Shown: positions 1 to 64,000 of the stretch, piece by piece
Layout of the letters: each line of letters begins with the position of its first letter
Position numbering within the stretch: the first letter of the stretch is position 1
Position numbers and translations under genes: made by a program
The notes under the pieces: generated by a model
Database searches by the model: none
Told to the model about the DNA's origin: nothing
Seen by the model: only the letters and a program-made list of their open reading frames with translations
Assembly (NCBI GenBank): GCA_003116995.1
Contig: BDSL01000003.1
Location: 248,001-312,000, forward strand
Direction: 5' to 3'
Length of the DNA: 64,000 nt
From: Yamagishiella unicocca
Lineage: Eukaryota > Chlorophyta > Chlorophyceae > Chlamydomonadales > Volvocaceae

Positions 1-3000
1 ATTGAATGCAGCGCTGGGCACTGGCTGGCATTGGATTGCAGATAGAAATCGACCAGCAGGACGTACGTGGGTAGCGAGGTGCGGTCATACCCCCGCCGCA
101 CATACATGTCCAGATTTCAGGAGACAACAAACCTAGCAATGCGCCAGTGCGCCAAGACTACTCCACAACGGGACTTCAGCCAGTCACGCACGCTCCCAAA
201 TCCGCCTCCACGCCTCTAAATGCTTCCGAACGTCCCCAAAGGTTTCCCATGGGCATAGCGTTGCGCCCGCCTTGCTTACCGTTGCACCAGCTCCTGGTTG
301 TCATGTTTGACCTTGCTTGCCATCCATATGTCCGAACTAACCGCCAGGTCCGCATCGCTGCCACCTGAGCGCAGCAGCTTGTCCAGCTGGGCGCCAATCA
401 CGTCCTCCGGGTGGTACCTGATGATTATCACACACAGGGCCCATCCGTCAAGCGTCATGTGTGAGGCGCGCGTGGATGGGGCCGGGCCGGCCGTACACGG
501 ATGTGCACCTGCGAACACGGATGGCTGGGCAGCAGCTGCAGAGCCCCCCGCAAGTGCTCGCCGCCGCCGCTGAGGCTTGCTTACCCGAAGCACGTGGCAA
601 ACCCCGGGTCGCAGCACACGATGACGCCCTCAGGGGTAACCCACAGGCGACCGACTCCTGCTTCCGTGGGCAGTGCCTCGATGATGCCGATGAAGACACT
701 GTCCTCACCCAGGCCTGCGTTGGGCCGAATGGACAGGTAGGTATGGTCCGTCTAATAGGACAAACGCGCGCGTCTGAGTGAGGACTTGGGTTGTACGGTT
801 TAGGAGTAAGCAAGGACGCCGACAGTGGCCGTGACAAAAGCAAGCGAAATCCGCGTAAACTGACATTGCAGCTGAGCGCTCCGCGGAGGCGGGCACCGAA
901 CTGGGGAGCATTCCTGACATGCAATAAGGCGTTTTCGGGTGAGGTTGCCCAGCCGTTGCTTGAAGCTAATAAGTAGGTCAGCACAGCTAAAAGCCGGACA
1001 ACGTCGTGTCGTTCTCCTGACACCCTCAATCCGTAGCTATTTGCTGTCCGAAACAGACGCACCTGATGCCCTGCTGACAGCGATCTTTACCGTGAACGCC
1101 ACCCGTTCACGGTGGATGCCCAGCACAGGGTGCCTGAAGTACGGCGCAGCCTTGTCGCCCGAGTCGATGTAGCGGCGCAAGATTGCTGGGTGCCGCTTCG
1201 CCTCGTGCGGAGGCATCAGCAGCGTCACATTCTTTCCGTCGAGCTCACCTGCACAGTTGACAGGTAAGGTCACTCGCAAAACCCTAAAACCCGAGGAGTA
1301 AGATTTGGTACGCCCCAGTCATAAGGCCTGGTAATTTATCTAGGCAGGATTAAACCGCGGCAATCATTGTGTTCGTCTACACATGACATACAGGCTGCGG
1401 CTGGTGTAGATATTTTACTTTATTGATTATATGCTACCGCATTTCGCAGCGGCACGCAGCTCGCTTGGGTGAGCTCAGGTCCTGGACCGGCAGTATGTAC
1501 GTACCCTTATTGTATCCAAACATTGCGTGCAGCTTCTTGTTGGCGACCTGGATATCCCCGAACGCATTTACCACCACAACGCCCTTCTCCACGTCATCCA
1601 TGCGGCTAATTGGGGTGCCTGCGGATGGGTGGCCGCGAGCCATCCTCAGCTTCACCAAGCAAGCTGCGGTAATGGTGTCGGACCACATCCGCCAAGCAAG
1701 CTAAGGCAGACAGCAGCAAAAATACCCGCATGCATCATGAACCCGCATCATATCCCTGGCGCACAGTCACCATCCAACCAGCCTTAAACGACAGACATGA
1801 CATTGTATCAGCCTGTGTTATCCAGTACAGGAACAGCCTAGCTACCTTGGGCCGCGACTCGCTGTCACGCACTTAATAGCGGACCCTCACTCACCATCAG
1901 GCAGCGTAGGGCCCTGGCCGTCCTCGTCTTTATTCTCCTCCAGCCGCTCCGCAGCTGAGTGGTATCTGAACAGCAGGTAAGGCGCAACTAACTCAGGCAG
2001 ACAAAGCTGTTATCTTAACGGCATTCCGCGAGGATGTGCCAGTAAGTAAGTTCGTTACTCGTCCAGGCGATGTTTGCGATCATTCCGGCCGCGTGCCCAA
2101 ACCCGCCCTCGCTCCCCCCTTCCCGTGCCTGCCCTGCTCCCAATCCGTACGCACTGTGCGGCGGTCCATGGGTCCTGTTTGATGGTCTCCAAGAACCTGG
2201 CGTACAGTCGTACAAGTCGAGGCGAGTTGTTGTACAGCTCTAACACCACACGGTACGCGGTCTCGGCCTGCGGCCGGAGAATGAACGTGGTGCGGTCAGC
2301 CCATCAAGCAGGGGGCGAAGGAACAGCAGCGTTAGGATGTGGCTGTCCGTACAGTACGGCAGATCACGGAATGCAGCCGGGGGTCACGCAAATTAGAAGC
2401 ATCCCTCATGGCTCGGGTCGGCGCACATCAAAGCAAACGATGGCGCCAATTGACCTCCATATCCGGTTAGTTAGGGTGGCAGCAGATGTTTTCGCTGCGG
2501 CATTTTGAACATCCGCGAAAATCACACTCAAACACTGTCCATAAAGTCAACATACAGAACCCCGAGTCAATATACGGACCCTTGGGAAGGCATCTAGCCG
2601 AAGCTGCAGGACGGACTGCAAGTAAATAAGATGCCTCACGTCCAGGTTCCGCAGCCAGTACGGAATACCACTGCCCCCCACACCTGGGATACGGAGTTGT
2701 CGATCTCCTGCAGCGACTTGCTGAGCGAGGAGAAAGAGACGGTGCTGGCGCCCAGGATGCGCCTGTGTGTGGGGTGGAGGGATTGTAGTAAGCCACGGGT
2801 GCCATTTCGTGCGTAGAGAGGGGAGGAACGAAGTGCCGGTCCGGCGCGACGAACACAGAACGAATTATCGCGCTACTTGCACGGTAGCTGCCAAATAGGC
2901 ATCTCGTTTTGCCCAAGATCTTCCTCTGAAGGCGTATCCAATCTGGTACGAGATCATCAGCTGACGCCTTTGGTAATAACCCGCGCACCAGAAGTTAGCC

Positions 3001-6000
3001 ATCGCCTGCAGCGCGTCCTTGTGGTGCCGCAACACCATGCGCTGCTTGCGCTGGTACTCGACGTACCTAGCAGGTCGGTACAGTCATCGTTGGTGGAGTT
3101 ACGTGGCGGACAGCGCACGAAACACAAATTTGCAATGAAGGACATTCCGGCCAGTTGCGAAGAGTTGATTAGGTGCAACGACTTGTGGAAAACCGTAATA
3201 TGGTACCCTTCAAATCTGCGGCAAGTGCTGGTTCCAGCGTTTGCCTGTCGTGCAATATATATAAAAAGCTTGCGGAGGGATATTCGCCTCCCTCCTTCCT
3301 TCCCACGGATTACCCCACCCTATCATTGCCTACGATAGTCGATGCTAGGATAGCTGTATCACATTGTCAGACCCGGGCCGGCCCGGCCCCAATCGCGTAC
3401 GCACCCCAGCAGGTCCATGTTGCCGCCCCTCCCCACGGTGCTGCTGGCGGCTTTCTGAGTCGCCTGCTGCTGTCTCACAAACAGCATGAAGCGACACATG
3501 ATGCTCGGGTTGAGCTTGCGGACGCCCTGGCGAGGGGTAGGAGAAGGTCGAGTACGTAGCAGAAAGGAGGAAAGCAGTATATGTATCATATGTCCCCCCT
3601 TGATTAATGTTGGAACTAATCGACGCACGAACACATACTAACGGACACATATTGCTCTGGATAATAAACGTCAACTTTGTCCGAATGGATACACTTGGAC
3701 CCCGCCATTGCGGGGATTCTTGTCTTTGCGCGCGAAGGTACGGCACGTGGGCTACCGATGCACCATAATTGGCCATAGTACATACCTCTAGCTGCCTCGC
3801 GCCCGTCTGGCTGAATCCGAGCATGTCGAGCATGAAATTTGCGTAAACTAACGAGACGAAGGCGTCGTCAGGGAACAGCGCGACTCCAGCCTGAAGGTGA
3901 TCATGTCGTGTTGGCAAGGGCCAGATAAGGTGTCAGCCCTTGTCAGCATGGCTTCTTGCAGCACGGTCGTTTCCACGGTCATTTTTACACGCCCCCACCC
4001 GCTTGTCCTTTCAGCCTCACACTACCCGTGTCGGAATGGAAATAATGTGAAAGAGTGGATGGGAGCTTGTCCCACGTTATCGTACGTGACACAGTCAAGG
4101 CATCCAAAGGTGCATCTTCGCCTAGGCCCAACGACACCAGCACAGGCGTGACGTGATGCCAGACACCGCGCCTTGCCTGTGCATGGTGCCTACGTCAGCC
4201 CTTAGGCTCGCTGTCCTGTCGCCGGGCCCTCAATGTTTTGTGTCCAGCCACCTCAGGCACCCACCTTGATGATCTGTTCTGCCTGGTGCACCGCTGTCTT
4301 TTCCAGCGTGTACAGGTCCGTCCACACCCTTGCGCTGCGGGCCGCGACCTCCACGTCCCTGGGGTGTGAGAAGTGGTACACGTCCTGCGGCTTGACGGCC
4401 TCTGGGTCGGTGGTCCTGTGGCGGGTAGGGTTGCAAGGCAACCGGATGGGGTGGGTAAGGTGCGTAAATTGGCGGGCCGAAGGCAGCTCGAGGTTCAGAA
4501 GCGGCCAGAGGGCGGCCAGACGTTCAGAAGCTGCTGCCAGTTCGTCCAATCCAAACATTGGCATTGGCGGCAGATCCGGGACGGGCGCGTTGCCATCCAT
4601 CGCCGCACCTGAATGCCTTGATGACTGTCTTGGTGTAGAGCCTAGTGCGCAGCCAAGTCGCTGCGGCGCCCACCAGAAATACTGGTCCCAAGCTGATCGC
4701 CATCACAGTTGTAAAGAGTGGGCCGGCACGCTCTCCAGCCGCGGTCCCTGCCATCAGCGCCAGTGCCAGCTGCAGCGCAGCCACGCTGACCATGGCCACT
4801 GCCACGCCGCCCTTCAAGCAGTTGACCCAGGTCAGCAGGTGGGGCACCTGCGCGTGTTGCCATCGCAGGGGACAGAGCCCGTGGGGACTGAGTGGCGATG
4901 TGACCGAGGTGTAAGCCTCGGTGAAGCACCGGCACAGCTCAACAGCTGTGGCCCTGCAACCCGTATACGTACGCGCGCACGCCTCTACCACTACTGTACA
5001 TGTCGCGTCTGTCACTACGTTGGATCCCGCGTAGGCGTACACCTCGCGTAGATAGGTGATCCTTCTCCCTCACAGCCGGCTAATCTTCCCTAGGTACGCC
5101 ACACGGCCGGCCCCCTTGCTTGTGGCACGTCCCCCGGAATCTGTGCGCAGAGAGGTACCCAATTGCCAGCCCAGCCCAGCCGGCGTACGCCCTTCTCACC
5201 CATCGCAGGTACTCCCAGGCTAGCCAGAACGTCAGCACCAGATACGCCACGGCCGCCAGCTTGGGTTGCCCCAAAAACACCCCAACCAGCGTCATCAGCG
5301 CCTGCGGACGACTCAGACAAAGAGGGAAGTCGAGGTCACAGCAGTCGCTGTATCAAGTTGCTTGGATGGGAAGAGGAACAGGACTGAGGACCCGGCATCC
5401 AGCCGACAGTATACCGCACAGCTCGGCTGGCTGTGCGAGCACAGAAGCGTGCATTGCCCAAACAGAAGCAAGCGTTTAGAAAGGGCATGCATATGGTCTC
5501 TCGCGCGAACGGATGTATGTCGCATCGTCCTCCGGATGTCGCATCGTAAACAAAATACATGTCCCTGCCCAAGTATTCGAGTGTACAAGGCAGTCATTGG
5601 GATAGCGGCTGAGCCAAGGGGCTTTCTTTTTGATTGGAGGGACTTAATATCCCACCCGTGGCGGGCTGCGCATACGATTCCCTCCACCCTCATCGCGCCA
5701 TTGCGTACCTTGATGCCAAAGGCGGTAACCTCCGCGCCGCCGTGCCCTAGGGCCTGAGGCGACTTGCTAGCGGGGTTGACCTCCACCTGCGGACGAGGCA
5801 GGGGGTCGGTCCGGCAGCACATAAGACAGTTTTGAGCCAGGGATGGATCGCCGGTCCCAAAGACCTGGTGATATCCTGCGTGGCCCGTCCGTCGTTCCTC
5901 AGGGTATATCTTACCTCGGACATGTTGACCAACATCGCCACCGCAACGAACAACAGCAGCAAGAGCCCGGACACGACAGCGTTAAAGATGTGCGGTGTGG

Positions 6001-8972
6001 TGGAGCAGCCTGCGTGGGGTGGCGAGATAGATGACCGGGAGGGGGAGTATTGCGGATCCAGTAGCTTGGCTGCATCTTGCATGTGATATTCGAAATCGGT
6101 TCCTGCTACTACCAAATTGCTGCAGATTGGCATGTCTGAGAAGCGGCAGTTAAGAGGGACATCCACGCTGCTCCTGACCGTCATCAGCCGACACCCCTGC
6201 CTGCCAGCCCCCATACACCCCTGTGCTGGGGGAATAACGAAGCCCGCCAATGCACTCACTGTACTCGGGAAAAAGCGTCAGATGGAGGTGCGGTTTCACA
6301 GGTCCCATGTAGTTGCAGGAAATCCCCAACTGAAGGGTGTCAGGGTACAATATTTGGGCGGATGGCGGGTTATCGCAGGGCAGCAGGTGGTTCGCGACCG
6401 GTAGAACTGCGGATAGTTAGGCAGGATCAGAGCCACGCCATGTACGCACAATCAGAAAGCACTAGCGCCAACGGATGCTGCAGAGCGTACGCTGCTGGTG
6501 CCAGCGCCGCCAAGCCGTGTCATGCCCGATCCCTGCCACCGAGCCAGGACCCGGCCAGGACCCCGAGCGGATTCCGCCGTCAGGCCAGGACGCCGACCGG
6601 TTTCCGCCATCAGGCCAGGACCCCGAGCAGTCTCCGCCGTCAGGCCAGGACCCCGAGCGGTTTCCACCGTCAGGCCAGGACCCCGAGCGGTTTCCGCCGT
6701 CAGGCCAGGACCCCGAGCGGTTTCCGCCGTCAGGCCAGGACCCCGAGCGGTTTCCGCCGTCAGGCCAGGACCCCGAGCGGTTTCCGCCGTCAGGCCAGGA
6801 CCCCGAGTGCATACTCTGCTACGGGCTTTGGCGTTTTGCCATTAAGTGGCGTTTCAGTTTTTATGTCCTGTTACCGGGCGCACATACAGAGACAGTCAAT
6901 AACGTGCACACTGTTTACACATGCTTCATTGCCCATGCAGTGCTCGTAGTTCAGCGGTAATTGACACCCAGAGCACCTGCCCCATCTTCGCCACGTCCCC
7001 TCAGCGAGCGCACCTGGAGGAAGTTCAGACTGGTGATGTCGAAGACCTGCAAGAAGACGTACGAGAAGCCGCGCACGACCTGGAGGGGGAAGACGCGGGG
7101 CTTGCTCTGCTGGTGAGGGTCATCACACCGTCTACCGTGCCTCCCCATGCGTATGTCGGCGTGCTAAGCCAATCGGTGGCGGGGTGGCTAGATGGGCATC
7201 GAGCGGCGTGGCGACGGGAACGGTGGAGGGCTGGGGCCATCGCCCGATGAACGCCCAGCGCGCAATCGCAGGCGATGCTTACTAAGCGTCGCAGGCGGCG
7301 CTGGTAAGGCAGCAGCGGGCGAGCCTTGCGCGACCAGTCCTACCACCTTCATTTCTTTGAACACAAACAAGCGACCCCGCCTAACGTATACATCCCTGCA
7401 TGCTAATACCGGTAATGACGCACGCGGTACGACGACGTGTCCCCCCTTCCCCTGATCCCCTCGTCCCACGTCGAGTAACTGGTTCGTTTTTGGAACCCCC
7501 TTCCCCGCATCTGCCTGCCCAGAGCATGCACCCAAGACCCCCATCCAACGGTGCCACTTACCTTGATAGGCCAGACGTAGTCGAACTTTTGCTCCTTGAA
7601 GCTCCAAGCCACCCAGACGCACAACCCTAGGTTGGCGGCCAGCAGTCCCGCTATGCTGTACAGAACAGCCACATACCAGGTATAACCCTGCAGCGACGCG
7701 GCCCAACGCGCGGCCAACCTTAAATCTCCCGCACCAGCGTCGTCATCAGCCACGCTTCGGCAAGTGGCGAGAAGTGTATGCCTTCACCGTTATGATTACT
7801 TACTGCACAGCGCCAACGTTGCTCGGGTTCCCCGTACTGTGCTTGAAACTCGCGCCATTGCTGGTTTACCTGGTTGCCCTGCCCTGCCCTCGTCGTATCC
7901 TGCCCTGCTGCATCCCGATAGTCCTGCCCCAGCTTCTACCCCACAGTGCGCGAACTACACCCTGAGTCCTGGCCCAAACACCAGTACGTCTCGCGGTGCC
8001 TACCAGGGTGTTCAGCCATCCGAAGCTCAACACGGACACGCACTTCCAGACAGTGCTATCCGGGCTGATATCCCATCCCATCTCGGGATTCAAGATTGTG
8101 GTGTAAAGCTGCCATGCGTCCAGAAGAATCTGCGAGAAAGGAGCAACGGGAAAGGGTCACGTACGGGCAAGTTGACAGCAACCCGTCATCACCGACACCC
8201 TTCGACCCATTCCTCTTGTCCTGGGTTCGCCCAGGCTTGGGGCCGCTGTAACACTTTAACCTGCCTTGTCTTCCGATGGGGCACCATAAATATAGTGCTA
8301 CTGCCACCTCGTGGCGGCCCCGCCTGCCCAATAACCCTACTTCCCAGCCGCGAATCCCAACTCGCGCAGGGGATCGACCGCGGGTATCCTCACCTTGAGC
8401 AGAATCCAGTGATACAGAATATGCTGCTGGCTTTTCTCCTGGCTTAATGTGAAGAGAACCCCGAAAACGCCAGCTTCGAGAGAGGGCGTCTGCGGCGGCC
8501 GCAAGCGTCACACACCATGATATAATGGAGATATACAAGTGAACGCGAATGCAGGTGTAACCGTGTATAAATGCGGACAAATGGGGTGCTGACCGGTTTC
8601 GCCGTGAAAGCCGACTGACCATATGTACAATAAGTGTGCCGTACCTGTAGCAAGTCATCCTGCTCGTAAGCTGCGCTCGCTACCCCATCCCTGTTAAGCA
8701 AGGGAGTTGGCACGAGGAAACGGGAAAAGGACGCTAGGCAGTTGGCGGGCTACGAGACACAAAATGTCGTTCTTGTGGCAAAGGTACTGATGCCAACGCT
8801 GTATGCCTTCGTGGTGTAACATAGATAGCACTTAGCTTGCGCTCTCGGGGCGCGGACCAGCGTCTATTACCTAACATGTACCCCGCTCCAGATGCGGAAG
8901 TACTCACTTGAGGTTCAGGTTTTCTAGCCCATGGGCTACACCACTGCTAGCAACGGAGTCAGCGCGCTGCAT
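1..8972 (-). CDS. TmcB/TmcC-type multi-pass membrane protein with TPR-like region and PAS domains (3' end outside window)
   Basis: Likely a sensory membrane protein of the TmcB/TmcC-PAS family expanded in volvocine algae; ligand unknown. Twenty-two exons join in phase: 8972-8908, 8690-8645, 8489-8394, 8129-8004, 7687-7562, 7079-7014, 6329-6260, 6009-5915, 5786-5709, 5301-5200, 4847-4609, 4415-4265, 3890-3786, 3526-3405, 3066-2989, 2762-2684, 2267-2155, 1965-1895, 1618-1505, 1248-1063, 714-585, 417-280, giving 798 residues so far. About six hydrophobic segments lie at residues 116-356 (for example VAVLYSIAGLLAANLGLCVW and a Leu-rich stretch near 215). Residues 370-609 form the TmcB TPR-like part (FPDDAFVSLVYANFMLD, CRFMLFVRQQQATQKAA, VRLYARFLETIKQDPW). 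PAS 1 is at about 617-709 (GVVVVNAFGDIQVANK, GYNKGELDGKNV) and PAS 2 from about 720. The start ATG at 8972 gives MQRADSV. Positions 1-279 show no clear exon and are probably the next intron. Confidence 0.87.
6541..6809. repeat. 30-bp tandem repeat (about 9 copies) inside an intron
   Basis: Nine units of roughly CCAGGACCCCGAGCGGTTTC plus CGCCGTCAGG lie head to tail. The five rightmost are nearly identical and the left ones diverged. The array lies between exon 6 (ends 7014) and exon 7 (starts 6329) of the TmcB-like gene. It is open in several frames because the unit is 30 bases without a stop, which makes false ORFs on both strands. Confidence 0.93.
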
Positions 8973-11900
8973 TGCGATGGCCCTCTAGCACTCCCAAGCC
9001 GACCTCAGGGCTTTTCTCCCGAACAGGCACATGCATTTATAAGGATAATACTTGCTATATATACGTAGATCCTGTGTTTAAGTTCAAGTTTCCAATTAGT
9101 CTCGCTGTAGACGGTGTTGGCGACGTAGTGTCCAAAATGCACGACAAAATGGCGTTGCGGGTAATATTCCGGGTAACCGGCTAAACTCTCAGAAAATGTA
9201 GTTTGCAGTAAGTAGTAGCAATATATATAATTTGACGATCTGCAAACGCACAACAATTATGCACCCAGGCGGATCGATTACGGTAAGCGTCGATGCGTAC
9301 TGTCGCGCCATTCAAAGCAACAAGCGTAGCAGGTATCCAGGCACAGCGTTGAAGAAAATGGGGTATCCTAAAAATGTGCTTTCATACATTGCCCAGTAGC
9401 CATGGATATCAATTTAATACATACCCTCCATCGCCCCATGCGATGCTTTTTGCATCCCGCAACGGCATCAGACGGCGTGTTCTTTTATCATATTAAGTTT
9501 TGAATCAAATCCAGGGTGGGGGGTCAGTTGCCAGGGGGCTAGGTGGTCCAGTGTGGCTTAACCGCGTTGCTCAACAGCGTTGCATACAGGGCGTCTAGGA
9601 CATAACGCGACGTTGATCGCATCGTGGTAGACAGGGAAATAGGCACGGCGACGAACAGCAGAACATTGAAACCTAGGAATTTTTACGTCCTCGTCATATC
9701 GGTAGTGAGTTGGGGCTGGCAGTCCTCTGTCATAGAGTGTTGCACCGCTTATAATTTGCATACCGCGACACAATGGTAGATGAGCCCCGCCCTCTTTGGG
9801 TTCGAGCACGGTGAGGTCTTGGTATGGGTGTTGCTCTGACGCCCTTGCAACCGTCGAAGTTTGGACTTGCCCTAGCTTGCGGACGCTGTAGTCTCTTATT
9901 ATTGAGAGGTAAATGAGCCCGCAAGCCAACGTGACGCTATTTATTCATTGTACGGCCGCATTTGTACGGCCGCAATGGGTAATGCCCTAGTTTCTGTCCC
10001 CAGGCCGTCGATCCGGGCTGGTTTGCGGACACTGTTCCATCTTATACTATCGTAATCAACAGAAAGTGGTTGGCACGTCCGTGTGGGTTGTGACTGTTCA
10101 AGGTTCGTCCCCTTGCCACTTGCCGGCTCCCATTATTGGGAAGTCATTCGCCAAATTTATCATCCCTGTAATGAAACTCAATCGCCGCCGAATACCGGTA
10201 CCGGTAACCAACTTCATGTGTACGTTTGCCGGCATCCCGTAATCCATACCCTAAGACAATGAAACGCTGCCCTAACTTAATCGCAGTCTTACGACAATCT
10301 GTCGACGTGACGGAAACCATGCATAACTTCTTGGCTCTTGCTCACGGCTCCGCGACAGCCCCAGAGAGCGTGTAAGGTGTAACAAGGTGGAACTCGCGAT
10401 GACGGCGCGAGCCTTTCCGTTTTTAGGCCTTCAAACTATAGTCTTTCACTATTTCATAAGCATAATGATATGTTTGATGCGAGGTCGCATGGAGCTGCCG
10501 GCTTTCCGTCTCGGAGGTCATCTGGAGCCGTGATCCGTTGTCCTGCAGGTTTCCGATGATCCTCCATCGAATTTTTGCCAGTAATCCTTATTATTTCTTA
10601 TGTTAATATTTTATACGCACAATGAAAGGCGACCCCGGCGTTTTCGAGTTCGACGCGGCCATGTTCCTAAATGTCCGCACTATCCACCACTATGAACGAA
10701 CAGCATAGCGCCAGCATTTGATAAAGGCGATGATAGCTGTAGTATCGCGCTCGTGTGTTTGAAGATCCGTCAGTGTTACGGACCTTCATGTAAACTACTC
10801 CTTCTTGAGTAGGGATTGCTTCACAGGGCTCCATTTTGTAGCACCAGATCGCATGGAGGCGTGGGTGCGAGACAAGACGGTACAGGGGGCGGGTTCCGGT
10901 ACATGGTACCGTCGGACGAGGGCTTTGCGGGGAGCACGAATGATAGGGCGAGATTGGGTGACGCGGTAATTATGGAATAAAGCGTGTGATGCAGACGAGC
11001 CGACGAGCCGGAGCGATGCGATCCGTGCAACCCTAAAAATGCTCCCTGTTGGGATTGTAGCGCAGTAACGATTCCTGCAGTGTTTTTTGACGAGCATTAG
11101 TTTAGCCCCGGCCTTCACATGGTGAGGCAACGGCCACGGGCCTTCTTGTCCTGGGTTCGCCCGGCCTTGAGGCCACTATAATAGTATGGCACAGTCCTCG
11201 TCCTCAAGCCCGGGCGAACCCAGGACAAGAAGAGGGCCCCCTGACCATGGCCTCACCATATGCCAGCCGGGTCTGAACCGAACCGACGGCCGCAAGGACA
11301 CAGGAAAGCCTCATAAAGCACAGAGACGCCGGGCAAACCCAGGACACACGGGAGGGCCGGACCGAGACCGCGCCGTACGACAAGCCAGCTCCAGCACCTA
11401 AGGCATAGGGGGGAAAAACAGCACACCACGATTTCAGGGCCTTCCAATCTTCTCCCCGGCCTTTACCCTGGGTGATGCCTGCTGCATCTGAACAGAGGGT
11501 GGGCATCCACCCTGGATTAGTTTAGGCGTCGGTCACGGTGGCGTATTAGGATTAGCAACCTGCGTATTGGAAACCGCGCCCCGGCGTATTGGGGGGGCTT
11601 TGACGAATGCCCAACCTGGAAAGGACCCTCAACCTACCAGTACATTCATCCCACTGCCCATCCCACTGACGGATGATAGTCCAGAGCATGGGGCAAAACG
11701 ACAGGTCCTTTACAGAGCTGCCTTGGGCCCCGTTGGACCTTGCGGTGGCTCTGACCGCACTGCAATCTGTTGCTGAAGAGACTAGGGACCCCGGAAAATC
11801 ACTGTTCAGTCCTGACAGTATCCACGTTCAATCGCCCGACCCACAACGGTGTAGCTGCATGCAGCCATTGCAGCACCACTCGGAGCTGCAATTATTGGGC

Positions 11901-12408
11901 TGCGGGATCAGGGTGACAACAATCTCAGGCAGCTCGACTGCCCAAACGGAAACCCAACACCCGCATACGGTACCACGTCCACCAAAAAACCCAACAGAGG
12001 CATGTCAGCCCAAAACAAAGCGACGAGTGTAGGATGACAAGCTTACCAGGCTTTAAGAAACATTACCATGAGCATTACGGAACTTCACGCCTGCGGCCCG
12101 AAATACGATTATTCCCTGGGTCTGCCTGGTCCTTCCTCACTTGGTACGGAAACGAACGTCCTAACAGGATCTCCAACAATCTAGGTCTGCATCCACGCAA
12201 CCAGTTCCCCACTTGGCACCTCTTTCACGCGAATTTGAGGAAGCTCCTCCTAGTGTTCTTTGCTGGCAGAAGCCCGGTGTGATCGCCCGCTTGCCTATCT
12301 ATCGCCTTTTCCCCCTCCATGCACCTTGCGTGCGTGTTGCAGTCATCACCTCGCGGATGCCCGCCCAAAACCCACGTGTCCCTAAGGGCATACGAGCCTC
12401 TGTGTCAG
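8973..12408. other. Gene-free stretch upstream of the TmcB-like gene
   Basis: I find no exon set with coherent splicing or homology in this 3.4 kb. The part from about 9000 to 11100 is visibly more AT-rich than the gene regions. It should contain the promoter of the TmcB-like gene at its left end and the 3' UTR of the 12409-16923 gene at its right end. It also holds the inverted repeat at 11141-11232. Short ORFs here look random. Confidence 0.6.
11141..11232. repeat. Inverted repeat / potential hairpin with ~32-bp arms
   Basis: The left arm 11141-11172 begins CCTTCTTGTCCTGGGTTCGC. It is matched almost perfectly by the reverse complement of 11201-11232, which contains CGGGCGAACCCAGGACAAGA. 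A spacer of about 28 bases separates them. A related copy of the left arm lies at 8212-8252 inside intron 3 of the TmcB-like gene, and a weaker copy of the right arm near 11331-11360. This looks like a miniature or foldback element; no transposase is nearby. Confidence 0.8.
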
Positions 12409-15400
12409 TCACTTCGGGCCGAGGCCGCCATTCGGGTCCTCCATTTCCCCCGGACCTTGAGGTGGCGCCCCTCCGAACATGTGTTGCAAAGGCGGGAGTC
12501 CCAGCAAAGGCCCCAGGCTCAAGAGGGGAGCAAGAAGCATGTTCATCGACATGTCCTGGGCGCTGGGCCCCTGCTGCCCTGCGTGCGTGTGCCCCGGCGA
12601 CGCGCCCCCTGTATGTGACTGCCCCACTCCGCCTGGCTGCTGCTGCGGTGGTGACCCGTTGGCCGCTGCAGCCGCGTCTTCCTGGTACTTCAGCGCCTGC
12701 TGCTGGTGCTGGTACTGCAACTCCAGCTGGTGGTGCTGGAGGTGCTGTAGTTGCTGAGACTGCAGCTGCAGCAGCAGCTGATTAGCGCTGGCGGGGTTGG
12801 CTGCGTACTGCATGAGATGCTGTGAGGCCTGGATGTACTCCGCCGCCGCCGCCCCTAGCCCCAACGCTTGGAGCTGAAGTAGGCTATCGTGGGCGGCCGC
12901 TGCGGCGGCGGCCGCCGCCGCCATTGTCCCGTCACCCATGCCATCATCATGCTGTGAGTCGTTGGGCCCGCCGTGTGGCCCTGCCGCCGCCGCCGCGGCT
13001 GCTGCCGCCGCTGCCGCGGCGGCCGCGGCCGCCGCGGCGGCGTTGTCGTCCATGACGGCCCCTGCATGCGCTTGGTGGTGCTGGTGGTGTTGATGGTGAT
13101 GGTGCTGCTGTTGCTGCACAGCGTCAAGTTCGTCGTGCTGCCCCCCGTCGTCGTGACCGTCCATGTGCCCGCCGTGCCGGTGTACCATCTGGCTAGGGTC
13201 CACGCCATCCCCGTGGTGGCCATGGTGGTGGCCACCGTGCTCGTCCTTGCCGACCCCGCCTGCGCCCGAGCCGTCCTGCAAGTCTTCGCCCCCATACTCC
13301 TGCCGACCCACGCCGTCCTTACCGCCGAGCTGCCCATGCTGCAACCCGCTGTTGTGGTGCTGGCCGAGCCCCGGCATCCCAGCCATGTGCAGCTGGTGCG
13401 TGTGGTGATGATGCTGCATCTGCGCGAAATGCATCGCTGCTTCGCCCAGGGCACCAGCGGGGAGCCCGGAGGCACCGCCAAGGCCACTCGCCGCCGTCAA
13501 GGCCTCCAGCAGCCCGTGGCCATTCGCCAAGCCGGCCGCCGCCGCGGCAGCGGCAGCTGCGGCTGCTGCCGCAGCAGCCGCGCTGCCATGCTCCATATGC
13601 TGGTGCCCCGCCGCCGCCGCTGCGTCCATCTGCAAGTCGGTCATCCCGTCGGGTCCCATGAGGGAGTCCGACCCAGTCCGAGCCGGGCGCCCCGAATTAC
13701 GCTTGCCACCGCCACCTGCGGCCGCCACCGCCGCCGCGGCCGCCATGTTCGCGGCCATCTGGCTGGGGTCCGCCGCCATTGCAGCCGCCATTGCAGCGGC
13801 CATCTGCGGGTTGGAGGCCAGTGATGACAGCATCGCGGCGTCGTGCGCGCCCAGCGAAGGCGCTGCCGCCAACGACTGCTGCCCCATCGACTGGCCGAGG
13901 CCCATCTGCTGTTGGCCCATGCCCATCTGCTGCTGCTGGCCCATCCCCAGCGACTGCTGCTGACCCACCGTCATCGCCCCCTGGCCGACAGTCAGCGGCA
14001 GGACCATCCCCTGCGCCCCTGAAGCCGACATCCCATTCGCGCCCACCGCCGCCGCCACTGCCGCCGCCTCCGCGACCATTTGAGCAAAGGGCTGCCCCCC
14101 TTGCCCCAGAGCGCCCGCTTGCCCGGCTGCCGCTGCAGCCGCCAGCATCTGGCCCATCTGCTGCATGTTCATCTGACCCGCCGCCGCTGCGGCCGCTGCG
14201 GCGGCCGCAGCCGCTGCGTGGTGTTGGCCGTGGTGGCTGTGCTGCCCCGCAGATGCTCCTGAAGCAGGCCGGAACGGCCGGTTGCTGCGATGTCGCGGTG
14301 CCGTGTGCGGGTCCACGCCAACCTCCAGCGCGCCGGGTGGCAACATCGCCGCCCGCTGCGCCGCCGCGGAGCGCTTCTCCGCCGCCGAGCGCTTCTGCCC
14401 CATGCCAAGACAGCCCTCGCCGCCGGTTTCATCATCGTCGTCGTCATCGTCGTCGCCCAAGTCATCCATGGGTTGCATGGAGGCCCCGGGGCCCATCCCC
14501 ATTATAGCCATGCTGGCCGAACCGGTGGCGAGGTCAAACTTGAGACGGGCCTGCGCGGTTACGGTAGCGAGGACGAGCATACAACGCCGCGTGATGGCAT
14601 CCGTAGGTGAAGGGAACCAGCCAGCCGCTACCAGCAGGCACGCAAGGCCGAGCCTCAAGACCAGGGAAGCCGGAAAGGGCTGGTGGAGGACAGCAAGCCT
14701 GCCACGCGGTCGACGATCAACAATCCCGAAAATGTTTTGGCGGGAGGTGGCGGAGATCAAGGATCGCCGAAAGTAGCCCCAGGCCAAGCGCGTGCCCCCA
14801 AATACCTAACATCCTCTACACCATTCGTTCCCCAGCTGACCTTCCGCGTGGTGTGGTCCTGCGCCGCGTCGTATTTGTACACGAACAGCCCGTCCTTCTT
14901 GGTTCCCGTGTTGATGAAGCCGAAGCGGACGCGGCTGGTCAGGATGCGGCTGACCTGCGCAGTCGGTTGCGCAATGGGGACAGTCAGCGCGTGCGGCGGT
15001 GGCTCTGGCAGCGGTGGCGAATCCATGACACCGCTGACACCGCCAACAACTGGATCCCTCCATTAAGCCAGAGCCCTGCCAGTGCGTCTGCAATGGTGCG
15101 CCGCCAGCTCGCGTTCCTAACATCCCAGGTTCCCAGCACAACACAGAGGTCTGCTCAGGAACCCGCCCAGCTCACCTGCTTCTGCCAGCGCGTCAGGCGC
15201 CGACCGTCCGTTGTCTGCGGCCTCCGGTCCAGGTAGGGGCTGTAGTAGGGGTCATTCTCCATGGCCTCCCACACCTCCTTCACCGTCGCCTGCATGCGAA
15301 CACCCCATCACCGCCCGCAAATAGACCGTCAGCACAAGCAGAGGCGTACAAGTCGGTTGCCAGCCCGCACTGAAAGCCGGACAAGGAGTGGACATCGGCC

Positions 15401-16923
15401 GACACGTGCGCGTCTGCCCAGGGAAAGCGTTTGACTTATTCAGGTTCCTGTGCGGCACGCGGTCATCCAATCCACAGAAAGATCAATTGGGAGCCGCTCA
15501 CCGAGCAGTCCGGAAAGTTCTTGAGCACCTCCTTGACTTTGCGCACCAGCGGGTACGGATAATCAACCTGCCGAGATAACCGGGCGGCCAAAAGTTGAAA
15601 CGGTTTACCGTGTTCTGGTTCGTCCCTGCGTCATTCGACCAAGGACAGGACACGCCAGGGCAGCAGCCGCATACCGCAGTACACGGTCCCCGTGTCCTGA
15701 CGCTTCCGCCGAGGCCGGCAGCGGCATCACGCGTGTCGAGGCGAGCCGCCCGCCACAAGCGCGCCTTACCTTGGGCGCAATGCGCTCCTCGAAGGTCGCG
15801 CCGCTCTCCACAATCCGACGCATGGCACTGTACTTGTTCCGCAGCTTAAGCACCACCTTGTGCTGATCGGGAACGCCATCCCAACCTGCGGTCATGACGT
15901 ATGCGTCGCACAGACGAATGCACGTTGGAGGATTTCTGACGCGTCTCGGGGTAGCCTATCCGAGTTTAAGCGGATGGTGAGGTGCTCCACACAAACGGCA
16001 AATCACGTGGCCGAGGCACCACCCTAGGACTTGTACGGCGAGGCGTCCATTATGCTTTCTGACTCGATGCGGTGCTGTCAGCGTGTCGTACAAAGACATA
16101 AGACATCAACCACCCAACCCAACAGAAGGCATCAAACACCCAAATGATGACCGTGTCGGCAGGTCCGCAAACGCGTTGGCGGGTGCGGGCGGGCATGGTC
16201 CAGTCGTATCGTCAGTGTGAAGCGGCAGAACCCCCACGAGCAGAGCTCTACATGAGGGTGCTCACCGAGTGCCTTGATCAAGCCGGGGTAGTCGGGCTTT
16301 TTGTTCGTTGCCATGTTGCTCTTGACCGTCTCGAAGACTAGCTGCACCCGCTCGTCTGTCCATATGAGCCCCACACTTTCGTTTTCCGCCACCGTGTCCC
16401 TCCGGCGCCTCTTAGTGGTGGCCGCCTGCTCAGGCTGGCCTCCAAGGTCACCGCCGGGATGAGGCAACCCACCCGAATGATGATGCTGCGCTGCCGCAGC
16501 TGCCGCGGCCGCAGCTGCTGCAGCTGCCGCGGCCGCGGCCGCAGCAGAGTCCGCCGGAAGCTGACCGAGAGCATGCAGAGCGGCAAGCGGTTGCTGGTTC
16601 GCGAGCACCTCCAGCGCCTGCGCTTGAAGCGCACCCATAGCTGCTGCGTCTGCGTGTTCCTTTTGTTTGTTTGTCTTGCCGGCCTTGGCTTGCCGCGAGC
16701 CAGGACCCGAGGACGGGAGCACATCCGAGTCCAAGGCCACTCCAAGCTGCTGAGGCGCCAGCAAATGAGGGGGCAAACCAGGGTGCGTAGGGACGCCAGG
16801 TCCTGTCGACCCTGGGCCCGCGGCGCCGAGCACACCCGGGGCAAGAACAGAGGCCGCTGAAAGGAACAAGCCAGCCAGGTCCTGAAGGTCCGGCTGCCTA
16901 ACAACCTGCGCTGGCTGCGCCAT
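12409..16923 (-). CDS. Putative DNA-binding protein, paralogue A (SANT/trihelix-like N-terminal part, Ala/Gln/His-rich C-terminus)
   Basis: Family not recognised. Six exons join in phase: 16923-16266, 15885-15770, 15567-15502, 15289-15176, 14954-14841, 14550-12409, coding about 1069 residues. A helical W-rich block at about 190-258 (WTDERVQLVFETVKSN, KKPDYPGLIKALG, LKLRNKYSAMRRI) resembles Myb/SANT or trihelix DNA-binding folds. A second conserved block at about 259-356 (LVRKVKEVLKNFP, ATVKEVWEAMENDP, DRRPQTTDGR, RFGFINTGTKK) has a winged-helix feel. The 713-residue last exon is low complexity: an Asp run, several Ala tracts of 10-20, Met/Gln-rich GMGQQ repeats and His/Gln runs. N-terminal Ala tract and a KRRRR basic patch fit a nuclear protein. 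Function is inference. The next gene upstream is a paralogue with the same exon pattern. Confidence 0.78.
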
Positions 16924-17849
16924 CTTGCGGAATGGCAGCAACTTTCAACTGTATATTCCTATCTAAGACGGGAAAGTGTATTTTGGGACTGGCGCCGTGG
17001 CAAACGGAACGCCCGCAGGCGCCCGATGCCAGGCAGTGAGCGCCCTAAGGGCGTTGGGGCTGGTTGCGGCAGCGCGGTTGGGCTGGAGAGGCTTGGCCGT
17101 ATTCCCGCGCAGTTGGTTCTCAGAAGGGCCTCCCCAGGGGCCCTGTGGAGGGCCCAATAATGCAAAATTTGTACGGCGAAAAGGCGGCTCCTGTCCTCCT
17201 ACTGCAATCTAGGACGAACTGTATCACTTCAACGAAATGTCACTTTGCTCATGACCAGCTGGTATAGTTTTCGATGAGTAGATGGACTGGCCCATATTTT
17301 GGACGTGCTTGCGGTCTGATTGGCAAGGTCCTTGCAACGCAAAACTATACAAAGGAATGAAAACATCCTTCAATTGCATGATTATACCTGGAGGGTGAAC
17401 AATGGTGATATTGCCCATTGTGTCTGTAGCAGTTCGTCACCAAGTCAAGCCGCAGCAATCAGTTTGCTCCATTCGTTTTATTATGTCATGGTCATTTTGA
17501 CGAGTGGTGTGCTGCCTACCGTCGAGTTACATTTGAGATGTCCAGCATACCTCTAGGGTTCATCAATGTGCGCCCAAGTGCACGCAACGAAGAGTTCGGG
17601 ACTCTTGGGAATGTATTGACACGTAAAGCTGAATACAGCGGCAGCTTAGTGACGAAGGAGAGAAGACCTTTTGGCGGTTGGGGACATCCGCCAGTTGGGT
17701 ATCAACACCCCGAAATCGAAGAAACGAGTTTGCGAGCCACCCCAATAAAATACATACTCATACAACCATCAACTCAGAGCAGCCAGTTCACTGTCCGTTT
17801 GTGCACGGGGCTGGTCTAAAGTTTGAGCAAAACAGACGGCATCTACGCC
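16924..17849. other. Spacer between the tandem paralogues
   Basis: About 0.9 kb without a supported exon. It must hold the promoter of paralogue A and the 3' UTR of paralogue B. The only recognisable site is a TGTAA motif on the minus strand at 17527-17531. Confidence 0.5.
17527..17531 (-). promoter_or_regulatory. Possible TGTAA poly(A) signal of paralogue B
   Basis: TGTAA is the usual poly(A) signal in volvocine algae. This copy is about 320 bases after the stop codon of paralogue B on its strand. Position only; no transcript evidence. Confidence 0.4.
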
Positions 17850-20676
17850 TTAAACCCCCCGCACATTGCTTGGTGCAACCGCCGCCCCCTGCAGCGCAGC
17901 AGCCGCCACCTCTTGCTCCAACACCTCCCCCCCTTTCTCCAATGCTGCAAGCGCTGCCGCTGCGGCTGCCGCCATTGCCGAAGCACCAGAAATGCCACAG
18001 GGCTTCACCGTGCAAGGTTTGCGGCGCTGTTGAGGCGGATTCCGCCGAGTTGGCTGCTGTCCACGAGTGCCGTTGCGATGAAGCTGCGCCGATTGCATCA
18101 TTTGCAGCTGCCCCACCACCGTGCCGTCATCTGTTAGGCGTCCTCCGGGATATGCGGCTGCCCGGCGCGAAGTGCCATCATTGCCAGCAGCACACAATGA
18201 TGTTGTTGTTTGTAATTGCACGGCAGCATCCGGCACGGGTCTTTGCGGTTCACCGGTGTTACCGCCAGATCGCTGTGCCGCAGCCGCAGACGATGGACTC
18301 GCACCAGATGTTGCCACTGTTGAAGGGCCCGCGGCGCCTTCACAAGCATCGGCTTGGGTTGCGCTGGTGCCTGCTCTTGCTGCCGCCGCGGCCGTCACTG
18401 CCGCCGCCGGCGCTGCCTGACCCCGGACGCCTTCCGCAGGCGCCGTGGCGGGCATGGCAGTCTGCAAAAAGGGTTGATTTTTTAATGATCGGGCAAAAGC
18501 TGATTGATTGCATAGAAGCGTCTGCCAGCCGCCCTCCAGCCACCCGCCCTGGCTTACGGGGATGCCCATAACATTAAAACCCCCTGCGGCCCTAGGGCAG
18601 ATCATTTTGATTTCAGAAAGTTCCGCTCACCTCGAATGATCGCATGTCCATGTCCGGGTCATATTTATACAAGTAAAGCCCGTTCCTTTTGTTGCCAGTG
18701 TTGTAGAAGCCGAAGCTCATGCGGCTGGTTAGGACACGGCCCACCTGTGATGCCGAGGCAAAGGCGGCGTGCGGCAGGTGCTAGTTAGTCCATCTGGGTT
18801 ACGGAAGCCCCTCCTCTTAAGCAGCGCTCCCCATCGCGCTCTATTGCCTCGTTTAACCCCCACAATGCAACGCACGTGTTCACGTTGCCGGTTGATGGTG
18901 CTGAGCGGCCGCAGCGTCTACCCGCAACACAGGTGCAACCGGTAGGCCCACGCAAAGCGGTTGCTGGTTCACATCTCTCAGTTCGCACCTGCTTCTGCCA
19001 CCGCAGCAAGCGGGCGCCGTCCGTTGTCTGTGGCCGTCGATCCAGGTACGGGCCGTATGCCGGGTCCGCCTCGATGGCGTCCCACACCTCCTTCACGGTC
19101 GCCTGCAACGTCGGCGGAAGGCATTGGCATTATGAGATGTGGTTTATCGCACGAGACCTTAGCGCCAAGGGCAAGGACTAGGGCAAGGACTAGGGGCGAT
19201 GTGGACTATGCTCCAGTACCGGACGCAACCCCAGTCGGGGAGGATGCCTCCACCCCGCATGATGCCTCCACCCCGCATGATGCATCCATCAACGCCCACG
19301 CACACACTCCTCTTCACTCTACCCTATCGCACACTAACATGGCCAACACGTGTGCTTATCAGTATCCTACGGTACGTGCAAGCCAAGCAGCGACGCAGAG
19401 CCCCTTGCACGAACAGCTATTCATCGCGCCCACCCACGTACCTCGCCAGATGGGAAGTTATGGAGCGCCTCCCGCACTTTGCGCACAAGCGGGTACGGGT
19501 ACTTGACCTGTGTGGGAAAGTGGACAAATTAGCGTCAAGCGGAACATGGCGCCGCACGAAACATGAGCACGGCCCTGGTGCACCCCCGTCGCCGGTGTTA
19601 TCCTAAGCGTCACGTCCTGTCCAACGAGCATCGCTTACTTGGACATTGCGAATTCACTGAGTGGCCTCCTGAACTGCCCTGCTGACAGCCAGCATGCGAT
19701 ATTGACCGGCATTGGAAAGGAAAACCGACCGGCATGTGCTTGTGCTAAATGGCTGGAGAACATATCCCCCGAGCCCTGCCTTCGCCCTCCCAGCGTACCC
19801 GAACCATAACGCGGTCCTGCAGCTTCACGCCGCTCTCGACGATCCGCCGCATGGCGCAGTACTTGTTGCGCAGTTTGGCGAGGACCTTGGGCTGGTCTGG
19901 GTGCGTGTGCCAGCCTGTCCGGTGGGAGGAGCAGTAGCCGAGGATGGCCGGTAGCGTGGTTCTAATGCAAGGAGTGTAGCTGCAAGTGAAGGCCAGAAAC
20001 CCACAGTTCTTGGCTTACCTACACGCCTCAGGATCAGGTTGTAATCAGGTTTCTGCCCGGCCTCTAAGTTGGCTTTCACCGTGTCGTACAGAAAGGACAA
20101 GCCTGCGTCGTTCCAAGACAGGTCCGCAACCGGCTTGACAGGTGCAGGGGCGGCACTGCCCCCAGCGGCTGTGCTCCCCCCTCCTCCCGTGGGGGCAGCC
20201 GGTGGAGGTTGCGCGAGCCTTCTCCGCTTGCGTTCTCTTGGGTTGTTGAGCGCCCCGGCGTCAGGGGCCCCACCGTCAAGAGCTACGCCAGCAGCGGAGG
20301 GGCCAGCCCCAGTGTTGGCGCAGCTGGCTGCAGTGGCAACTGAATGTGTGGGTACCACACCCTGGATGGCTGTGCGACCGGACAGGACTGCAGCGCCTGA
20401 CGACTGTTCGGAAGGCAGCACTTCTGGAACTCGAAGTTGGTCCTGTTCCACTTGCTGGGATGTATGGCGCAGTGGCGACCGCCGGCTCGCGTGCAGGACG
20501 CCATCCAGATGCGTCATGCAACAGACGACAGCCTCGCGGATAGCCTTGCGGTGCGTACGGGAGTTTGACACTATCATATCGCCTAGCGTTTCCACAGAAC
20601 CTTTGGGGCGTGCAATTTCCTCGGGAACCGAATGGGCGGTCCGCGACCCCAGCAGCGGGTCCAACGGGTCGGCCAT
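17850..20676 (-). CDS. Putative DNA-binding protein, paralogue B
   Basis: Tandem paralogue of the 12409-16923 gene. Six exons: 20676-20019, 19914-19799, 19507-19442, 19102-18989, 18744-18631, 18461-17850, coding about 559 residues. The first five exons have the same lengths as in paralogue A (658, 116, 66, 114, 114 bases) and the same phases. Conserved blocks are WNDAGLSFLYDTVKANLEA, KPDYNLILRRVG, LAKLRNKYCAMRRIVESGV, YPYPLVRKVREALHNFP, ATVKEVWDAIEADPAYGPYL, DRRPQTTDGARLLRWQKQ and SFGFYNTGNKRNGLYLYKY. A basic RERKRRR patch precedes the first block. The last exon is only 203 residues, Ala-rich, against 713 in A. The family is unrecognised; DNA binding is inferred from the SANT/Myb-like helical block and basic patches. 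Confidence 0.82.
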
Positions 20677-22718
20677 ATCCGACGCGGAGCTGGCTAGAAG
20701 TTCGCCGCAGTTATAATACCGCTAATGGGGTTCTCATAGAACCTTGTCAACCATATTGCTGACACAACTTGCTACTTCAGCAATGGAATACCGGTAGGCG
20801 CAGTTAAAGCCGCATCAACTTATTAAGGTTGGCTTATGATAACCTGAAGTCCTCCAAATATAGGCGTATTGTTTAGTTTGTGCGCATCAGATGCACAGTT
20901 GCACCTGCTGGATAGCACCGAAACCGCCCAGGGCGTCCTCCTTTGGCTTGGACTGTAGCTGGAGAGGCTTCATAGGAGCATTTAATTTTCCTCCAGTATA
21001 AGAAACTGGAGTGCCGTGAGCAGCTATGTACTCGCAGTCGATGGTTGCGTGTCGTAACGGCCGCGACTGCCCGAAACGGCCTGTCTTAAGGCTGACCCCT
21101 GTCTCGCTTTCTTGTTGTTGACTGCATGTAAAATGGAAGCCCAAGCCGCACCTAGGGCACGTGCTCAACCGCATGAACCGCCGCTGCGGAAATACTCAAC
21201 CCTGCCCCCCAAATGCGGCTCCTGGCTTAGTTTATGTTCAATGAAGGAACATCAAAACGGCCTCGTGATTATTCGCGCCGCCTGGGAGCAACACCCGGAT
21301 TATGAATCTTACCCGAATCCATGCATTCACGTACACGCACTCCAGCCTAGGTTCCTTCTGCATCAACTTGACATGGCGTCACCCGGTGCATGATGCCCCA
21401 GACGGAACGAGTCTGCCGAGCAGGGTGCACCTCCTTTTATTCGCTTAGCTGTTGAGCAGCAACTCGGAAACGGGAGGACGATTGCGAAGACATTGTCACC
21501 AGGAGCGTCCTGTGGCTTCTCCCAAGCGTTCCTTCTTCCCGTTCACCCGATAACCTCCGCCGTTTGGGGACGCGAATAATAAATGGCTTGCACGCAGCTA
21601 CGCAATCCCGCCAAGCTGCCGCGCATACGTACGCAATGGCCAGTGATCTACACACGTGACAAGCCCACTGTAGCCCTCTGTAGCCCTCTACAGCATGGAT
21701 TGCCGGTGCGACAATCGCCCAAATTCAACACATGCCCAAGATCCCGCCAGGGCCGCCACACCCTGCCTTATTGAAGGCGGTCCCGCAATATGTTATTTAA
21801 AATGCCAGGCGCTACTCGTTTGGTTTTCCCGTTTGGCCTTCGTTGTTATCGGCCTGCCGCTCCCAAGCGTGCCGTGCCCTGCCATGCTGCGGTGCCCTAC
21901 ACGTGGGTGCCTATCCATTGCGGTTATCGTTGCTGGCAACATGAGCTGCGCGTTTTTGTCCGTAGCGTGATTGGCTCGACCTGGAGTGCACGCAAAGCCA
22001 CGTGCCTACTGAGCTGCGACCTCTGGGCTGTCAACGGAAGTCACGGAGCGACTGTCAATGGAAGTCACAGAGCGAGTCTTCAGCAAACGGCATGAGCCGT
22101 ACCATAACCCGTAAATCAGGAAACAGCACGAGCAGTACCACCACCGGCCCTTACCGCTTTGGGGGAAGTCATCGTTAAAAGGCGTACCAACGGAGTACCG
22201 TGCCTGTCCCTACTCCTATCGGACTGCTGGTCTGCGCCTGTAAACCGCAAGCGACGGTTTGCAAATTTGCAGCTCACGCTGACATGATACGTATACACGT
22301 TAAGTGGATGCACGCCCACGTCAGCACACCCACACACATCAAATTCCGGTAGGCAGGCTGTCGGCCCTCCCGTCATCATAGTAAAAATTTCGGCCATCGC
22401 TCTCGCAGCGCGACAGCTGCATCGCCATGCACGGACCCATCTCCGCATGCCGACATGAGCATGTCGCTCGATGAAACATCTCTTATCATGGAAACATATT
22501 ACGAAGCCACAGCCTCAAAAAAAGGGAAAGATCAATGTGCACCACGATGTGTGCGTACTATGACTCGGAACAAAACGTCAAACTTGTTCACGTCTTCTAG
22601 ATAACTTATTCAGTTGCCGGGTTTCCCCCACGAATCGGCGGATCTGGCAACCACTAATGAGCATGCTGTGGCGAATCGCGCCTACGTACATAATACCTAC
22701 GTGCCGATAATAGTCGGA
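20677..22718. other. Gene-free stretch
   Basis: No coherent exon set seen. A near-perfect direct repeat of about 23 bases (GTCAACGGAAGTCACGGAGC, then GTCAATGGAAGTCACAGAGC) lies at 22029-22077. The left end should hold the promoter of paralogue B and the right end the 3' UTR of the C2 gene. Confidence 0.5.
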
Positions 22719-23665
22719 CTAATAAGATGCCTGCACGATTTTGGGGTAAACCACACCCCGAGCCTCGGAAGTCTTGGGCGGAAACCCAGGGCCAAAGGCC
22801 ACTGGCGGAACGGTGTAATACGGCTGGACAGGTGGGTAATAGTGTGTCGCATAGGCCGCCCGCGGAGGCGCCCAGGACATTGCGCCAGGTGCCGCCCCAT
22901 CACACGTTGCCATGGGTGCTCGTTGCGAGCAGCTAGCGGACGTACCGGGCTGCTGATCCTGGGTACGTGTTGCCGTAGGTTGCTGCTGCTGCAATTCCAA
23001 GGCCGGCTTTTGGGCCTTGCTTGGCGACCAGCAGAGAGCCACCGAGATGAGGCCGTGCTGCGTGTCCACTTTCTCGCCGACGGCCAGGGGCACGCGTAGC
23101 CGATCGCTGCCCACCTGGCGAGCTGTAGCCAGCGCAATTGTGACAGATCCCAGGTGATCCTTATGGGCCACACCGCGATCCTGCCGTCCGGGAGGGCAGG
23201 GGTGAGGTTAAGTAACAGGAGATGTCCGAGTCGGTACGCCGTTTCAAGTGACAACGAGGATGAACAACAACCGTCCCCGGCGCTTCAGAGATGTTCAGAG
23301 AGCGCGCTCGCGTGCGCGACTGCGCGCGCACAATCACTCCTCTCGCCACGGCGCCGACTTGCCTTGACGTCAATAGATACACTGTCCTCATTGGTGACGT
23401 TGCATTGAAATGTCTGGTTCCAGGTGGGGTCGCATCCACCGTCCACCGCGGGGCGTGAGCGGAAAGTATGAACCCCTATGCGAACGACGCAATACGGGTC
23501 CCACCTGAAGGTACAGGAAGTCACCAGACAGTTTTGGAAGGATGCATTTGGCGAGGGAGTTCTGAGGCTTGCTCAAACGCAAACCTACTTTCCATTCGAG
23601 CATCGCTCATCCAGGCCCTTGGCGTAGTCGATGGTGACAGTGATGACGCCAGCTTCCTTTGCCAT
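22719..23665 (-). CDS. Small C2-domain protein (SRC2-like)
   Basis: Probably a calcium- or lipid-binding membrane-surface protein. Three exons: 23665-23589, 23504-23363, 23180-22719, coding 226 residues. The C2 fold covers about residues 5-125: GVITVTIDYAKGL, DPYCVVRIGVHTFRS, DPTWNQTFQCNV, SVSIDVKDRG and DHLGSVTIAL are the expected strands in order. The third loop has few acidic residues (DRGVAHKDH), so calcium affinity is doubtful. The tail after about 130 has a Gln run and Pro/Tyr-rich repeats (YYPPVQPYY), as in plant SRC2-like proteins. Intron 2 starts with GC rather than GT (AAG|GCAAGT), supported by the C2 alignment across the junction. The last exon could hide a small intron in its low-complexity tail. 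Confidence 0.86.
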
Positions 23666-24721
23666 CTTTCAGGCAATGTTCATGAATTTGCTAAAGAAGG
23701 TTTGTATAATAAATCCGCACTGCTCGAGACAGTTTTCCTTCGCGATCCTAAGAATGGTAATTCTGGTATCACCGCTGACGGGGAATTGAATGCATCAAGA
23801 GAAAATAGTAGTATATGACCACGAGAGCACTAACATGCAATATATATCATACTGGAGTGTACGTAACCTTTGATCCAGAAAATTTGCGCCAAACGATCCC
23901 AACTAACTGCCACGGGAAGGCTACGAGAAACGGGCTGTAGTGCACCCCGTCCCGTGCGAGCCCGTGAACCGAACTCATCATAAGCATCATAAGCTACATA
24001 CTGTTTGACATACTCTTGATGACCGTTAGCAAGTCCAGGTTAAGAAGTCTTGGGAGGGCCGGAAAACTTATTTGTGTAAGGCAAGGCCACCGCAGATCGT
24101 CAGCTCATACCTCCGCTGCAAAGATATACCGGATTTTATCTATATACGTTCAGCTCCTGTTGCGGCGGATAGTCGAGACAAAGGCGGGAAAAGATACTTA
24201 CATGCTTCTTTGAGAAAGCCCTGTTCCGCGTGTGGGTGCAGACGCAATACCGGTATCGGCAAACTCTTCGCAATTATGTATGTCCGGGCAGGCACGGTTG
24301 GTAAGACAAACACAGGGCGTCCTGTTTTCATAAAATGTATTCACTAGAATCTCTATCGGTTTACCGTGACCGCAGCACGGGCAACGCCCGCGTAGGCACA
24401 AGCGCAACTGCCGCGGCAGACTACAAGCACGCAACAAGCACGCTCAATGTGTGCACGTAGGTGATGTAACACATCGCAGCAATTACCGGATATGGCTTGC
24501 AGCGCAGCCCGACTTTGGAAGCCAATTTGTAGTTGCCCACGTCGTGCCATTCCCCCGCCTGCACCTCGCATGGAGCGTCTGCTTAGACAACACTGTTTAA
24601 TATTTAACTGACGACCCGCTGGCGTTCCCATAACACACATGGACCTCCTGAACTACGCCACTGTGCTGCACCCTCGACCCTCGGCCGCAACGCGAACCAG
24701 CAGCAACTCGGCAACTGCACA
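23666..24721. other. Gene-free stretch between the C2 gene and the poly-Gln gene
   Basis: No exon supported. A TATATAT run near 23841-23847, about 180 bases before the C2 start codon, could be promoter-related. A TTACA at about 24197-24201 (TGTAA on the minus strand) could end the transcript of the gene at 24722-26707. Confidence 0.4.
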
Positions 24722-26381
24722 TCACACCTCCGGCCGCTGCATCACCGGTTGCGCAAGGCGCTGGCACGTGCGCGCCACGTCAGCAATTTCTCCTGCGTAA
24801 TTCTCACGCGCGGCGTCATCCTCCTGCAGCCCCACGACGTCCTCCTCTGCGCCAACCAGCCCTCCAACGCCCGCCGATGCGTCAGGACCAACTACCGGCT
24901 GCACACCCGACTCTGCTGCCACCCCTCGTACCGCTCCGGCGGAGGCCCCCTGGCCATCCGTGGCGCCGCCGCCGCTCTCGTCGCAACGCGGGAGATTGGT
25001 CGGAGGCGCCTGATGGCCGCTGAGCGTGCGGCTCAGCGCGAGGATCTGACGCCCCTGCTCCTCCGCAGCACGCGCGTCTGGCGGCGCGTCGTTGTCGAGC
25101 ATCGCGTCGTACACCTCTTCTCCGCCGGGACCCCTCACTCCCGCACCGGCTCCGCTGCCCACGCTGACGGCGCCGACGCCCGCCAGGCCCAGGGTGCCGC
25201 CGGCGGATCCGAAGGGCGCGGCGGCGGCAGCCGCTCGACTTGCCGCCTCCCGCAACTCGAGGCGCGCCTTGACCACCTCGTCGTGCGAAGTACCGGTATG
25301 CGGCGGCGGCGGCGGTAGCGGTGACTGCGACGGGTCCTGCTGAGGTGCCGGTGAGGGTGGCGACCCGTCGTCCCCTTCAAGGGCTCGGCTCAGCACAGCG
25401 ACGGCTTGACTAGCCTGCTGCACGTCAGTCGGATCCGGCAGGGATCCTGGATCAAGAGAGTCCGCGTACGACAGGGCGCCCTGTCTGCCGCAATCTCCTT
25501 GGGCGCCGAAATCACGCAGTTGTGGGGAGGAGGTCGGCGGCGCCGACAGCTTCTCCCCCCGTACGGCGGCCTCAGCCGCCGCCAGCGCCGCCGCTGCTCC
25601 CGTCACCAGCAACGCGGCGTCTTCCGACAGCTCCAGGGGCAGCTCCGTGGCCAGAAGATCGTCGGGGATGAACGGCAGCTTGGGGGCACCCTCCTCATCG
25701 CCGCCCTTCCCTCCCGTCGCCGCCGCCTCCATACCTGGTGCAGAAGCGTCAGCTTCGGCGGCAGCCGCCAGCACCGCTGCAGCCAGCACGACGTCAGGCG
25801 GCTCCGAAGCCAGTCGTCTCGCTTCAGCCGCTGCCAGCTTGGCGTCCATAAGTCGCAGCAGCGGAGCCGCATCGGCTGCTGGGCTTCCGGAGCTCCCCGG
25901 CTCTCGTTCTGCCTCCAGATCGTCTGCTGGCTCCCCTGGCTCCGGAACCCGGGGTCGCAGGTGCTGGAAGCTGCGGGCTACCTCCGCTACAGCGTCCAGC
26001 GGGTCAGGTGCAGCTCGACCACCGCTGCCGCTGGCGAAATCTTGCCGCAGCCCGCCACTGCCGCAGCCACGATCGTCGGGGGGCGACATCGCTGCTGTCA
26101 GCTCTGCGATATTCGCGATTAGCTGCAGCCCTGGCGGCGTCGCAACCTGCGCGCCGCAAGCCTCGTGGCCCCTTCCGGTGAGATTACCCTGACCCACTTC
26201 ATCGGCTGCGACATCAGCAGCACCCGCCGCCGCAGTGTTAGTATCGTGCGACTCCGCTGCTGCTGGCGCGGCGGCGGCAGTTGTGGAGCGGCCGTGAGCT
26301 GCCGGGACAGCAGCGGCGACGGCTGTGACGAACTCGCTTCCCCCCGCATTGGATCCCGGTATCAATTCTCCTTGTAGTAGT

Positions 26382-26416
<35 letters not shown>

Positions 26417-26707
26417 ATGCCGCGAAGTTGCCTCGTCGTCATCGCGGTCCGGCGCCCGCCGCCGCTTCCGCCTGTTGACGACACCGCCGCGACGGCCGGC
26501 TGCCGCCGGCGCGGTGGCGGCGGCGCCGCCGCCGCCGTCAGGCCGACCGATAATTGCTCCCGCCGCCGAGCCTGACGACAGAGAGGTGAGCACCTCCGCT
26601 GCAAACCTGTCTGCGCCTTCACCTGCAAGACAACCATGGCAGCAAGCGGCGAGCGAGGAAAGCGCTCTGTGCGTGATGTCGTGGGCAGCCAAAAAGTGCC
26701 GTGCCAT
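24722..26707 (-). CDS. Hypothetical Ala-rich protein with poly-Gln tract
   Basis: Not recognised. A single open frame of 661 residues from ATG at 26707. It opens MARHFLAAHDITHRALSSLA, then has Gly/Ala-rich sequence, a basic RRKRRRAP patch and a run of about twelve Gln encoded mostly by CAG. The rest is Ala/Pro/Asp/Glu-rich with repeated LAAAEA motifs and no known domain. The longest overlapping frame on the other strand is 238 residues. GC-rich sequence can keep frames open by chance, so the long frame alone is not proof. The basic patch would fit a nuclear protein, but that is inference. The start could be an internal exon border. Confidence 0.5.
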
Positions 26708-26728
26708 TGCTTGCCTGCCATGATCCTG

Positions 26729-27036
26729 TTGACTCAGATCGACCCAGATTGACCCAAATCAACCCAGATCAATACCCCAGATTAACCCAGATCGACCCAG
26801 ACCAACCAAGATCGACCCAGACCAACCAATGTCACTCCAGATAAACCCAGATAAACCCAAATCAACCCAGGTCAACCCAGATCAACCCGGATCAACCCAA
26901 GTCAACCCAGATCAAACAAAGTCAGCCCAAATCAGCCCAGATCAGCCCAGATCAGCCCACATCAACCCAGACCAACCCACAACCCAAATCAACAGCCGAG
27001 ATCAACCCAGACCAACCCAAAGTAACCCAGGTCGGC
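26729..27036. repeat. Degenerate 10-bp tandem array (AGATCAACCC type)
   Basis: About thirty units of a 10-base motif (AGATCAACCC, with variants AGATCGACCC, AGATTAACCC and AGTCAACCC) run from just upstream of the 661-residue gene to the 3' flank of the next gene. The array lies between the start codon at 26707 and the stop at 27172. It therefore occupies the promoter of one gene and the 3' UTR or spacer of the other. Confidence 0.9.
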
Positions 27037-27171
27037 ATTTGGCTTTAGCCCAGATTGCTCTGGCGCGGACGCAATCCCGCGCCAAAATACTCGTATTCCC
27101 AACCTCAGCAACCACCCGCAACCAATCCCATTTCCTCCCTCCCCATTGTCAACTAGTCCGCCAACCAGGCC

Positions 27172-29651
27172 CTAGCCCCCTCTCCCCACAGCCGCACCAG
27201 TCGTGGCACCAGCTGCGCCTCCCGGCTTCCCGCCGCACCCTTGCAGTGCTGCCGTTCGGACGATTGTCGCTTCCAGCCAGCGCCGCACTTCACTCGCTGG
27301 GAAGAAGTACCTGCGGGGGGGTTGCCCATGGCGCTGGGGCTTCGGCCTTGGGTCGGCAAGATTTATTTAGGCCAGCCATTTATTAATGAGAGCGCTGCCA
27401 AGAGAGACACGAGAGGGCGATGGCAGGCCGCGAAAGGCGACGTCCCAGTCTGCCCCTGTCAAGTGAATACGATGCGCGCACTCACCTGGCGGGTTCCTCG
27501 TCCAGTCGCAGTACGACACTGTCTCGGTGTGAGTTGTCCGGCCCCAGCACCCGGCCGCGGTAGAACATGTCGGGGACGTCGATGCCGTACACCCACGCCG
27601 GCACTTCAACCACCTGGGCGGGGTGCACGGCAGGAAGGGCGGCAGTCGGGCAGGAGGCAGAGCGCAGAGGTATGTGACGCTACGACAACTTCCGGAGTGT
27701 CCTGCATGGTGGGGAGCGAGCGGGTGCAATGTCGCAGATTGACTCCCAACCCATGGGTCGGTGCGGAGTTATGGGAACCCCTGCGCTTCAGACGGCTTCT
27801 GCTGACGTGTCATTTACAGCCATGATCCGTGGTTACGTACCCAAGCGTGGTAATGGTGCCCAAACTTGAAATGTCCCACCTCACCACGTCGAGTAACCGG
27901 GCTTTTGTTTGCAAACCCCACCACGGGGTAACCGATACAACAACCACGGGCTTTATACCACCACCAGTGGCACCTCACATAGCCACCACGGCGGCTTGCA
28001 GCTGCAGCTCCTACTGCCGTTCACAACTTCCATGCGTTTCCACGAGCACAAGACCTCGAACCCCGCGTTTCCTTTCAACCCCACCTGCCGCGCGTGGCCC
28101 CTACCTGACCGACCAGGTCCACCACCTCCGTGCGGCGTGTGCGACCAGAGGCTGGCTTCCGGGCCCTGAAGGGGGAGGTGGCGACATCAGCCGCTGCCGA
28201 TGAAACGGCGGCACGGCCGGCAGCGGCCGCAGCAGCGGAGGCAGAGGCGATGGCAACGCCCCCACCGCTGCCGCTGTGGTCGCCGCCATCACTGTCAGCT
28301 GCGGCCACAGCACCGGAGCCGCGATCCCCAACTCGTCCCCGGGTCCGCGGCCGTAACCGCGGCCGCTTCCTGGCCGGGCCGCCCTCGCCCCCAGGTCCCT
28401 CCACCTCCGCCGCCTCCGCCGCCTCCGCCGCCACCACCGCCGCCTGCACGTCCTGCTGCACACGGTCTGCGGCTTCGATGCGCCCCTCCGCCTGCACCCG
28501 CGCCGGAGGCTGCCTAGCCTCGCTGCTAGCTTGCGGGTGCTTCCGTTTGTTGCGCGCGCGCGTCGGGAGCCCCACAGCAGGCTGCGGCGGAACCTGTGGC
28601 ACAACTGCAGCAGCAACCTGGCCAGCCGCTGCGCCTCTTTTTGCTGCGCCCTGAGCTGCAGTAGTCCCGGGCCCCTGCTGCAGCCCCTCCGGTGCAACTC
28701 TTCCAGCTGCGGCGGCGGGGGTGCCGGCGGCAGCGGCGGCTTTGGAGGCAGAGGCAGCCCGCCGCTGCTTACCCACGCCACCCATCGTCACACTGACCCC
28801 CGCCACTTCCTGGCCGGCAGGTGGGGCTGCTGCCTGCAAATCCATACTGCCGGCTTCCGAGCCCTCCTCCCGCTCCTTTTGTGTGCCCTGCTCCACCTCC
28901 TCCACTACCTCCTCCCCCGTCTTTTCCGCTACCCCCTCCTCCGTCTCCTCCAGCTGCCCGGGCACCAGCCAGCGCCGCACCACATCCAGCGGCTGGTAGA
29001 TCCTCCGCGCGTCGCCCGTCACGGAGATGACTACACAATTGGGGTGGACTGAGTCCCGCGCCTGAGGGGAGCAGGCCGTCACGGGGCAGCGCGGAAAGGA
29101 TACGTAATAAAAATTACACTGGAGGACTGGAGGACACGGGAAGGGGGGAAATCGCCATCCCATCCCATCATCCAAAAGCGCACCTTGACCACGCCAGGCA
29201 TCCGTTTCCTGCCGTACGCCACGTCTCCGTACAGCTCCGCCAGGGGCACTGACAGCCGCTTGCCGACGAGCTCACTGCCGATACGGCCGGGCCGCCGGCG
29301 CTTGCCGCCTCGGCTCGTGCGGCGGCCCCGCCGGCCTCCATCGCGCGTCGCCGCAGCGCGGCGAGGCACAGCGCCCGCCGCTGCTTGGGCTCCCGGCTGT
29401 GGCTGTGTTAATCCTTGCGCAACATTTCGCGCTGCTGCTCGCGTAACTCGCTGACTTGGGGCTTGAGCTGACCGCTCCTGCGCTTCCGGACCATTACTTA
29501 TTGCCAGCGGGCCTTGGTTGCGTGTAGGAGTACGACCATGTTGGGCCTGTCCTCGGCGCTTTCCAGCTGCCTTCATGCTGCGCGTGACCGCACCGGACAC
29601 TTCAGCTTCAAGCCTCCGGTTCTCGCGTTTGCTGGTAGGATTCGACTTCAT
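27172..29651 (-). CDS. Two-module Tudor/PWWP-like protein, putative chromatin reader
   Basis: Not firmly recognised. Four exons join in phase: 29651-29184, 29061-28105, 27613-27486, 27310-27172, coding 563 residues. Two similar modules are visible. Module 1 (about 122-192) reads GSELVGKRLSVPL, MPGVVK, NCVVISVTG, YQPLDVVRRWLVP. Module 2 (about 476-532) reads AWVYGIDVPDMFYRGRVLG, SVVLRLDEE, YFFPASEVRRWLEA. Each is a short beta-rich unit ending in the signature V-R-R-W-L, as in Tudor/PWWP-type barrels. Between them is about 280 residues of Ala/Glu-rich linker with an acidic stretch and basic patches (RKRPRLRPRTRG). The N-terminus is basic. A nuclear chromatin-associated role is inference. The last exon was chosen because it completes module 2; a nearer acceptor at 27394 would end the protein after nine residues. 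Confidence 0.7.
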
Positions 29652-31420
29652 ATTTCCCTCACGGACGATGAATCCAGCAACCTCCTCGTTCGACTACCAA
29701 GGGCGTGGAACAAATGGCAGTGGACAGGGCGACACAAGGGGGTCGCTTACGTCATGGCGTTAGGCTCTCGTCAGCCCTGCTGCAAAACGCGAAGTAAACC
29801 GAATAAGCTATGTTTTAGCATAACGTTTTTGCATACGGGCGCCTTCTTAACAAGTAGTACCTTGCGGCCGTAAGGTTGCATCTACCCGTCCATGAGAAGC
29901 CGATTGTAAGCTGCGCGACCCGCGGGACGAAGCCTCGCGCGGGCGCGCACGCCAGTTGGTTAAAAAACAGTAAGAAATGGGCAGCTGTAGACACGACTGA
30001 AACCGATACCGCCACCGCTGTCCGCAAGAAGGGAGAATGCAAAAATCATCCCTGACAGGGTTGCGTTACTTTCGTTGTGCGTTTACCAGCACGTGCCAGC
30101 GTACTTGTAATGTTGGATGCGTGCCCTGATGCGTCCGATACGCTCACCCATACTTTGGGGTAACCGCTCGCTCGCGATTCTTTACGGACTTGCATCCTTA
30201 CAAGAGGAACGGGGTAAGTGCCGTATTGCATCCTGTGCTACTGGTGAGTACTCACTAAGCGTGTGCGCACTATGGTTGCCTCGATTGGCATCGTCCTTGG
30301 CGTCTGCTGTCGATGTGGTCTCATTCCAGGCTCAATCCTCGGTACGATTCCTTAACGTTAATGTTTCGAGCAGTGCTCGGTTCAGGTGGGGACTCGGAAT
30401 ACCTCTCTTCGCCGATGTTACAAATGCAGCCATATCAAACATAATGGTGGCGCCCAGCGTAACATCGCAGCACGCAACCGTCCTCATACGAAAAATGGGG
30501 ATCATTGCGCGTCCATCATGTCTAATACAAGCGCGGGACTGCAGAACCCACGGGACGAAGTCGCCCCGCTCTGCCCCGCTTCAAGCGCAGATATCAGTAC
30601 TGGCCCGAAGACGAAGAGGTTAGAAACAAAAAAGCAATAGCAAATCACGTTGGTATAGAAGCCGAATCCGACTTGTAAAGACCCTTGGCAGACGGACGGG
30701 CAGACGGGGCAGCAGCCTTGCGCCTCAGAACCGCCCTGGAGGCATCCTTAAGATGAAGAGAGGAACCGAACACGAGGGCTCCGTCCGCGATCCGAGATAA
30801 ATCAGGGAATGGGTTCGCCGGGCAATTACCCTGTCGTCCGTAATCAGATGCAAGTTTGTACCGATTTCCCCAAACGTTGTTAGCTCGGAAGGCCGCTTCA
30901 GTAGCTGTCAAGCTGGCGGCCAGCCGACGTTGGCCCGTCTATGCCCATCTAGCCAACAAATCGAGGCCAATGCACGAGGACAAGCGGAAAAACACATGGC
31001 ATCCGCAAGTGTTAGGAGGAAGGGTTTGCAGTTTGGACCTCAAGAGACGAGTGTCCCAGCACTCCATGGCGTAACGGCTTGCCAGCCACGACCGCCACAG
31101 CGGCCCCCAAGCCAGCTACAGCCGCTTCCCCGCCAGCTTGAGGCTCCCATGCGCCCCCCCACCTCTTTCCGTACAACCTCATTTTCCAGCCCTCCACCGG
31201 TACGTCACATTGCTTGCAGGCCACCCTGCCGCCCTCCACAACTCCTAAACCGCATCTCTCCGCGGGCCGGTATACGGTATCGCCGAGGCCCCGCCGACGG
31301 CACCCCCTGGACTGCGCCGCAACTTCTCCTCCGCCGGAACCACCTCTGCTACGAGCTCGGCAACCAAACGAGCTCTGCTAAGGGCCCAGCAACCAAACGA
31401 GTTCACCGAGAGCCAGGCGG
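29652..31420. other. Gene-free stretch
   Basis: No supported exon in 1.8 kb. It should contain the promoter of the two-module gene (left) and the 3' UTR of the CEP83-like gene (right). An open frame on plus at 30117-30623 has no homology, no splice context and unbiased codon use, so I do not call it. Confidence 0.45.
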
Positions 31421-34400
31421 CTAGGGCTGTATGCCGAGCCGCGCAGCGTCCATGTACTGCTGCTGCCGGTGCCGCAGAGCGGCAATGCTGCTCAGGAGCG
31501 CAGAGTCCACCATCGCCCCCCCGGACCCGCCCCCTGTAGCACCCACGCCGCCGTCCTCTGGGGACCCCAAATCCAGGCTCTGTTGCCGCTGCACTGATTG
31601 CTGAGTGTGCTGCTGCTGTGCCGCGGCGCCTGCAGCGGCCCCGGCGGCCGCCGCCGCCGCCACCCCGCCCGCTCCAGTGCCGTTGCCAGTCACGATGACG
31701 ACGTTGGGTGCGGGGTTCGCCGATGTGAGGTACGACGGCGCCGTGATAGGCCTTCCGCCCATTGAGAAGCCGCCGCCGTAGTACCCGGTGCCGGGCGGGC
31801 TGACGGGACTGTGGGTGTCGCGGTAGGGGCTGGCGGAGCGGCCGCCGCTGGTGCCCGGGTTCAGGTACAGCACCTCGGACATGTGGCTCACGTGCTTCGC
31901 CTCGGCCTGCTTGAACTGGGGTGGTCGGGGAAAGGGGTGGTCGGCCGGCAGAGGGTTGCTATGGCGTGTGTGTTATGGCGGCAGTCCACTGAACTGTATA
32001 TTTTTCGGGTTTCTTCTTCTGAAAAATGGCTTTTTGGGCGCATAGGGCCCGGCCAGGTCGGCCGTATTTTTGGAGGGGAGGCCTTGGAGGCCTGGTGGTC
32101 AGTTTACGGTATTCTTGGTGGTCGTTTGGACTGGAAAGCGTTCGTCTTTCGGCCGTTGGTGTTGTGTTTTCCCGCCCGCCCGCCCCTTCGGTCTTATCGT
32201 GGTTGGTGGTGGGGGGTCCTCGGGGGGTGTTTCTGCATGCGCTTGGTCGGGTCGCAGCCATGCAGACCGTTTTGGAGATCCGACGAGGGGGGCTCGGCTC
32301 TAGCTTCTCAGGGCCACGAGGATGCCCAGGGAGGGCTGAGAGGGGGGCCGGAGGCCGCGTCGGAGTTTCGACAACCCCTCTACTTGGTTGCACTCCCCGA
32401 GGGTGCGAAGGGTCTGTCAGTCGTTGGAGTGTAGTGGACTTTCGGTGGACTTTCGGTTTGGGGGTTTATGGGGTGGGTTGAGCTATCGCCAAGCCGATTA
32501 GCGGGGCGGCGAGGGTTTTTGTGGGCTGTGGACAGGTCGGACGGGTGTTCCGGACTTTGTAAGTCGGTTGGAGGAGTCGAATTGCATCCCGATCCCGTCT
32601 CAGGGCCAGCGAACCAAAAATAAGGTTTTTGCCTAATTGTGGGACTGACGTGAAGGTGCAGCATGCTGGTTTCCAGGCCTTAAACACGCCGAGCTGTATC
32701 GTTGGCTATCGTTGGCGCAAGCCATGCCCCGCAGTCCGTTCCCTTTGCCTGTCCACTGCTGTTGCCGCTCGTGCTGGGCGTGCTATGGCGTCGCGTGGTC
32801 CGTGTGAGGCTGACGCCACCTCGCGCATCCTCCCCTCAGGGTTTTCCTCGCATCCACGGGTCTTCCTCGAAACCCCTAATCGCGTGTACAAAGTTGCACC
32901 GCTGCACCCAGCGCCTCACGACGAACTGCCCACCTCCCCCCACCGCCGCCCGGCCTCACCTTGAGGTCCGCCACCTCGTCCGTCAGCTGCGTCACCGCCA
33001 CATGTGCCCCCCGGGCCTTGCGCTTCACCTTGCGCAGGTCCGACTCGTGGCGGGCAGTGACCTCCTTGATGGCGGCCTGCACGTGGTAGGGTAGGCGCGA
33101 AGAAAAGAAAGAGGCCGAGGTAAGGTCAGGTGGCATAAGAGCGGAGGCTCACCGCCTCCCCGTCCGCGCCCTGCCTCATCCGGCTGCTGCTCCCCTCCCC
33201 TGCCGCAACGCGCACCTGGTACCTCTTGGCCAGGGCGGCCTTCTCCAGCCCCCACGCGGCCCTGCAGGGAGAGTAAAGGGGTTACGGACGGCGGGTAGAA
33301 GGGGACACCGCGTCAGCCGAGACAAACGGGCGGTGAAGGAGCAGGATAGCAGGTGCAAACACGGGAGGGCGAGACCCGCGGGGTACCCGTAAAAATCCCT
33401 ATCAGAGTACCCGTAATAATGGTAATATCTGCAAATTGCGCCAACTTGGAGCTGCAACCGACCCCCGGACCCCCTACTGCCGCCCGGCGCGTCTAGGCGA
33501 CGACGGACCTGCTGGAGTCGGCTGCTCGCGCAGCCGCCGCCCTCTCGTCGTCCGCCTCCCGCCTCAGCGACTCCATCTCAGCGGCTGCGGAGTCGCGGGC
33601 GGCACGGACCTGGCGGGAGGGGGGCAGACCGCAGCAGCAGTTGCGTCAAGCGCGTTTGGAATGTAAGGCAATGGCCGGGCGGCCTTAGGTAGATGTGTGG
33701 GCGGATGGGCGACTGGTGGTCGCCATGTCCTCCCGTCCCATCCGCAGCCCGTTCTTTGTCGATTTCACCGGTTTCCCTCGACCCCTCCCGAAGCGCCGCG
33801 CCGCACCCCACTCCGCCGCCCACCTGCACCACATTCTCCTCCGCCACCTTGAGCCGCTGCTCCAGCTCTGCGCGCTTCTCCGTGAGCTGCTGGCAGATCA
33901 TCTGCAGCCGCACCAACTCGGCCTGGGAGGTAGCCGGGTGCGGCAACGGTGGGCGGGTTTGGCGCGAAACAAACTGATGTCGCTGAAGCATGCTCTTGCA
34001 TAGGGCCAGATTCGACGGCTTGGACTGAAGTGCACCCCTTTGATGGTTTCAAGCAGGGTCCGGTACCAAAGCGGAACGCGGAAATACGCCCGGGAGCCAC
34101 GTCAGCCAACACACGCCCGGGAGCCACGTCAGCCAACACACGCCCGGGAGCCACGTCAGCCAACGCACCTTGGTCTCGGTCATCTCTGCCCGCGCCGCGC
34201 CCGCCCCCGACGTCGCATCCGCCAGCTGCTTGGCGAGGTTCTCGGCGCGCAGGCCCTCGCTGGCCGCCTCGCGCGCCGCTCCGTCCGCCTGCGCCTGTGC
34301 CTGCTTGAGCGCAGCCTCGTCCTCGCGCCGCCGCTCTGCGCCATCATCGAATGACGGAAGACCCCAGGGGTCGGGTGAGGGGAGGTGGGAGGTGTGGAAT

Positions 34401-37400
34401 GATGAATGCGCATCCGGCCACACCCTCCTACCACAACCAACCCCATCAATAGCACCGCACCAACACCTCAGACCAGCGGGGCCGCGGGACACCCAACCTA
34501 ATACCCTGGCTACGGAAGACCTTCAGCACCCACTCCATGACGCCTTCCCTAATGTTTTAATCATATTGCCCGCCGCACCACATCATCCACCTAGCACCCA
34601 CCTTCAGCTGCCCGCAGCTGCGCCGCCGCCCGCTCCGCCGCATCCGCCTTCTGGTCCAGCAGGTCGCGCACCCGCTCCGAAGCCGCTCGCTTCTCCTCCG
34701 AGATCCGCGATTCCCAGGTGACCAGCATCTTAGTCATCTCGTCCTGTGGGCAGCAAGGGTTTGGCGTGGTGACGGGGAGTTACAGAAAAGAACCGGTTAC
34801 TCGACATGGGAGGCGTAGCTGGTGCATAGGCTTCGGAAACCTGGACGCGCGCGGTGGAAGGGGTGGCGGGAGATCGCCGTGGGTGGCCGTCGAGGGCCAG
34901 ATGCCGGCGGGTAATACGTGTGGGGTTGCGACGCGGTTGGGCATTTGCCACAGGGGCAGAGCGCTTGCATTCGCCCAGCCCGGGCTCGGAAAGCCGCTCC
35001 AAACCCTCGATTCAACAACTGCCCAAGCGCGTAAAGCTGTCATCCGGCGAGCCCGTTACCACCCCCCCACCCCTACCTGCTGCGCCAGCTTCATTTCAGC
35101 CATCACACCATCCTTGCGCGCCGCGTCCGCCTGCGCCGCGCCCAGCCGGTCCTCCAGCCGCTTCACCTCCTCGTCGTGCTCCGCCAGCAGCGCCGCCTTC
35201 TCCCCGGCGGCCAGTCGCATGGAGCTATCCAGCTGGGCCTGCAGCTGCGTCTGGGCGCTCTGCGACACGCAAGGAGATAAAGGGCAGCGCGTGCAGGGGA
35301 CCGGTGGGTCGCGCGGGGAGACGTTGACGGGGTCGGCACGGCCAGGGATCTGGGTTTTAGTAAAGTTTGATTTCGTGGAAGATCCACTGGCAGGGCCCAG
35401 ATCTTGAAAGTGTCAGAAGGCAGGATATCTTGTGGAAACCACATTGGTGCGGTTAATGTGGTGCCGTGGGTGTGGTGGGCTGCGGAGGCGGAGGCGGAGG
35501 CGGGGGGTTTGAGAAGAAAATCCGCGAATCCACGGCCGGCCAGGCGGGGGGTGCTCCGCACCTGCAGTCGCACGTTGGCCGCGAACAGGTCCTCAGCCGC
35601 CCTCTGGCTGTCCGCCAGCTCCTGCACCAGGTGGCGGTTCTTGCGGGTGACGCTCTCCACGAACGACATCAACTGGGCCGCCTCCTCCTGAAAGCATCCA
35701 ACAAAAGCGGCGGAAGGACAGAGCGGTGAGGGCGCACCGGGGATCAGATCAAGGGTACACGTGACCCCCTTGCAAGGGCCAACTAAGAGACATGGAGGTT
35801 GCGGCACGGCGGTGGTCAGGAGAGCGAATTGCGGGTAGTAGAGATATGTGGAGGCTGCAGCAGCCCATCACGTGTGAAATACGCCGCTCTGCTGCTTGAA
35901 GCCTTCAATTTCAAGGGTTGTTGCCCAGTCCAGTGCGTCTTCCTCGCTGCCGACCACTCCGTCCCGTTCCGTGCCCCATCACGCTCACACACGCACCTCT
36001 GCCGCCTTGACCTTCTTGTCCGCCTGCACGGCCGCAGCCTCGCGGTCCACAACGGCGCGCTCCTTGGCGCGGCGCACCTGCGGGGGGCCCGGGCGCGGGG
36101 CGGAGGGTGTGGCGATAATTACTAACATTGCGGCATTGCTTTGAACTGAAGGGTGAGGAGGAGGCGGAGGAGCGGAGGAAGCGGCTTCGCTGGCACCGCC
36201 AGGTCGACCAGCCCCGAGCAGCCATCACGGAATGCAGCCTCCCATCAGGCCAGCCCCGGCACTGTGGTGGGAGATGCGAGACACCGTCCTCAGACCCACG
36301 CATAGTACGGCACCGTCGCGCCTGGTGTTCCCACACACACCTTCCCTGACAACACGTTGAGGCCATAGCCGGCCCTACGCCCCGCGCCGCGCTATGACTG
36401 CACGCACCCTGCGCCTACCTGCCGGTGCCCCAACCCTCCCCGCCCCGGAATACTAACGAATGCACCACACGTATCCTGGCCGGTTTTACTTGCAGTGCCG
36501 ACCTTCGGGTTTCCTCTCAAGCCCGCGGAGCAGTACCAAGTATTAATCCTTTCCCGCCCCGGTCCACCCCGCGCCCACCTCTTCCAGCTCTTGCCGCATC
36601 TGTGTGGCCGAGTAGCGGCCCGCCTCCAGGTCGCGCTGCAGCGACCGAACGGTGCTTTCGCTGTTACCCAGCTTGGCTGGGGTGCAGAGAGGCGGGAGTG
36701 CGAGGACAAGGTGGGTGGGCGTGTTTAGGGTCAGGCCAGCGATCAACAATAAAAGACGACGTCAGCGCGCCAAAAGATGTGTCATCGGGACGTCTATGCC
36801 GAAGGGCATTGCGCCTCGGCTTCTGCTAGCCGTTTGCGCGGCACGTGGGTCGTCCCCAGCGGCGCTTCTTCAGCACCACACCGCCTCCATGAGACACCTC
36901 GTATGACTCTTCCCGCGCGCGGTTACCGGTACCATTACATAAACTGATACTACTACGAACCGTGTGTTGATGTGGGTCGCGGCACGGAACCTATTCGCCA
37001 CGTCATAACCCTTCCCGAATCCGTCAGGCACCGCAATCCCGTCCTCTGACCATCTCCCAAACTTGGACACACACGCCACGCGCCACGTCCCACCCCGTCC
37101 TCAAAGCGTCTGTTCTAAATGGGTTTCCTTTCGTACATGGGTCTTCCTTGCAACCCCGTCCTCACCCCACCAACGCAGCAAGAGGGTGCCACCCTGCCCG
37201 CACTGTCCCCATCACCACCTCACCTTGCACCGCCATGAGCAGCGCCGTCTTGTCCCGCAGGTCCCGGGACATGGCCGTGTGTTCCAGCCGGTGGGCCTCC
37301 TGGTCCCCCACAGTGCGCACCTCCTGCGGTGGCGGTAGAGCATCCATCCATACACGCACGCATGCACCCGGTTGAGCGTCCTTTGCGGTGCGGTCCAAAA

Positions 37401-38769
37401 GGAACCTCCTTACACAGCTTCCCACGACCCTCACGACTGTCAGAATGGGGTCCAACGCACGAGTCCGCTGGCGCACGCGACCGTCACCAGCTTCATGACA
37501 GACCCCCGGACCCTCGCCTTCCCGCCCGTACCAGGCTGCGGTACGTGTTTTGTAGCTCCTCATACTCTCGGCGGATTTTTATGTACGCCTGGTGGGACGA
37601 CTCGGCTTCCTGGAAGCGGTATGGGACGGTCGGCGGGGTTGCGGGCGCATGCGCAGGCAGGCCGCGCGGTGAGGATGGGAAAGCAGGGGCGGGTGGCAGG
37701 GGAGGGGAGAGCAAGGGTGGGGGACACCCAGTGCTGCGTCGTATGGTCGTACGTATTGTGTAGCTATGTTCGGCATGCGGTGCAGCACGAGGCGCAATGA
37801 AACCGAAACCAACCCACCCTTGAAAGGTTGTCACATTTGGACCGGTACGGCGCCTCCAGCTCCTCAAGCAGCTTTACCCGCAGGACGTCAAGGTCCCTGG
37901 GGGTGATGGCAGCGCACACGCGCGGCACCGCGACCGGGCAGGTTCGAAAGGATCAGTCAGAACCTGTGCAACCAGCGAGCTCCGTGGTATAGCAATTGCG
38001 GTCTTAACGTCTGAAGCGGGTGGGGTTAGCAGCAGGGCAAGGGCACCGCAGTGTCAAACACGCAGTGTCAGCCCCGGAGCAGCGAGCCCTGTCAGCCCTG
38101 GAGCAGCCTGGAACCCGCCAGCACGATGACGGGCCCCTGCTGACGCCCCCACCGCCACCATCCTGGTTGCCAGCCACCATCAAGGCCGCTGTGGTGCAGC
38201 TTCCTGACCCTTGGCAAGCCCCTTCCGTAGGCACCTGGGTCCAAGTATCTGCGCCTTAGCCGCATCCAAGTGCCGCTGCTTCTCCTCGAGCTCGACGCGC
38301 CACGACTCGCAGAGTGACTGGTACTGCTTTTCCACATTATTCTACGATGGACAGGGTTCAAGTGGGTGTCAATCAGGAAAGACGGGCCCACCAATGGTGT
38401 GCTGCATTCACGGCCTACCCGCTCCTCGTACAGCGCCGTGTAGCGTCCCTGTAGGCTTTTGTATGACTCATTGAGTTGTAGGTGTAACGACTTCAACTGC
38501 ATAAAAAGGGCAACTGCGGTAAGGCGGGTGTCGCCAGCAACGCCATGTGTCACAAGAAGTTGCTCGAAAGCTCACGTTTTCAAAGTTCCGTTTGAGGTCT
38601 ACATTCTCTGACTTTAGCTGCGTAAGTACAGCTATCGTCTGAGCCGTTGCATCCTGCGACACGAAGGGAGCCAGAAGCACGCCTGTCAGGCACCGCCATT
38701 TGACTGGCACAGCAGTCCAGAAGTCCGCCGCACCTCCGAGCCAAAGTCACTGATAACGCTTTCACTCAT
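31421..38769 (-). CDS. CEP83: CEP83/CCDC41-type centriolar distal-appendage coiled-coil protein
   Basis: CEP83 anchors distal appendages so that the mother centriole docks at the membrane for cilium formation. Eighteen exons join in phase: 38769-38734, 38653-38576, 38496-38419, 38341-38235, 37896-37818, 37609-37532, 37323-37224, 36676-36579, 36077-35997, 35687-35562, 35259-35077, 34743-34602, 34335-34169, 33922-33824, 33609-33509, 33261-33216, 33076-32960, 31915-31421. They code 736 residues; human CEP83 is about 700. Nearly the whole protein is heptad coiled coil. The diagnostic stretch is at about 120-155: AKAQILGPR then LDVLRVKLLEELEAP, matching the CEP83 pattern QILxP/LxxLRxxxxxELExP, followed by AYIKIRREYEELQ. 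Near the end come SDLRKVKRKARGAHV and FKQAEAKHVSHMSEVLYLNP. The last 150 residues are Gly/Ala/Gln-rich. Donor 15 (GTCCGT) is weak. CEP83 identity rests on remembered patterns; another coiled-coil centriole protein is the alternative. Confidence 0.84.
31916..32959. other. Long, compositionally skewed last intron of the CEP83-like gene
   Basis: At 1.04 kb this is the longest intron of a gene whose others are mostly 80-500 bases. On the plus strand it is rich in G and T, especially 31920-32540, unlike its neighbours. It contains one copy of the dispersed ~36-bp sequence (32841-32876). I find no extra exon or transposon gene in it. Confidence 0.55.
34087..34168. repeat. 27-bp tandem triplication abutting a 5' splice site
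   Basis: Three near-identical units, CGCCCGGGAGCCACGTCAGC plus CAACACA, fill 34087-34167. On the gene strand the array starts at the donor of exon 13 of the CEP83-like gene (exon ends 34169). Each unit begins GTGCGTTGG or GTGTGTTGG, so the donor-like sequence itself is triplicated. Confidence 0.92.
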
Positions 38770-40212
38770 ATCATTATTACTTGGAAAGCAGCATCGCCGT
38801 TAAAGACAAGCAAGTCGGCAGTAGCTGCAGTCCGGTGTGGCAGGGAAAAGCTAGTGACCCAAAACAACAGCGGTATCAGGTACTTATACCGCCTGCTCTA
38901 AGTAGGTGTCTAGCTGGGTTTGGCGCCTGACCTAACGGTTCTGGGTGCCAGAACGCTCGTCCAATATAATACGGCATGAGCCAAAACGGTTCTTCCATGT
39001 AAGAATGCCATCCAAACCGATTGCTGGTGTAAAATATGCTGGCAACTGACGCGCAGAAGATTGTCACCATAGATACGCGTTTGGAACACGGTTTGGATTG
39101 GTACCCTGCATGAGGGCAGTCCCTCGCTCCCTCCTCACGTTGGCCAAGCTTGTAAAGTCGCACAAGGTACCGCAATCAGCAAAAGGCTTCCTTCGCAACT
39201 GAAATGAGGATTTCCCCGGTCGGTGCCCTTGGCGCCAGCGGTGCCTCCATTTCACGCATGGATGCTTGAGCCTCAACGTTAAACTCTACGCTGGTGCGTC
39301 CTATGATTAGGACGCAACCAAGTGCGGTAATGGCCTCACACCCGGTACCAGCTTGAGGACACAGGAACAGCACCCTGTAGTACTGCGCCCTTCGGCCCTC
39401 CCCTCCTTCCCGTCCACTCCACGCCCCCGCGCACTCTACCCCCTTCAACGCCCCCCCCCCCCGCTCCCCCGTCACTCAAGAGAACATGGTTTGTCTGGTC
39501 GTCTTGCTCAGTGAGGAAAACTGCGAAGTCGGCTCAGGGACCGCTGCCCACACATCTCCGTCACATTCGAGCGGAGCAAAAGTGATGCGGCAGCTAAGCA
39601 TTTTAAGTGTCGCTAGCATTAGCGCCAACAACCTAGTATTTTCCTTACCACGATCAACCGGGGGGCCGCAGCCGTCATGTAGCGGTTATTGTTAGCGCGT
39701 CCGTCTAGGCAGGTCTAGGTCGGGCTGGACACTGACAGGGGGAAGCCGTACGTAGTTAGATTGCCATCTTGCCAAAGCAGGATAACATCTCAGCAGTGAT
39801 TGAAAGGGATATCTTACATTGTTGCTGCAGCATGCGATGCGGGGTGGCGAGTGTGCGCGGCAGCAAGCAGCCGATGGGCTTTCCAATCTGACGCAGTAAT
39901 CGCATGCTTGGCGGGGCATATTGGCCAGAATCATTCATGCTAAGAGCTCCAAAGCATGCTACTTTGACACAAGAGGAGATCGGCTCATACAGGTAAATGC
40001 AATGCCTGGAGATACGATGTCGTGCCGCAAAGGGTGTGTCATCACGTGGCGAACCACCCTAGTCAACTGTCTGCGCACTTCTACAACGACATAGTTTACA
40101 ACGAAATGGTAACCGTGGGACTTGGCGCGCATGTTCGTACGGCGTCTGGCTGGGCAGCCGCATCCAAAACATCTCCCAGTCCTGGCTAGTATCTCTAATC
40201 CTATCATATATA
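38770..40212. other. Divergent intergenic region (CEP83-like gene / LRR gene)
   Basis: These 1.44 kb separate two divergent start codons and should carry both promoters. A run of ten C lies at about 39453-39462. No exon, TATA box or known operator was convincingly seen. Confidence 0.5.
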
Positions 40213-43200
40213 ATGTCTATGGCCATTAATGCTGCGCCGGCAATAGTGCAGCTAGGCATCGCGGAGTCGGGTGCCGGACATGGCACCGTTGCGCCCTCGT
40301 CGAACGCCCCCACGACGCTTTTCGACGTCGCCACACAATTCTGGTCTTACCTTGAAGTATATGAGCAGCTTGCCATCCGCCAATGCTGTCGGGATGGCCA
40401 GCGCGCCCACGATTCTCTGGTCACCATGCTCAACATACACGACTTGTGGGGCCGGGTGCTGCCAGCCACACCGCAAGAAATTTGGACTGCGGTGCGCGGC
40501 ATGGTGGGCCGCGGCTGCCGGCCCCGCGCGCTGATGTTGCGCTTCCAAGGGGGCTCTCCGGAAGCTCGTCAAAATCGAGGGTGAGTGCGCGCAGCTATCT
40601 GATCTGGCCTTCTGGAGGGCAGGGGGGGATGGGAGGTATAGGGCTCTTGAGCTCCTGCCCCTGCCTGGTCTCAGGGCCCATGGCTGGGCCCTTCCAGTGC
40701 CTTAGTCACGTGCTTGTGCGCCGTTGTTCCGCAACGCCTCTTCCCCGTGAGATCAAGACCACAAACTGCGGTCATCACGGCGGCACAATGGAAACGAACT
40801 CACGGTCCTTAGGCAGAAGGGGAAATCAGGGCTTCTGTGGCATGCGATCTCGCGCTCTGGGCGCACTCATGACGCCGGTCCTGTGGTCGCTCCCTGCGCC
40901 TACACCGCTGGTCAGTCCCCTGCGCCTGCACCTATGCCTGCATCTTGTCCCTGCGCGGCCCGGGACCCGGATGTGAGGGCGGGTGAGATGTGGGAGGGCA
41001 CCTCCAAAGCAGAGTTGCAAGCTTGCAAACCTGCAAGCTTGCAAACCCAGACGACGCGACCTGGCTGCTCCCTCCCGCGCTCATGATCCTCCCTCGCTTT
41101 GCTGCCCGGCTGGTGGCTGACGCAGGCTGGCAGTGCTGTGCGGACTCGCGTCCCGGGGCAGTAGCGGCAGCAGAGGCAATAGCAATAGCAGTAGCAGTAG
41201 AGGTAGCAGAAGTGGCACTAGCAACAGCAGCGGCACCAGTGCCGGCAGCGCCGGCGGAACTCAACCAGTCGGGCGCAGCAGCAGAGGCCTCGATTATGGC
41301 CCTCACGGAATTAGTACTGGCGGCGATAGTCCCCTCGTCAGCAGCAGCAGCACCCGCAGCAGCAGCAGCGGCAGTAGCGGCAGGAACGCCCTTGTGTCGG
41401 TCCGCCTGGAGGGGGTGCCGCTGACGCCCCAGGTACTCCGCGTCTTGGCGGCCGCCGCCCCGGCGCTGACGTGTCTCAAGCTGTACGGCTACGACCTCAG
41501 CGAAGGTCTACGTGGCAGCACTCGGATGGAGCCGCTGCAGGGGCTGGGAGGAGGGGAGGACGGAAGAGATCACGGACAGGGGCAGGGGCAGGGGCAGGGG
41601 CAGGGGCAGGGGCAGGGGCAGGGGCAGGGGCAGGGGCAGGGGCAGGGGCAGGGGCAAGGGCACGTGAATAGGGTCCAAGTCCATCACGTTTCGGGGCAGC
41701 AGCAGCAGCCGGCTGCGGCGTCCTGCTCGCCTCCCGCCCAGGAGGGGGTTCCCGCGCTGCTGCGGCTGCTTGCCCCCCAGCTGCGTGAGCTGAAGCTGCA
41801 GGACTGCTGTCGCGGCGCCGATGGTGGGTCCCTGCAGCTCGCGCTGCGAGGGTGCTCCCAGCTGCGGCACCTCGGGCTGCGCCACACGACCGGCTGCTCC
41901 GTTGTGCCGCTGCTGCTGCACCCTTTTGGCTGTAGCTGCTCCGGCCTCAGCCCCTGCGGGCAGGACTTCATAGCATCAGCAGTTGGAAGATGCAGCACGC
42001 AGCTGGTTGCAGCAGCAGACGTAGCAGCAGACGTAGCAGCAGCGGAAGTAGCAGTAGCAGCGGCAACTTCGGGAGCAGCCGTTTGTAAAGCAGGTTGCCA
42101 GAGCCGCCTCTGTACCAATGAAAATGGCGGCACCGCGGCGCCGCCGGCCTTCCTCGCAACCATGACCCGGCTGACCTCCTTCAAACTGCAGACGCCGCTG
42201 CCGCCCGGCTCGCTGCCGTGCCTGGCGGCGACGCTGGGGCAGCTGACTGGCCTCACCAAGCTAGTGCTGGGCGAACGGTCGGCCGTGCAGTCAATGGCCG
42301 TGTTGCTGCCGCCGTTGGCGCTGCGACTGGGGCAATTACGCGACCTGGACGTGGCGGGAGCGCAGCTGACGTCGGTCTCGGAGCTGGTGGAGCTGGCTGC
42401 CCTGACGGCGCTTGTACGGCTGTCCGTCGGGGCGATCCTGCTGCCCTCGAAAGCGCCGTCAGGGATGTCGTCGGTGGCTGCGACTGCGGAGGGCGTGTGT
42501 GGGATCGTGCACCTTACCCTGGCGGAGGCAGCGGCAGCAGCGGCGACACTGCCGCTGCCGCCGCTGCTGCAGGAGCTCAGCGTCGCTTCGCCGCTGGCGC
42601 CGTCCACGCTGCTGGCGCTGCGACTGCCGGCTACCCTGCGCACCCTGCGGACGACGGGCTTTGTGCTCGGCATGCGAGACGCACAAGAGAAGGAGGGCGA
42701 GCAAGGCAGGGAGGGCGCCCCCGCCGGCGCCGCCGGCGGTGGCGGTGACATCACCCCGCTGCACATGCTGCCGGGGGCGTGCGATGAGCTGGCGGAGGCA
42801 GTTCGAATGCTGCGAGGCCGCTTCGCGTACCGGGACCTGGGTATTGAGCTGCATGTGGGCTTCCACGGAGCGGCGGCGGGGCGGCGGCGCTATCTGGCGG
42901 CGCCGGCGCGCCGACCCATGGGTCACTGGTCCTGGGCGTCACGCCTTGCGCCGCTGGCTCTGCAGGGTCTGGAGCTCGCAGGGCTCGAGCTGGAGGAGGC
43001 GGATGTGGAGGCGCTGGCGACGCAGTTACGGACGCTGGAGGTAGGAGTGCTGTGTGCTTTGCGGCGCTACGGGCAACGAGACACGGTCAGCGGCAGTAAA
43101 CGGAAACAAACCCTCTGCCTACTGGCCTACCCTACCAACTTTCTGGGGTCCATCAGCATGGTATCCTCCTTGTTGCTCCCCCACGGGTTTCCCTCGAATC

Positions 43201-43650
43201 CCCCAGAGCTGCTTGTTGTGTTGATGTTTGATGGACTTTTTATAGCGTCATCCATTCACTCACGCGACCTCTTTCTCTTCCCCAACCCACACACGTCCCA
43301 AACAGGATCTGCGTCTGGACTGCCGCTACCCGCTGCACTCCCTGCCCCATCTCGCCGCCCTACGGCGTCTCCGGCGGCTGCTGCTGAACGCATCGTTCTG
43401 GCAGGCTCAGAGCAAGGAGCCTTCGGAGCTGCGACAGTTGCCTGGAAAGCAAACAGGCACGCACGCCGGGGCGGCCTCGTCGGCGCTGGCGAGGATGTGC
43501 GGTGAGGCGCCGGATTGCCTGTACGACGTGTCCCTAGCATCGTACGGCAGGGCTTCTGCTCGTTTTTGCGCGATGCAGGCGGTAGTGTGGGTTGAGGCGG
43601 AGTTGCCGCGGGTGGGTTGCGGGGCGCTGCGTCTGTGGGTGTCTCCTTAA
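40213..43650 (+). CDS. Leucine-rich-repeat protein with F-box-like N-terminus
   Basis: Probably a substrate receptor or scaffold. Three exons: 40213-40580, 41126-43040, 43306-43650, coding 875 residues from ATG at 40213 (MSMAINAAP). Residues 35-75 (FWSYLEVYEQLAIRQCC, SLVTMLNIHDLW) look like a degenerate F-box. After a Ser-rich linker (about 125-180) come LRR segments: LEGVPLTPQVLRVLAAAAP, LTCLKLYGYDL, LRELKLQDCC, LRHLGLRHT, LTSFKLQTPLPPGSLPCLA, LTGLTKLVLG, LRDLDVAGAQLTSVSEL, LVRLSVGAILLP, and DLRLDCRYPLHSLPHL in exon 3. A (Gly-Gln)14 tract sits at about 273-302. The C-terminal 70 residues lack LRRs. The F-box call is weak; the LRR call is solid. Confidence 0.8.
41576..41657 (+). repeat. GGGGCA hexanucleotide repeat in coding sequence
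   Basis: About thirteen GGGGCA units encode the Gly-Gln tract of the LRR protein. The coding strand carries G4 runs separated by CA, a pattern able to form G-quadruplexes in DNA or mRNA. Confidence 0.95.
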
Positions 43651-45950
43651 GGGAGCGTCGTACATGTAGTCGTACTGCGGACAGTACTTCCCCGCACTGC
43701 TGCATTTTACGCTGAGGATAGCAAGCCTGCATTTTTACTGAAGACACCGTTACTTCACCTTCTTCTATTATTTGTACTTGCTTGGTACTGCAAAAGGAAG
43801 CAAGCGCAATGTGGTGAGGATGGCGAATACCGGATGGTTGCGATGGTGGAAGGCTGGGCTCTTTGCTCCGTACATATAGTGTAGGTGGTGTCAGAGGTGG
43901 TACGCGTGGTGTGGATGTGGGGTTGGAAGGAAACCCGTTAGTGGGTGAGGATGTGCGGGGTGTCCAAAGATTCACTTTTCATGCCTTCGCCGGCGGTTCA
44001 GTAAAGCCCGGAAGGCGAATGAGAAGCACGGCAGTATGGTGTGGCTTTGCAACTGCAGAGAAGTGGAGGGAGTAGAATTTTGGAGGTGTGGGCAACGCCG
44101 TTGGATGACAGAAATCACAAGATGAGGAGCGAACCCGGGGTCGAGGAGCAAACTTGGGGATGCCATACAGGCACATGTGCGTGTGTAGGGTGAGAACACG
44201 CGTAAAGGAAAATATTGTGTGGACACAGACCTGCAAGGGGGAGCCTCCGGTGTTTGAATGCTTGCATGCGCGGTAAAGTATACAAACAGGCAAACAAGCG
44301 AGGGTGAGCTGGGACCGCCGCCGGCGCCGCCGTGCGTTTTAGCGGCCGCCACAGCGGGACGAGGGCTGCGCGGGTAGGGTATTGCGGCCCGGTGTGAAGG
44401 ACGCGAAACGCAGCGGCCTCGGCTGGACGGCAACGGCGGCAATGGCTGCTGCTGCCGTGGTGCCGTAGATGCGTCGTCGTGAATGGGTCCAATGGCTGGA
44501 ATTGGCTCCATCTGTAGTTTCGGTACGATATGTTAGTGCTGCAGATGCGTGAGAAGTGACAGGGGCACCTTGGGCGTGCCGTTTGGAAATGGTTCGCCAT
44601 GTCTTTTGGGCGACAAGAGACAAAAGGACGACATGGGATAGAAGATGAGGTGTTCGTGGGGGGCTTTGGGCGGTAACATGGAAGCCCGTGGACATCAGTG
44701 TTCTTTATTGGCGGGGGGAAAGAGATGAATGCTTCCGAATTACGCCGACAGCATCTCGAACCCACATGGTTTAAGCATGACATAAGCGAACTTCCCAAGA
44801 TATGCTTTATGGACGGTCTCCTTTCAAGCACATGCAGGGGACGCATTGGCACACCATACTGAGGGGCGTAGCCGCCCCAGCTGTCTGCAGCTATCTCCCG
44901 GCGGACTGACCCAGCATCACCGACAACCCCGTTCGCATCCATTCGGGCGTTGACGGGGCAGAACCCTAGGGGGAAGCGGTTATTGGAATGAGAGACCACA
45001 CTGTAACGGAGTCATGTGGTGAGCACCCCCGGCCCGGTTCCCAGGCATACGTCTACTACGGTGATGTGCCACCCCTCCCGATCTGCCAGTTCACTTAGCC
45101 GCCATCCTGCCAATATGCTACCGCATCACACGCCTGGCAGCATGCTGCCCGTCACGGTGTTTCCAGTCCAGCGTTTCCGTTGCTACACTGCTCTTGCGAC
45201 GTTTCCGTTGCACAACTACACATCGAAATAACGGTGCCCCACGCCCCACGTGATCTAGTGTAGCTGCCACTCCATGCGCCCTCCCCAACCACGCACGGTT
45301 TTCTCGCGTACACGGGTCCTCCCTGCAACCCCCCAACCACGCACCGCTGGATAGCGCCAGGTGCACTATCCCGGCTCGCACTAGCTATAAAAGTACATGC
45401 ATGGAGCTGACCAACCCACAACCCACCTACCCACCCACAACCCTTCCGGCGACGGCCGCGGCCAGCCGGCCGCGACATGGCGCACATCCTCGCCGCGTTG
45501 CGGCTACCCGTCTGCATTCCCCCTCGCTCCACCTCCCGCCGTGACCACGGGGTCGGTCGGTGAGTGACGCTGCGCGATACGGCAGCTCCGTGCCGGCTGC
45601 CTGTGCATTGGCTGTCGGTGCAGATGGTGCGCGGCTGGACGGCGGCCAGTCGCTGCCGCCGCCGCCGCCCCGCCCCGACTAAACGGTTTTTCTCGCATGG
45701 AGGGTCTTCCTTGAAACGCCCCCGCGACTCCCGCCGGCCAGCGGCACCTTTCTAGTTCGCTCCGCGGGTGCAGGGCCCACGTGGCACAGTACGGCAACCC
45801 CGCTGTCCCGCCCCCGTTCGCTACCTCAGAACCACCAACACCCCACCAGCTGCTGCACATCGAGTCATACCGCACGGCAGCCAACCGGCACCCAAGCACC
45901 GATCACGTCCTCGCCCACGCCGCAGAACCGGCCCCGCGCTGCAGGCTCGC
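43651..45950. other. Convergent 3' region of the LRR and HECT genes
   Basis: These 2.3 kb lie between two convergent stop codons. A 294-codon open frame at 44115-44999 on minus has no ATG at its 5' end, no recognisable domain and relaxed third positions, so it is more likely UTR or spacer. Two copies of the dispersed ~36-bp sequence lie at 45297-45332 and 45686-45722. Confidence 0.5.
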
Positions 45951-48900
45951 TCACATGAGACCGAAGCCCTCCGCGTTCTGCAGCGCCAGCTCTAAGCGCT
46001 CCTGTGCGGCGCGCGGGCAGCGGGCAGGCGGGAGATAGGGGGTGTGCTTGCGGCTGTGGATTGGTTGCTGCCGCACGCGGCCACGGTTGTGGAGGCCGTG
46101 ATACTGGTTCGGTGGTAGCTACGGTTACCGGTAACATAGTGCGAGTATGCACGACGAGGCGCCGCTGCTGGCGGCTGCCACCGATGCCAGCCTCAGTGCG
46201 CGGTCTGGACCCTTCCCCAGGATCGGCCTGGACCCCTCCCCCGGAGCCCGCTCCCCCGTCCGTACCTTGAGCACCTCCTTGCTGTTGTAGTGCGGCAGCA
46301 GCAGGTGGTTGAAGCAGGTGTGCGCGGAGGGCAGGCGGTCCGAGTGGGCGCCGGCTCGCGAGATGACGAAGGGCGGGTTCAGGTGGGCCAGGCCCTGGGG
46401 GATGAGGGGGGGCGGGCGCGGCTTGTTCAGGGGCGGTGCGGTGCGCTGTGTACTAGGAAGGCAGGGCGAGGAGGCGGCGCTTGGTGAGGAAGGGCGCAAG
46501 GAGGTTCAGGGATGCAATGAGGGGATGCAGTGAAGGGATGCCCTGAAGCGAGGGGATGCAATGGCGCACTGCGACTGAGTGTGGAGTCGCTTCTTTGAAA
46601 GAAGTTCTTTCCCTACTCAGGGCCCAACGCGGCGCCTCCTGACCCTCACCTGGCGCCAGGCCTCTCTCTTACCTCACCATCAACCCTAGCCTGGCCCCGC
46701 TCCACCTCACCATCAACCCTAGCCTGGCCCCGCTCTACCCGCCCCGCCTCACCCACCTTGATCGGCACTCGGTCCGACCCCGTCACAAAGAACAGCAGGC
46801 GCTTCTGGGAGAAGGGCACCAGCGAGTGCACCACCTCCCAGAACCACCGGACCGGCTGAGGCGGCAGGAGGGTGGCAGGAGGGCAGGGATGGCAGTCGGG
46901 CGGGGGTTGCGAGGGAAAGACGGCGGCGTCAAGGGATACACCCAGCGCAGGAGGGCCGCCAACGCGCATACACGGAGGGGGAGGGGGCCGGCGCCCGGCG
47001 GAAAGGCCTACCTCCGAGTCCTTGTCGTACCCATCGTCGTACTGTGTGGCGCCCTCCAGCTCCTCCAGCCGAAGCTGCCGGCTGCCGCATACCAGCAGCT
47101 CCAGCTCGGAGGCGGAGAACCAGCCCAGCGCGGCGCCGGAGCAGAGCCGCAGGAAGCCGCGCTGGAAGGGCGCGAACTGCAGCGAGATCGAGTCCTGGGG
47201 GCAGGAGGAGGAAGAGGAAGAGGAAGAGGAAGAGAAGGAGGCGGATTTATAAGAGGATCCGCGGATCCACGGCCGACAAACCGAGGGCGGCGAAGGTGGT
47301 GGTCCAGCGGAGCGGCGCGGCAAGGAGACGGAGCGGAGAAAGAGGGGGTGTGCGACCACAATTCGCTTCCTTTCCTTGGCATCCACATGTGGCGGTGATG
47401 CTGACGCATCACCTAGCACCGTCACACGCACCTGCAATAGGTGCTTGATGTAGAGGTCGACGTAGAGGCGGCGGTTGGCCGACGACACCGCCACCTCCCC
47501 GCCCCCCGGCACCAGGTCCACCTGCTCCACCTCACCGAACCCCATCTCCATGTCCACCTGCGCCACCACCACCAAGACCACCGCCAGCCAGTCAGGGAGC
47601 AGCAGATGGGGAGCAGAAGACAGGGAGCAGCAGACAGGGAGCAGCGCACAGTCAGGACGCGTGCTTGGGAAAGCGTTGGCTCAGGAGACGTGCATGGAAA
47701 TAATGTTGCCGGATAGGGCGGGGTAGGTATGCTCAAGGGGGCGGCCAGGATGCTGCGGTTGGAGTCCTCTTTGGAAGTCCTTGGTCAGGAGTCCTTGGGT
47801 TGGAGGTCCTTCGCTCGCCCAGCACCTCCGACCTTCTCGGACTCCACCGCCAGCCCCCTTGCAATCCCTCCCGCCGCGCCCCGCCCCGCCCCGCCGTCGG
47901 GCCCACCTGGAACACCAGACCCAAGTCCTCCACCGTCTCCGAGGCCATCTGGAGCAGCTTGGCCAAAGAGGAGGCCACCTCGGGGGCCAGCTCGCGGAGG
48001 TCCTGGCGGGGAAGGAGGGGGCAGGAGAGGAGACCCGTGGGTCGGCACGGGAGAGGTTTCGAGGAAGACCCGTGGATGCGAGAAACAACCGTGGCGCACG
48101 GGGGATTCGAGGGAGACCCGTGGATGCCCGAAAAAATCCGTTTAAAACAGAAGTTTTGAGATGCATGCTGGAGAACTGGGTTGGGGATACTAAAGCCGAA
48201 GGTCGTAATATGACCTTTGGCGGCTAAGCTATAGCGGCTACGGCGAGACGAAAGGAAGCGAGGACCCCGCGCGACGCGCAGGGGGGAGGGGGGCGGGCCG
48301 GACGTCGGGTGATGTGCGGAGGGGAGGGATGGCGGGGATTCGAGAAGATGCAGGTACGGTAAGTAGTACCCCACAAAACGTCCGCCTTTGGAATTGCTAT
48401 AACGACACCAGGCCCCACACCCCAGTCCGGGCCCCAACTTACCTCCAAGCCTAGAACCCCGCCGCCGCCGTCCCCCAAGCGGTGCGTCCCGACACCTCCC
48501 CAGCTGCCACCTAGAACGACGGCTGCGGCTCCAGATCCGGCCCCCGCCTGGCTCGGCGCTCCACCAGCCACACCGGGGCCGCCGACGGCCGCAGCGGCAG
48601 CGCCGCTGCCGGTACCGGTGCCTGCGCTGCCGGTCCCCAGGTCGATGGCCGCCGCCACCGCCGCCGCCGTGGCGCTGCCCTCGGCGGCGGCGGCGTCCGC
48701 CGGGCCACTCCCCACCGCCACGGTCGCGCCCATGAGCTTCTTGTAGAGCACGGGCGGAAACTGGAACTCCAGGATGTGGCTGTTGTAGATGGCCAGGCCT
48801 GCATGGAGGTTTTGCCCGGCCCGTGACGGCATAGGGTGACGCAGGCTAGGGAAAGAAGAACCGGCGGCGGCATACATTATCACGCGGGTCGTTCTCCGAT

Positions 48901-51900
48901 GACCTCCCCAGCTCGACCCAGCTTCTCACCTATGAGGATGCCCACCAGCTCGAACTCCAGCTCCATCTCCAGCCGGGAGGGGCGGAACCAGTGCAGGTGA
49001 GAGGTGGGGTCGGCCGTGAACATGCCGTAGTCCGGGTTGAAGAGCTGCCGTACCAGCAGCTGGAAGAACTCCTTGGCCACACCGCCCTCGTCCACGCCCT
49101 CCTCGCCGATGAACTTGACCTGCAAGCCAGGCAGGGCCAATGCAGTTGAGTGGTGGTGGGAGGCTAGGGGCCACACGCAAGACGCCACCAAGTGAACACG
49201 TGGTGCACTCACTCCGGGTGCTGCTTCGAGTCAATGAGGCTCGTGCGTGCACCGCGCTCGAAAGGCGGGGTGGGGATACAGGGGCGCAGAAAAAACATAG
49301 GTCACGCCGCCCCTCATCCCACCTTGAGTGGCTTCTTGAGCGAGTCCGTTTCCTTGGCGCGGTGGATCTGGATCAGCGTGTCTTGGACGAGGTAAGGCCC
49401 CCGCCGGACCCGCAGCACCAGGAAGGGACACACGTCCGGCATCAGCCCTGTCAGCGCGCTGCCGCCGCCGCCGAACAGACCGCGGAACAGAGCCGAGTGA
49501 AGCTCGTTGACCTGGGGGCCGGGGTGGAGGGGAGAGGGAGACACGGAGACCGGGGTGGAGGGGGGAAGGGAGACACGGAGGCCGGGGTGGGGGTTGGGGC
49601 GAGAGGGGCAGTCGGGCGACACGACGCGACCGACCTCGCAACCCCCCAAGGGCCCAAGGCATCCCCTTTCTCTACTATCCGGCGACCTCCGGCCCCATCC
49701 AACGGTCCTGAGCCTGCTGATGGCTCCGATCACGGCCACATACCGAGCGCTACCTTGTACCGCCCAAGGTAGGCCCCCACATCTCCATCCGCTGCTACCG
49801 CTGGCCCCACCTACCTGGCTCATCTGGTTCTCCATCTGCAGGATCCGCGCTTTGGACCCCGGATCGTACATGAATGGGAACTTGCAGAAGCAGAAGTCGT
49901 ACTTGTGGGGCTGTCGTTTGTCGCGGCAGGCAGCAAGCGCACGAGATTGGTCAGGAAGGCGGGAACGGAATCGAGGCAACATCACCAACAAGTCCCCATC
50001 ACGAGCTTCAGGTTCAAAGGGGCTGCCGCCACAACACAACACCGCCAGCACCCAGCCAAGTCGTGCGCAACCGGCTCAGCCCGCGTCCCCCTCGTGCCCC
50101 TTCGCCTGCCGCCCCGGCCCACCGCCCAGCACCCACATGCTTCCATTTCCGGAAGTCCTCCTTTACGTTGAAGTCCTCGTGGTTGATGGCGTCGTTGTAG
50201 AACGCCGCCGGCTCAAGCGGCCGCCACCCCGCCGCCGCAGTAGGGCCGCCGCCCGCACAACCCGGTCCTCCGCGCAGCGCCTGTATGGCTCCGAAACCCA
50301 GCGACGCGAAACCCAGTTCCACGCCACCGCCAGCGACCTGGCCCAGCAGCGTGCCGGCCGCCTCAGCCGCCGCTGCCGCGCGAAGCCCCGCCTCCTCATT
50401 CGCCTCGTGCAGCAGGGCCACCAGGCGGGTGGCATCCTCGACGCCGCGGGTTATGCTCTTGAATAACACGGGTAAGAAAGGGGGATGGCTTACAGCAGGC
50501 CGACTCCGGCGAGGGACGGGCGGTGGGGAGGGCTTGCAGCAGGCCGACTCCGGCGAGGGACCAGCAGTGGGGAGGGCTTGCAGCAGGCCTATTACGATCC
50601 GGGTACTGCCGGCGGGCTGATGATACCCGTCCCGTCCCCTCGGCCCCTCGAGCCCCGGCCCCCGCCTGCGGGGCCGCATCACGCGCAGCACGCACCTGCA
50701 TGCGGAACAGGGTGAGGCTGATGAAGGAGTGCAGCCGCGACAACAGCCTGCAAAGGTGCATGGGCAGGCAGGGCGGGCAGCGCGGTGCTCTGGTGTGAAA
50801 GGGACTCATCGGAAGAGACCAACCTCACCCGCCTCCCCCCTCACAGCGACTCCAGACCACTACATCCGGTTTTGCGCTCCTGGGTCGTTCCAAAGACACG
50901 ATTCTGTCCACCGCCGCGGGCGCCCTTCAGCTCCCCCTCCCACCCATAGCACCTCTTCTCCTCCGTCGACTCACCAGTCCTTCCATCTCCACCCATCCGG
51001 TTTTCCAGCGTGCAATTCCAAACGTGTGTACCAAACGCTGCCTAGTCGGTTTCATTTTTCAGTACCGACCCACTGGTTTCCCCGCATGCCCACCCACCTG
51101 CGCAGCTCGTCGGGCGGGTAGGTCACGAACAGCTCCGCCAGCGCCCTCCGCTGCTGCGACGAGAGGGCGGCGATGAAGGCCACCAGGGAGCCCAGCAGGC
51201 TGCTCCAGACACGGGTGCGGGCGGGGTTGCAAGCGGGTTATGGGGTTGCGTGGATACAACACGATGGATCCCGCCGGCGCCCAATCGTCCTTTGGGAACT
51301 ACCTCGTATTCAGCCTGGTAATCAGATCCAGTCAGACGAGGTATTACACCAGCCCGCCGAAGGGCCGGGCCCCCACTCACTCGTGATGCTCGCCCTTGTC
51401 CAGCAGGGGGTTGGCCAGCAGCACTCCCAGCTGCCGGGACAGGCTGGGGTTGACTGAGTGCGGCAGGTTGCTCAGCGCGGACAGCAGCCCCTCCACACCG
51501 GCAGCCAGTGCGCTGCCCAGCGCGGCGGAGGGGCCCAACGTGGACTCACCGCCGTCGGCGTTCGCCGTGGGTATGGACGCCACGCGGCAGCCAAGCACGC
51601 TGTCGTATAGCGCTGCAACTGCCGTGAAGTCGAGCGGGCAAACGGTAGGCGGGCTGGCGCTGGCGCTGGAGCCGGGCGTGGCGGTGGTGGTGGTGGTGGT
51701 GGCAGTGCCGGAGCTGGCGCTGGCACTGGTGCTGGCGGCTCCAGTGCTGGCGCTCGAGGGGTCGTTGGTTGCGCTTGTGGTTGTACGGGATCCCGGCGGC
51801 GGCACAGGTATTGCCATCTGGCAGGTGCCGTGCGGCCAGGCGAAGGGTAGGGCAATCGGATGGCGTTGTAAAGAGGGTTCTCCTACATGCTGAACCTTAA

Positions 51901-52835
51901 CGGCCAGAACCCTAGCCCTCATACCAACATACGGGCCCTGCTCAGTGAGCGCTGAGACAAACTCCCAGTTGATGCCGATGACCAGGGCCTCCCTGCCACG
52001 GCGCCTACTGCCATGCGCGCCGTTTCGCGTGCACCAGCCTCCGACCCACATCACGATCTTTAGCTTGGATTCCAGGCCCGTGTCTGGTGTTTCCGAGCCC
52101 TACTACTTTCGGTGCGGGCGCTTGATGGCGCCATGGGCCTCACCTCTTTCGGCCAGAACGCCGCGTGGAGGCAGTCGCCGCTGGAGAAGAAGCGTGTCAC
52201 ATGGGAGCACAGCTGGCTCAGCGGAGTGGCGGACTCTTCCCCCAGCCGGCGGGCTAGGTCATCGGGAGTTGGAGGGAGGTCAGCTGGTGGGGTGGTAAGG
52301 AGGAGGGGGAGGAGTACAGGGAGTGAGCAAGGGGACCGGAGGGCGGCCGGGCGAAAAGAGGCAGTGGACAAGAGCTGAGAGGATTGGGGATGTAGACCTG
52401 AGGTGGGACCTCTTCTCTTGCACCGAATTGCCGTTAAGACCCCGCGCACGGAAGGCCGGTCCCCCGCCCACTTCGCCGACACCAACCCACCTACTCCAGC
52501 CGCCACTTTCAGCGCCAAGGCGCACGCTTCGTTCGGCTCCATCCCCCGACTACGAAGGGTGTTGAAGGCGCTGCGGGAAAGAAAGCAATGATGCTCAAAG
52601 CACTGTGGGTGGGGCGTCACCCTAACGACCGGGTGAAGACCATGCACGTGGCTAGGCGTGACGTAAATATGCTTATATATCACTAGGAAAGTGAACACCG
52701 CCACGCACACAATGACGCTTGGCGCGGAGTTGCTCTGCGAAACTGCATGCACCTGTGGACCTCCTCGATGAACAGCGCCCGCTGCTCCTCTATTGGAAGC
52801 CCAGCATGGATTTTTTGAGGCATATCCATGGCCAT
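45951..52835 (-). CDS. UBE3A: UBE3A-type HECT E3 ubiquitin ligase
   Basis: Transfers ubiquitin from an E2 through a catalytic cysteine to substrates. Seventeen exons: 52835-52753, 52570-52491, 52283-52144, 51889-51381, 51199-51098, 50747-50696, 50457-50137, 49910-49815, 49511-49323, 49119-48930, 48798-48443, 48002-47907, 47557-47432, 47194-47012, 46855-46757, 46394-46266, 46001-45951; about 933 residues. The HECT domain begins near 525 ([38 protein letters not shown]), with [11 protein letters not shown] and [12 protein letters not shown] further on, the C-lobe GSDRVPIK, and the catalytic LPSAHTCF with Cys near 901. The end GFGLM matches the family's C-terminal motif. The UBE3A middle region is recognisable ([29 protein letters not shown]). 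Odd: no AZUL zinc finger at the N-terminus, and about 95 Gly/Ala-rich residues inserted in the N-lobe (612-706). The exon 4 start is uncertain (51889 or 51817). Confidence 0.93.
46671..46736. repeat. 33-bp direct repeat (2 copies) in a HECT-gene intron
   Basis: Two adjacent, nearly identical units of 33 bases (ACCTCACCATCAACCCTAGC, continuing CTGGCCCCGCTC) lie in intron 15, just downstream of the donor at 46756. Confidence 0.9.
47241..47307 (+). repeat. Dispersed intronic sequence, family 1 (copy in HECT gene)
   Basis: TCCGCGGATCCACGGCCGAC with flanks matches 63880-63932 over about 50 bases with few differences, and parts of 35513-35543. It lies in intron 13 of the HECT gene. Confidence 0.8.
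48046..48141 (-). repeat. Dispersed intronic sequence, family 2 (two adjacent copies in HECT gene)
   Basis: Two copies about 55 bases apart in intron 11 of the HECT gene share GCATCCACGGGTCT(T/C)CCTC. Related copies are on plus at 32841-32876, 37121-37158, 43182-43204, 45297-45332 and 45686-45722. Confidence 0.75.
50489..50589. repeat. 44-bp tandem repeat beside a 3' splice site in the HECT gene
   Basis: Two full units and a partial third (CTTACAGCAGGCCGACTCCG and onward) lie 30 bases upstream of the acceptor of exon 7 (50457) on the gene strand. Each unit carries a CCTGCTG(C/T)AAG stretch that resembles a splice acceptor. Confidence 0.88.
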
Positions 52836-54027
52836 TTCCCTCCACGGTTCGGGCTATCTAGTTAAGGACCGCTCCTATTCTACGGCCCTGTCAGCCTGGG
52901 CGTATCTATTAGGCCCACCATATGTGTCGGATAAGCTAATTCATACGTAGATTGCTTTCGATCAGGTGCGCACAGTTGCGTTGAATACTCCGGTAATTTT
53001 CTGCAGATGTTTTGCCGTTTCTACCGACAACAAGATAGAGTGCCTGTCGTGGAACTCTCCGTTTGTATACGCTATAATTGTAATTACACGTTGCCCAATT
53101 CCTGTAAGATATAAGACACCCCGCAAGCGCAGCACGCGTGGCACGGGCCCTTCACAGGTGACGTGCGCCGTACCACTACTGTATGTGCCCATGGGCTGCC
53201 CAAGTGCACATGGAAGGCCCTGCCTGATCCTCTTATGGGACTTAATTCTTCGCCAGGCGAGAGGTTGAAAAAGGATGCGCCAGAAACTGCGTGGTACACG
53301 AGCCTGCGTGGTGCCCGCCCTTGCCCAACGCGGCCCAACCTTCGGACCCGTCGTCCTTACCTGTGCTTCGAACGTAGATAACCAGACCATTACTTCACCC
53401 GCAAGCCCTTCCGTGGGGTTGAGCGGAGAGATATCCGGTGTGCCAGAGACATTGGTTGACATGGTTGACATCGCGGTGACCATGTTACAAGTCAGTTATC
53501 ATTGTCTGAAGCACCCGAGGGTCAGTCCTACGCATCAACAAGCCCGTTCGCCGCACCCGCCCTGACAGCCAAAAGTCGCAAGGGTACCGTTTTCCATCCA
53601 TCTTATGGCGCATTTAGTTCCATTCGGACGCACTCATGCCGTGCTCCATGCAGCCCGGACCGTCCCGGACGACTGCTGGGCTCTCAGGGATGCAACAGGT
53701 ACGTGCCTTGTTTTGTGGGTCAGGCACAGAATCCCACTCCGCAACACGTTGTGACGACGACACATGGCAGCTTCAGTGCGAAACAGCGTTCACGCAGGAA
53801 GATGGCCCCCAGCCATCATTGTTGTCAAATGCAAGCGTCAAGCAATGTCGGACTCGGAAACAATGCATCTTCATCGCTGCCCCGCACCGCCCGACCACTC
53901 CCACCAGATGCTGCCACCACCGGTATAGTCACTAGGACGTCCTGAACCCCCACGATGTGCCTCTCCTAACCCGCAGTCCGTACACCTCACGCTCATATTT
54001 TCCCAGCCCGGGCCCAGCAGCCACCGC
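52836..54027. other. Spacer between the HECT and SPF30 genes
   Basis: 1.2 kb that should hold the HECT promoter and the SPF30 3' UTR. A 41-codon ATG frame at 53483-53361 followed by a good donor is noted but not called. No other feature seen. Confidence 0.45.
53485..53489 (-). promoter_or_regulatory. Possible TGTAA poly(A) signal of the SPF30 gene
   Basis: TGTAA on the gene strand about 540 bases after the SPF30 stop codon; position-based only. Confidence 0.35.
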
Positions 54028-56497
54028 CTAGTCATCGTCCGCCTCGTCAAACTCATGCCGCTGCTTTCTGCTGTAGTCCGTCATGCCGCGTCCGCTGCCG
54101 ATGACGCCCACCTTGCTGCCTGAGATGCCCTCCGGCACCGAAAATATGGAGCCCTTCTTGATGGACCCTGCGAAGTCGAACACACACCGCGGTGCGGCTC
54201 CCATGAGCATTGCAACAATGCGGCCGCCAGGGGCGAGCAAGGTGGGTAACAAAAAAACATAATGGCAGGCACAGCTAACGGCTGGAAACAATTCCTCAAC
54301 AGGTGGGCACTGATATCCATCACAAACCCTGTTGAGGCAAAACCTGTCCTGTCATAATAGCTCCGCTTGGACACCCACCCGTTAGGAAGCCGGTCTTCTT
54401 CTTGCTCCCCTTGCCCTTGAGGAACGACTGCCAGCTGTCCTGCTTTTGCTTCTGCGCAAGATCCATGTTCTGGAACCGGATTTTTGACTTGAAGCTTTTG
54501 AGGAGCTTTTTCTTGCGGGCCTTCATCTTCTCGTCGTCGGTTTCTTTGATGGCCAGCCACTGTGGAGGACATAGCGGCAGAGCGACCAATCCTTGCATAA
54601 GTAAACCGTACAAGCACACTCTACTTGAAATCCTTCAGAAGCATCCGGCGTGCTTCCTACCGTTTCAGCACCTTGTACTACCCGTACTCAACATAGTCGA
54701 CCGTACACCACCGTACCAGTGATCCTCCACTGAGTACGTAGTAGCCCTCATCGCTACACACACCCAGACCTCGTCCCCCTGGCACGCACCGGAGGTATCT
54801 CAGTCACCACGGGCTCCTCCTCCACGCGTTTCCTCTTTGGCGCCGCTACGCCGCGGTAGCCCTCATCCTCGCTAGGCCGCGGCCGAATGCCCGTGAGGCC
54901 AACCTGAGCGAGGGCTTGGGTGGGGGCGGGGACGAAGTTCGTTACGACGAGGATGGCGCGGTGCCCAGGTGCGCATGGGGGCCACCCAAACAAGGGTGTG
55001 CCAATGAGCCGAAACGGATTGTTCGGACACTTGCTGCCAGGGGTGTCAAAACGCGCAATGCAAACATGGAGGCGGACGGGGCCCCTCCATGGCATCGGCA
55101 AGTACGGATAGACAGACGAGGTGGGTCGCATAAGGCTTAGCAGCGTGCGTGTTGCGCCGAGCACGCACCTCTTCCTTATTGTCGTACCCTTCGAACACGA
55201 CAATAAAGTTGCCCGCTTCCGAGACCGCCTCTACAGCCGCATCGTAGTACTCCCCGTCTGCGCTGTACACCGCCTGGCACTGCGCGCCAATGGCCCACTC
55301 AGCGGGCGCCTGGCCCGTCAGGGCGGCGCGAACCTATTGATTCGGGTCAACAGGGTGGGTCAAGGGGCTTGCTTGGTTGAGGAGGAAAATTGCAGCAATT
55401 GTAGATTGGTCCGGTGTGGAATAGGCACCGCTATGTTGGAGCCATGCCGAGTAAGCAAAGCGCCGAGTTCGCGATGAGCGGGAACAGCGCTGCTGGCCCT
55501 CAGACGGACCCCGAGCCCGAATGACCCACCTGTGCCTTGCGGATCTGCTCTGCCACCGACGCCGGCAGGATGGCCGGCAAGTTAAGCTCCGGCGGGGTGA
55601 CAATTTTGGCGATTGGGCCAGCAGCAGCAGGGCCGTCTAGGGCCGCAACTGCTGTTGCCAACGCCAAACTGCTGGCTCCAGCTGCCGCGCGTGGCGCGAA
55701 CGCAGGTGGCATTGCAGGACATGGGTAGCAGAGATGGGGTAAAAGCTCACGACTTAATAAGCTTGCGGGCATGAGTAATTGCTTGGCACCAGGTTCATAA
55801 GAGATTTTTGGGTATAGCCGGAAACCGTGCCGAAAGGAGCGCAAAGGGGCGATGATCTAGGTGACCATCAAGTGCCAATTGATGTGCAGCAACCTGAAAA
55901 CATCTTGACTTTAAGTGAGACGAACAAAGTGGGCGTGCGAAGGGGACGTTTCGGGGGAAGGGGATGGTACTAGTATGATTCAGCGCGGGTTATGCTGCAC
56001 CCTGGAGAGTGTGCTAAGCTGTGCATGCCGCTACCGCCGACACCCCCACGCAGCTTGCACGCTAGATGCCCCTGATGTTGCATTTGCTCTAGGCCGATTG
56101 CAGTTGAAGTCGGACGGGTAGGGGTGTCAAAGCTTACCTTCCCCTGCTGCCGCCCGCTGCTGCTCAATGGCATCCTTCAGCAGCTCCTCGGTGAGTTGTA
56201 TTACCTGCGTTACAGCGTTCCCCGTCGTGCTGACAGCTTGCTAGCCATAGCAGGCACGAGTTGACTACCGCAGCAATTCATGCGCATGCACAAACTTCCA
56301 GGCATGGCAAGCGGCAAGCCAAGACGATATAATGCCAATTCACTTGCCTCCGTCAGGCTTTGGTACATGTCCTGCAGGTCCTGTCCTGGCATTTCCTCAT
56401 CGCTGCCCAACATGAGCAGCTGTTCCACCTGCGCCAGTTGCTCCCGGTACTGGCGCAAGTTCTCCTCCAGCTCCTCCGGTGTCTGTAGACCACTCAT
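54028..56497 (-). CDS. SPF30: SPF30/SMNDC1, SMN-related Tudor splicing factor
   Basis: Nuclear factor needed for assembly of the mature spliceosome; its Tudor domain binds symmetric dimethyl-arginine. Seven exons: 56497-56348, 56204-56138, 55681-55530, 55333-55169, 54903-54790, 54559-54379, 54167-54028, coding 322 residues (human 238). N-terminal helix pair: EENLRQYREQLAQVEQLL and DLQDMYQSLTE joined to VIQLTEELL, as in the family. Tudor at about 134-195: WAIGAQCQAVYSADGEYYDA, NFIVVFEGYDNKEEV. Lys-rich tail: KARKKKLLKSFKSK, SWQSFLKGKGSKKK, GSIFSVPEGISGSKVGVIGS. Intron 1 begins with GC (GAG|GCAAGT); the DLQ..VIQLT match across the junction supports it. Exon 3 is an Ala/Pro-rich insertion relative to human, and its 5' edge (55681) is the least certain border. 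Confidence 0.93.
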
Positions 56498-56697
56498 CTT
56501 GTCAGGCTGTCCTAAAGTTGTCGAGCAGATGCTTTGCGGGCCCGGACACTCCGCCCTCTAGGACTAAGGTTGTATTCAGGAGACCTTCAGATCTCACAGC
56601 ATGATCAAGTTAGGATTTTGAAGCAAAGTTGAAAGGGGCAGGTATTAAGGGTTGGCCGAAGGAAGTCTCGCGAGTCAGAAACGAAGGTATTGAATAG

Positions 56698-56702
56698 TTA
56701 CA
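56698..56702 (-). promoter_or_regulatory. Probable TGTAA poly(A) signal of the small membrane-protein gene
   Basis: TGTAA on the gene strand about 40 bases after the stop codon at 56743, a common spacing in volvocine algae. It supports the chosen last exon over the alternative stop at 56843. Confidence 0.5.
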
Positions 56703-56742
56703 CCAAATAAAACATTGCTATGTAAATTGCATGACATGGCCG

Positions 56743-57407
56743 CTACTTAGTAGGTTGCACGGCACCGGCCCGCGGGACGATTCCCAGGGCAGCCATCGAC
56801 AAGGCTCGAACCGCATCCATGTGCAGTGATGAAGTACCCACACTACGCTGCCTTCTGATTTAAGGTGCGAAATTGTAGCATTAACGGCCGCGTTTGTCTA
56901 GGCGTGACAAATTGCCAACGCGTCCACGTTCTGGGAGCCTTTGCCCGAGGGACGGGAGCAGCCAAATGACTATGGGCACGCACGTTAATAGGTGGGGAAG
57001 GATCCGGAGGGACTGCTGTATAGATCCGTCCGTTCTCTATCGCTTCGGCGTACAGAACACAGCCAATGGTGCAAAATAGCAAACCCATAAGCTCGAGGCG
57101 TATGTCAGGCACATGTGAGGCATACTCTTCGTCGCTTACAGGAAAACCATGTAACATGGAAAACCCACCCAGCCACCACCCCGGATTCTCCCGTCCCTCG
57201 TAAGGCACCGAAGGCGTCACAACGGCTGTGTCTCGTGGCTTTCCCTAACCTCGCGCTCCACCAATACAAGCGCGTCCATGCCCAAAAACGTAGATCCGTC
57301 TGGGCCGGTCTGGACCTGCTGGGTCGCTGTGTGTGTCCGCAAGCAGCAGGAGTGGCTGCAGCGTTATTACGAAACAAATAATTCATAGCATCCTGTGCGG
57401 TTGCCAT
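56743..57407 (-). CDS. Small single-helix membrane protein, unknown function
   Basis: Not recognised. Proposed exons 57407-57371, 57225-56984, 56847-56743 join in phase to give 127 residues from MATAQDAMNYLF. The middle part is strongly protein-like: YEGRENPGWWLGGFSMLHGF, SDEEYASHVPDIRLE, then one hydrophobic helix (LMGLLFCTIGCVLYAEAI). The tail is basic and short (DAVRALSMAALGIVPRAG). Size and the single helix would fit an organelle membrane subunit, but that is a guess. Exon 1 is the weak point: its donor reads C|GTAATA. The last exon is supported by a TGTAA signal just behind it. Without the last splice the frame would end at 56843 with a different tail. Confidence 0.52.
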
Positions 57408-57785
57408 AGACGTTCACCCTGTTGGAAATTGGTTGCGCGCGAAACACTCGCGGAATGCGTTTGGGATCCAAAACTCGTTTTTTAGGCCTCCGTAGGCCTT
57501 CCTCCTTCCTTGGACATCATACAACTCTTCCGATTGCTGCACATTTTTCCTTAGGTATGGAACACGACATATAACGCTTTGAGTGGAACTTTGTTACCGA
57601 GGCAGCCCACAGTATCCCGCAGCCTGTCAAGAGCGTGGAAGCAGACCGATTGAAGAAGGTATATTTGTAGAATTGTGCTCGTAGTCGAGTGCTTAGCAGT
57701 TATAGCGGCCGCCCGAAGGCCGGCTGCAGGTAGCCGAGCAGCAACCGTCTGAACAAGTGTTCAAAAGGCGCGAGAACACACCGCC
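57408..57785. promoter_or_regulatory. Compact bidirectional promoter region
   Basis: Only 378 bases separate the divergent start codons of the small membrane-protein gene (minus) and the GBP-like gene (plus), so both promoters must lie here or overlap. No TATA box or known operator is obvious. A G-C rich palindromic stretch AGCGGCCGCCCG lies at 57704-57715. Confidence 0.5.
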
Positions 57786-60700
57786 ATGGGCACACCTCTG
57801 GAGCTGATCAAGTATAATGGGCAAAGCGGGAAATTTGAGGTTGGGACGGCAGCTCTAGACGCGCTGCGGAAGGTGCGTTGCTGATGGGTCCGGCCATCGG
57901 CCACCACGGTCTACCTTCCGCGTGTGACCAAAGGGGGTTTCACCACCTTTTCATGCCAGCCCCAATGCCTGCTACGGGCATGGCGCAACGAGTATGTCCT
58001 GTGTGCCACCGCAGGTGAAGGGCCCAGTCGCCGTCGTGGCCGTCAGCGGCCGCGCCAGGCAGGGTAAGAGCTTCATCCTGAACCAGCTCCTCTTACAGAG
58101 CACAGGCGGAGGTTTTCAGGTGTGTGACTTCGCTTCCTTTGCATGGGGCTGGGGGGCCGAAGGTAAATTAAGGGAGCAGAGTTCCCGGGTAGGGGAGGTC
58201 ATCTGTAGCCTTACGAACCCTTGCGTCGTCATAACAGCATTTATGTGCGTACCCCTACAGGGATTGAGGGCACATACACACCAGGCTTATCCTATGCCCC
58301 TGAAGCAGTCGGCCTCGAGAACATCTAACTTGCCAACTTCATCTGCCATTTGCGTGTGCCCCTGGCGTTGCTTAGGTGGGCGCTACGCACCGGCCGTGCA
58401 CCAAGGGGCTATGGATGTGGTCCACACCTCAGCGCATGACCGCCCCCGACGGCTCCGCCCACCACCTTGTGTTGCTGGACACAGAGGGCATTGACGCGTA
58501 CGACCAGGTAAGGGCGCTCTGAAGGGTTCAGGCCGCCCGGGCGCTGAGTGGACACGCCTAATGTGGGTGTAGTAGGGGTTCTGGATGATGAGGGAAGCAG
58601 GGATCGGGAGTGGAGCTCCTGTAAGCAGTTCGGCTGGCCTCGGGATTTGAGACGCAACTGCACCTAGGAAGCTTGGGTGGCGGTGCTAGAGCAAGCATAT
58701 CCAGCTATCCTTCCATCTACGCATCTGACAGTGGACGCATAGGGGGTCAAAGCCAACGCTCCCTTCCCTCTCGACCCCCTCGTATACCGTCCGCTCCTGC
58801 AGACCGCACAGTACTCGACTCAGATCTTCAGCCTGGCGGTACTGCTGTCCAGCCTGTTCGTTTACAACCAGATGGGCGGCATCGATGAAAGTGCGCTGGA
58901 CCGCCTGAGCCTCGTCACGGAGATGACAAAACACGTGCGTGTGCGAGCGGCGGCAGCCAATGGTGGAAATGGTGAGCAGACGCCGCTTGGGTACTGTCCT
59001 GATGTCGTACTGGGGGCTGCCACTGCAAGAGGGCGACGCCTGGATGACAAGCATGAGGCGACGAAACCATTAAACCACCCCCGCGCCTTTAGAAGCCGCC
59101 TTCTGTGTGGATGGGCAGCGCGGACACCGTGTTTTGGATTGACCGCCGAAACACGCCTGCTGATCGCGCAGGTGACGAGGAGGGCCTTGGAGAGCACTCC
59201 CCTGCCTTTCTGTGGCTGCTGCGGGACTTCTACCTGCAACTGGAGGAGGAGGGGGGGCGCAAGGTGAGCCGGGGGGAGGGAGAAGGGACTCAATCCTGGA
59301 GAGCCACAAAGGCCTCGCGATGCCTTGTCAGATGAGGGACGAAGTAAGGGACTCAATCCTGGGGGCAATGAGGCCGCGGCGCAATGCCTTGTCAGATGAG
59401 AGATGCGTGAACGATCGATTCCTTTCTGATGACCATGCATGAGCGTCCCACCAAGCAGAAAACTATTTCCCGGGAACGTGCAGGAAGTGTCTGTAGGTGA
59501 AACATCAACGCTACAGCGAACAAAATAATCCGTGTGCCGTCGTAAGGCGATAACGATGTACTGACAGTGCAACACAATTCAGCCCGCCAAACGGATCGCG
59601 CCCGCGCGCCTTTGGTTCCGTCCCAATGCTTCCACTCCCCCGCCAGATCACTCCTCGCGACTACCTGGAAACAGCGTTGCGTCCAGTGCCCGGCACGAGC
59701 ACGGCCGTGGCGGCCAAGAATGCCATCCGCGCCTCCATCTCGCAGCTCTTCCCCGCCCGCGACTGCTTCACGCTTGTGCGGCCCATGCACGACGAGGTCG
59801 CGCTGTCGCAGATGGACACCCTGCCACGAGATAAGCTGCGGCCCGAGTTCCAGCAGGTGGGTGGAACCGGGTTCCAACCGGACTAGGAGGGTGGCGTGAC
59901 AAGCTTGGGATGGCACGATACACACCGTTTGTGGTTAAGGGCACGGTGCTCGGGTTGTAGCGATGGAGCCCGTAGGAGCTGCAGAGGAGCACACGCATTC
60001 GTTGCCCCTGGTCTCCTCCCCTGGCCCCCGCCCGCACAACATGACAGCACGCCACGCCCCTTGTGTTTTGCTTGACGGGTTTGGCCTCTACCCCTTGCGT
60101 CCCCGCCGCCCCGCCGCCCCTTACAGGGTGTCAAGCAGCTCACCTCGATCATCTTCCAGCGCGCGATCCCCAAGCGCTTCGGTCCGCAGCTGATGACCGG
60201 GTCCGTGCTGGCGGGTCTAGTGGGCGCCTACGTGGCGGCCATCAACCAGGGGGCCGTACCCACCATCGCAACCGCCTGGCAGGTGCGGAGTTGGCTCCCA
60301 CCCCTCTTGAGCCCTGAACCTCCGGGAATGAGCAACATCAAAACCCTCCATCACTAGCCTCCCTGTTGGGTGCGCTTCGCCGGAGACATCCCCCATGTCA
60401 AGCTACGTGTTGTCATTCCCCTACTTGCCGGCTTCGTGTCGGCGCTCGCAGCGCCAGCCGGCTACCAGCCACGGCCTTGGAGGCTCAGTGGACTCACATC
60501 GGGGTTCCCTCCTGCACCTTGACCTCCTTTTGACCTCCTTTTGACCTCCTTTTTGACCTCCTTTTGACCCCCCTTTGACCTCCTTTTGACCTTCTTTTGA
60601 CCCCTTTTGACCCCTTTTTGGCCTCCTTTTGACCTCCTTGCGACCTCAGGGTGTGGCCGAGTCCGAGTGCCGGCGCGGCTGCGACGCCGCGGAGGGCGCA

Positions 60701-63700
60701 TACACCGCAGCGTGGGCTGCAGGCGGTGAGGTGGTGGCCGAGGAGGCGGAGCTGGAGGCGCGGCACCAGGTGGGGCCCTTGGCTGTCGTATGCTGGGATG
60801 GCTTTGTATCTCGTACGGGGCGTCGCTGCCTCGTGTGGGGTGTCTCGTGCGTGAGGCGTCTTAGTGTGTATGTCTACTGTGGGGTATCGCGGTTGTGGTG
60901 TATGACACGAGCCACTTGTTTGACGTCTCCCTACCATACCTGCAGAAATGCCTGGCTGCCGCACGGGCAGCCTACGACGACATTGCGGTGGGAGATGAAA
61001 CCATTCGCAAGGCCCACGAGGCTCGCTGGATGACTGCGGTGTCGGGCCGATACAAGGACCTGCGGGGTCGCCGTCTGGCGGAGGCGGCAGCAGCCGTCAA
61101 CGAGTTGTTGTACAAGGGGGCCACCGAAGTGGCGCAGGTACGGAGGGGTACGCAGCGCAGCGTTGGGTAGGACTAGCACAGGGTCGGGGATGAACATGGT
61201 GTGGCTCTGGGTCTTGCTCCGCCCTTTGAAGACGCTTGTGCCTGCTCTAAAAACTGAACGGTGAAAATGGGAAGACAGATAACATGCGGAAAGTAGGTTG
61301 GGTAAAGTGTATTTGCCTTGCCCCTTTTTACGTTCTGCAGGCTGCCCGCGGCGGCGCCGACCTTGCCGCCCTGCATCAGCGCCTCTCTGCGTTCGTGAAG
61401 TCGTACGACAAGGCCGCAGCGGGGCCCACCAAGTGGCAGAAGCTGGCGGCGTTTCTCGTGGAGACGTGGCCGGCGGTGGCGACTCAGGCGCGGAGGGCAG
61501 GACAGCGAAAAAGGGGAAGGAGGAAGGCAATGTAGTGGGGTTGATTGCATAGAACATCGAACGCAATATGAATTGCGCGCGTTACAGCTGGGCAGGATCA
61601 GAGTTTGTATGCATGCGATGTCTGGCCGGCCGTTCGCTACAATGGTCATATCCTAAATCTTGATGCTGCCCCGCCACCTCACGCTTAACGATCCTAAATC
61701 CCAAAAATCCTTAACTCCTAGGTTCTGGAGCGTCAGGCTGCTGCCGCCAAGGCAGCCCTGGAGACGGTGCAGCGCGAGGTGGCGGAGCTGCGCAGCCAGC
61801 TCGCATCGGAGCGGCAGCGGGCGGAGCAGGTGGGTAGAAGGAGGTGCAACCTGGGCCTACAACCCTGTTTTGTGTACGGCGAGTGTTGCATAGTCCTTCT
61901 CAAAACGTGGTAAACGACTGGAACCGTGTCCTGAGTCAACCGCGATGCCTACTCTGTGTGCGCCGTGGGGGTCTGCAACACACGGCCTGTGGTTTGGCTG
62001 GACTGTGACACTTACACCGCATTGCATTCCTCTCCTCTTCCCCGCCGCGCGCGGCAGGTCGAGCGGCTGCACAAGGACGCAGCCACTGCCGTGAAGGCCC
62101 TCCAGCAGCAGCTGGGAGAGGCTCAGCAGGAGGCCGTCCGGCTGCGAGCAGCACTTGACCAGAAGGCAGGAGCAGCCGCGTCGCTACAGCAGCAGCTGAG
62201 CGAGCTGCAGCAGGAGGCGATTCGGCTAAGGGCAGCGTTGGACCAGAAATCGGGTACCGCGTCTTCTCTCCAGCAGCAGTTGGGTGAGGTGCAGCAGGAG
62301 GCGACCCGGCTGCGGGCGGCGCTGGAGCAAAAATCAGGTACTGCGTCGACGCTTCAGCAGCAGTTGATTGAGGTACAGCAGGAGGAGGCGCGGCTGCGGG
62401 CGGCACTGGACCAGAAGTCAGGAACCGCGTCGTCCCTACAGCAGCAACTGGGTGAAACCAAGCAGGAGGCGGCGCGGCTTCGGGCGGCACTCGATCAGAA
62501 GACATCCAAGGTAGCTACGATGGAGCGTGAGGCTGCGATTTGTTGCGCGGCGTACTATCTCCAGCTTCGGTGCTTTGTAACGAAAGCCCTGTGGCTGGCC
62601 TTCAAGCCGATTTCCTTTTGTTCTCCCTCTCCCCTGATACCCCACCGCCGCTGGTCCACTTGCAGGTGTCGGCTCTGGAGGCCCAGATGTCGGAGGTGCT
62701 GCTGGTCAGCGAGCGCAAGCAGGTGCGGTGTGGACCCGCGGACAGCGGGGTCGGACAGGGTGCAGGGCTTTTAGCCCGGCAGCTCTTGCGAGCATCAACC
62801 CATTTATCCTCTTCCCCCTTCAGCACCCGGGATTCGCGGATTCTCTTATAAACCTCCCTCAGCACCCATTCCTCATGGGGCGGGATTTCCCCTTGCAACC
62901 CCTTATGTGGCTTCCCGCCCCCCTCACGCCCCCGCACCTGCCGCCACGCAGGCCGGCGCCAGCGACCTGGCTGATGCCCGAGTGCGTGCGGCGCAGGCGG
63001 AGCAGCAGGCCAAGGCGGCGGAGATGACGGTGAGGGGGCCCCGCAGGGCAGCAACCGGGATCCTGCAAAGCGACTCCTGCTCACTCGAACAGTAGAGAGC
63101 CGATGTTGGGAGCCCGTCACCTTCGATCCTGTACACGGGAGAATGCATAGGCGGCCCCGCTGCCCTCGCGGTGTGCCGCATTCGGCACCTGCTCCCTACC
63201 CACGGCTGCCACGGCCGCAAGAACTGCCCTAACCGCCTCCTGACAACCTGGCTGTAATATGAACAGTGTAGTACATCCCTGCGCCACTCCCGACGCTGTG
63301 TGTATTTAACTCGCTGTCCCCTCCAGGCGGTCCTCACGGCAGAGCGTGCCCGCGCCGACAGCCTTGCGGCCGACCTGGAGGGGCTGGCGGCCCGCTGCAG
63401 CAGTGCTGAGGCACGGCTGGCGGCTCAGGAGGTGGACGCGGGCGACTGGAGGGCCAAGTACTTGCGGGAGGCGACGGCGCGGGTGGAGCTGCAGGGTCAG
63501 CGAGACCAGGTGGGGCGGGGGGCGGGGCCACCAGCCGCAGTTTGGCTGGACGCGGGGCGCGTGGTGCTCTGTTGTCTCTGCATGCACCAACACGGTCATT
63601 GTCAACGTGACAGAGATATTGAGTGGCACGACGAGAGCTGCGTGCGTGGGAAGGGTTGAGTTTTCCAGCTGGCATTGTGGTGATGGTGCCATCCCACCGA

Positions 63701-64000
63701 CCCACCGACCCGCCCACTGCCTGACCCACGTTCCGCCAGGCACGTGACGGCCTGGCGCTGCTGGCTGTGGAGCGCGACAGCGTGGCGCGGGAGCGGGACG
63801 CTGCGAGGGCTGAGCTGGACCAGATGCGAGCCGACCTGCAGGTGGGTGGGTGCGTGAGTGAGTGAGTGGGTGGCAAAAGATAATCCGCGAATCCACGGCC
63901 GACAAACCAAGGGCGATGAGGGTGGCGGTCCAGAAGAGATGGGTGGCTGGATGCGTGGATAGCTGAAAGGGCGATAACTCGGCTGCGGCACGCCCCGTGC
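57786..64000 (+). CDS. Guanylate-binding-protein-like large GTPase with coiled-coil tail (3' end outside window)
   Basis: Dynamin-superfamily GTPase of the GBP/atlastin type, probably acting on membranes. Sixteen exons: 57786-57872, 58015-58119, 58376-58507, 58803-58971, 59172-59263, 59647-59856, 60127-60282, 60650-60769, 60946-61137, 61341-61475, 61722-61829, 62058-62510, 62666-62722, 62952-63029, 63327-63509, 63740-63841; 793 residues so far. P-loop GRARQGKS (41-48); switch region TKGLWMWS (73-80); G3 LVLLDTEG (95-102); SLAVLLSSLFVYNQMGGID; G4-type LLRD (180-183) in AFLWLLRDFYLQLE. The helical GBP domain follows (LRPEFQQ, AVPTIATAWQ, YDDIAVGDETIRKAHEARW). From 467 it is coiled coil, with five 28-residue repeats at 517-653 (LQQQLGEAQQEAVRLRAAL). 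The donor of exon 10 (GCG|GTGGCG) is weak and its border uncertain. No prenylation motif can be judged because the end is missing. Confidence 0.9.
59286..59410. repeat. ~62-bp direct repeat (2 copies) in a GBP-gene intron
   Basis: GGGACTCAATCCTGG ... ATGCCTTGTCAGATGAG occurs twice in direct order, at 59286-59348 and 59349-59410, right after the donor of exon 5 (exon ends 59263). The copies differ in their middle parts. Confidence 0.85.
60518..60647. repeat. Pyrimidine-rich 10-12-bp tandem array ending at a 3' splice site
   Basis: About twelve units of the type TTGACCTCCTTT run up to the acceptor CGACCTCAG of exon 8 (60650) in the GBP-like gene. Each unit contains a TTGAC branch-point-like core followed by pyrimidines, so the 3' splice-site environment is itself repeated. 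Confidence 0.92.
62100..62510 (+). repeat. 84-bp coding tandem repeat (five copies) in the GBP-like gene
   Basis: Five in-frame units of 84 bases encode 28 residues each (four heptads) of the LQQQL...QQEA.RLRAALDQK type. The last unit is cut at 25 residues by the exon end. Copies 2 to 5 are closest to each other. Confidence 0.93.
63880..63932 (+). repeat. Dispersed intronic sequence, family 1 (copy in GBP-like gene)
   Basis: TCCGCGAATCCACGGCCGAC followed by AAACCAAGGGCG matches the copy at 47241-47307. It lies after the donor at 63842 of the GBP-like gene. Confidence 0.8.

What the first reader, a model, noticed from the sequence alone, without database searches (positions are those of the whole stretch)
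12409..20676. Tandem paralogues with equal exon lengths but divergent sequence: an unrecognised two-block protein family
Both genes have six exons, and the first five are 658, 116, 66, 114 and 114 bases in each, with identical phases. The conserved blocks align without gaps (exons 2-5), while exon 1 is mostly different low-complexity sequence and exon 6 is 2142 versus 612 bases. The first block looks SANT/trihelix-like; the second (TVKEVW..., RRPQTTDG, SR..FGF.NTG...GL..YKYD) matches no family I know. A local duplication followed by change of the activation-like tails would suit a lineage-specific transcription factor family.
Basis: partly seen in the sequence, partly recalled or inferred. Interest (0 to 1): 0.8.

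Follow-up and report, generated by a model that had tools for sequence, protein, structure and literature searches.

The report
Unrecognised two-domain volvocine nuclear protein family
Two neighbouring green-algal genes, and a third more distant copy elsewhere in the same genome, share a conserved two-part protein core that reaches the cut-off of no Pfam family; the core is predicted to be a pair of DNA- or chromatin-binding domains, so the genes are likely gene regulators, which remains untested.

Summary
Genes A (17850-20676, minus) and B (12409-16923, minus) have six exons each, the first five 658/116/66/114/114 nt with the same phases and GT..AG introns. Their cores (residues 186-351 in both) align without gaps at 60% identity, under purifying selection (dN 0.30, dS 1.12). 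The equal exon-1 length looks like coincidence: no residual similarity in register.

New here: (1) a third, divergent gene C on another contig carries both blocks and keeps two intron positions; (2) relatives occur in Astrephomene, Pleodorina and Gonium; (3) A's tail ends in a block conserved in all three relatives and missing from B; (4) block 2 reads best as a winged helix (weak Pfam matches below cut-off), block 1 as SANT/Myb-like (weaker still).

Best reading: a nuclear DNA- or chromatin-binding family with a SANT-like plus winged-helix core and fast-changing tails, likely transcription regulators. The A/B duplication leans older than the split from Pleodorina, with weak tree support. Two paper searches found nothing on it. 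Function untested. Interesting but modest.

The parts
20019..20676 (-). Gene A exon 1 (658 nt): start codon, low-complexity N-terminus, basic patch RKRRRL (20215-20232), start of block 1 (from 20121)
19799..19914 (-). Gene A exon 2 (116 nt): rest of block 1 (SANT/Myb-like, inferred)
19442..19507 (-). Gene A exon 3 (66 nt): YPYPLVRKVREALHNFP, inferred first helix of the winged helix; exactly these 22 residues are missing from the Gonium protein model
18989..19102 (-). Gene A exon 4 (114 nt): TVKEVWDAIEADP, RRPQTTDG, RWQKQ; inferred helix 2 and start of helix 3
18631..18744 (-). Gene A exon 5 (114 nt): end of inferred helix 3 and the inferred wing (FGFYNTGNKRNGLYLYKYD)
17850..18461 (-). Gene A exon 6 (612 nt): alanine-rich tail and stop codon
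17865..17999 (-). Conserved C-terminal block of A (residues 511-555, AAAAAAALAALEKGGEVLEQEVAAAALQGA), present in the Astrephomene, Pleodorina and Gonium relatives, not found in B
16266..16923 (-). Gene B exon 1 (658 nt): start codon, low-complexity N-terminus, basic patch KRRRR (16399-16413), start of block 1 (from 16368)
15770..15885 (-). Gene B exon 2 (116 nt): rest of block 1
15502..15567 (-). Gene B exon 3 (66 nt): start of block 2
15176..15289 (-). Gene B exon 4 (114 nt): middle of block 2
14841..14954 (-). Gene B exon 5 (114 nt): end of block 2 (inferred wing)
12409..14550 (-). Gene B exon 6 (2142 nt): long Ala/Gln/His/Gly-rich tail and stop codon; its acceptor is the least certain site of the model

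Best explanation
A and B are tandem paralogues of a volvocine protein family without a Pfam model, whose shared core is predicted to be a SANT/Myb-like helical domain followed by a winged helix, so they likely work as nuclear DNA- or chromatin-binding regulators. Shown: the gene structures, the gapless 60% core, purifying selection, a third gene C with both blocks, relatives in three other volvocine genera, and basic patches upstream of block 1 in 4 of 6 members. Inferred: the fold of each block, nuclear location, DNA contact through the basic helix RWQKQVGRILTSR and the hairpin FGF.NTG.K.GL..YKYD, and a role of the low-complexity tails in recruiting partners. Model of action: blocks 1 and 2 together would dock the protein on DNA or chromatin; the tail would set the output, and the pair would have diverged mainly by tail replacement (A keeps the C-terminal block that its relatives share, B has a long Ala/Gln/His tail).
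For: Exon structure, GT..AG sites and phases; dN/dS about 0.27 over 166 codons; relatives of A in Astrephomene, Pleodorina and Gonium, E 8e-66, 7e-64 and 2e-43; gene C found as collinear exon matches on contig C87, eight-exon model with GT..AG throughout, both blocks above shuffles against 5 members (block 1 z 6.2-11.5, block 2 z 16.8-20.9, 500 shuffles each); winged-helix leads: PF25793 NFRKB second winged helix with C, E 0.0017-0.0019 (0.0018, 1 of 6 members), DUF4777 with 2 of 5 members, best 0.021, against 10 shuffled block-2 decoys of which 1 gave any match, at 0.063; net positive charge of both blocks in all 6 members; helical moment 0.79 at LRWQKQVGRVL, the highest helical value of the scan, and 0.54-0.62 along exon 3; basic patches upstream of block 1 in A, B, P0001, P0002.
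Against: No Pfam match reaches its cut-off for any of the 6 members; NCBIfam gave none for the A and B cores. The NFRKB match covers at most 42 of 139 profile positions, reaches only the part before inferred helix 3, and is one of several Pfam scans made here, so it is suggestive only. The SANT call for block 1 rests on pattern and one E 0.11 match, at decoy level; in its expected last helix (KVLAKLRNKYC) the strand moment, 0.79, exceeds the helical one, 0.49. No solved structure matches convincingly by sequence; the best was ribosomal protein uL30 at E 0.004, which spans the block boundary and did not come up when the blocks were searched apart. The fold of DUF4777 is not known to me. The solved NFRKB winged-helix-like domain (another domain of that protein) does not bind DNA (PMC3439487, abstract and passages), so a winged helix need not mean DNA contact. 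Structure prediction could not be run. In P0003 and C no basic patch precedes block 1. Gene C's splice sites were chosen with the homology in view, and for its block 1 against P0003 the best of 500 shuffles equalled the score.
Confidence: 0.5

Rival explanations
1. The core is a protein-protein interaction module of a chromatin complex: block 2 is a non-DNA-binding winged helix like the solved one of the INO80 subunit NFRKB, and the proteins are accessory subunits, not sequence-specific transcription factors.
For: The lowest E-value of any Pfam match to a member is the NFRKB second winged helix; the paper on another NFRKB winged-helix-like domain reports no DNA binding (PMC3439487, abstract and passages).
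Against: The match is partial (at most 42 of 139 profile positions) and below cut-off (18.7-18.9 of 27 bits); the paper says that the third helix of that solved domain lacks basic residues, whereas the inferred third helix here is basic (RWQKQVGRILTSR).
Confidence: 0.25
2. The blocks form a single novel fold, not SANT plus winged helix, with a function outside DNA or chromatin.
For: No family match at cut-off and no convincing structure match; the two blocks occur together in all 6 known members.
Against: Weak matches to a winged-helix family lie below the decoy E-values; three helices then a hairpin is the pattern read in block 2; basic patches and net positive charge.
Confidence: 0.15
3. The genes derive from a mobile element (for example a Myb-like accessory protein of a DNA transposon) that was duplicated and domesticated.
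For: SANT/Myb-like domains are common in such accessory proteins (recalled, not tested); lineage restriction as far as searched.
Against: Only three copies were found in a 133 Mb genome (the tool calls its counts lower bounds); intron-rich genes with conserved intron positions; relatives in three genera; no long repeat flanks the pair in 11000-22500, where the one long direct repeat is exon 4 of the two genes; no transposase among the 18 distinct window reading frames scanned with Pfam.
Confidence: 0.07

Closest known systems
TRB / single-Myb-histone (SMH) proteins of streptophytes
   Same: Order of parts: N-terminal Myb-like domain, central H1/5-like domain, C-terminal coiled coil (PMC10167121, passages); gene A has block 1, block 2 and a conserved C-terminal block in that order.
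   Different: No linker-histone or Myb Pfam match at cut-off; the paper's passages place TRB origin in Klebsormidiophyceae of the Streptophyta; A and B have about 185 residues before block 1. Analogy of layout, not membership.
NFRKB (INO80 complex subunit), second winged-helix domain, PF25793
   Same: Lowest E-value of any Pfam match: gene C block 2, 0.0017-0.0019.
   Different: At most 42 of 139 profile positions, 18.7-18.9 bits against a cut-off of 27; 1 of 6 members matches; no other NFRKB part detected in C.
DUF4777 (PF16007)
   Same: Weak match at RLTRWQKQVSRILTSRVRFGFIN in B (0.089) and in 2 of 5 block-2 sequences (best 0.021).
   Different: 13.5 bits against a cut-off of 34.4, 23 residues only; function unknown.
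Trihelix / SANT / Myb_DNA-bind families
   Same: Invariant W5, KPDY and GW positions and a basic last segment in block 1; one of five members matches Myb_DNA-bind_5 at E 0.11.
   Different: No match at cut-off; E 0.11 is decoy level.

Membership tests
Myb/SANT superfamily (block 1) | Match to a curated Myb/SANT/trihelix profile at cut-off | tested here: not met
   1 of 5 members matches PF13873 at E 0.11, the others none; gene C block 1 none
Myb/SANT superfamily (block 1) | Three-helix helix-turn-helix fold with conserved aromatic core | tested here: inconclusive
   Invariant W5, Y29, W38, Y55 in the 5 members aligned fit; helical moment in the expected last helix does not (strand 0.79, helix 0.49); structure prediction unavailable
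Winged helix (block 2) | Match to a winged-helix profile | tested here: inconclusive
   PF25793 with 1 of 6 members at 0.0018, below its cut-off; of 10 decoys 1 gave a match, at 0.063. DUF4777 with 2 of 6 at best 0.021, fold unknown to me
Winged helix (block 2) | Helix-helix-helix-hairpin fold | not testable with these tools
TRB / SMH | Linker-histone H1/5-type domain and Myb-like domain | tested here: not met
   No linker-histone or Myb profile match at cut-off
NFRKB | PF25793 above cut-off, overall homology to NFRKB | tested here: not met
   18.7 of 27 bits in C only, no other NFRKB domain listed; family search of the whole genome gave no match, with intron-split exons as a limit
Sequence-specific transcription factor (function) | Nuclear location, DNA binding, effect on transcription | not testable with these tools
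   Only basic patches and charge seen

The most novel reading that the evidence does not exclude
A new two-domain class of DNA-binding regulators that arose in colonial volvocine algae: all members found lie in colonial genera (Astrephomene, Gonium, Pleodorina and this genome, probably Yamagishiella), so the family may have come in with multicellular life in this lineage and diversified by swapping its tails.
Probability: 0.12. Interest if true: 0.7.

Novelty: new variant of a known kind. Interest (0 to 1): 0.42.

Why it matters
Volvocine algae are a main model for how multicellularity arises, and the germ-soma regulator regA is thought to have come from tandem duplication of a transcription-factor gene (PMC8608804, abstract and passages). 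Counts of transcription factors made with Pfam would leave out a domain that Pfam does not recognise, so a small family of likely regulators, with a tandem pair and a distant third copy, could have been missed. The three gene models and the alignment make the question testable.

Tried and rejected
Equal exon-1 length as a sign of descent: rejected, no in-register similarity. A fourth copy: the weak hit on C25 (E 2.5) lacks the motifs when translated and was dropped. uL30 ribosomal similarity (E 0.004): dropped because it crosses the block boundary and did not recur in block-wise searches. PDB hits to CHMP3, bacterial effector ligases, viral polymerases and others: E 0.05 or worse, taken as chance. 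Relatives in viral contigs and in prokaryote genomes: none confirmed.

Recent duplication inside this genome's lineage: disfavoured only weakly. Of six trees tested, the two with A and B as sisters had AU p 0.058 and 0.014; the four others were not rejected (p 0.07-0.65). The split A+Pleodorina has 81.7/74 in the five-sequence tree but only 67.4/51 and 53.3/50 in the six-sequence trees, where the long branch of C joins B (84.2/65 and 89.7/71) (all).

Homologue search with B returned nothing, but this is a false negative of the word filter: P0002 lies in its length range and scores E 2.7e-48 against B when compared directly. Absence from Chlamydomonas and Volvox therefore rests on length- and word-limited searches; I did not check that their proteomes are in that database, so it is not proven. 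Rfam and tRNA searches of the window: nothing. The poly(A) signal TGTAA (recalled) lies 319 nt after A's stop and 695 nt after B's, none within 900 nt for C: no support either way.

Full report
What was checked. The window lies at G000:C3:248001-312000 of a 133,378,104-base genome in 1415 contigs. A Yamagishiella unicocca plus-strain assembly is described with 134,234,618 bp in 1461 contigs (PMC6123790, passages); the numbers are close but not equal, so the organism is inferred. Both genes are on the minus strand. rebuilt them: A exons 20676-20019, 19914-19799, 19507-19442, 19102-18989, 18744-18631, 18461-17850 (559 aa); B exons 16923-16266, 15885-15770, 15567-15502, 15289-15176, 14954-14841, 14550-12409 (1069 aa). 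All ten introns are GT..AG.

Is it more than chance. The cores align without gaps over 166 residues, 100 identical; exon 4 is the most alike (31 of 38), the block-1 part of exon 1 the least (11 of 34). Third codon positions change most (51/35/76) and NG86 gives dN 0.30, dS 1.12, so both copies have been kept as protein. Introns do not align any more. The equal exon-1 length is the one part of the observation that seems to carry no meaning: in register the two N-termini are no more alike than shuffles (421 of 2000 reach the score) and register 0 ranks 30 of 121 offsets.

Relatives. A search of 5.8 billion proteins with A's core (protein lengths 308-980) gave three proteins at E up to 1 among 344 candidates, all volvocine and all unnamed: Astrephomene gubernaculifera Agub_g6469, Pleodorina starrii PLESTF_001522000, Gonium pectorale GPECTOR_20g492. 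A second search with a consensus core (lengths about 420-1333, which leaves out the 312-residue Gonium protein) gave the other two again and nothing new. A search with B gave none, but direct comparison shows that it missed P0002 (E 2.7e-48), so absences are soft. The Gonium protein lacks exactly the 22 residues of exon 3, which suggests that the same intron positions exist there and that its model skips, or the gene lacks, that exon.

A third gene in the same genome. A weak match (E 0.345) on contig C87 carried the motif NTGVKRGGLAVYKYDPE. Around it, three collinear matches on one strand correspond to exons 2, 4 and 5 (E 0.02, 0.2 and 0.0001). An eight-exon model with GT..AG throughout gives a 333-aa protein (its start codon is uncertain and its splice sites were chosen with the homology in view). 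Its intron between G and W of block 1 (phase 1) and its intron before (G/A)TV of block 2 (phase 0) sit where those of A and B sit; its other introns do not. Both blocks are related to the five other members above shuffles: block 1 z 6.2-11.5, block 2 z 16.8-20.9; in one of the ten comparisons (block 1 against the Gonium protein) the best of 500 shuffles equalled the score. Whole-genome searches with B's core, the Gonium protein, A's block 2 and C itself found no further copy. So the two blocks look like an old unit that stays together.

The tails. The last 45 or so residues of A match the C-termini of the Astrephomene, Pleodorina and Gonium proteins (AAAAAAALAALE.GGEVLEQ..AAAAL.GA). B has no such block (best 1.6 bits; A, which is in the profile, 69). 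A's tail thus looks like the older form and B's long Ala/Gln/His-rich exon 6 like the change (inference). Gene C ends in a short basic tail (KRKRVPQSGQAVRKRSRSVQ). Trees of the core are weak: the five-sequence tree puts A with the Pleodorina protein rather than with B (81.7/74); adding C lowers this to 67.4/51 or 53.3/50. Of six trees tested, the two with A and B as sisters had AU p 0.058 and 0.014, the other four 0.07-0.65. The duplication therefore leans older than the split from Pleodorina, without proof.

What the blocks may be. No Pfam family reaches its cut-off and NCBIfam has no match for the two cores. Below cut-off, block 2 of gene C matches the second winged helix of NFRKB (E 0.0017-0.0019), and DUF4777 matches 2 of 5 block-2 sequences (best 0.021); of ten shuffled decoys one gave a match, at 0.063. 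Read as a winged helix, exon 3 gives helix 1, TVKEVWDAIEADP helix 2, RWQKQVGRILTSR helix 3 and FGF.NTG.K.GL..YKYD the wing; helical moments are high along exon 3 and highest at helix 3. Block 1 has the look of a SANT/Myb-like domain, but there is only one match, at E 0.11 (1 of 5 members), and in its expected last helix the strand moment exceeds the helical one. Structure prediction could not be run, so both folds stay inferences. Both blocks carry net positive charge in all six members, and basic patches lie upstream of block 1 in four of six.

Mechanism. The most likely reading is a nuclear DNA- or chromatin-binding core with changeable tails, working like Myb-plus-winged-helix proteins such as the plant TRB/SMH family, whose layout is Myb-like, H1/5-like, coiled coil (PMC10167121, passages). 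It is not filed as a member: no linker-histone or Myb profile matches at cut-off. A structural-subunit role is the chief rival, since the solved NFRKB winged-helix-like domain does not bind DNA (PMC3439487, abstract and passages).

Novelty. Two paper searches, one for 'volvocine', 'winged helix' and 'SANT' together and one for the three locus names, found no paper. The passages seen of the Astrephomene genome paper name three somatic putative transcription factors, none of them Agub_g6469 (PMC8608804). As far as searched, the family is undescribed, small and restricted to volvocine algae. I rate it a new variant of a known kind (two-domain DNA/chromatin-binding protein), of moderate interest until a function or a link to multicellularity is shown.

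Noticed in passing
L033:8235-9186 (G000:C87:250235-251186): Just downstream of gene C lies an EF-hand protein gene (Pfam EF-hand matches, E 1e-13) that reads like calcineurin B (name recalled).
   Followed up: partly
window 57928-59264, + strand: Exons of a guanylate-binding-protein GTPase gene (PF02263, E 3e-13 and 0.00025, the second just under its cut-off).
   Followed up: no
window 46649-48925, - strand: Exons of a HECT-type ubiquitin ligase gene (PF00632, E 3e-27, and a second frame at 0.004 below cut-off).
   Followed up: no
window 11142-11232: A near-perfect inverted repeat (31-nt arms, 97% complementary, 29 nt apart) about 1.2 kb beyond the end of gene B.
   Followed up: no
P0003 (Gonium GPECTOR_20g492): The public protein model lacks exactly the 22 residues of exon 3; probably a skipped exon in annotation, which would remove the first inferred helix of block 2.
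   Followed up: partly
window 6455-6841, - strand: Tandem peptide repeat (unit TARGPGLTAE) in an open frame.
   Followed up: no
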